A stretch of DNA of 31,176 nucleotides from a virus: positions 1 to 31,176 of the IMG/VR virus record IMGVR_UViG_3300035688_000047; one strand, 5' to 3'. Of the stretch, positions 1 to 31,176 are shown piece after piece (position 1 is the first letter of the stretch; every line of letters starts with the position of its first letter). The notes under the pieces were generated by a model. That model saw only the letters and a list, made by a program, of their open reading frames with translations. It did no database searches and was not told the DNA's origin. The position numbers and the translations under genes were made by a program.

Positions 1-1
1 T

Positions 2-127
2 CCCATCGAGGATGCGGCCCATGCGAGGAACGCCCTGGCGAGGGTGAGCCAGCATGGGTCTTCCAGCGAGAAAAAGAGAGTACGGGCGGCTGTCCACAAG
101 CGGTATCCCAAGATCGGCAAGAAGTGA
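2..127 (+). CDS. C-terminal fragment of a phage protein (DUF6582-like tail)
   Basis: An open frame enters from the left edge and ends at TGA 125-127. The 41 visible residues contain IEDAAHARNALARVSQHG followed by a basic KRVRAAVHKRYPKIGKK tail. This pattern is familiar as the C-terminal module of many phage proteins, which I recall as DUF6582; it often ends capsid-maturation-type or unknown phage proteins. The N-terminal part and the true function lie outside the window. The next small ORF begins on a GTG overlapping this stop (GTGA), which suggests translational coupling. Confidence 0.65.
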   Translation, partial: PIEDAAHARNALARVSQHGSSSEKKRVRAAVHKRYPKIGKK

Positions 128-240
128 TCCATCACACCTACTGGAAACCCAAGCGGGACGAGAAGGGTGTACGGTTGAACAGACCGCAGAAGGGGAAGCA
201 TCGTGGCGGTAAGAAAAAGTCGCGGAAGGGATCGCGTTAG
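124..240 (+). CDS. small very basic hypothetical protein, 38 aa
   Basis: A GTG at 124 overlaps the previous stop (GTGA) and the frame runs to TAG 238-240. The product starts VIHHTYWKPKRDEK and ends in a Lys/Arg/Gly-rich tail (KGKHRGGKKKSRKGSR). I do not recognise the family. Such basic peptides often bind nucleic acid, but nothing here proves it. It overlaps the next small ORF, which starts at GTG 203 in another frame. Support is the tight overlap and clean frame only, so it could be a chance ORF. Confidence 0.4.
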   Translation: MIHHTYWKPKRDEKGVRLNRPQKGKHRGGKKKSRKGSR

Positions 241-376
241 CGCCAAGATTAGTCATCTCGTACACGAAGGTGTACCCCAGAAACAGGCCGTAGCTGAGGC
301 CCTTTCCATGAACCGCGCTGGTCGTCTAACCGCGAAGGGCGCGTACAAACGGAAGACACGAGGAAGGAAGACCTAG
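203..376 (+). CDS. small basic phage protein (DUF6496-like), 57 aa
   Basis: The frame starts at GTG 203 and ends at TAG 374-376. The product contains SAKISHLVHEGVPQKQAVAEALSM, then a basic RAGRLTAKGAYKRK tail. This resembles a recurrent family of small phage proteins with the pattern KIxxLxxEGxPxKQAxAxALSxxR, which I recall as DUF6496. The role of that family is not established. It lies directly upstream of the terminase large-subunit gene, where a small terminase subunit might be expected. However, it is too short and lacks an obvious terminase small-subunit HTH plus oligomerisation layout, so I do not call it one. Confidence 0.55.
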   Translation: MAVRKSRGRDRVSAKISHLVHEGVPQKQAVAEALSMNRAGRLTAKGAYKRKTRGRKT

Positions 377-415
377 ACGGACTTCTTCGACAGGGTAGAT
401 CGTGTTCTAGGGGTC

Positions 416-1918
416 ATGCCGCAGATGGCGGCAGACTTCTTTCATATCCGGACAAAGGAGGAGGGCATCCTGCCCCTTGTCCCCCGTCCGGTTCAACTTC
501 ACTTCCACAAGACCCGTGGCCGTCGCACGGTCATGCCCAAGTACCGGCAGGGCGGCCTCTCTACGTGGCAGGAATGTGAGGGCCTGCTACTTCTTCTCGA
601 TCCGGCACTTGCCGGATTCTCAGGTGTCATTATCTCGCACGAACGTGGCGCGACGGAGCGCCTGCTCTCCATAGTTGAACTTGCCTACGACGAGTTGCCA
701 GATCGTGACGCACACCCCATGAAACGCGAGAGCCTGCACGAGTTCGCTTCAGAGCACGGGTCCAGGCTCTACATCGGGACGGCAGGCGCGCGAGCTTTTG
801 GCAGGGGCGACACTGTTCACTGGGCTCACTGCTCCGAGGTTGCCCACTGGGAGAACGCCGAACGGATCATGCTCGGTTTGGCTCAGGCCATCCCGCCGAA
901 GGGCTACATCACCGTTGAATCCAGTCCCTTCGGACGCCAGGGTTGGTTCTTCGAGACGTATCGGAAGGCACGGGAGGGCATCGGTTCCTATACCCCTGTC
1001 TTCTTGCCCTGGTTCTGGTCCCGTGAGGAGTACCGCGACCCCGTGCCGGACGGGTTTGGCGAACTCACGGCAGAAGAGGCGAATGTCATGGAGGCGGCAG
1101 CCAGGATGGGCCTGGCCCTCGACCTGGGCAATATCACCTGGCGACGTAGGCAGATCGCCGACATGGGACCGACCCTCTTCGCCCAGGAGTACCCAGAGGA
1201 TGACGAGACCTGTTTTCTCGTGTCGGGCCGTCCTTACTTTGAACCTGCTTTTGTCAACCTCCTCATCAATCAAGCAGAGGCACGACCCGTCCTGGAGACG
1301 CGATATCTTCCCGGCGGTGAGATCAAAGTTTGGGAGAAGCCGGGCGTAGGGCACTCTTACGTGATCGGCATCGACCCGTCTGAGGGCAAGGCGCACGGCG
1401 ACGCCTGCGCGGGCGTAGTGGAGAACTGCGATACGGGCCAGCATGTCGCCACCATCTGGGGACGTATCCCGCCCTACGAGTTCGCCCGTCTCTGCAACAA
1501 TCTCTCGAAGGAATACTACGATGCGCTGCTGGCACCTGAAGGCGGCACGGCCTCCGGCCAATCTTTCATCACCTTCCTTACTGAGAGCCTGAAGTGCAAG
1601 CGCGTGTACCGTAACGAGAAGCGGGCGACCTGGACGGACGATGATCTTCTGACCTACGAACTCGGCTTCAGGACGACCTCTCGTTCCAAGCGGTATCTGT
1701 GCGATGAGTTTGACCGTGCGATCAGGTGCGGCGACTTCAGGACGTGGGATACGAAGCTCTTAGGCCAGGCGTTCGACGTACTGGTGAACGATATGGGCGA
1801 GATCAGGACGGCGACTGATAGAGAGGATGACATTCTCATGGCGGCCATGATTGCCAATGTTGCGGTAGAACAGGCCACGAAACGCACCAGTTCTATCACC
1901 GTAGGGAGTTACCTGTGA
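416..1918 (+). CDS. terminase large subunit (DNA packaging ATPase/nuclease)
   Basis: This is the motor that pumps phage DNA into the prohead and cuts the concatemer. The 500-residue product has a deviant Walker A region RQGGLST (residues 44-50) and a Walker B-like segment ending CSEVAHW (E141). An ESSP coupling motif lies at 168-171. A C-terminal RNase H-like nuclease begins at GIDPSEG (D320), with a late acidic pair in REDDILMAAM (D471/D472). Length is normal for the family. ATG 416 follows a weak AGGGG site; the frame stays open back to 377 but has no better start. Its stop overlaps the portal ATG (TGATG), so the two are translationally coupled. Confidence 0.93.
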   Translation: MPQMAADFFHIRTKEEGILPLVPRPVQLHFHKTRGRRTVMPKYRQGGLSTWQECEGLLLLLDPALAGFSGVIISHERGATERLLSIVELAYDELPDRDAHPMKRESLHEFASEHGSRLYIGTAGARAFGRGDTVHWAHCSEVAHWENAERIMLGLAQAIPPKGYITVESSPFGRQGWFFETYRKAREGIGSYTPVFLPWFWSREEYRDPVPDGFGELTAEEANVMEAAARMGLALDLGNITWRRRQIADMGPTLFAQEYPEDDETCFLVSGRPYFEPAFVNLLINQAEARPVLETRYLPGGEIKVWEKPGVGHSYVIGIDPSEGKAHGDACAGVVENCDTGQHVATIWGRIPPYEFARLCNNLSKEYYDALLAPEGGTASGQSFITFLTESLKCKRVYRNEKRATWTDDDLLTYELGFRTTSRSKRYLCDEFDRAIRCGDFRTWDTKLLGQAFDVLVNDMGEIRTATDREDDILMAAMIANVAVEQATKRTSSITVGSYL

Positions 1919-3783
1919 TGGACAAGCCAAGCGGCGGACCCCAGACGGCAGGCGACCTCAAAGAGATAACAACGGAACTGGAGAAGCGCCACAAGACACG
2001 TGTCGAGCAGCAGGAACTTGACGAGAAGATATGGCGGCTGGAGAAGTATGTCCTCCAGGAGGTCAAAGACACGGCCCGCGAGAAGAACTACCCAACCTTC
2101 ACAGGCAACGACCCGCGTAACTTCACCGATGTCATTGTCTGGAGCCTGAACCGATACCGGATCGAGTGGCGGGGCGATGTCTATGAAGTCCTGCGGGATG
2201 CGGCGAAGAAGGACGAGATTTCGGCCCACGAGCGGTTCGCCCAGGGGGTGTGCCGCGAGATTGACGAACTCCGTTCCCGCCGTGTTGAGATGCCGCTTCA
2301 ACACGATGTCGCCTGGTTCAACGCTATACGCGGCGGTTGCGTTCTCAGGCCGTGGGTAATTAAGGCAGGTGCGGGTGTGACGCCCTTTAGGGCTGACCTT
2401 TGGGACCCAATGGAGTGTGTGTGGGATGTAGGTCAGAACGGTCTCAGCTTCTTCGGCCACCACTACCTCGCAGGTGTCAAAGACCTCCGGCAGAGCTGGG
2501 ATGAGTGGGATGCCGACATCAAGGGCGATGAGAACGGTAACGCTGAGGTCTTTGATTGTTGGTGGCTGGATGAGGATGGGCGCGTCTGGAATAGCGTCTC
2601 TACGGCCAGTAACGTCGAACTTAAAGAGTTCACCGACCACTCTGACCGCGTGGATCATATCCCCGTCATCATCAAGCGGTCCTCCGGCGCACCCGTTGGC
2701 CCCAGGATGCACAACAAGAGCCAGAACTATCTCACCGACCAGTGGGACTCTATTCTGGCCCCGAACCGTGAGATGTACGCGGCCTACAACCGTGTCGTGA
2801 CGCTCTTCATGCTCTGCGTCAGAAATGGTGCCATCGGCCCTTGGGTCTTCGACTGGGGACCGGATGGAAGCGCACTGAGCGCCGAGGAAATACGAAAGAG
2901 CCTAGAACCGTTCGGCTTCCTACAGGGTAGGAACATCAAACTGGAAGCTGCCGTGCCCCCTGAAGTCTCCAAGAGCGCCCAGCAACTTGAGGCGCTTGTA
3001 GGTGGGCACCTACAGCGCGGCTCCGTCCCCCAGACTATCTACGGCCAGACACCCTACGAACTTACCGGTATTGCCATCTCCCAGCTTCAGGGGGCGCTGG
3101 ATTTGAAGATCGTAGGCCAGAAAAACACGATGTGCGACCTGCACCGCGAGATGATGGACGAGTTCATCCAGCAATTCATCAAGGTGAGACGCAAGGTGAC
3201 GGTAAAGGGACTGGATCGGCGCGGCAAACCCTTCATGGACGAGATTACATCCCAGCAACTCCGAACTAAGTACTATCTTGCTGCAAACCTACGCATTGAT
3301 TTGCCCATTACCCGCCAACAAGAGGCGAATATTGCATCCATGTGGCAGAAATTGGGCGTTCCGCTAGAGATAATCTTCGATGAATTGCTGCACCTGCAAG
3401 ACCCCAGTGCCGCATACCAGTTGAAGCTCGCCGAGGCCGCTGATGCCGAGCCCGCCGTCCTAGACATGCGCCGCGTCTTCTACCTGGACAAGATGGCGGA
3501 TGCCCAGGACGGGACAACAGATGCCGGTCGGCGCATGCAGGAACTCTACCTGGGAATGCGCGACTTTTTTGCCCAACGTATCGCCGCGACTCAAGCACAA
3601 CCCGCTGGCGCGGCGGGCGCAGGGATGCCGCCGGAGATTCTCAGTCCAGAGATGGCAGGCGAGATGGAGCAGCACCTACAGCCCTTTACTCGTGGGCCGC
3701 AGCACCTACCTGGGTATCCGGCAGGCCCCGCCCAGGAGGCGGGGAGGCTGGCTAGGGTTGGACTCGTGGGACCGAGGGGATAA
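1918..3783 (+). CDS. portal protein
   Basis: The portal forms the dodecameric ring at one capsid vertex through which DNA enters and leaves. The 621-residue product has an N-terminal helical part, a mixed alpha/beta wing (about residues 90-250) with PFRADLWDPMECVWD, and the familiar late segment SVPQTIYGQTPYELTGIAISQLQ. A long helix with QQFIKVRRKV follows, and then an Ala/Gly/Pro-rich C terminus. I chose ATG 1918 over GTG 1915 because it overlaps the terminase stop and has GGGAG at 1904-1908. It sits immediately after the terminase, as usual. Its TAA overlaps the next start (TAATG). Confidence 0.9.
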   Translation: MDKPSGGPQTAGDLKEITTELEKRHKTRVEQQELDEKIWRLEKYVLQEVKDTAREKNYPTFTGNDPRNFTDVIVWSLNRYRIEWRGDVYEVLRDAAKKDEISAHERFAQGVCREIDELRSRRVEMPLQHDVAWFNAIRGGCVLRPWVIKAGAGVTPFRADLWDPMECVWDVGQNGLSFFGHHYLAGVKDLRQSWDEWDADIKGDENGNAEVFDCWWLDEDGRVWNSVSTASNVELKEFTDHSDRVDHIPVIIKRSSGAPVGPRMHNKSQNYLTDQWDSILAPNREMYAAYNRVVTLFMLCVRNGAIGPWVFDWGPDGSALSAEEIRKSLEPFGFLQGRNIKLEAAVPPEVSKSAQQLEALVGGHLQRGSVPQTIYGQTPYELTGIAISQLQGALDLKIVGQKNTMCDLHREMMDEFIQQFIKVRRKVTVKGLDRRGKPFMDEITSQQLRTKYYLAANLRIDLPITRQQEANIASMWQKLGVPLEIIFDELLHLQDPSAAYQLKLAEAADAEPAVLDMRRVFYLDKMADAQDGTTDAGRRMQELYLGMRDFFAQRIAATQAQPAGAAGAGMPPEILSPEMAGEMEQHLQPFTRGPQHLPGYPAGPAQEAGRLARVGLVGPRG

Positions 3784-6700
3784 TGCCCACTGCGGACGTT
3801 TTGTACGAGGAGGCCCAGGCCAGGAAGAAGGCCCAGGCGCAGCAGGCGGGCTACCCCGATCTGGTGGCGCTTCAGCGCGCCGCCTATGCGGGTGTGCCGC
3901 CGCAGACGCCCATCTTCGGCACGCAGCCGCTTCCGCAGCCCGAACTCCCGCCCTACTACCTCGCTGCCCCTGGTGTGCCGAGCCAGCCCCCTCCTGGCCC
4001 TCTTCCTGGCGAGGACGCGCAGCTGGCGCGGGAACAGGCGCTCAACGAGGAAGCGGCGCGGGCCACGCCCGATGTACTGGCGCGGGCGACCGTGGAGCCC
4101 CTGCCCGCCGAAACCCGCCTGATGCCACTCGAACAGGAGCAGGCGGCTGCTACGCGGATGTTAGAACTCGCGGGCCAGGTACGCGAAGTCGTCTCGGCCC
4201 CCGCCCGTGCCCGCGCCCAGCCCCAGATCGGCCTCGGCGAGCGGCTAGAGAAGGGTATCCCTGGCACCGTCCAGGGTGAGGTGCCGCCGCTGACTCAGGT
4301 GGCAACGCAGTATCCGAAGGCGTTTAAGTTCGGTCCGGACTGGGAGACGAAACTACTCGCAGCGGGCATCACGGTCGGTGCCGTGGGCGTGGGGTTAGAA
4401 ACACTTGCGGCTGCCCCTGCGGCATTGACGCTGAACCCGCTCCTGAGCCTATTGTACTTCTCCGCTGAGTCCCAAATGGAGCAGATGAACTGGATACCGG
4501 GCCAGCCCATAAACCGGCTGACGGCGAAGGGGGCTGCGCCATTCCGCGTTGGACTTGAAAAGGCGGGTGTACCGAAGCCGGTTGCCGCACCCGTTGGTGA
4601 ATTGACCCTCTGGCTCCTGGCGAGCGTTGCTGGGGCCAAGATCGGCTCCAAACTCCTGGAGAGTGTGCGGGGTCTCTCCGCTGAGGACTTGTCAGCCGCT
4701 GCGGCCAAACTCCGCCCCGGCATCCTGGCCCCAGAAGAGACTGCACAGGCGATGGGACGGGAGGTGCCTGTTCCGAAGGACATGGCCCAGGCCGTTCTCC
4801 AGGCCGTCAAGCGTAAAGGTCCAGAAGTCACACCACCAGAGGTTGGTGGGATTGATCTGGTCGGCGACTTTCTCAAGCGTCAGGGAACTCCAAAGGAACC
4901 CGTCTTCGGTGCGATTCATGATATGGCGGTTACACCTGCGCCGAAGTGGATGGAAGACCCCTATATCAACTTCATGGAGCGGTTCACGAGGCCAACCGAA
5001 CTTGATCTGCCTGCCCCGTTGACCCCTCTCGGCAATGTTGAACGCCGAATGGCTACGATGGGCGACTACTACGAGCAGGTCGCCAGCCGGAGTCAACGTG
5101 TCACTGAGGCCAAGATACGGCTTCAGGAAGTGCGGGATGCGTACACGTCGGAGGCCCCGCGTCGCCGTCTGACTCGCGGTGCCCAGCAGTACGGCATCGA
5201 GGCCCCTACCGAACCCCTCATCTCGAAGAACGCAATCGTCAAGGCGCAACGGGATGTGCGTGTCGCCAAGAGGGAGTCGCGCCAGGCCATCAACGCCCTG
5301 AATGAAGCCGACGTGAGACGTGCGGGGGACGATATCGTTGAAGAGGCCCGTGCGATGGGCGCGGACGAGACGCAGGCGACGGCGGTGCGAGTGGCCTTTG
5401 AGAATGCGGCTCGCATTGAGAAGTTGGATGAACCGTTCCTCAACCTACCGCCGTGGAGAAAACGACTGATTGCGGCAGGCGCACATTTGCCCCCCGAACC
5501 GTTCGCGGCTGGCTACGTCCCTGGCAAGGTCGGCCAATTGTGGGAGAACGCGGGGAATCTTCGTGTGGCCCTCAGTGAGACTCGGAAACCTATCTATGAA
5601 CGCTTGAATACACTTCAGGAACGCATGGAACAGGAAATCCCGACTCTCAAGTTCGTCGGGCAAGAGAAATACGCGCCCCTCGTTGACAAGTATGGATCGT
5701 ATTACCTGTACCTGCACCCCGAAGACTTCCGGGGTATTTCGCCCGAACTTTGTCAGATGATGGACGAGATGGACCAGTCCATGTACTCGCGCTATGCGAT
5801 GCTTCAGGCCATCGACCCGAAAGCCGCTCCACCCCTCAAAATTGGTGAACGTTACCTTCCCCGACTATGGCAGGACAATATCGACTTCTTGGAGAGCATT
5901 CGCCGACCGTCCGGGCGACCGGGCGTTGAGAAGCCGCGAACGATAGCGAACTGGCGGGAGGTCGCACTCTCCGACTCCTGGCCCAAAGAATTGAGCGATA
6001 TGAGCCCCGCCGAGTTGCTGGAATACTCGACGCGGGCTGTTGATGAGGCTATCTCCCACCGGCTCTTCCGCAAGAGTGTCCTCGATGTATACGGCACCAA
6101 GTTGAAGCCGAAGGCGTCGGCGGGGTTGGTAAAACTCCAGAATCCGCTGTTTGCGGGCTGGTGGGCACCGCCAGACATACGTTGGCAGGTTGATGCCCTC
6201 TTTGAGCCAGGACCGGGTTGGATACGGACCTTCGGCAAGTTTGCTGCCCCCGTTCGGAACCTGACCTTTGGCCTCGACACGGGGCTGGCGGGATACAACG
6301 AAGTCCAGGCGCTCGCCACGGGTCACATCGTTCAAGTCTTGGGTGGAGTCAATCGGATGTTGAACTTACTCGGCGCGGGAGTTGACGTTTGGAGTAAGCG
6401 GGATGTCTCTCGTAGGATATTCTTCGAGCTACATGGCCTTGGTCAACCCCTCGCTGAGGCACCATTCCGCAAGGGTCAGGGAACCTTATTGAAGTGGATT
6501 CCTGGCCTGAACAGAATCGACCCTTACCTCTCAGGGGCAATCGACAGGTGGACAGGGATTCAGTACGGACTTATCCTCGGCAACACCCGTGACCTGACGG
6601 CGGAGGGCGGACTCGTGATTAGCAAACTCCTTGGTCAAAACCTAGATGATCCAAAGGTGATCGGGGGATGGATGGATTTCGCCAACGCCGTGACGGGAAC

Positions 6701-8213
6701 CAGTCGGGGTGCACAGCGAATGGGAACGGCAGAGATACAGAACACACTCCTGACCTCCTCTCGGATCACTCGGAGCCAGTTTGCGATGGTCGGCCAGTTG
6801 GCGAACGTCATCCGTCCCGGTGCAACCGCAACCCAGCGGATTACTGCTGTAGTTGCCATTACTAACCTTGCGTTCACCCTGGGTTTGGCAGGTTGGGCGA
6901 TAAACAAGGCGTGGGGTGACGATGCAGAGTACAATCCGCTCCCGTGGACCCTGGAGGATGGCAAACTCAAGAGGAACCCGATCTGGGCCACGGTTGCCAT
7001 CAGTGGACGGCGTTACAGCCTTATCCCGCAGAAGTCACTGATGACAACGATGTGGAAGGTTGGTGAGGCGTTGATGGGTCTCGACCCCGACGCCCTCGGT
7101 CGGGCCGTCTCTCAGTACGGCTACACACGTCTTACACCCGGCACCCAGCCGATCCCACTCATCTTCGGCTTTGGCTACCTGCCCAATTCCGGGTTCTGGG
7201 CAGGCAGTATACCGACACGGGAGCGGTTCAAGGCCCTGGGTCTTCCCTTCCTGCCGATCCTGGCCCAAGTGGCGGCCACGGGACAGGAACACGGGTTCCG
7301 AGGCTTCGCAGAACAGTTCTTCGGTCTGAACTCCTACGAGTTGAGTCCATCTGAGAAGGAAAAGATGTTCCTGGACAAGATCGCGCCGACTCTCGGCAAG
7401 GATGACCAGGAGGCCATTGCTGCGGGTGTGGTCCCCAACTCGGTGCGCCAGATGCCCCAGTGGCAGGCGATGGAGAACGAACGCCAGCAGGACATGCTGA
7501 ACAACCCGCGCACACAGCAGTATGCCGAACTGAAACAGACGCGGGACGAACACATCGCTGCTGCGGGCCAGACCTACCTCGAAAACAAGGACGGTTACGC
7601 CTACCGGATGGCCGTGGGTTCGGCCCGCGACATCTTCATGGCAGCGACGAGTACGATGGAGTTCGCCGACAAGGGGACCATCGCCGAATACCTAAGCGCA
7701 ACCTACGACAAGGCGGTTGATTCGCTGACCGGCGAACTCGATCCCGAAGAATTAGACCACCTTATTGCCCAATGGGAGAAGACTGCTACCACCCAGCAGT
7801 TCGCCGCTGTACGAACCTGGGAGCGGGCGTCGAACGATCCCCTGGAGGCGGAGTACCGAACGGATAGGCAGAGGATAGAGGATTCGGGCTGGTGGGGTCT
7901 CAAGGATACTACCTGGCAGCAGGTGCGACCTAAAGAATATCAGGGCTTCGCCACCTACCGTGACTACCAGACCTACCTGCGGCAGCAACTTCTCCCGCAG
8001 ATTCCTGAGAACCTTGATCCAGGGATGCGGATTGCGCTTCTTGAGGTGGGTGTGCGGGCCGATCTGGTGGTACAGGCTATGGACGTGGCTAGCAGTGCGG
8101 TGAACAGGGCGTGGCTTGATGCCAACCCCACGATTCTGAGCCTACTGTTGAAGTGGGGCTACAAGATTCCAGGCAAGAACGACATCGAGGCGCTTATAGG
8201 AGCCAGCGAATGA
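3783..8213 (+). CDS. very large virion/ejection-like protein, 1,476 aa
   Basis: The start is ATG 3783, overlapping the portal stop, with GAGGGG just upstream. The product has a Pro/Gln/Ala-rich N terminus (about residues 30-75) and a long charged helical middle with Arg/Glu/Ala-rich stretches. It also has several hydrophobic, membrane-compatible segments: LLAAGITVGAVGVGLETLAA near residue 190, a stretch near 275, and ITAVVAITNLAFTLGLAGWA near 1025. Its late region, FFGLNSYELSPSEKEKMFLDKIAP, resembles the C-terminal parts of large phage polyvalent or internal virion proteins. By size and context it may be an inner-core protein ejected with DNA. No enzyme motif is clear to me. A siphovirus tape measure is an alternative, but no tail-tube genes accompany it. 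Confidence 0.6.
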   Translation: MPTADVLYEEAQARKKAQAQQAGYPDLVALQRAAYAGVPPQTPIFGTQPLPQPELPPYYLAAPGVPSQPPPGPLPGEDAQLAREQALNEEAARATPDVLARATVEPLPAETRLMPLEQEQAAATRMLELAGQVREVVSAPARARAQPQIGLGERLEKGIPGTVQGEVPPLTQVATQYPKAFKFGPDWETKLLAAGITVGAVGVGLETLAAAPAALTLNPLLSLLYFSAESQMEQMNWIPGQPINRLTAKGAAPFRVGLEKAGVPKPVAAPVGELTLWLLASVAGAKIGSKLLESVRGLSAEDLSAAAAKLRPGILAPEETAQAMGREVPVPKDMAQAVLQAVKRKGPEVTPPEVGGIDLVGDFLKRQGTPKEPVFGAIHDMAVTPAPKWMEDPYINFMERFTRPTELDLPAPLTPLGNVERRMATMGDYYEQVASRSQRVTEAKIRLQEVRDAYTSEAPRRRLTRGAQQYGIEAPTEPLISKNAIVKAQRDVRVAKRESRQAINALNEADVRRAGDDIVEEARAMGADETQATAVRVAFENAARIEKLDEPFLNLPPWRKRLIAAGAHLPPEPFAAGYVPGKVGQLWENAGNLRVALSETRKPIYERLNTLQERMEQEIPTLKFVGQEKYAPLVDKYGSYYLYLHPEDFRGISPELCQMMDEMDQSMYSRYAMLQAIDPKAAPPLKIGERYLPRLWQDNIDFLESIRRPSGRPGVEKPRTIANWREVALSDSWPKELSDMSPAELLEYSTRAVDEAISHRLFRKSVLDVYGTKLKPKASAGLVKLQNPLFAGWWAPPDIRWQVDALFEPGPGWIRTFGKFAAPVRNLTFGLDTGLAGYNEVQALATGHIVQVLGGVNRMLNLLGAGVDVWSKRDVSRRIFFELHGLGQPLAEAPFRKGQGTLLKWIPGLNRIDPYLSGAIDRWTGIQYGLILGNTRDLTAEGGLVISKLLGQNLDDPKVIGGWMDFANAVTGTSRGAQRMGTAEIQNTLLTSSRITRSQFAMVGQLANVIRPGATATQRITAVVAITNLAFTLGLAGWAINKAWGDDAEYNPLPWTLEDGKLKRNPIWATVAISGRRYSLIPQKSLMTTMWKVGEALMGLDPDALGRAVSQYGYTRLTPGTQPIPLIFGFGYLPNSGFWAGSIPTRERFKALGLPFLPILAQVAATGQEHGFRGFAEQFFGLNSYELSPSEKEKMFLDKIAPTLGKDDQEAIAAGVVPNSVRQMPQWQAMENERQQDMLNNPRTQQYAELKQTRDEHIAAAGQTYLENKDGYAYRMAVGSARDIFMAATSTMEFADKGTIAEYLSATYDKAVDSLTGELDPEELDHLIAQWEKTATTQQFAAVRTWERASNDPLEAEYRTDRQRIEDSGWWGLKDTTWQQVRPKEYQGFATYRDYQTYLRQQLLPQIPENLDPGMRIALLEVGVRADLVVQAMDVASSAVNRAWLDANPTILSLLLKWGYKIPGKNDIEALIGASE

Positions 8214-8382
8214 GGGCAATGACGATACCCACCCACAATACCGCGATGAAGATGGGCCACACGGCCCCCAAGATGAGTCCCAGACCTATCCCGATCCACA
8301 GAAGTGGCCGTACAGATTCGCACCTGTGTAGGATGTCGCCGATCCAGGCCAGAGGTTCTCTTGGTGCTGATGGTACTGGCAT
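8194..8382 (-). CDS. small membrane protein on the opposite strand, 62 aa
   Basis: On the minus strand, ATG 8382 (or TTG 8421 in the same frame) opens a 62-residue product. It has a soluble N terminus (VPSAPREPLAWIGDIL) and then a long hydrophobic region of about 38 residues. That region contains WIGIGLGLILGAVWP and FIAVLWVGIVIALIRW, consistent with a transmembrane hairpin. It fills the only gap in the rightward head operon. The plus strand there reads as an improbable His/Met/Pro-rich peptide, which favours the minus reading. The 3' end overlaps the end of the upstream large gene by 20 bp. No clear ribosome-binding site or promoter is visible, so this stays uncertain. Confidence 0.42.
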   Translation of the reverse strand: MPVPSAPREPLAWIGDILHRCESVRPLLWIGIGLGLILGAVWPIFIAVLWVGIVIALIRWLL

Positions 8383-8448
8383 CGTGCGGGTATTCTGTGC
8401 CCATCTTGCGGGACTTGTCAATGCAACAAATGTTCAGGGGGTGGGGCC

Positions 8449-10518
8449 ATGACGCCTCGGTATAACTCAGAGGACGAGCAGTGGCACTGGTGGAGTGACG
8501 ATACGGGCTGGGGTGCCGTTCTCACCGACGCCGAGAAGGCTGACGCGCAGGCCAAGGGCCAGATACCGCCTGAGACTGCGGGGCAGGGGGATTTTGTCTC
8601 GAAGATTCTTGCCAACCTCACGGGTACTGAGACCTGGCGTAAGAAGAATCCCGACAAGGCGGGTGCCCTCGACCGCTGGAACAACGCTCTGCCCGAAGGG
8701 GCGAAGCGGCTGAGTGACTGGCAGGGGGAGCAATGTGAGCAGTACCTAGCGATTCCTGGTCTCACCTGGGAGCAAGCCCTGAACCTGGGTTCTGCCTACT
8801 TCGGGGGCGCTCCCAATGCCGCCTCCCCCGAATCTGCCGCCGCGATAGCTACCTCCAAGACGCTCAAGCCGGACGAGATGCAACACGAGATCGACCGGAT
8901 GCTGGCGGCTGCGGGGAAGGCTCCTGCGGGAGCGGCGGTAGCGACCACGACGCCACCGCAGGCCCTGACACCTGAGCAGCAGAAATATTGGGATCAGGCC
9001 ATTCGTGTTGCCCAAGAGAAGGGGCTACCCGATCCTGGGGCATTCGCCCGCCTGCTTCTTTGGGAGTCGCGCCTGAACCCGGCGATTGTGAACGAGAAAT
9101 CTGGTGCTGCGGGTATTGCCCAGTTCATGCCGGGTACCGCAGCGTCCTACGGTATCGATCCGCTGAATCCCGATGAGGCCATCCCTGCCGCCGCTCAACT
9201 CCTCCTTGACAACCGCGCGGCGAAGGGCATCGAGGACTGGCGCGCTGCTTATGCCGCCTACTTCTACGGCGCGGGCGGTATCGTCGGGCTTGGCCCTAAC
9301 TGGGAACAGAACATGGACCCAGACTACCGTGGGGAACTCAACTTCGTCATGGGCGGGACAGGCGGCGGCGGTGCTGCCCCAGGTGCCGCTGGCACGGCTG
9401 GCCTGGGTTACGCTGGTGCACCCTACGCAGGGGCACCTGCCCGCCGTACCCTCATGCCTGACGAGGAGAACGACTACACCCTCAACTACGCCCCTCGTGG
9501 TGTCTCGCGGGCTGCTTATGTCACTGCGAAAGACACGGGACGCAATCCTCTGGATGTCCAGAACCAGATCAACTTCACCGAACTCAATCAGGCCCTGGAA
9601 AGCAAGTGGATCACTGCTGACGAGTTCAACTTCGCTCTGGCCTATGGCCTGTCTCTAGGCGACATCCGCCAGATGCAGACTATGGGCATCAGTCAAGAGG
9701 AAGCCGCACCAGGACTTGTACGGGGGTTGACCATTTCGGACCTAGGTGCCGCAAGACTCCTAGACGTGCCCGTTACCGACTACATCTGGGCACGTTCGCG
9801 GGGTCTCACTGACGCAGACATTCGAGACGCCGTTCTTTCAGGCCAGAGTGTCGCCGAGAAGGTGGCTCAGGTTAAGACTACGGCGGCGCAGGGCCAGGCC
9901 CAGGCCGAGTTCGAGGACATCTGGGCGAAGCGCACAGCGGGCATATCAGAGGGCATCCTGAACGTCCCTGGCGTGACGCCCGCCCTGACCCGTGAGGGAG
10001 CGCGTGCCCAGACCGAGTACGTGCGGCGTCGCACCACCGAACTCGCTACGGCGGCACTTGAACAACCCGTTCCTGGTGCCGCCGCGAAGCCCGAACCCTT
10101 GCCTAGCGAGACTGGTATACCGTCCACGGAGGAATTGCTCACTAGGGTTGCCCGTGGCGGCGTGGTGCCGCTCTTCGTAGAGGGGCGGGAGCCACTGCCG
10201 GGTGGGTTCCGCCCCAGTGAGAGAGCCGTTGCCCGTACTGGTCCTGGTGGTCCCGCGCAGGTCGCAGGTTTCGAGTGGGCGGGTAAGCCGGGCGGCATGT
10301 ATGGCTTCAATCCACTGGGTGACTGGTTCGCCCAGCAACAGATGAAGGCAGCGTTCGGTCAACAGACCCAGGAGCAGCAGGCGAAGGCTTTGGAAGGGGA
10401 AAAGTACGCCCAAGCCTACATCGGCACACTAGGACCGCTCACGCCGAAGACAGAACCGTTGCCTGGGGAAGAACCCAAGAAGAAGAAAGAGAAACTAGGT
10501 CTGGCTGCTATAAGTTGA
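8449..10518 (+). CDS. virion protein with lytic transglycosylase (SLT) domain
   Basis: This 689-residue protein probably cuts peptidoglycan during DNA entry. A Glyco-hydro-23-like SLT domain spans about residues 176-285. It has the catalytic Glu in LLLWESRLNP (E206), then SGAAGIAQFMPGTAASYGI, then a PDEAIPAAAQLLLDN helix. The rest is Ala/Gly/Pro-rich or helical, and the C terminus is lysine-rich (EPKKKKEK). ATG 8449 has a G-rich site (AGGGGG) upstream. It lies between the ejection-like protein and the scaffold gene, so it is more likely a structural or ejected component than the lysis enzyme, which is encoded at 28181. Its TGA overlaps the -35 box of the promoter that follows. Confidence 0.82.
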   Translation: MTPRYNSEDEQWHWWSDDTGWGAVLTDAEKADAQAKGQIPPETAGQGDFVSKILANLTGTETWRKKNPDKAGALDRWNNALPEGAKRLSDWQGEQCEQYLAIPGLTWEQALNLGSAYFGGAPNAASPESAAAIATSKTLKPDEMQHEIDRMLAAAGKAPAGAAVATTTPPQALTPEQQKYWDQAIRVAQEKGLPDPGAFARLLLWESRLNPAIVNEKSGAAGIAQFMPGTAASYGIDPLNPDEAIPAAAQLLLDNRAAKGIEDWRAAYAAYFYGAGGIVGLGPNWEQNMDPDYRGELNFVMGGTGGGGAAPGAAGTAGLGYAGAPYAGAPARRTLMPDEENDYTLNYAPRGVSRAAYVTAKDTGRNPLDVQNQINFTELNQALESKWITADEFNFALAYGLSLGDIRQMQTMGISQEEAAPGLVRGLTISDLGAARLLDVPVTDYIWARSRGLTDADIRDAVLSGQSVAEKVAQVKTTAAQGQAQAEFEDIWAKRTAGISEGILNVPGVTPALTREGARAQTEYVRRRTTELATAALEQPVPGAAAKPEPLPSETGIPSTEELLTRVARGGVVPLFVEGREPLPGGFRPSERAVARTGPGGPAQVAGFEWAGKPGGMYGFNPLGDWFAQQQMKAAFGQQTQEQQAKALEGEKYAQAYIGTLGPLTPKTEPLPGEEPKKKKEKLGLAAIS

Positions 10519-10543
10519 CAGCTTAACTACTTCGCATTATATT
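10515..10543 (+). promoter_or_regulatory. sigma70-type promoter upstream of scaffold/capsid genes
   Basis: TTGACA (10515-10520) and TATATT (10538-10543) are separated by exactly 17 bp. The site lies in a locally AT-rich stretch of an otherwise GC-rich genome. The -35 box overlaps the stop codon of the transglycosylase gene. Transcription would begin near 10550, right at the base of the hairpin that follows. It would give the scaffold and major capsid genes their own strong promoter. This is sequence evidence only. Confidence 0.7.
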
Positions 10544-10550
10544 CGGATTG

Positions 10551-10596
10551 AAAGAGGCCACCGCAAGCCCTTCGGGGCAGGTGGCCTCTTTTGTTT
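10551..10596 (+). terminator. strong hairpin with U-rich tail (terminator or 5' leader hairpin)
   Basis: AAAGAGGCCACC (10551-10562) pairs perfectly with GGTGGCCTCTTT (10580-10591), a 12-bp stem. Inside it a second GCCC-TTCG-GGGC hairpin forms with a stable UUCG-type loop. The 3' arm runs into TTTTGTTT, so it qualifies as an intrinsic terminator for genes ending at 10518. It starts at the predicted transcription start of the promoter just upstream. It could therefore instead cap the 5' end of the scaffold/capsid mRNA as a stabilising or attenuating hairpin. Confidence 0.75.
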
Positions 10597-10692
10597 CAGG
10601 CATCGCACCGAACCGCTGGGACTGAGGAAGTCGCGGCGGGCCTGGGGTCGGAAGACGCCAGCGTAGGGACGGGATGCTGTTTGGAGGGCAAA

Positions 10693-11370
10693 GTGGACAA
10701 CGAAACAACTGACAACCCTGAGAACGTGGAGAAGAAGGAAGACGAACCTGAAGTGGTCTCCGCTGAGGAGCACCGCAAGATGCAGGCGACGCTCAACCAG
10801 AAGTTCGACGGGCTCACGAAGCAGTTGGAACGCGCACAGGCAGCGCGGGAAGAGGCTGAGGGTCGAGTCGCAGACCTGGATGCCCGATTCAACGCGCTAC
10901 AGGCGGAACTTCAGGATAGTTCAGCGGATGGCGAAGTCAATCCGGCCACGTTGAAGGCGCTCCGCAAGGAGCACGCTGAGGCGATGACACGACTTGACCA
11001 AGCCCGCCGCTTTGGATGGACGCAGTACGCGAAAGCCGAGGCTACTGGTCTTGCCCTGGAGTTCGGCCTTAGTACCGAGGACCGCGACCGGATCGGGGCC
11101 GAGATCGGCCCAGTGTCCTCTCAGAAGGAACTCGAACTGGCGGTACGGGAAATCCGCCTGCGCCTGAAGGAAGAGCAGGCTGAAACTGCCAAGGAAAAGG
11201 TAGCACCGAAGAAGCCCGAAGTGGACGCGGGTAAACCCACGGCCACGAAACGCGGTCTTCTGGACGAGTTGCGTGCGATTGACATGTCCACTCCCGAAGG
11301 TAGAGAGGAGTTCAAGAAGAAGGAAAGCGATCTCCGGCGACGGGTCGCTGCCTCTTCGGGAGGAGCATAA
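10693..11370 (+). CDS. scaffold-like capsid assembly protein
   Basis: A 225-residue, highly charged, helical protein lies directly before the major capsid gene, the classic scaffold position. Residues about 24-80 form a heptad-rich coiled coil (LNQKFDGLTKQLERAQ, DLDARFNALQAEL). Further helices follow, and then a basic C-terminal region (EEFKKKESDLRRRVAAS) of the sort that contacts coat protein. I chose GTG 10693 because GGAGG lies at 10683-10687. The frame extends further upstream, but that part is not protein-like and overlaps the terminator hairpin. Scaffolds are poorly conserved, so the call rests on position and composition. Confidence 0.78.
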   Translation: MDNETTDNPENVEKKEDEPEVVSAEEHRKMQATLNQKFDGLTKQLERAQAAREEAEGRVADLDARFNALQAELQDSSADGEVNPATLKALRKEHAEAMTRLDQARRFGWTQYAKAEATGLALEFGLSTEDRDRIGAEIGPVSSQKELELAVREIRLRLKEEQAETAKEKVAPKKPEVDAGKPTATKRGLLDELRAIDMSTPEGREEFKKKESDLRRRVAASSGGA

Positions 11371-11373
11371 CAA

Positions 11374-12354
11374 GTGACTGAACTTTACGCGACTGCTGGG
11401 TTCACGGAGGAAGCGCGCATCTTCTATGTGATGCAGCTTCTCGCCAGGGCGCAGCCGTACCTGAAGCACGCGGGCTGGGGCGTGCAGCGGTCTATCCCCC
11501 GCAACCAGGGCATCGTAGCGAACATGCGCCGATTGGAGCAAGTTCCTGGTAACGTCTCGTGGATTGCCAATGAGGGTACACCTCCGACAGCCACGAACGT
11601 CACCTGGAGTTCCGTGGCGATCACGGCGCGGCAGTACGGTGCCTTCGACTTCATCAGCGACGTGGCCCAGAGCCAGTCGATTGATAACGTAGTGGCTGAG
11701 ATGAGCGATATGTTCGCCGGTCAGCGGGCGCGGACTATCGACTTCCTGGCCCGCGACATCATGGTGGCTGGCACCAACGTCACATACCGCACCGGCACGG
11801 CAGCGACCGCTATCAGTACGGGTTCCGTGATGAACGCGGCTACGCTGCTGGGTGGCGTAGCCTCCTTGAAGAAGAGGGGGGCTCCTGGGCACCCGAAGGC
11901 GGGCGGCCGGTTCCCGTGCATCACGCACCCCGACGTGTACGTTGACATGCTCTTGGACAGCAACATCAGTGCTGCCCTCCAGTATGCCCTGCCTCGCGGT
12001 GGGGACAACCCGCTCTTCACGGGCGGCTCGTTCGACTTTGGTGGTGCTCGCATTATCGAGGCAAGCAACGCGAGGGTACGACCCTCTGGCGGTCTGTCGG
12101 TGAACATCGCCGTCTACGTCACTCAGCTTTTGGGTGATGGCTACTACGGCGAAGTCACCCTGGCCGAACTGGGGGACGACATCATCGTGAAGCCTGTAGG
12201 TTCGGCTGGCGCAGACGACCCGCTCAACCAGTACGGCACGGTCGGCTGGAAGACGAGCTATGCTGCGGCCATCCTGAACGGGAACTTTGGTCAGCGCCTT
12301 GAGACGGCCTCGACCAAGAACGACACGACGATAGTGGTTCACCCGACCACGTAA
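11374..12354 (+). CDS. major capsid protein, N4-gp56 family
   Basis: This 326-residue HK97-fold coat protein forms the capsid shell. Family-typical features are the N-terminal LLARAQPYLKHAGWGVQRSIP, the E-loop region with WIANEGTPPTATNVTW, and AITARQYGAFDFISDVAQ. The C-terminal segment ADDPLNQYGTVGWKTSYAA is highly characteristic of the N4-gp56 family. The start is GTG 11374, preceded by GGGAGGAGCATAAC, which gives a strong Shine-Dalgarno site. It lies 3 nt after the scaffold stop. A large hairpin begins at its stop codon. Confidence 0.92.
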   Translation: MTELYATAGFTEEARIFYVMQLLARAQPYLKHAGWGVQRSIPRNQGIVANMRRLEQVPGNVSWIANEGTPPTATNVTWSSVAITARQYGAFDFISDVAQSQSIDNVVAEMSDMFAGQRARTIDFLARDIMVAGTNVTYRTGTAATAISTGSVMNAATLLGGVASLKKRGAPGHPKAGGRFPCITHPDVYVDMLLDSNISAALQYALPRGGDNPLFTGGSFDFGGARIIEASNARVRPSGGLSVNIAVYVTQLLGDGYYGEVTLAELGDDIIVKPVGSAGADDPLNQYGTVGWKTSYAAAILNGNFGQRLETASTKNDTTIVVHPTT

Positions 12355-12411
12355 ACCTGTGTCGGCAGGGGAGGGCCGAGAGGGTCTCGGCCCTCCCCGC
12401 TGACACAGGTT
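12354..12411 (+). terminator. large two-part hairpin after the capsid gene
   Basis: The outer stem AACCTGTGTC (12354-12363) pairs perfectly with GACACAGGTT (12402-12411). A small internal loop separates it from a perfect 14-bp inner stem, GGGGAGGGCCGAGA (12368-12381) with TCTCGGCCCTCCCC (12385-12398), closed by GGG. In total 24 bp pair. No U-tract follows (the sequence continues TAGAAAGGAAGG), so simple intrinsic termination is doubtful. A partial terminator, an mRNA 3'-end stabiliser or a processing site would each fit the need for high capsid expression. Confidence 0.75.
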
Positions 12412-12424
12412 AGAAAGGAAGGTC

Positions 12425-13066
12425 ATGGCTCATAAGGGCGAGAAGGGGCCGTACAAAAAGGGTGAGATACCGTCAGGTTTGCGGCGCTATCAGGAGGAGC
12501 GGCGTAGGCGGAAAGAGGAGGCAGCGCAACTCAAGGAAGAGGCCCAACAGCCCGAAGTGGCCGAGGCCCTAGCCTCGACCTTACCGGCAGACATTGGGGC
12601 GGTCTTCCTGGAGATTCAGCGGGCTGTGTCTACCAAGGATGCTCAGGAAGCCGTTGATGCGCTGGCGAAGGCGATGGCCCGTCTGCCCGCTAGCGCGGTC
12701 GCCGACCTCATGGCGACACCCAGTTACCAAGCGATTATCGACAAGGCGGCCCTCTCCCGTGTCGGCACAAAGCCGGGCGACCCCATCCTTGACGAGAAGG
12801 GCCGCGTCATTGGTACCGTCCCCTGGCGGCATGAAGACTTCTTCGAGGAAGGCGAGGAGTGGAAGGAGTTTATGGGGGAGGAAAACCTCGTCTTCTACAT
12901 CAACGACGTGGAGTGGTCCGTCGCGGCGAACAAGATGTGCAAGTTGCCGCCATCGGTCTATCACTACTACGTGGAGAACAGGATGGAGAGAAAAAGGGCC
13001 GAGACTGGCGACGATGTGTTCGACTGGCTGAACCGTACCACCGGCGGCCACGCTCGGCGAACGTAG
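12425..13066 (+). CDS. hypothetical protein downstream of capsid, 213 aa
   Basis: ATG 12425 follows the strong site AAAGGAAGG just after the capsid hairpin. The 213-residue product starts with a basic GEKGPYKKGEIP segment. A charged Arg/Glu/Gln coiled-coil-like helix follows (RRYQEERRRRKEEAAQLKEE), then an Ala-rich helical part. The C-terminal part is acidic and aromatic (EEGEEWKEFMGEEN, SVYHYYVENRMERKR). I do not recognise the family. Position after the coat gene suggests a head-associated protein, but it could equally belong to the modification island that follows. Confidence 0.72.
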   Translation: MAHKGEKGPYKKGEIPSGLRRYQEERRRRKEEAAQLKEEAQQPEVAEALASTLPADIGAVFLEIQRAVSTKDAQEAVDALAKAMARLPASAVADLMATPSYQAIIDKAALSRVGTKPGDPILDEKGRVIGTVPWRHEDFFEEGEEWKEFMGEENLVFYINDVEWSVAANKMCKLPPSVYHYYVENRMERKRAETGDDVFDWLNRTTGGHARRT

Positions 13067-13074
13067 GGGGCTTC

Positions 13075-16050
13075 ATGCTCTCCCTAACAATGGTGGTGAG
13101 AAACTGTGCGACGACACTGCGGCAGTGTCTAAGCGCGGTCTCTCCCTACATGGACGAGATCATCATCGTCCTGGGTGGCGAATCCTCAGACGATACTGAG
13201 GCCGTGGCCCGCGAGTTCACAGAGAAGGTCTATCCCTTCGAGTGGATTGACGACTTCGCGGCGGCCCGCAATTACGCCCTCTCCAAAGTTACCGAACCCT
13301 ACTGGTTCTGGCTAGACGGCGACGACATAGCCGTGACCCAGCCTCATGTTCTTCCCGATGTCGTCAGGTGGATGGAGGAGAACGGCATAAGCTGCGTCTG
13401 GTTCCCCTACGTCTACCAGATGGACGAACGCGGCACCCCAACCCAGATTCAGGTCCGTGAGCGCATTATGAAGACGGCGGACGGCTGGTACTGGGTGAAC
13501 CGGATTCACGAGTGCTGCGCCTGTGACAAGCCAGGTGTCAAACTCCACGTCGAAGAGGGCATCAGGGTCATTCACGCCAACTACTCCAACGCACCGGTAG
13601 ACCTGGAGAAGGCGGGACGGAACATCCCCATCATCAAGAAGGCCATCGAGGACGAGCCAGGCAAGATGCGCCACGTCCTGGCCCTGGCCCATGCCGAGTT
13701 CGGCAGTGAACGCTATGCCGACGCGGTAGACCACTACATCCAGTATTTCTACAACCCTGAGAGCAAGATCGAGCAGTGGTGGGCGGCCTGCCAGGTGGCG
13801 CGTATCTGCCTTATCACCCAGGACTTCCGCAAGGCGCGGGGCTGGGCGCTTGCCGCGCTCGACGCTGACGGGCGCTACCGCGACCCCTACTGCCTCATGG
13901 CGCATATCTGCTGGTGGGGCGAACAGAACGGGGATGAGGCCATCGCCTGGGCACAGTCCAGCATCGGCAAAGAGGAGGCACCGCTGGTAGTCTGCCGGAC
14001 ACCCCGCGAGTACACCCTGAACCTCTGGGATGTCATGCACAGGGTCTATGCTCAGAAGGGCGACTACGAGAAGGCCCTGAAGATCGCGGGGCAGGCGTAT
14101 GAACTCGAACCTACGGACGATTGGAGCAAGTTCGTCCGCCTCTACTCTGAGGCGATTCAGGCCGAGGCCAGCATAGCATCGGCCAAGCAACTTGCCGATC
14201 ACCTCACGCGGCGGGGCGATACACTGCGCGCCCGATGGCTCCTGGAGGGCTACCTGCCTGCCAACATCCGAGATCAGAAGGAAATAGTTGAGGCCCGTAC
14301 CCTCTTGCAGAAGATCACCCAACACGCCTATAACCCCGACCTCTACCGCGCCTTCTATGACGACTCGAATGAGTGGCACGAGGTCGTGGGAACGGCAATC
14401 GACCCCTACCGCTGGGACTGGGTTTTGAATCGGCTAGGGAAGGCGGGCGTCAAGACTGTTCTGGACGTGGGCTGCGCCAATGGCGGTCCTGCGATGGAAC
14501 TGGCGCGCCATGGCTACAAGGTAACGGGCATCGACATTCACGGTCGGAACGTTGAGCGGGCGCAGAAAAAAGCCGAGGAAGAAGGGTTGGGCTGCACGTT
14601 CCTGGCCTGCGACCTGGAGGAGTTTCACACCCGCTGCCGAAAGGATGGGAACTTCGAGGTGTTCGATGCCGTCATCATGGCCGAACTCATCGAACACCTG
14701 CCGCCCCACCTTGTCGGCCACTACCTGCGGCGGGCCGACGACTTGGGCAAGCGCGTTCTGATCACCACGCCCTATCCGCTCGTGGGAGACTGGCCCGGCA
14801 TAGGCGAGATCGGCCCGACCGTGCCTGTCCCAGAGACGCCCCGTGAGCACATCTTGGAGTTCACCTACGACCAGTTGGTAGAACTGGCCTTTGACGAGTA
14901 CCGCCATCCAGTCGAACTCCACACTCTGACACAGCCCTGGGCCGAGGCGGGTGATACCAGGCAGCGCATTTGGGTCATGGAGTATGACCACGAGACCGTC
15001 AATGACCACCCCGTAGTCTTTTTCGTTGGCCCTGGCCCTGAGTTCTGGGACCCCGACTCGCCGAACGCTGGCGGACTCGGTGGCAGCGAGACAGCGGTTA
15101 TCCGCATGGCCCAGGAGTTCGCCAAGCGCGGGCACCGAGTAGTTGTCTACGCCGAGGCGGACGGCACCTACGACGGCGTTCTCTACCGCAACTACAAGCA
15201 CTTCGATCCCACGCAACACTTCTGGTTGCTGGTCATCAGCCGTCAGCCAGGGATGCTTGACCACAAGTACAACGCCGAGCACGTCTGGCTCTGGTGCCAC
15301 GACATCCAGTACGGCAAGCAGGAGCACCTGGACAATGCCGACAAGATTCTTGTCCTGAGCGAGTGGCATAAGAGCGAGTGGCAGCGAACTTATCGGAATG
15401 GGTCGGGGCCGACGATTACTGCCGATGGCGTCGTGCCGCCTGAAGGCCCGCTGACCGAACCTCAGCGCCATCGCTTCATCTACGCTTCGAGCCCCGACCG
15501 TGGCCTAGATGTTCTCCTAGAGTGGTGGCCTGCTATCCGCAAGATGTGGTCAGGCGCCGAGCTCCACATCTTCTACGGCTGGCAGAACCTCGTCGTCATG
15601 TCGGAGCGATTGCCCCACCTACGGACCTTCAAGATGAAGGTTGAGGCCCTTCTGGATCAGGACGGCGTGTTCTGGCACGGGCGGATAGGACAACCTGAAC
15701 TCTACAAGGAGTTCGCCAAGTCCCAATTCTGGCTCTATCCAAGTATCTGCCCTGATGGTGGCGACTGGTATGAGACCTACAACATTGTCGCACTAGAGGC
15801 GCAAGCAAACGGCTGCATTCCCGTTACTAGGCCAGTCGGGGCCATCCCAGAAAGGATGGTTGACCCGAGGTGCCTGGTGGATTCGCGTGATGTGCAGAAG
15901 TTCTTAGAGAGGTTGCGTTGGTGGGATGGCCTCTCTAAGCGCGAACGGGATCGGCGAAGATGGCGAATGGCCGAGAACGCTAGGTCGTGTACCTGGGAGA
16001 AGGTTTGTGATCAATGGCTCGAAATGGTCCGAAGCCCAGTTCTGGTTTGA
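13075..16050 (+). CDS. multidomain GT2 - TPR - methyltransferase - GT-B glycosyltransferase
   Basis: The 991-residue product fuses at least three enzymes. Residues 1-200 are a GT-A (family 2) glycosyltransferase with an opening LSLTMVVRN strand and a metal-binding DGDD at 81-84. Residues about 200-450 are helical TPR-like repeats (ALAHAEFGSERYADAVDHYI, YAQKGDYEKALKIAGQAYEL). Residues about 455-600 are a class I SAM methyltransferase with VLDVGCANGG near 462-471 and AELIEHLPPH. Residues about 640-991 are a GT-B (GT4-like) transferase with GGLGGSETAVIRMAQEFAKR and a C-terminal EX7E pair (E900, E908). ATG 13075 follows a GGGGG tract. I expect it to build and methylate a short glycan; the acceptor is unknown. 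Confidence 0.85.
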   Translation: MLSLTMVVRNCATTLRQCLSAVSPYMDEIIIVLGGESSDDTEAVAREFTEKVYPFEWIDDFAAARNYALSKVTEPYWFWLDGDDIAVTQPHVLPDVVRWMEENGISCVWFPYVYQMDERGTPTQIQVRERIMKTADGWYWVNRIHECCACDKPGVKLHVEEGIRVIHANYSNAPVDLEKAGRNIPIIKKAIEDEPGKMRHVLALAHAEFGSERYADAVDHYIQYFYNPESKIEQWWAACQVARICLITQDFRKARGWALAALDADGRYRDPYCLMAHICWWGEQNGDEAIAWAQSSIGKEEAPLVVCRTPREYTLNLWDVMHRVYAQKGDYEKALKIAGQAYELEPTDDWSKFVRLYSEAIQAEASIASAKQLADHLTRRGDTLRARWLLEGYLPANIRDQKEIVEARTLLQKITQHAYNPDLYRAFYDDSNEWHEVVGTAIDPYRWDWVLNRLGKAGVKTVLDVGCANGGPAMELARHGYKVTGIDIHGRNVERAQKKAEEEGLGCTFLACDLEEFHTRCRKDGNFEVFDAVIMAELIEHLPPHLVGHYLRRADDLGKRVLITTPYPLVGDWPGIGEIGPTVPVPETPREHILEFTYDQLVELAFDEYRHPVELHTLTQPWAEAGDTRQRIWVMEYDHETVNDHPVVFFVGPGPEFWDPDSPNAGGLGGSETAVIRMAQEFAKRGHRVVVYAEADGTYDGVLYRNYKHFDPTQHFWLLVISRQPGMLDHKYNAEHVWLWCHDIQYGKQEHLDNADKILVLSEWHKSEWQRTYRNGSGPTITADGVVPPEGPLTEPQRHRFIYASSPDRGLDVLLEWWPAIRKMWSGAELHIFYGWQNLVVMSERLPHLRTFKMKVEALLDQDGVFWHGRIGQPELYKEFAKSQFWLYPSICPDGGDWYETYNIVALEAQANGCIPVTRPVGAIPERMVDPRCLVDSRDVQKFLERLRWWDGLSKRERDRRRWRMAENARSCTWEKVCDQWLEMVRSPVLV

Positions 16051-16736
16051 TCTCGATCCTTTGTCCGACGCGGCACCGGCCAAAGCGGGTATTGGTGATG
16101 ATGGAGAGTGCGTTGGTGATGGCGGCCCATCCCGAACTCGTGGAGTTCATCTTCTACGTGGACAATGACGACTTCAGCCTGTTCACCATGCGCCTGCCCG
16201 GCCAGTACAAGATTCGCGTCGGGCCACGCCAGAATGGACCCCAAAACTGGAATCGCGCCTATGGGTGGAGCAAGGGCGAGATCGTCATGATGGGTGCCGA
16301 TGACATCGTGTTTCGCACTCAGGGTTGGGATGACCGAGTGCGGACCGAGTTCGACAAGTATCCCGATGGCATCGTCATGGTCTACGCGGAAGACCGGCCC
16401 TTCAAAGTTGGCTGGCCGCAGGCGACTCACCCCTTCCTGACTCGTCGGTGGGTTGATGTCCTCGGCTACTTTGCTGCGCCCTACTTCAATGTCTACTGGG
16501 CCGACCAGTGGACGCAGGAGTTGGCCGACCGCATACAGCGCAAGGTCTGGCTAGAGGACGTATTCATCGAGCATGTGCATTTCCTGACGGGGCGGGCGGG
16601 CGTAGATACGACTTACGCCGAAGCCGTCGAACGTCAGGATGATGGCTCAGACGGTAGGACTTGGGATGCGACAGCCCTGAAGCGGATTCAGGAGGCCGAC
16701 AAACTGAGGCAGGCGATTGAGAGTTTTGCTGGTTAG
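16014..16736 (+). CDS. GT-A fold glycosyltransferase, 240 aa
   Basis: ATG 16014 lies inside the 3' end of the previous gene (37-bp overlap) and follows GGGAGAAGG. The product opens with the nucleotide-binding strand LISILCPTRHRPKR. It has a DND-type motif YVDNDDFS (D50-D53) and a second acidic motif MMGADDIVFR (D96-D97), a plausible metal/donor site. The C-terminal half has aromatic acceptor-side segments (NVYWADQWTQELADR). It is shorter than many GT2 enzymes but has the full core. It likely adds one sugar in the same pathway as the large fusion upstream; donor and acceptor are not readable from the sequence. Confidence 0.75.
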   Translation: MARNGPKPSSGLISILCPTRHRPKRVLVMMESALVMAAHPELVEFIFYVDNDDFSLFTMRLPGQYKIRVGPRQNGPQNWNRAYGWSKGEIVMMGADDIVFRTQGWDDRVRTEFDKYPDGIVMVYAEDRPFKVGWPQATHPFLTRRWVDVLGYFAAPYFNVYWADQWTQELADRIQRKVWLEDVFIEHVHFLTGRAGVDTTYAEAVERQDDGSDGRTWDATALKRIQEADKLRQAIESFAG

Positions 16737-17949
16737 CCCCAGGACGCCCCGGTTCTGGGAGCCGAGGATGTTCCCCATGCTCGGCATCCTCTACGTTGGG
16801 GCTGCCTGCCGGCAGGCAGGCGCAGAGGTGTTGCTCTGGGATATGAACTACTCCGCCGATCCGCCGGTTGAGGAGTGCGATATCCTCATGGTGACGGCGA
16901 ATACCCCGACATGGCCCACGGCCTGCGAGGTTGCGACGCGCATACGGGCAGGGCTGAAGGTGGTGGGTGGCCCGCATCCGACCGCGACGGGGGAACGCGG
17001 GCCGTTCGACCTTGGCTGTAAAGGGCCAGGGGAGCGGGCGGCGATGTGGGCAGTTTCCTACATGCTTGGCAACCCTATGTCTCCGACTGCACCTGCCCCA
17101 GAAGTTTGGCCCGCCTATGACCTCTGGCCCGAACTGGGTCAGGTGAGCGCGTGTGCAGTGGAGGGTGAGGAACCCGAACCTGGGTGTAGCATCATCACCT
17201 CTCGCGGCTGCCCCTACGCCTGCAACTTCTGTGCGAGCGAGGTCATGTGGCACCGGCGGGTACGGTTCCGCGAAGTGGAAGACGTACTGGCCGAGGCCAA
17301 GTATTTGCACGGCAGTTTCGGCATCCGGCAACTGAGCATTAAAGACGATGTTGCCAACCTAAAGAAACCGCGCTTTGCGGAACTCTGTCGGGGGTTCTCT
17401 GACCTGGGCATGAAGTGGCGGATGCACACCCGAACCGATCATGTCAGCCTGGACGAGTTTCGCATGATGAAGGACTGCGGCTGCGTCGAGGTCGGCTTCG
17501 GTGTTGAGAGCGGCAGTCAGCGGATGCTTAACCTTATGGGGAAGGCCAACACGGTGGAGAATAACGAACGGGCGATTGTGTGGGCCAATGAGGTCGGCCT
17601 GCGGCCCCGTATCTACCTCATCGTGGGGTTCCCTGGCGAGACCTGGGAGAGCGTCCACCAGACCCTTGACTTCGTGCGTCGAACGAGGCCGCACCGTGCC
17701 TTAGTCAATAACTTTGTTCCCTATCCAGGTTGCCCTGTCTGGAATAACCCTGCCGCCTTTGGCTGCACTATCGACAAGAGCAACCTTGAGACTTACTGGC
17801 AGGTAGGGTTGGAAGAGGATGAGGGCTTCCAGGCCGCCTTCGATTCCATGACGAGAGAGGAGCTGCGAGAGGCCCGGCGTGTGTTGCAGGAAGCCTGCGA
17901 ACAATTAACGGGCTCGCCGGATCGCCGCAAGGAGGCGGCGCTGGTATGA
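16717..17949 (+). CDS. B12-binding-type radical SAM protein
   Basis: Residues 1-125 resemble the cobalamin-binding Rossmann domain of class B radical SAM enzymes (RVLLVSPRTP start, AACRQAGAEVLLWDMN, VVGGPHPTA). Residues about 155-330 are a radical SAM barrel with the 4Fe-4S motif CPYACNFC (C165, C169, C172). The barrel continues with VGFGVESGSQRMLNLMGK and IYLIVGFPGETWES. Such enzymes methylate unactivated carbon or remodel rings, using radical chemistry. The start is TTG 16717, because the first beta strand begins there and no ATG or GTG is available; it overlaps the previous gene by 20 bp. Context suggests sugar or glycan modification. The substrate is unknown. Confidence 0.85.
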   Translation: MRVLLVSPRTPRFWEPRMFPMLGILYVGAACRQAGAEVLLWDMNYSADPPVEECDILMVTANTPTWPTACEVATRIRAGLKVVGGPHPTATGERGPFDLGCKGPGERAAMWAVSYMLGNPMSPTAPAPEVWPAYDLWPELGQVSACAVEGEEPEPGCSIITSRGCPYACNFCASEVMWHRRVRFREVEDVLAEAKYLHGSFGIRQLSIKDDVANLKKPRFAELCRGFSDLGMKWRMHTRTDHVSLDEFRMMKDCGCVEVGFGVESGSQRMLNLMGKANTVENNERAIVWANEVGLRPRIYLIVGFPGETWESVHQTLDFVRRTRPHRALVNNFVPYPGCPVWNNPAAFGCTIDKSNLETYWQVGLEEDEGFQAAFDSMTREELREARRVLQEACEQLTGSPDRRKEAALV

Positions 17950-19205
17950 GGCCGCCGTATGTTAGGACAGCCATGAAGATCGCCATGATCGGCCTGGGCA
18001 AACTGGGGCTCCCCGTGCTCCTGACGATGGAGAGCAAGGGGCACGAGGTCATGGGCTGCGAGATTTCAGCGGAGGTTCGCAAGAATATCATAGCCCGCTA
18101 CTACCCCAATCACGAGCCTGGGGCGCAGGAACTCCTAGCGCAGAGCAAGTTATGGCTGGGGACGATCTATGAGGCCGTCCAGTTCGCCGACATCATCTTC
18201 GTGGCCGTCCAGACACCCCACGAGCCGCAATATGAGGGCTGTACGCCCTTACCCGATACACGGGCCGACTTTGACTATTCATTCCTCAAGGAAGCGGTGA
18301 GACACATCGCCGAATCCGCAGAGCGGCAACGCAAGGACACAGTGTTAGTCATCATCTCTACCGTCCTCCCAGGCACGATACGGCGAGAGATCATGCCACT
18401 ACTCAACAAGTACATCGACCTGGCCTACAACCCCTCCTTCATAGCGATGGGTGAGACCATCCGTAACTTCCGTCGGCCAGAGTTCACGCTTATCGGCACG
18501 GAGTCTGAGCCACTAACCCTCCTGTTGCGGAAGTTCTACCACACAATCCACCACGAGGCGGTTGTCTCTATGGGTATCGAGGAGGCCGAACTCACGAAGG
18601 TCGCCTACAACACCTTTGTCACGTCCAAGATTGTCTTCGCCAATACCCTCATGGAAATCTGCGACCGCATTGGGGCTGACGTGGACGTGGTGACAGAGGC
18701 TTTAGGTAAGGCCACAGATAGAGTTATATCCCCCAAATATCTGCGGGGTGGCATGGGGGACGGAGGTGGCTGCCATCCCCGCGACAACATCGCACTCTCA
18801 TGGCTGGCACGGAAGTTGGGTCTATCGCATGACCTGTTCGGGTCACTCATGGAGGCCAGGGAGAGACAGGCGCGATGGCTGGCAGAGATCGTCAAGGAGG
18901 AGGCGAAGAAGGCCGAACTGCCCATCGTCATCTTGGGCAAGGCATTCAAGGCTGAGACCAACATCACGGTTGGCAGTCCTGCGTTCCTGCTTGCCAACTT
19001 CCTCGGATGGCCCACGATGTACGACCCCTACGTTGATGGCGCCCCCGAACTATTGGAGCCATGCGTCTTCGTGATAGCCACGAATCACCCTGTATTTCAG
19101 GAGCAGGACTTCCCCTATCCTGTGGGATCAGTGGTGATCGACCCCTGGGGATATATCTTAGACCGGCCAGGTGTGCGGGTACGGCGCATAGGGAGAACAA
19201 GATGA
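17946..19205 (+). CDS. UDP-glucose/GDP-mannose dehydrogenase family protein
   Basis: This family oxidises a nucleotide sugar twice with NAD to the uronic acid. Visible features are the N-terminal NAD-binding motif GLGKLGLP and AYNPSFIAMGETIRNF. The central helix has LTKVAYNTFVTSKIVFANTL, with the conserved lysines. The catalytic cysteine is in GDGGGCHPRDNIAL (C276). The C-terminal domain contains ILGKAFKAETNITVGSP. The 419-residue length is normal. ATG 17946 overlaps the previous stop (ATGA) and has AAGGAGG at 17929-17935; ATG 17973 with AGGA is an alternative that removes nine residues. It presumably supplies a uronic-acid donor to the glycosyltransferases. Its stop overlaps the next start. 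Confidence 0.88.
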   Translation: MRPPYVRTAMKIAMIGLGKLGLPVLLTMESKGHEVMGCEISAEVRKNIIARYYPNHEPGAQELLAQSKLWLGTIYEAVQFADIIFVAVQTPHEPQYEGCTPLPDTRADFDYSFLKEAVRHIAESAERQRKDTVLVIISTVLPGTIRREIMPLLNKYIDLAYNPSFIAMGETIRNFRRPEFTLIGTESEPLTLLLRKFYHTIHHEAVVSMGIEEAELTKVAYNTFVTSKIVFANTLMEICDRIGADVDVVTEALGKATDRVISPKYLRGGMGDGGGCHPRDNIALSWLARKLGLSHDLFGSLMEARERQARWLAEIVKEEAKKAELPIVILGKAFKAETNITVGSPAFLLANFLGWPTMYDPYVDGAPELLEPCVFVIATNHPVFQEQDFPYPVGSVVIDPWGYILDRPGVRVRRIGRTR

Positions 19206-20056
19206 GTGTTCGCTACGGTGCATTAAAGGCCGACCTTCTTTCCCTCATGGGCTGCCTAGAGCGGGAGGGTACTTGCAGTACTGGCGGTGGTGCTGGCCTG
19301 CTGGTCGATGCCGGTGTACTCACCGATCAAGACGACTTCTTCATCGGCAAGCGAATCTACATCCACAACGGCACCTCACAGGGCGACGAGAGAGAGATCA
19401 CGGATTCTGATTCCAGCGATGCGAGCGTGACGGTGGCACCCAACTGGACTACCACCCTCACTAGCAAGATAGACGCAGAATACTTCATCTATGACACCTT
19501 CCGCATAGCCACTGTCAACCGCGCATTGATAACAGCCTTGAGGCTCCTGCGGCGGCATACCCTGCTCCCGATGGTTGACGACACGAGCCTTACGCTTGGT
19601 GATCCGACCCTGGCGGCGACCTATGAACTTACCGTGCCCACTAACTTTGCGGCCGTGCGGGAAATCTGGCGCGAGGATGGTTCCCTGGCTGGTCTCTTCA
19701 CGATGCACATCCCTGGCCCTGGTGACACAGACTGCCCTTGGTGGTATCCCGTGCGGAGCTCCACGCGAAAGATACGGCTGGACAAGGCTATCGCCGACCA
19801 CCACGGCTGGATCGAGAAGGACAAGAAGCTACGGATCGTCGGACAGCAGTACCAGGCCGAACCGACGGATGATGATTCGACCTTTGACATCAACACCGGC
19901 CCACTACTTGTCCTTGCCGCAGCCCTGCTGCGACTCCAACTCCTGAGTCGCGCGGAGGACGTTGCGGCTACCAGAACTGCCCTCGTCAAGGCCCTGGAGA
20001 ACGTGAGCCGTGGGCAAGCCTTCATCCAGGGCAGCGTGATCTTCGAGGAGGCGTGA
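19202..20056 (+). CDS. putative head-tail adaptor protein
   Basis: ATG 19202 overlaps the dehydrogenase stop (ATGA) with AGGGAG upstream. The 284-residue product has a beta-rich N-terminal insert (LLVDAGVLTDQDDFFIGKRI, SQGDEREITDSDSSDASVTV). A helical region follows (IATVNRALITALRLLRRHTL), then a long C-terminal helix (RAEDVAATRTALVKALENVS). The N-terminal helix, middle strands and terminal helices, with position before a nozzle-sized gene, fit the adaptor that joins portal to tail in podoviruses (P22 gp4 or T7 gp11-like role). I infer the role from layout rather than from a diagnostic motif. Confidence 0.55.
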   Translation: MSVRYGALKADLLSLMGCLEREGTCSTGGGAGLLVDAGVLTDQDDFFIGKRIYIHNGTSQGDEREITDSDSSDASVTVAPNWTTTLTSKIDAEYFIYDTFRIATVNRALITALRLLRRHTLLPMVDDTSLTLGDPTLAATYELTVPTNFAAVREIWREDGSLAGLFTMHIPGPGDTDCPWWYPVRSSTRKIRLDKAIADHHGWIEKDKKLRIVGQQYQAEPTDDDSTFDINTGPLLVLAAALLRLQLLSRAEDVAATRTALVKALENVSRGQAFIQGSVIFEEA

Positions 20057-20057
20057 C

Positions 20058-22292
20058 GTGCCCGCATACAGGCAAGTCCTCTCGCTCAACGGCATAGACT
20101 ACCCGCTGGTCTCATTCCAGATAGACCGTATCCGCCCTCTCCGCGTCCAGCAACTCGCCACCGGTGCCCTACGCTGGGACGAGCACATGGGGGCCTACGA
20201 GTATGTAATCAACGACTTCAGCGGCCCCCTGGGCCAGATGCGGATCGAGATGGAGCAGGCCAAGCAGGGGCACCGCATTTACAGCGTTAACTCCCCGACC
20301 TGGGACGGAAGCATGGGCTATCTGACAGGTGTGCCGCAGTTCACCAACCGCATCACTCCCGCACCCGCCATCGCCACCACTAGGGCCATCGTTCCCACTA
20401 GCGTCTGTGTTTCCTCCGACATCGAAGACATAGGCAGCGACCCCCGCCACTATGTGGGCGTGGGGAATGAGGTCTGGCGCTCCGTGAAAGGGGAGCCTAA
20501 GTTTCAGGATTCGGGAACGGCCAACGCCGCCGTGAGCACCAGCAATACGACCCTCACTGACACCCGTGAAGCCTGGGCAACAAACGAGTGGGTGGGATTC
20601 GAGGTCACATGCGGCGGCAAGACCATGACCGTAACCGGCAACACGGCCACTGTGCTAACCGGCGCAAGTTGGAGCGGGGGTGGCAACCCCGGCAACGGGC
20701 TTGCCTGGGAGATGCACGACAGCGTGGTGAGCATCCCAAGCGCGACCCAGATCACGGGGTTCTGCGAAGCGAGCTACACAAAGGGCACCAGCGCCACCAT
20801 GATCCGGCGTATCTGGGTAACTGGTGCCTCTGCGACAGGCGACCACCTTATGAAATACTTGGGCGCGGGTGCCTTTAACGACGATGGAGCCTGGCATACA
20901 GCCCAAAGATACCCGGTGACGGACATCTACGCCGAGAGCACCTGCGTGGCGCGGTGCTGGAAAAATCCAGGGGGCACAACGACAGGCTACCAGGATATTG
21001 TCTGGATCGCGCACCGAGACGGGACCATTGACCTGATAGCTCCCGCCTTTGGTATCGGCGGCGCGTACTACACGCCTCAAGTTTTCATGGGTAGCGGTCG
21101 AGTTCAGTTCCTCGCTCAACGCTTCAACGATATATGGGGCCAGGGCGTGTTCTTCATCACGGGTAGCGAACTGATCAACCTTTACTTTACCGAAGGCGGC
21201 CTGCCGAAATCTCGTCCTATTCCCCCCCTCCCGCCCCTGTTCTGCGGCACCATGTACCAGAACATGCCCACCGTTAGCGATGGTGGTTTGCAGATACATC
21301 AGGTCATGGGTACTCAGACGCGGCGCCTGGACCTACCACCCAACCTGCTGTCCGAGTGCAACGTTCGTAACACTGCTCACTTCCGGGCGAGCATCCGCTT
21401 CCTGGCTTCATCGGGAGACCGCCTGCTGGCTGGCCTTCAGGTCACGGACGACACTTACTACAGCCTCATGCTGGCAGCCTACAACGATGCTATAGGCCAG
21501 TGGCGTATCCTCTGGGCTCACAACGGGGGCACGAGCGTTTCTGACTTCATGGGGACGTATCTAGGGGCAACGCACGCTCCGGCCAACCTTACGGGGGCAG
21601 ACAAACATCTGGTCATTGTCTACAAGGTAGGGACAAACACCCTGGTAGACACCATCCAGTTGCCGCGTGGCCTGGTTGGACAGACAGGGGCCGACGACGC
21701 CTTCAATCTCGCTTCATCTAGCAACTGGGGTCTTCCTGAGTTCGATGCGGGAGACCCCATGTTGGACGGAACGCTGTTTGGCTATCGCCTGCTTTTATAC
21801 GCGAGTCAGGCGACTACTCCATTCCTCGCTATCTTCGATGCGATGGACGGCGCGGCCTACAACGAGGTCGGCGCGAACATCGGACCGACCGTTGGCTGGA
21901 ACGCTGTCCAGAGGCTATTAGGCGATGGGCAGGGCGAGAGTTTCACGACATGCGCCGTGGTTCTCACCGTCCAAGCTAGTACAGACGGAACTCATTGTCC
22001 CGAAATCCACCGCTTCTCATACCTATTCCGCAAACGCGGGGATTGCGCCAGGGACTACACGTTTCAGATCGACGTGGAGGCCTGGCGCGCCAAAGGCCAG
22101 ACCTATGCCTCGCTCTGGTCGAACCTGACCACCGCTTACGAGGCGGAACCGATGGTCGCCATGAGCGTCAAGAGCGAGGGCGTGGCAACGCTACTCAGTT
22201 CTCGATATGTCTCCGTAGAGAACGTGGAGGCGGCACCAACAGACCCGCGCAAGCCGCGCGCCGTACGGGTTCTATGCAGGGAGATGCTGTAG
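20058..22292 (+). CDS. large beta-rich tail protein, nozzle-like candidate
   Basis: GTG 20058 lies one base after the previous stop, with GAGGAGG just upstream. The 744-residue product is rich in beta-forming, Gly/Thr/Ser/Trp segments and has no signal peptide or transmembrane segment. An inserted region near residues 150-235 (TANAAVSTSNTTLTDTREAW, GKTMTVTGNTATVLTG) looks like a small beta domain typical of virion proteins. Its size and its place after an adaptor-sized gene match a podovirus tail nozzle (T7 gp12-like role). No enzyme motif is visible. It could alternatively be a tail hub of another morphology. Confidence 0.55.
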   Translation: MPAYRQVLSLNGIDYPLVSFQIDRIRPLRVQQLATGALRWDEHMGAYEYVINDFSGPLGQMRIEMEQAKQGHRIYSVNSPTWDGSMGYLTGVPQFTNRITPAPAIATTRAIVPTSVCVSSDIEDIGSDPRHYVGVGNEVWRSVKGEPKFQDSGTANAAVSTSNTTLTDTREAWATNEWVGFEVTCGGKTMTVTGNTATVLTGASWSGGGNPGNGLAWEMHDSVVSIPSATQITGFCEASYTKGTSATMIRRIWVTGASATGDHLMKYLGAGAFNDDGAWHTAQRYPVTDIYAESTCVARCWKNPGGTTTGYQDIVWIAHRDGTIDLIAPAFGIGGAYYTPQVFMGSGRVQFLAQRFNDIWGQGVFFITGSELINLYFTEGGLPKSRPIPPLPPLFCGTMYQNMPTVSDGGLQIHQVMGTQTRRLDLPPNLLSECNVRNTAHFRASIRFLASSGDRLLAGLQVTDDTYYSLMLAAYNDAIGQWRILWAHNGGTSVSDFMGTYLGATHAPANLTGADKHLVIVYKVGTNTLVDTIQLPRGLVGQTGADDAFNLASSSNWGLPEFDAGDPMLDGTLFGYRLLLYASQATTPFLAIFDAMDGAAYNEVGANIGPTVGWNAVQRLLGDGQGESFTTCAVVLTVQASTDGTHCPEIHRFSYLFRKRGDCARDYTFQIDVEAWRAKGQTYASLWSNLTTAYEAEPMVAMSVKSEGVATLLSSRYVSVENVEAAPTDPRKPRAVRVLCREML

Positions 22293-22295
22293 ACC

Positions 22296-22763
22296 ATGAC
22301 TTCAGAAATTGAAGTGGCCTGGGCCGCTGGCTTCTTCGACGGGGAAGGTTGCGTTTCAGCGAAGCGTGCTGGTCGCCGGTACAACCTTATGATCGCCGTA
22401 ACCCAGATCGATCTGCGGCCACTACTTAAGATGCGCCGGTTGTTCGGCGGGTTTATATGTGCCCATCCAGCACGAAAGGAAGGTTGGGCGAAGTGGTATC
22501 AGTGGGTAGCCTCAGCTTGCCAAGCGGCACAGGCACTAAAGGCCATGCTGCCCTATCTGATGGTAAAGAGGGAGGTCGCCGAACTTGGTCTCGCACTTCA
22601 GAGAAGCAAGCGGTCTCCAGGTCACCACATAGCTCAGTGTGAGGCAGATCAACAGAGGTGGTATGCCGAGGCTATCAAAGCGCAGAACGCGCTGCGGCCT
22701 GACCAGGATGAGGCCGGTCTTCCCGCCAAACCCACCTCGTCGCAACTAAGGTTGGTAATTTAG
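22296..22763 (+). CDS. LAGLIDADG homing endonuclease, free-standing
   Basis: A 155-residue protein has the single helix motif AWAAGFFDGEGCVSAKRAG (residues 8-26), matching the LAGLIDADG core. The following strands and helices fit (NLMIAVTQID, LLKMRRLFGG). One motif copy implies it works as a homodimer. It would cut a specific site to spread its own gene. ATG 22296 lies 3 nt after the upstream stop, and its TAG directly abuts the next gene's ATG. It therefore sits cleanly between two structural genes without interrupting either, and there is no sign of an intron. Start context GGGAG is 11 nt upstream. Confidence 0.87.
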   Translation: MTSEIEVAWAAGFFDGEGCVSAKRAGRRYNLMIAVTQIDLRPLLKMRRLFGGFICAHPARKEGWAKWYQWVASACQAAQALKAMLPYLMVKREVAELGLALQRSKRSPGHHIAQCEADQQRWYAEAIKAQNALRPDQDEAGLPAKPTSSQLRLVI

Positions 22764-23756
22764 ATGGGCTGGCTTGACCTCTGGAATAAGTACCGTGCGA
22801 TACCATCGGAGCCGATGCTTATCACGTCGCCCGTGCAAAGCGTCGATGCGCCTGTTGTGTCCAGTGTCCCCACAGCCCAGGTGATCAGCGCTGGCCTCAT
22901 AGACGGCGGTGAACTCACCATCGCGTCGGGCCTTATCACCGTCACGAGCACCAAGCACGCCATCGACACGGAGGCAGATGCGGCCACTGACGACCTGGCC
23001 GGGGCCTATGGTGGGAGTGAAGGTAGGCTGCTGTTTATTCACCCTACCGCTGACGCCCGCACCATCGTAGTCAAGCACGACGATGTAGCCGAGGGTGTGG
23101 ACGGCACGCGATTCTGGATGACAGATGACGCTGACGTGTCACTGGACGATCTGGACGACGGAATGCTGCTCATGTGGCGGGCCGACCTAGACACGGCGAC
23201 AGGCGGCTGGCAGGAAGTGGCGCGGGGCACTACGGCTGGGGATTTGGCTGCCCACATAGCCGCTGGCGACCCTCACACCGGCTATCAGAAGGAATCGGAG
23301 AAGGGCGCGGCCAGCGGGTACATGGGCCTGGACGCCAGCGGCTATGGAAACAGCCCACCAAAAGGCCACGACCACACCGCAGCAGGCGATGGCGGTGTCC
23401 TGACCAACGAGGCACATGACGGGTACAGCGAGTTCGCAGCATCGGCAGACCCCGCCGCCCCTGCCGGAACTATTGTCCGTCTCTACAACTCCGCAGGTAA
23501 AATCTATGCACGCACGGCAACAGCGTTCGATGGTCCAATCCATGCCCAGTATCACGAGATAGTCGATGACGTTCATGCTACCACTGCCTGGAAGATGTGG
23601 TACAGCGCCGCCGACGGCAAGATAAATGAAATAACCCTGGGCGCTGATGGGCAGGTTCTAACATCGGCTGGCCCTGCTGCGCCACCCGTCTTCGAGGATG
23701 CTGCGGGCGGCATATCGCAGGCCCAGGTGTTAGCGAGAGTATCGCTCCGAGGATAG
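22764..23756 (+). CDS. tail fibre-like protein, 330 aa
   Basis: ATG 22764 directly follows the endonuclease stop. The N-terminal part (about residues 1-150) is beta-rich with many Asp, Thr and Val, and has LDDLDDGMLLMWRADLDTAT. The middle contains motifs common in phage fibres: AAHIAAGDPHTGYQKESEKG, then GHDHTAAGDGGVLTNEAH, where His-rich turns often bind metal in trimers. The C-terminal part is again beta-rich and ends in a helix (ISQAQVLARVSLRG). It probably forms part of a trimeric fibre or collar. Neighbours are another fibre and a receptor-binding-like protein. The exact role is not established. Confidence 0.68.
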   Translation: MGWLDLWNKYRAIPSEPMLITSPVQSVDAPVVSSVPTAQVISAGLIDGGELTIASGLITVTSTKHAIDTEADAATDDLAGAYGGSEGRLLFIHPTADARTIVVKHDDVAEGVDGTRFWMTDDADVSLDDLDDGMLLMWRADLDTATGGWQEVARGTTAGDLAAHIAAGDPHTGYQKESEKGAASGYMGLDASGYGNSPPKGHDHTAAGDGGVLTNEAHDGYSEFAASADPAAPAGTIVRLYNSAGKIYARTATAFDGPIHAQYHEIVDDVHATTAWKMWYSAADGKINEITLGADGQVLTSAGPAAPPVFEDAAGGISQAQVLARVSLRG

Positions 23757-23759
23757 ATA

Positions 23760-24776
23760 ATGATCATTCTTGACGCGACAGACCGCAGCCTACAAGTTCT
23801 CCTGGCTGGTGCTGTAACCACCAACCAACTCCCCGTCGTGGCCTCCTACGTGGACGTGACGACGACAACCTACGTGCCTGCCACCGAACACACCGCGACG
23901 AACTCGACGACAGCCGTTACCATCGTCTCCGCCCCCGCCGCCTCAACACAGCGGCAGGTGAAGTTCCTCACCGTCCGCAATGCGGACACGGCTGCAGCGA
24001 CCGTGACGATTCAGTACGTGGATAGCGCAGTGACCCGAGAACTGGTCAAGTTCACGCTCGCGGTGGGCGATGTACTTATCTACACGGATGGAGAGGGGTT
24101 CCGAGTATTCGACAGTGCGGGCAGCCTTAAGCAGACGGGCGGCGACGAAGGCCCCCAGGGCGCTCAGGGGACGCAAGGGGACGCTGGTGGTGGCCCTCAG
24201 GGCGCTCAGGGGGCGCAGGGCTCGCAAGGATCACAGGGGAGCCAAGGCAACCAGGGCAGTCAGGGTGCGAGTGTAGAAGGTCCCCAGGGTAATCAGGGCA
24301 ACCAGGGAGCAGCCGGACCCCAGGGCACTCAGGGAAATCAGGGCGCAGCAGGCCCACAAGGAGCTCAGGGCAATCAGGGAGCACAGGGAGCACAGGGCGC
24401 GACTGGAGCCTCAGATCGCGTCATCGAGTTCGTCATCGACGGCGGTGGGACGGCCATCACCACTGGTGTCAAGGGCGATCTCTGGATTCCCTTCGCCTGC
24501 ACTCTTACGGCTTGGCGTTTGCTCGCCGACGCGTCGGGCGCTATCAAGATCGACATCTGGAAGGATGCCGAGGGCAACTTCCCCCCAACCGACGCCGATA
24601 CCATCACCAACGGCCACGAGCCTGAGATTGCTGCATCAGGCGTCTACGCTGAGGACGACGACATAGCCGACTGGGTGGGCGAAGCCATAGATGCCGAGTC
24701 TACACTGCGGTTCAACGTAGACTCCTGCGCCACGATCACGCGCTGTACGATTGCTTTAAAGGTTACGGTGCCATGA
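23760..24776 (+). CDS. collagen-like fibre protein
   Basis: The 338-residue product has a beta-rich N-terminal domain (1-127) and a collagen-like Gly-X-Y region (about 131-217). The repeat is strongly biased to Gln in Y (GPQGAQGTQG, GNQGAAGPQG) and has two short interruptions. A C-terminal beta domain (about 220-338) may trimerise or bind receptor. The collagen stretch should form a triple-helical shaft. ATG 23760 has GAGGA seven bases upstream and lies 3 nt after the previous stop. Its stop overlaps the start of a glycosyltransferase/methyltransferase gene (ATGA), so the two are probably translated together. Glycosylation of the shaft is possible but inferred. Confidence 0.85.
   Translation: MIILDATDRSLQVLLAGAVTTNQLPVVASYVDVTTTTYVPATEHTATNSTTAVTIVSAPAASTQRQVKFLTVRNADTAAATVTIQYVDSAVTRELVKFTLAVGDVLIYTDGEGFRVFDSAGSLKQTGGDEGPQGAQGTQGDAGGGPQGAQGAQGSQGSQGSQGNQGSQGASVEGPQGNQGNQGAAGPQGTQGNQGAAGPQGAQGNQGAQGAQGATGASDRVIEFVIDGGGTAITTGVKGDLWIPFACTLTAWRLLADASGAIKIDIWKDAEGNFPPTDADTITNGHEPEIAASGVYAEDDDIADWVGEAIDAESTLRFNVDSCATITRCTIALKVTVP
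24150..24410 (+). repeat. collagen-like Gly-X-Y coding repeat
   Basis: About 29 near-tandem 9-base units of the form GGN-NNN-CAG encode Gly-X-Gln/Ala triplets. Units such as GGCGCTCAG, GGCAATCAG and GGAGCACAG recur with varied third bases. The synonymous variation argues against very recent expansion, but length variation between relatives is likely. Two breaks fall near 24186 (GGTGGTGGC) and 24272 (a Val-Glu insertion). Confidence 0.85.
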
Positions 24777-26002
24777 TCTCGGTTATCACGCCCACCAACA
24801 ATCCTTGCTATCTGGCAGAGGCTTACCAGTCACTTCAGGCGCAGACTTACCAGGACTGGGAATGGGTTATCGTGCCCAACGGCGGGGCCTCGTGGATCAC
24901 CTGCCAGGATGAGCGGGTACGGGTCTTCCCCCTCTACACCACAGGCAGCGTCGGTGCCATCAAACGCCTCGCCTGTGAGCGCGCACGCGGGGACATCATC
25001 GCAGAGCTAGACCACGACGATCTGCTTACCCCGACCGCCCTAGAACAAGTCGTCAAAGTCTTCGATGAGGACCCTGAATTGGGCATGACCTACTCCAACT
25101 TTGCGGAGTTCAACATGCCCGACTGGGAGCCTAACTGCTACAACACCATCTACGGCTGGCGCTACCGGCCCTGTGTGTTCTATGGGCGTGTTTTCCAGGA
25201 GGCGAGGGCGTTCCCACCAGTGCCGTCAACCTTCATGTCTCTGGCCTTCGGGCCTAACCATCTCCGCGCCTGGCGCACGAGTGAGTATTGGAAGGTCGGT
25301 GGGCACGATCCGACCATCCCCGTCGCCGACGACCATGACCTCTACTGCCGCTTCTACATCCACTCGAAGATGCGGCACATCGACGACTGCCTCTACCTCT
25401 ACCGGAATCACCCCACACAGACTTGGAGGGTGATGTACGACCAGGTTCAGAGCCTGGCGTGGCAGATAAGCGACAAGTACCGGGTGCCTATCGTAGAGCG
25501 ATGGGCCAAGTTGGAGGGTCTGCCAATGGTGGACCTTGGCGGCGGCTTCGGCAAACCTGAGGGATATATTGGGCTTGACCTACACGGTGGAGATATCCTG
25601 GCCGATGCGCGACAGGGCCTGCCCTTCGCGGAAAGTTCTGTGGGCGTCATCCGGGCGCACGACTTCCTAGAGCACTTGCCAGATAAGGTCGGCATCATGA
25701 ACGAAATCTACCGCGTCCTGACCCCTAACGGCTGGCTCCTAAGCCAGACACCCTCGACCGACGGACGCGGTGCATTCCAAGACCCGACACATGTCTCATA
25801 CTGGAACCAGAACTCTTTTTGGTACTACACGAACGCTGGCTACGCTAAGTACGCACCGGCGATCAAGTGCCGCTTCCAGGCTAAGAGGCTGATGACCTAC
25901 TTCCCCTTCGACTGGCAGAGACAAAACAACATCCCTTACGTGCTGGCTCATCTCGTGGCACTCAAGGGAGACGAACGAGTACCAGGACTGGTGGAGATAT
26001 GA
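24773..26002 (+). CDS. GT2 glycosyltransferase fused to class I methyltransferase
   Basis: Residues 1-215 form a family 2 glycosyltransferase. It starts MISVITPTNN, has EAYQSLQAQTYQDWEWVIV and an ELDHDDLLTP metal site (D80-D83), and continues to the acceptor-side PVADDHDLYCRFY. Residues about 250-409 form a methyltransferase-like domain with a degenerate motif I (VDLGGGFG near 253). RAHDFLEHLPDKVGIMNEIY, VLTPNGWLLSQTPSTDGRG and FQDPTHVSYWNQNSFWYY follow. It overlaps the genes on both sides by ATGA, between the collagen-like fibre and a receptor-binding-like protein. I infer that it adds and methylates a sugar on a virion protein. The acceptor is not proven. Confidence 0.83.
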   Translation: MISVITPTNNPCYLAEAYQSLQAQTYQDWEWVIVPNGGASWITCQDERVRVFPLYTTGSVGAIKRLACERARGDIIAELDHDDLLTPTALEQVVKVFDEDPELGMTYSNFAEFNMPDWEPNCYNTIYGWRYRPCVFYGRVFQEARAFPPVPSTFMSLAFGPNHLRAWRTSEYWKVGGHDPTIPVADDHDLYCRFYIHSKMRHIDDCLYLYRNHPTQTWRVMYDQVQSLAWQISDKYRVPIVERWAKLEGLPMVDLGGGFGKPEGYIGLDLHGGDILADARQGLPFAESSVGVIRAHDFLEHLPDKVGIMNEIYRVLTPNGWLLSQTPSTDGRGAFQDPTHVSYWNQNSFWYYTNAGYAKYAPAIKCRFQAKRLMTYFPFDWQRQNNIPYVLAHLVALKGDERVPGLVEI

Positions 26003-27270
26003 ACCGCGCAGCGGGAATCCGCGCCGCAGTCCTGGCCGCGCATCCTATCGCCGCCATCGTTGAACGTGGCGAGCGCTTCATCAGGCATCGTCTGCCTGAC
26101 GCGCCGGATGGCAGGCGACGCTACGTGCTCGACGCCAGCATTGGGGCGCTGCACTACCAGGACGCCCAGGGTGTCTGGCAGGAGATAGATGACGACCTGG
26201 TTGACGATGGGGCCGACGGCTTCACCGTCAAGACGGCCGCCACATCCTACCTCCTGCGGGCTGCGGGCGATGGCAAGCGCCGCCTTTACCCGAACCGCCA
26301 TGACCTGACGCGCTACATCGAGCTGGGTGGGCTGCCCGCGCTCGGCACTCCTCAGCGCGGCCCCAACTACCTGCTGTGGGACCGGCCCAACTTCGCCGTG
26401 CGGATCAGGACGGCACCTGAGACACTGAAGTTTATCGTTGTCCTCAAGAACGCCGATGCTCCTACCAGTTTCTCCTTCACCGCCTCACTCGTCGGCCTGA
26501 CGCGGCAAGGGCAACTTCTCCTGGCCGATGGTGTGCCTGTGGCGCGAATCCGCAAGCCTTCTACTGTGGACGCCGAAGGCACCGAGCGGGAGGCGACCAT
26601 CTCCTTCGCGGGCGGGAAGATCACCGTCAGCCTAGATACGACAGGGTTAGTCTTCCCGATTGAACTTGACCCGACAGTGGAGGTCTCTGTGGCCGCCACT
26701 GGAGACGATGTTTCACTTTACGGTGTCACCACGGAAGGTGCCAATGGCAATTTCATTAGCGATAATAATACGTGGTATGCGGGCGATTACCCTGCTGGCA
26801 AAGGTCTGTACAGTGCAGCCCGTTTCGTTTCGGTTACGATTCCAGGAGGAGCCACTGCTTCGAACTGTCATCTTACTCTAATCGCTGCTACAACCCTCTC
26901 TGCCACAGCCTGCAATACGAGGTTGTGGGGTAATGACACAGCTACTCCCGCTCCGCCTACCAATGTTACTACGTTCTGGGCATTAGTTAAGACCACCGAA
27001 TACGCGGATTGGAATAATATCCCAGCCTGGTCAGCAGGTACTAGTTATGACAGCGCCGACATCTCCTCTATTATCCAAGAATTGCTGAATAGTTATAATT
27101 ACTCGTCTGGTGCGGATGTGCAGATCATGTGGTGGAACAACGCTTCCTCAGCAGGTGCCTACCGTACTGCTGCTTCCTGGGACCACACCACCTACGACCC
27201 GCCGCTGCTGCACATCGAGTACAGCACGGCAGGCGCAGGCTACGTGCATAGTCAGGCGATCATAATCTGA
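25999..27270 (+). CDS. receptor-binding-like tail protein, 423 aa
   Basis: ATG 25999 overlaps the previous stop, with GGAG upstream. Residues about 1-235 are beta-rich with features seen in surface-anchoring modules (DASIGALHYQDAQGVWQEID, VFPIELDPTVEV). Residues about 236-423 form a second beta-rich domain, rich in Asn/Ser/Thr/Trp/Tyr (DNNTWYAGDYPAGKGLYSAA, SWDHTTYDPPLLHIEYST), resembling a carbohydrate-binding-type fold. The DNA for the second half is clearly lower in G+C than the first. It is the last large structural gene before the lysis genes, a usual site for the host-binding protein. No hydrolase motif is visible. Confidence 0.65.
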   Translation: MNRAAGIRAAVLAAHPIAAIVERGERFIRHRLPDAPDGRRRYVLDASIGALHYQDAQGVWQEIDDDLVDDGADGFTVKTAATSYLLRAAGDGKRRLYPNRHDLTRYIELGGLPALGTPQRGPNYLLWDRPNFAVRIRTAPETLKFIVVLKNADAPTSFSFTASLVGLTRQGQLLLADGVPVARIRKPSTVDAEGTEREATISFAGGKITVSLDTTGLVFPIELDPTVEVSVAATGDDVSLYGVTTEGANGNFISDNNTWYAGDYPAGKGLYSAARFVSVTIPGGATASNCHLTLIAATTLSATACNTRLWGNDTATPAPPTNVTTFWALVKTTEYADWNNIPAWSAGTSYDSADISSIIQELLNSYNYSSGADVQIMWWNNASSAGAYRTAASWDHTTYDPPLLHIEYSTAGAGYVHSQAIII

Positions 27271-27284
27271 GGGGGTGATGGGCG

Positions 27285-27527
27285 ATGGCTGAGCCTAATG
27301 GGGAACAAGATTCCGAAGGTCTACTTCGACACCTGGATGTACGGTTCCCAGACTCTCCCGTGGCACCCGCCGGACGAGATCGAGCTAATCTACTCACCAC
27401 TCTTGCTCTCGCTGGGCATCTGGCGGCGGGGGGCTGGATCATCATCGTTGAGCCCTGGCGGATCATCCGAGCAGGAAGAGAGCCAGAGATTGAAATGAGA
27501 GCCGTGGGGATAGTGCAGGGGAGATGA
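27285..27527 (+). CDS. small protein with one hydrophobic segment, 80 aa
   Basis: ATG 27285 follows GAGGGGGTGAT and the frame ends at a TGA that overlaps the next start (ATGA at 27524). The product has a charged N terminus, then a hydrophobic stretch (NLLTTLALAGHLAAGGWIII) and a basic tail. This fits a small membrane protein in a lysis region. A competing ORF starting at 27298 in another frame gives a 66-residue product with a Gly/Ser-rich end. I prefer this frame for its ATGA overlap with the next gene and its better ribosome-binding context. Confidence 0.5.
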   Translation: MAEPNGEQDSEGLLRHLDVRFPDSPVAPAGRDRANLLTTLALAGHLAAGGWIIIVEPWRIIRAGREPEIEMRAVGIVQGR

Positions 27528-27712
27528 GTGCTGCCAGCCCGACCATCAAGGAGCGTCTAGCCACTCTTGAGGCAGAGGTCAAGGACTTGGGCCGCTACGT
27601 CAGGAACGACCTGACGCACCGGATAACCCGCCTTGAGGCCGCTGTCTACCTGCTCGTGCTCGGTGTGGCTGGGACGCTACTGGGCGTGCTGTTGGAGATT
27701 GTGACGCGATAA
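27524..27712 (+). CDS. holin-accessory-like protein (XhlA-like layout), 62 aa
   Basis: The product has an N-terminal heptad coiled coil (KERLATLEAEVKDLGRYV, LTHRITRLEA) directly followed by one transmembrane segment (AVYLLVLGVAGTLLGVLLEI) and a short TR tail. That arrangement matches XhlA/hemolysin-type holin partners and similar phage lysis proteins. ATG 27524 overlaps the previous stop, and AGGGGAG directly abuts it. It precedes a two-helix membrane protein and an amidase, completing a lysis-like cassette. Sequence identity to a named family is not established here. Confidence 0.65.
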   Translation: MSAASPTIKERLATLEAEVKDLGRYVRNDLTHRITRLEAAVYLLVLGVAGTLLGVLLEIVTR

Positions 27713-27716
27713 TGCC

Positions 27717-27953
27717 ATGCATGTGACCGAGTTCCGCCACATCTACCTGGGGGCTAGCCTCGGCATGCTGGCCTGTGCCCTGGTACTCGTCGTCGTGGAG
27801 TTCATAGCCGTCCTCAATCGGCAAAGGGGCGACACGATCACCGAGACGATCCGCGCGATGAATCTGCCACCTGTCGTGTGGTGGATGGCTATAGGGACAC
27901 TTGTGGTGTTCCTGCTATGGTTCGTGAGACACATAGTCTGGGGCGATGTGTAG
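27717..27953 (+). CDS. holin-like two-helix membrane protein, 78 aa
   Basis: The product has two hydrophobic segments, YLGASLGMLACALVLVVVEF (about residues 10-29) and VVWWMAIGTLVVFLLWFV (about 53-70). A polar loop with RQRGDTITETIRAMN separates them. The C terminus is short (RHIVWGDV). This is the topology of many small class II phage holins, which open the cytoplasmic membrane so that the lysin can reach peptidoglycan. ATG 27717 has no strong ribosome-binding site, so translation may be coupled to the gene that ends 4 nt upstream. Neighbours support the lysis role. Confidence 0.62.
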   Translation: MHVTEFRHIYLGASLGMLACALVLVVVEFIAVLNRQRGDTITETIRAMNLPPVVWWMAIGTLVVFLLWFVRHIVWGDV

Positions 27954-27982
27954 GGCCGTGCCCTGCCTTTTGGAGTACGGAC

Positions 27983-28147
27983 TTGAGCAAGAAGAACCGC
28001 CTGAGCCCAGTGGGATTCGACAAGTTGATGCTGTTGTGGCGGGCCTACATGAAGAGGTATGGAAAGGAGGTAGGATGGTGTGCTGGCTTAGAATCGTCAA
28101 GGCCACACCAGGACTCTTCTCCTGGTCATGGGGCGTTTACCCCATGA
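27983..28147 (+). CDS. small basic hypothetical protein, 54 aa
   Basis: TTG 27983 has GGAG at 27972-27975 with good spacing. The product begins LSKKNRLSPVGFDKLMLLWR and continues AYMKRYGKEVG, a plausible amphipathic helical start, then a Ser/Pro/His-rich end. I do not recognise it. Two other frames are also open here (one from ATG 27946), so the true reading is uncertain. This one has the most protein-like N-terminal half and a usable ribosome-binding site. Confidence 0.35.
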   Translation: MSKKNRLSPVGFDKLMLLWRAYMKRYGKEVGWCAGLESSRPHQDSSPGHGAFTP

Positions 28148-28176
28148 TGAAGCCGGTGAAGGTGAGGAAGAAGTAG
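28075..28176 (+). CDS. tiny basic/hydrophobic ORF, 33 aa
   Basis: ATG 28075 follows one of the best Shine-Dalgarno sequences in the window, AAAGGAGGT (28063-28071). The 33-residue product (MVCWLRIVKATPGLFSWSWG, then a basic PVKVRKK tail) overlaps the ORF from 27983 in another frame and ends 4 nt before the amidase start. It may be a real small lysis-region peptide, or it may serve only to couple ribosomes to the amidase. Too short for firm assignment. Confidence 0.4.
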   Translation: MVCWLRIVKATPGLFSWSWGVYPMMKPVKVRKK

Positions 28177-28180
28177 GGCG

Positions 28181-28804
28181 ATGGACGATCTCTGGTATCC
28201 CCAGGCCGCCCGAATAGATGGGCCTGCATGGAAGCGCGGCTACACCGATACTGGCATTTACCGTATCGGCAAGGGGGCGGTAGTCCACTCTGCCGAGGGC
28301 CAGTGGATTGGGATGCTGGCCCGCCTCGACAGCACAGACCAAGCCTCGTGGCACTTCTCGCTTCTGTACGATGGCCTGATCCAGCATTATCCCCTTCAGT
28401 TTGCCGCCTGGCACGCAGGGGGCTACGCCAACCGCCGCTGGTTCGGGGTTGAGTGTGAGGGGCGTGCCGGTGAAGTGCTGACCGAGAAACAGGTTGCAAG
28501 ACTTTGTGACCTGTTGAAATGGGCGAGCCAGGCTGAAGCCTGGCCCGGCTTCATCTTGCAGAAGGATACGGGCCAACTTCATGAGCATCGCTGGTATATG
28601 GCTACCGCCTGCCCATCGAACCGCATCCCCTGGACTCGCATCTTGGAGGAACTGACCATGACCATGAGATTGACGCCAGAAGAGGCCCTGAAGTTCAACG
28701 CTCAGGTTGCCTACCACCTGAATGACAGCCGCGACCTGAGCAAGATCGCCACGGTGATCCAGTATATCTACCGCGTGAAGGGCTGGCCCTGGCCTGTGGC
28801 GTGA
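28181..28804 (+). CDS. N-acetylmuramoyl-L-alanine amidase (Amidase_2 endolysin)
   Basis: This is the lysin that cuts the amide bond between MurNAc and L-Ala in peptidoglycan. The Amidase_2/PGRP-like domain covers about residues 1-155. Zinc-ligand candidates are H36 in VVHSAEG, H136, and C144 in HRWYMATACPSNRIPW. The substrate-side WHFSLLYDG and AWHAGGYANRRWFGVECEG match the family core. A short helical C-terminal part (about 160-207) may be a small binding or dimer module. ATG 28181 has GAGGAAG upstream. It lies behind the holin-like genes. No signal peptide is seen, so it depends on a holin. Confidence 0.87.
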   Translation: MDDLWYPQAARIDGPAWKRGYTDTGIYRIGKGAVVHSAEGQWIGMLARLDSTDQASWHFSLLYDGLIQHYPLQFAAWHAGGYANRRWFGVECEGRAGEVLTEKQVARLCDLLKWASQAEAWPGFILQKDTGQLHEHRWYMATACPSNRIPWTRILEELTMTMRLTPEEALKFNAQVAYHLNDSRDLSKIATVIQYIYRVKGWPWPVA

Positions 28805-28811
28805 GGGCAAA

Positions 28812-28910
28812 GTGAAACGCGCGACCGTCTGGTGGTATGACGCCCACTCAAGTCAGGTTGACTATGACGCTGCCGAACTAATGGGAATCTTCGTTCGTCC
28901 GTCTATGTAG
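28812..28910 (+). CDS. tiny hypothetical protein, 32 aa
   Basis: GTG 28812 has GAGGG four bases upstream and lies 7 nt after the amidase stop. The product starts KRATVWWYDAHSSQVDYDAA and ends LMGIFVRPSM. It is compact and protein-like but unassigned. Its 3' half overlaps the end of a leftward ORF (28862-29026), so the late operon and the leftward operon converge here. Confidence 0.4.
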   Translation: MKRATVWWYDAHSSQVDYDAAELMGIFVRPSM

Positions 28911-29026
28911 GGGTCATAGCAGAGGATGCTGTCAATGATCCGGCCGACCTTCTGGCGGTCGGCCGGATCAAGTTGAGCTAGAAACTTCTTGGCAGGTGCG
29001 AAGATCGACGGCTCAAACAATGCCAA
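28862..29026 (-). CDS. candidate RelE/ParE-like toxin, short form, 54 aa
   Basis: On the minus strand the frame begins at TTG 29026 (or TTG 29020), overlaps the end of the upstream small gene by 14 bp, and stops at 28862. The product includes FEPSIFAPAKKFLAQLDPAD and RQKVGRIIDSILCYDPYIDG, which match the helical N-terminal half of RelE/ParE-type toxins (two helices, then DPxxDGxTK). The final beta strands of that fold, with the usual catalytic residues, are absent, because the frame ends in SSAAS. It may therefore be truncated and inactive, or end early by mutation. The start codon is weak; translation would rely on coupling. Confidence 0.42.
   Translation of the reverse strand: MALFEPSIFAPAKKFLAQLDPADRQKVGRIIDSILCYDPYIDGRTKIPISSAAS
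28937..28969. repeat. perfect 13-bp inverted repeat at operon convergence
   Basis: GATCCGGCCGACC (28937-28949) pairs with GGTCGGCCGGATC (28957-28969) around a 7-base loop. It lies just after the last rightward late ORF and within the leftward toxin-like ORF, where it encodes LDPADRQKVGRII. No U-tract follows on either strand. It could act as a Rho-assisted or bidirectional termination hairpin where the two operons meet. Confidence 0.7.
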
Positions 29027-29213
29027 GGTCGCGCTTCACCTTCGCCCAAGGCTCGCCAGCCTCTCCCGCGCACTCCGCCTCGTATGCCTGCCTGACTCCG
29101 GCAACGAATGCCGCGTCAGCCAATACAGCAAGCCGCGTCTTGTGAGCCTCCTTCTCAAGGCGCAGCTGCTCTTTCAGTTCAGGGGACAACTGGCGCTCGC
29201 CTCCACCAGTCAT
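29013..29213 (-). CDS. small antitoxin-like protein, 66 aa
   Basis: On the minus strand ATG 29213 follows AGGAGGAGG with nine-base spacing, one of the strongest ribosome-binding sites seen. The product starts MTGGGERQLSPELKEQLRLE, is helical and charged, and ends GVRQAYEAECAGEAGEPWAK then VKRDLGIV. The ending (gap, then a WxxVKRxLG helix) recalls antitoxins that pair with RelE/ParE toxins. A toxin-like ORF overlaps its stop, the usual antitoxin-first order. The family assignment is by pattern only. It lies 34 nt after the GGKARA-type gene in the same leftward operon. Confidence 0.62.
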   Translation of the reverse strand: MTGGGERQLSPELKEQLRLEKEAHKTRLAVLADAAFVAGVRQAYEAECAGEAGEPWAKVKRDLGIV

Positions 29214-29247
29214 TATATGGGCCTCCTCCTAGCTATAGCGGGGAAAA

Positions 29248-29403
29248 CTACGGCTGCCACATCATACCATGATGATCGGCAGTGTCAATCGGTAAACGTC
29301 CGGATAGACGGCGAGCGATCTCTTTTCGCTGCTCCTCACCGAGCGCGACGGCCCGCGCCTTTCCGCCTCTTGAACCAATCTCTCGCGTATCTACTGTGCC
29401 CAT
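29248..29403 (-). CDS. small basic GGKARA-motif protein, 51 aa
   Basis: ATG 29403 on the minus strand follows AAGGGGGCG. The frame extends 19 codons further upstream, but that part runs across the promoter, so I use 29403. The product has REIGSRGGKARAVALGEEQR and KEIARRLSGR, the common GGxARAxxLxxExRxxIAR pattern of small, probably DNA-binding proteins on phages and plasmids. The remaining tail (DTADHHGMMWQP) is unusual for the family. It is first in the leftward operon, so it may autoregulate it; that is inference. Confidence 0.6.
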   Translation of the reverse strand: MGTVDTREIGSRGGKARAVALGEEQRKEIARRLSGRLPIDTADHHGMMWQP

Positions 29404-29430
29404 GGTCGGCGCCCCCTTACAACACCAAGA

Positions 29431-29460
29431 ATCATAGAACTCGGAGCTGCACCTTGTCAA
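29431..29460 (-). promoter_or_regulatory. leftward sigma70-type promoter for the minus-strand operon
   Basis: On the minus strand TTGACA (29460-29455) and TATGAT (29436-29431) are separated by 18 bp. The predicted start lies about 20 bases before the GGKARA-type gene. It should drive the three leftward genes ending at 28862. Its -35 box overlaps that of a rightward promoter. Confidence 0.68.
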
Positions 29461-29482
29461 CTGCTTACCGGCTAAGTATACT
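29454..29482 (+). promoter_or_regulatory. rightward sigma70-type promoter sharing the -35 with the leftward one
   Basis: TTGTCA (29454-29459) and TATACT (29477-29482) are separated by 17 bp on the plus strand. The seven bases TTGTCAA serve as -35 for both directions. It would transcribe the small genes starting near 29627, with a leader of about 140 bases. A nearby inverted repeat, CTCACCTC (29547-29554) with GAGGTGGG (29570-29577), could be an operator. No gene is seen between 29404 and 29626. Confidence 0.58.
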
Positions 29483-29626
29483 AGGCTAGCGTCCAGATTT
29501 TTGTGAGAATTTCTCCATTTTGGTGGCGCCAGGGGGTTGACAATGCCTCACCTCTGACCTAGCCGACCGAGGTGGGAGTTTGGGAACTAAAGGAAGGAGC
29601 AACTTTAGGCCATTCGGCCCTGCCAT

Positions 29627-29887
29627 ATGGCCCTTGGCAGCATGATTGCCCATACCTACCATTCAGATATGCTACTGAACATGACGCAGGTCGCCAGCAA
29701 GATAGGGCGTTCGCAGCAGACCATCCGGCGCTGGGAGGCGAAGGGAACCTTTGGGTTCCCCGCCGCCGTCCGCTACGGTCCCCGGTGTGTGCGTCGGTGG
29801 CATGACGAGGAGATCAACCGCTGGCTTGAAGGACGCATAAACCCTCCGGGCACCCCGCCTGCGCCCTCTGCGGTTGCCAAGCGATAG
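29627..29887 (+). CDS. AlpA/MerR-like winged helix-turn-helix protein
   Basis: The product of up to 86 residues contains LLNMTQVASKIGRSQQTIRR (HTH, about residues 16-35), then WEAKGTFGFPAAVRYGPRCV and RRWHDEEINRWLEGR. That is the layout of AlpA-like regulators and excisionases: HTH, a wing with FPxxVRxGPRxVRW, then a final helix. It binds DNA and could act as a regulator or directionality factor; no integrase is visible here. The start is uncertain, because ATG 29627, 29642, 29669 and 29681 are in frame and none has a good ribosome-binding site. It is the first gene after the rightward promoter. Confidence 0.75.
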   Translation: MALGSMIAHTYHSDMLLNMTQVASKIGRSQQTIRRWEAKGTFGFPAAVRYGPRCVRRWHDEEINRWLEGRINPPGTPPAPSAVAKR

Positions 29888-29889
29888 GG

Positions 29890-30081
29890 ATGAACGCGCC
29901 CCTGGCGTCCCTGATACGCCAGGCGGAAATGTTCAGGGAGGACTACGGTTGGTCAAGCCCCGGCCTGTTGCAGCGCCGAATGAGAGTGGACAGGCAGACC
30001 GCCGAGTACCTGGACGCACGGATCAACATCGGAAGAATCCCCCCACACTGGCTCCCCAGGACACCCCCAATCCACAGGTAG
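29890..30081 (+). CDS. FtsK-gamma-like wHTH small protein, 63 aa
   Basis: ATG 29890 lies 3 nt after the previous stop. The product contains LIRQAEMFREDYGWSSPGLL and QRRMRVDRQTAEYLDARINI, then GRIPPHW. The SxxLLQRRxRVxxxxAxxLxxxxxxxGRIxP pattern is that of the FtsK gamma winged helix, which reads short directional DNA sequences. As a free-standing 63-residue protein it is a DNA-binding domain without a motor. It overlaps the HNH frame that follows, in which the first part of any product is read out of frame with this gene. Confidence 0.68.
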   Translation: MNAPLASLIRQAEMFREDYGWSSPGLLQRRMRVDRQTAEYLDARINIGRIPPHWLPRTPPIHR

Positions 30082-30557
30082 GCCCTGCACTTCGCACTAT
30101 ATATCTTCGGGGACTCAGTCCTCTCGAAGACGGTTGGTTCTCTGCTAGGGTAGAGAAGACCCCGACCTGCTGGCTCTGGCGCGGTAAGACAAAGGGATTC
30201 GGCTACGGTAGTGGCCCGAAGGGCGAATACGCCCATCGCTGGGCCTATCGGCGATTCACCGGGCCGATACCCCCTGGCAAATATGTCCTCCACCACTGTG
30301 ACACACCTCTCTGCGTGAACCCTGACCACCTTTTCCTGGGAACCCAGCAGGACAACCTCAACGATGCCATCGTGAAAGGCCGTATGTCCCACGGTACGCG
30401 GCGTTACAACGCCAAGTTAACTGAGGAAATTGTCGCCACGATCCGCCGCCTTTGGCAGCAGGGTGCATCAATCTGGGGTCTGGCGCGAGAGTATGGCGTT
30501 TCGACTCACACAATGGACTGTGCCCTCAAGAGAAAGACATGGAAACACGTCACGTAG
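29949..30557 (+). CDS. HNH endonuclease with C-terminal HTH
   Basis: The confident domain begins near 30110: CWLWRGKTKGFGYGSG, AHRWAYRRFTGPIPPGKYVL, then HHCDTPLCVNPDHLFLG (HH at residues 115-116) and DNLNDAIVKGR. This is the HNH_3-type beta-beta-alpha metal nuclease. A C-terminal DNA-binding helix region follows (NAKLTEEIVATIRRLWQQGA, WGLAREYGVSTHTMDCALKR). I chose TTG 29949 because AGGGAGG lies at 29935-29941. However, the first 45 residues from it are low-complexity and overlap the FtsK-gamma-like gene, and no ATG or GTG lies closer. A frameshift fusion is an alternative. It is probably a selfish homing or packaging-associated nuclease. Confidence 0.75.
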   Translation: MVKPRPVAAPNESGQADRRVPGRTDQHRKNPPTLAPQDTPNPQVGPALRTIYLRGLSPLEDGWFSARVEKTPTCWLWRGKTKGFGYGSGPKGEYAHRWAYRRFTGPIPPGKYVLHHCDTPLCVNPDHLFLGTQQDNLNDAIVKGRMSHGTRRYNAKLTEEIVATIRRLWQQGASIWGLAREYGVSTHTMDCALKRKTWKHVT

Positions 30558-30916
30558 CTGTCCCTCCCTCTGATCCGCCGCCGGACTCCGGCCCACCGTC
30601 GTCCCCCGCCACCAGCGCGGCGGTGGGCCACCCGGCGGCATGTCCCAAGTGTGGCCTCGAGTGGTTTGCTACCCGCGATGTGGGTGGCGACGCGGCCTGT
30701 GTGTACTGCGGATGGATCGAATACCAGAGGCCAGCGACCGATCCTGAGATTCCCAAGCCGCCAGAACGCCGGTGTTGGGCCTGCGCGGCACAAGGGCGCG
30801 ATGGCTTTGCCGCCTACGCCGGTCTCTGTTCTATGCACGACCATCGGAAGCGCCGCCACGGTGATCCTCTTTGGGAGCCACCGGCGGGAGATCGCCGTGC
30901 TCGCCCAGACGGATAG
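30539..30916 (+). CDS. zinc-ribbon protein, 125 aa
   Basis: ATG 30539 overlaps the end of the HNH gene. The product has a Pro/Ser-rich N terminus and a first zinc ribbon CPKCGLEW...CVYCGW (C35, C38, C54, C57). A second Cys/His cluster follows, CWACAAQG...LCSMHDHRKRRHG (C79, C82, C97, H100). Two structural zinc sites suggest nucleic-acid or protein binding, but no family is recognised. The ribosome-binding site is weak (AAGAGAAAG), so coupling to the HNH gene is likely. Confidence 0.6.
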   Translation: METRHVAVPPSDPPPDSGPPSSPATSAAVGHPAACPKCGLEWFATRDVGGDAACVYCGWIEYQRPATDPEIPKPPERRCWACAAQGRDGFAAYAGLCSMHDHRKRRHGDPLWEPPAGDRRARPDG

Positions 30917-30980
30917 TCATAGGAAGGAGGCCAACAGCCAGCTCAGAGTTACTAGCACCATAAGCGGGAGTGTCGCCTGA

Positions 30981-31027
30981 AGCCGGGAGCCCGCGCCGAC
31001 GACATATCGGGCGGGTTCCCAACGGCT
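30981..31027 (+). other. intergenic hairpin
   Basis: AGCCGGGAGCCCGC (30981-30994) pairs with GCGGGTTCCC-aac-GGCT (31011-31027) with one G-U pair and a three-base bulge. It lies in the 144-bp gap between the zinc-ribbon gene and the last partial gene. There is no U-tract. A leading AGGAAGGAGG at 30921-30930 looks like a ribosome-binding site but no start codon follows. The hairpin may be a terminator remnant or a leader structure. Confidence 0.45.
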
Positions 31028-31060
31028 CACAGCCAGATAGAAGACACTAGGAGCATAGCA

Positions 31061-31176
31061 ATGGGCACAGAAAAGGTCAAGAGAGAGACCGTTGCACAGC
31101 GGCAAACGAGGGTCAGAAGGTACGGCAAGGTTGCCGCTAGCGAACTCAATGCCCTCTGGGAAACCCTGGAAGACCA
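31061..31176 (+). CDS. partial protein at right edge
   Basis: ATG 31061 follows AGGAG with nine-base spacing and the frame stays open to the end of the window. The 38 visible residues (GTEKVKRETVAQRQTRVRRY, then GKVAASELNALWETLED) are basic and helical. No family can be assigned from this fragment. Confidence 0.55.
   Translation, partial: MGTEKVKRETVAQRQTRVRRYGKVAASELNALWETLED

Follow-up and report, generated by a model that had tools for sequence, protein, structure and literature searches.

A glycosyltransferase fusion gene linked to the capsid gene in podovirus-type phages, and a candidate virion-glycosylation island in one uncultured lineage

Introduction

Glycosyltransferases (GTs) encoded by phages are usually read as modifiers of DNA or of the host surface. 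Phage-encoded glycosylation of the virion itself is nonetheless already known from mycobacteriophages, with Che8, Corndog and Myrna as the examples given where the work is cited (Freeman 2023, via PMC12363180, PMC11256854 and PMC11652166). In Che8 the transferases act on virion proteins and their genes, gp108-110, lie side by side at the right end of the genome, away from the head genes even though the virion is glycosylated, so that gene position by itself is no proof of virion glycosylation. With regards to domain architecture, the closest described enzymes are the glycocin S-glycosyltransferases SunS and ThuS, which have a helical domain behind the GT2 domain, and GmaR, the Listeria flagellar glycosyltransferase and anti-repressor, in which a GT domain is followed by a TPR region (PMC3150276) and a C-terminal domain that binds MogR.

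We here describe a stretch of 31,176 nucleotides, being positions 1 to 31,176 of the IMG/VR virus record IMGVR_UViG_3300035688_000047 and hereafter called the window, in which four sugar-related genes adjoin the capsid gene. Like gp108-110 they lie side by side, but in the Che8 stretch examined no dehydrogenase, radical SAM enzyme or methyltransferase is annotated alongside the transferases, whereas the island of the window has all three. The tested Che8 enzymes also appear unrelated to the GTs of the window, with no similarity detected by blastp or phmmer between gp108-110 and either these GTs or those of loci L013 and L006. A closer counterpart is found under other names: PHROG 13126 ('beta-1,4-glycosyltransferase') and the 'beta4glucosyltransferase' of ctKR88 (a Manatee Spring podovirus, MW202524) are GT2-TPR-GT4 fusions of the same kind, likewise occupying the slot that follows the capsid gene, but lacking the embedded methyltransferase of the window and accompanied by other accessory genes. 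We found no prior description of such a capsid-linked fusion in open-licence papers.

Results

Layout of the glycan island

The island (13075-19205) consists of four overlapping genes on the strand of the capsid gene, and its surroundings were as follows.

10515-10543, +: promoter-like site TTGACA-N17-TATATT, 11 of 12 consensus matches, preceding the scaffold/capsid/glycan unit
10554-10597, +: strong hairpin with T-run directly 3' of the promoter-like site, a terminator- or attenuator-like leader
10591-11370, +: scaffold-like gene by position and coiled-coil composition; start uncertain, the listed TTG lying within the leader
11374-12354, +: major capsid protein; phrog_1357 (major head protein) 7.1e-33, Pfam Phage_capsid_4 4.2e-8
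12425-13066, +: g213, 213 aa, no assigned function; sole gene separating the capsid gene from the fusion GT
13075-16050, +: fusion GT; 991 aa, ATG start, GT2-TPR-methyltransferase-GT4
16014-16736, +: GT-A-like glycosyltransferase; 240 aa, phrog_14945 'glycosyltransferase' 2e-33
16717-17949, +: B12-binding radical SAM enzyme; 410 aa, TTG start, CxxxCxxC at residue 165
17946-19205, +: nucleotide-sugar (UDP-glucose/GDP-mannose type) 6-dehydrogenase; 419 aa
19202-20056, +: 284-aa gene downstream of the island; adaptor by position only
20058-22292, +: 744-aa gene, tail nozzle by position only

The sequence-only reading of this DNA had placed four adjacent sugar genes 3' of the capsid block, which the domain matches and the phrog_1357 assignment of the capsid gene confirmed. 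It had also described the island genes as overlapping each other and the gene that follows, and here the coordinates were exact: the fusion GT starts 8 nt after g213, and the successive overlaps are 37 nt (fusion and GT-A-like gene), 20 nt (GT-A-like and radical SAM gene), 4 nt (radical SAM and dehydrogenase gene, ATGA) and again 4 nt (dehydrogenase and following gene, ATGA at 19202). No terminator-like site was seen on the plus strand between 10588 and 22331, no membrane or hydrophobic segment above threshold was found in any island protein, and no known RNA family was found within the window.

In a sister contig (L002) all four island genes are colinear at 83-88% amino-acid identity, with dN/dS between the two of 0.07-0.18, which together exclude a chance arrangement of open reading frames; judged from these ratios, the four genes are under purifying selection. 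The corresponding value for g213 was 0.059. At the equivalent place L002 has TTGACG-N17-TATATT, and the leader hairpin of the window (MFE -32.8 kcal/mol, z -4.7) has a counterpart there of -30.1 kcal/mol (z -4.0). The scaffold-like gene gave no family match except a sub-threshold coiled-coil one.

What found no confirmation was the earlier adaptor label for the gene at 19202-20056, which matched nothing in Pfam or the PHROGs and gave an AlphaFold model with a pLDDT of 38. The nozzle assignment of 20058-22292 likewise found no Pfam or PHROG match, and hhalign comparison of both genes with the adaptors and nozzles of related loci, as profiles, and with Pagevirus Pony gave none.

Domain composition of the island enzymes

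The fusion GT comprises a GT2 domain (residues ~1-170, Pfam 1.6e-14), a TPR/helical region (~173-420), a methyltransferase (~445-570, 4.7e-14) and a GT4 domain (~643-991, 2.4e-9). All residues invariant across 44 fusions are kept in it, including DxDD, the His of HE and the GT4 motifs. A GT2 domain with DxDD followed by a helical/TPR domain is the SunS/GmaR-like arrangement, and the closest solved structures to the N-terminal half were those of the protein or peptide GTs SunS, ThuS and GmaR: GmaR was best by sequence among solved-structure sequences (8e-19), and SunS (7msp) best by predicted fold (2.8 Å over 290 columns). Fold matches to OGT and SPINDLY had a high rmsd and by themselves count for nothing. 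Against the NCBIfam SunS family the fusion scored 49.8 bits (2.2e-13) where the equivalog cut-off is 350, so that it may work like SunS yet lies outside that equivalog. It shares the GT-to-TPR order of GmaR, but has a methyltransferase and GT4 domain where GmaR has its MogR-binding domain; the same two domains are additional as compared to SunS and ThuS, and a precursor peptide gene was not noticed. The rows of VIA-align cover the GT4 domain only and were rejected as evidence on the N-terminal half, where they speak neither for nor against other families. The wider GT2 family of SunS and GmaR also includes enzymes acting on saccharides. From sequence and modelled fold, the front half of the fusion resembles protein or peptide glycosyltransferases, a likeness that leaves the acceptor unfixed.

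The GT-A-like protein had no Pfam match, and weak homologues of it are encoded 3' of the fusion in L017/L033 and in L085, and close to the fusion in L086. The radical SAM protein combines CxxxCxxC (Radical_SAM, 6e-24) with a B12-binding domain (1.1e-7, at 32.1 bits exactly at the Pfam cut-off), as B12-dependent radical SAM enzymes do. In the dehydrogenase the N-terminal and central UDPG_MGDP_dh domains were clear (7e-24 and 8.8e-22) and the C-terminal UDP-binding domain weak; the catalytic Cys of GGGCHPRD and the conserved Lys and Asn are kept, and the NCBIfam subfamily TIGR03026 was passed with 205.7 bits (cut-off 189.8). Its scores stayed below the equivalog cut-offs of AglM (169.5 versus 670) and TuaD (151.3 versus 700), so that the substrate is not fixed as UDP-glucose.

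Linkage of the fusion gene to the capsid gene

Searching viral contigs with the fusion sequence alone, with no capsid criterion, gave 283 contigs having the GT2-TPR-GT4 fusion without the methyltransferase. The best 80 of these, together with 8 further loci, made up a linkage sample of 71 non-redundant groups. A major capsid gene was present together with the fusion in 69 of the 71 (capsid cluster phrog_1328, 2.5e-67), ending within 2 kb upstream of it in 64 groups; of genes drawn at random from the same stretches, 14% lie no more than 2 kb 3' of the capsid gene. Both genes were on the same strand in 68 of 68 cases, with exactly one gene between them in 51 of the 68, as in the window (capsid gene, g213, fusion). 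Divergence of the capsid protein and of the fusion went together (Mantel r 0.89; 0 of 2000 permutations) down to capsid identities as low as 20%. Genetic linkage of the fusion gene to the capsid gene holds over deep divergence; since the 71 groups share common ancestors, the linkage represents retention and not 69 independent events. Common capsid ancestry of the window and the L013 group was undetectable, the window capsid belonging to another family, one without detectable similarity to the other capsids.

Accessory gene content differed from locus to locus. Of 140 genes directly downstream of the fusion, 34 encode GT2 and 8 radical SAM proteins, besides methyltransferases, GT4 and sugar-nucleotide enzymes, and in related loci the methyltransferase embedded in the window fusion is a separate adjoining gene or is fused at the opposite end. 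In L013 the last GT of the island runs into the start of the gene after it, in the adaptor position, much as in the window. The sequence-only reading had asked of comparative genomics whether the island always travels with the capsid/adaptor set: the fusion gene does stay by the capsid gene in nearly all of the sampled groups, but apart from the window only L002 was found to have precisely these four genes. When the capsid, portal and dehydrogenase of the window were used as queries, nothing was found besides the sister contig and a single capsid relative at 42%, which ends just past its capsid gene.

Similar enzymes also occur in other settings. An unrelated large phage contig of 240 kb (L110, IMGVR_UViG_3300047499_000113) has within 12 kb a GT2-TPR-GT4 fusion, two more GT4 proteins, a B12 radical SAM enzyme and a UDP-glucose dehydrogenase; a 1567-aa collagen protein is nearby, and the 9 kb upstream contain no capsid gene of this cluster. 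In pelagiphage HTVC008M, homologues of the GT-A-like and dehydrogenase genes are found together outside a structural block. Among 18 bacterial or archaeal genome contigs with matches, four (L112, L124, L125 and L128) have the fusion with adjoining capsid and portal genes; a cellular origin of the fusion was set aside, most of the remaining contigs matching chiefly the GT4 part.

A second fusion beside a collagen-like gene

Further downstream in the window is a second GT2-methyltransferase fusion, overlooked in the sequence-only reading, which has 4-nt overlaps both with a fibre gene upstream and with the next gene.

23760-24776, +: collagen-like fibre protein; 338 aa, Pfam Collagen 2.8e-10, tail-fibre PHROGs
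24773-26002, +: second GT2-methyltransferase fusion; 409 aa, GT2 4.3e-13, Methyltransf_11 1.1e-7
25999-27270, +: virion-structural-like gene; 423 aa, phrog_37549 2.5e-7

A collagen fibre as the general acceptor was rejected, since a collagen-like open reading frame flanks the fusion in only one of the 71 groups.

Discussion

The same capsid-adjoining slot for the fusion gene across dozens of distant phages suggests that these phages sugar-coat their own particles. For the window, we favour the island being a cytosolic protein-glycosylation pathway, co-made with the head proteins and decorating a virion protein, with a probability of roughly 0.65. Decoration of the virion had been proposed before from the gene order, and it has since gained the capsid linkage, the protein-GT-like front half of the fusion, and the lack of membrane segments and terminator-like sites in the searches made here. 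In such a pathway, the dehydrogenase would form a uronic-acid donor by oxidising a nucleotide-hexose of the host, whereupon the GT2 domain of the fusion would attach the initial sugar to a phage protein held by the TPR/helical domain, as in SunS, ThuS and GmaR. The GT4 domain and the GT-A-like enzyme could then extend the glycan, its sugar being modified by the methyltransferase inside the fusion and by the B12 radical SAM enzyme, and the gene overlaps would couple enzyme supply to expression of the capsid module. The glycan would probably be received by a protein of the capsid, head fibre or tail, a further candidate being the collagen-like fibre, to which a GT2-methyltransferase of its own is coupled.

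Phage GTs have established functions in serotype conversion and surface modification (PMC10202952, PMC12619734), and the island could instead serve a late change of LPS, capsule or another surface glycan, sparing progeny from binding to debris or blocking further phages. Dehydrogenases and sugar-nucleotide enzymes are part of surface-polysaccharide pathways too, but gtr-type cassettes have membrane-embedded flippase and GT partners, whereas no membrane protein, be it a flippase or a polyprenyl-phosphate GT, is encoded in the island; its core gene is tightly linked to the capsid gene and not to lysogeny or early genes, and the nearest solved structures are protein or peptide GTs. We consider this explanation unlikely.

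Rather improbable, in our view, is that the acceptor is specifically a fibre or adhesin and not the capsid shell, the island glycosylating head or tail fibres and thereby tuning adsorption. The coupling of the second GT2-methyltransferase to the fibre gene in the window agrees with it, as do the long Ser/Thr-rich fibre-like proteins encoded downstream of the capsid gene in L015, L018 and L019 and inside the ctKR88 island, and the collagen protein near the L110 fusion. It fits poorly with just one small gene separating capsid and fusion in most loci, the window included, and with the scarcity of collagen-like genes beside the fusion.

Hypermodification of DNA, the transferases glycosylating modified bases and so shielding phage DNA from nucleases, is a known activity of phage GTs (Pyle 2024, as cited in PMC12619734), and the window, being a partial genome, leaves room for it. 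We regard it as very unlikely here, the fusion being linked to the capsid gene and not to replication genes; PF00303 (thymidylate synthase/hydroxymethylase), the family of the base-hydroxymethylating enzyme that accompanies the GT in T4-like DNA glucosylation, was absent from 18 fusion-carrying phages, whose records span 36-44 kb and include the ctKR88 genome in full, while a control was positive in 9 of 14 genomes, and the annotation of ctKR88 has no obvious base-modification gene. That the island is mobile cargo, a moron cassette at a permissive site having no virion function, would agree with how common accessory GT genes are in phages and with their variable content between loci, but is highly improbable given the strong purifying selection on the island genes, the co-inheritance of fusion and capsid, and the unchanged slot of the fusion over deep divergence.

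Extending the preferred reading, virion glycosylation, beyond the window, we suggest tentatively, and at somewhat less than even odds, that a widespread group of environmental podovirus-type phages has a dedicated protein-glycosylation system tied to the capsid gene, in which the GT2-TPR-GT4 core starts and extends a virion glycan, with the lineage of the window adding its own uronic-acid donor and its methyltransferase and B12 radical SAM tailoring, thus giving a glycan unlike those known. The retention of a GT beside the capsid gene while the capsids diverged suggests that virion decoration is widespread and ancient among uncultured podovirus-type phages, and the capsid-linked fusion provides a named gene with which this can be tested. 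If true, it would bear on the persistence, adsorption and recognition of phage particles, and would offer a source of cytosolic protein GTs and of radical SAM enzymes that tailor sugars.

Gene layout of the window

The window is a virus record of IMG/VR, linear and 31,176 bases long, and carries all of its main genes on the plus strand, in the following order.

5′ part, +: terminase large subunit, portal-position gene, 1476-aa gene, transglycosylase-domain protein
10591-11370, +: scaffold-like gene
11374-12354, +: major capsid protein
12425-13066, +: 213-aa gene
13075-16050, +: island protein 1, 991 aa, a fusion GT with GT2, TPR/helical, methyltransferase and GT4 parts
within 13075-19205, +: island protein 2, GT-A-like enzyme (PHROG 14945)
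within 13075-19205, +: island protein 3, radical SAM protein, B12-binding domain scoring at cut-off
ending at 19205, +: island protein 4, nucleotide-sugar dehydrogenase, assigned at subfamily level (equivalog profiles do not fix its substrate)
19202-20056, +: 284-aa gene
3′ part, +: 744-aa gene, fibre-type genes, lysis-type genes

The four island genes lay exactly where the sequence-only reading had placed them, and overlap one another and the next gene as it had described (by 37 nt, 20 nt, ATGA and ATGA); the first of them begins 8 nt after the 213-aa gene. The last of these overlaps is with the 284-aa gene, whose name 'adaptor' reflects only its position. The predicted model of the fusion had a mean pLDDT of 82, in which a GT-B fold was clear for the GT4 half (VIA-align best Z 29.5, 2.9 Å, 322 residues). 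Homing endonuclease-like genes of LAGLIDADG and HNH types were seen in or beside the structural block (22296-22763 and 29874-30557), and a second GT2-methyltransferase fusion (24773-26002) stands between two genes, one for a collagen-like fibre and one virion-structural-like, each of which it overlaps by 4 nt.

Linkage of the fusion to the capsid gene

Scanning viral contigs with the fusion's own sequence gave 283 matches, the best 80 of which were fetched and, together with the loci already in hand, formed 71 groups at 90% identity. Within this set a capsid gene was present in 69 of the 71 groups (phrog_1328, 2.5e-67); no capsid gene of that cluster was found in locus L039 or in the 240 kb phage contig IMGVR_UViG_3300047499_000113 (L110). 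Capsid gene and fusion were on the same strand in 68/68 groups, with exactly one gene of at least 90 aa between them in 51/68, and the capsid gene ended less than 2 kb upstream of the fusion in 64 groups and less than 1 kb in 58. Of genes picked at random from these stretches, 14% lay within 2 kb on the downstream side of the capsid gene. Upstream there was also a portal gene in 64 groups and a terminase in 56, and the fusion overlapped the following gene in 54/67. Pairwise divergences of capsid and fusion were correlated at 0.89 (63 groups; 0/2000 permutations), over capsid identities of 20 to 95%. As the 71 groups are related by descent, the linkage reflects long retention, not repeated insertion. 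The window's lineage is a separate case of the same slot, its capsid family not being detectably related to those of the other loci.

The closest annotated phage relative of the window's fusion was in podovirus ctKR88 (L006, MW202524), where the capsid gene is followed by one small gene and a GT2-TPR-GT4 protein. A scan with an alignment of fusions found locus L013, having capsid gene, small genes, fusion, two transferase/methyltransferase genes, GT-A, GT4 and adaptor-position gene in that order, with the last GT gene overlapped by the start of the next. All relatives of the L013 capsid with sufficient downstream sequence (L015, L016, L017, L018, L021 and L022) had the fusion; L019 and L020 were left out of this count since their contigs end too early. 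In phage ctf1B273 (L007), exceptionally, the fusion sits between terminase and portal. No annotated transferase was found in the post-capsid gap of the reference phages tf, HTVC106P, RHph_Y25, ctXG6705 and ctnlZ23, which have more distant capsids of the L013 group, or of Pagevirus Pony, so that this slot is occupied in some lineages only.

Several further features were seen at these loci. L015 (12346-15258), L018 (8864-12375), L019 (12212-14044) and L006 (8340-10136) each encode a long fibre-like protein rich in Ser and Thr, either between capsid gene and fusion or within the island; the N-termini of those from L015 and L019 are similar. The GT island that L007 has between terminase and portal includes a GroEL-like chaperonin gene (5640-7208), with the GT2 part on one side and an independent GT4 gene on the other; three other loci also carry genes like it close to the fusion. 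Four contigs with fusion and capsid/portal genes (L112, L124, L125 and L128) come from MAGs labelled Patescibacteria, bacterium, Bacteroidetes and Micrarchaeota; they probably belong to phages, either binned with those organisms or having them as hosts.

Accompanying genes

A Pfam search of 140 genes located one to three places 3′ of the fusion in the surveyed groups gave GT2 (34), methyltransferases (at least 14), radical SAM (8), GT4 (7), epimerase (6), GDP-mannose dehydratase (5) and SU10 adaptor (5). The methyltransferase found inside the window's fusion stands as a gene of its own beside the fusion in several loci, and L072, L075 and L081 have it joined to the opposite end; this links it to the same pathway. 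The order of B12 radical SAM gene and then dehydrogenase, close to the fusion, was seen in one other case, L110. That neighbourhood (297-5000 and 8950-20203) encodes a 1567-aa collagen protein followed by the GT2-TPR-GT4 fusion, a pair of GT4 proteins, a B12 radical SAM enzyme and a UDP-glucose dehydrogenase.

Selection and a putative leader

The sister contig L002, with terminase, portal and capsid 85-95% identical to those of the window, has the same island genes in the same order. Their dN/dS of 0.07-0.18 indicated purifying selection (capsid gene 0.07; scaffold 0.27). The 1476-aa gene (3783-8213; 3466-7449 in L002) is largely replaced, its first 285 residues alone aligning, at 37% identity. 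A promoter-like site ahead of the scaffold gene was kept in L002, with one base of the first hexamer changed and a variable spacer, and in both contigs a strong hairpin with a T-run directly follows it (site and hairpin at 10515-10597 of the window). As a transcript from this site would reach the terminator-like hairpin ahead of the head genes, one reading, unproven, is a leader needing antitermination; the arrangement resembles that of late promoters under such control. Past the hairpin, no further plus-strand terminator-like site was found in the window before 22331.

Candidate acceptor of the glycan

By sequence, the solved structures nearest to the N-terminal half of the fusion were GmaR (8e-19) and glycocin transferases, and by predicted fold SunS and ThuS (7msp: 2.8 Å, 290 columns, TM 0.73 by target). 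All of these are cytosolic enzymes with peptide or protein substrates. GmaR also has a GT domain followed by a TPR region (PMC3150276). The window's fusion has every residue that does not vary among 44 fusions, those of the two active-site motifs among them, and so both of its transferase halves look functional.

Virion glycosylation by phage is already known, being established in mycobacteriophages according to two reports (PMC12363180, PMC11652166). No description of the capsid-bound GT2-TPR-GT4 family was found in the open-licence literature searched. The mycobacteriophage virion GTs were unrelated to those of the island where compared (Che8). The Che8 genes are also not near head genes, and the GT-A and dehydrogenase homologues of HTVC008M lie away from a structural block; gene position alone therefore cannot settle the acceptor. 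Taking the place in the head module together with the lack of membrane segments in any of the four island proteins, and of the base-hydroxymethylating family in 18 relatives, a virion protein fits better as candidate acceptor than LPS or DNA. We consider it rather probable, at about 0.65, that the island decorates a virion protein.
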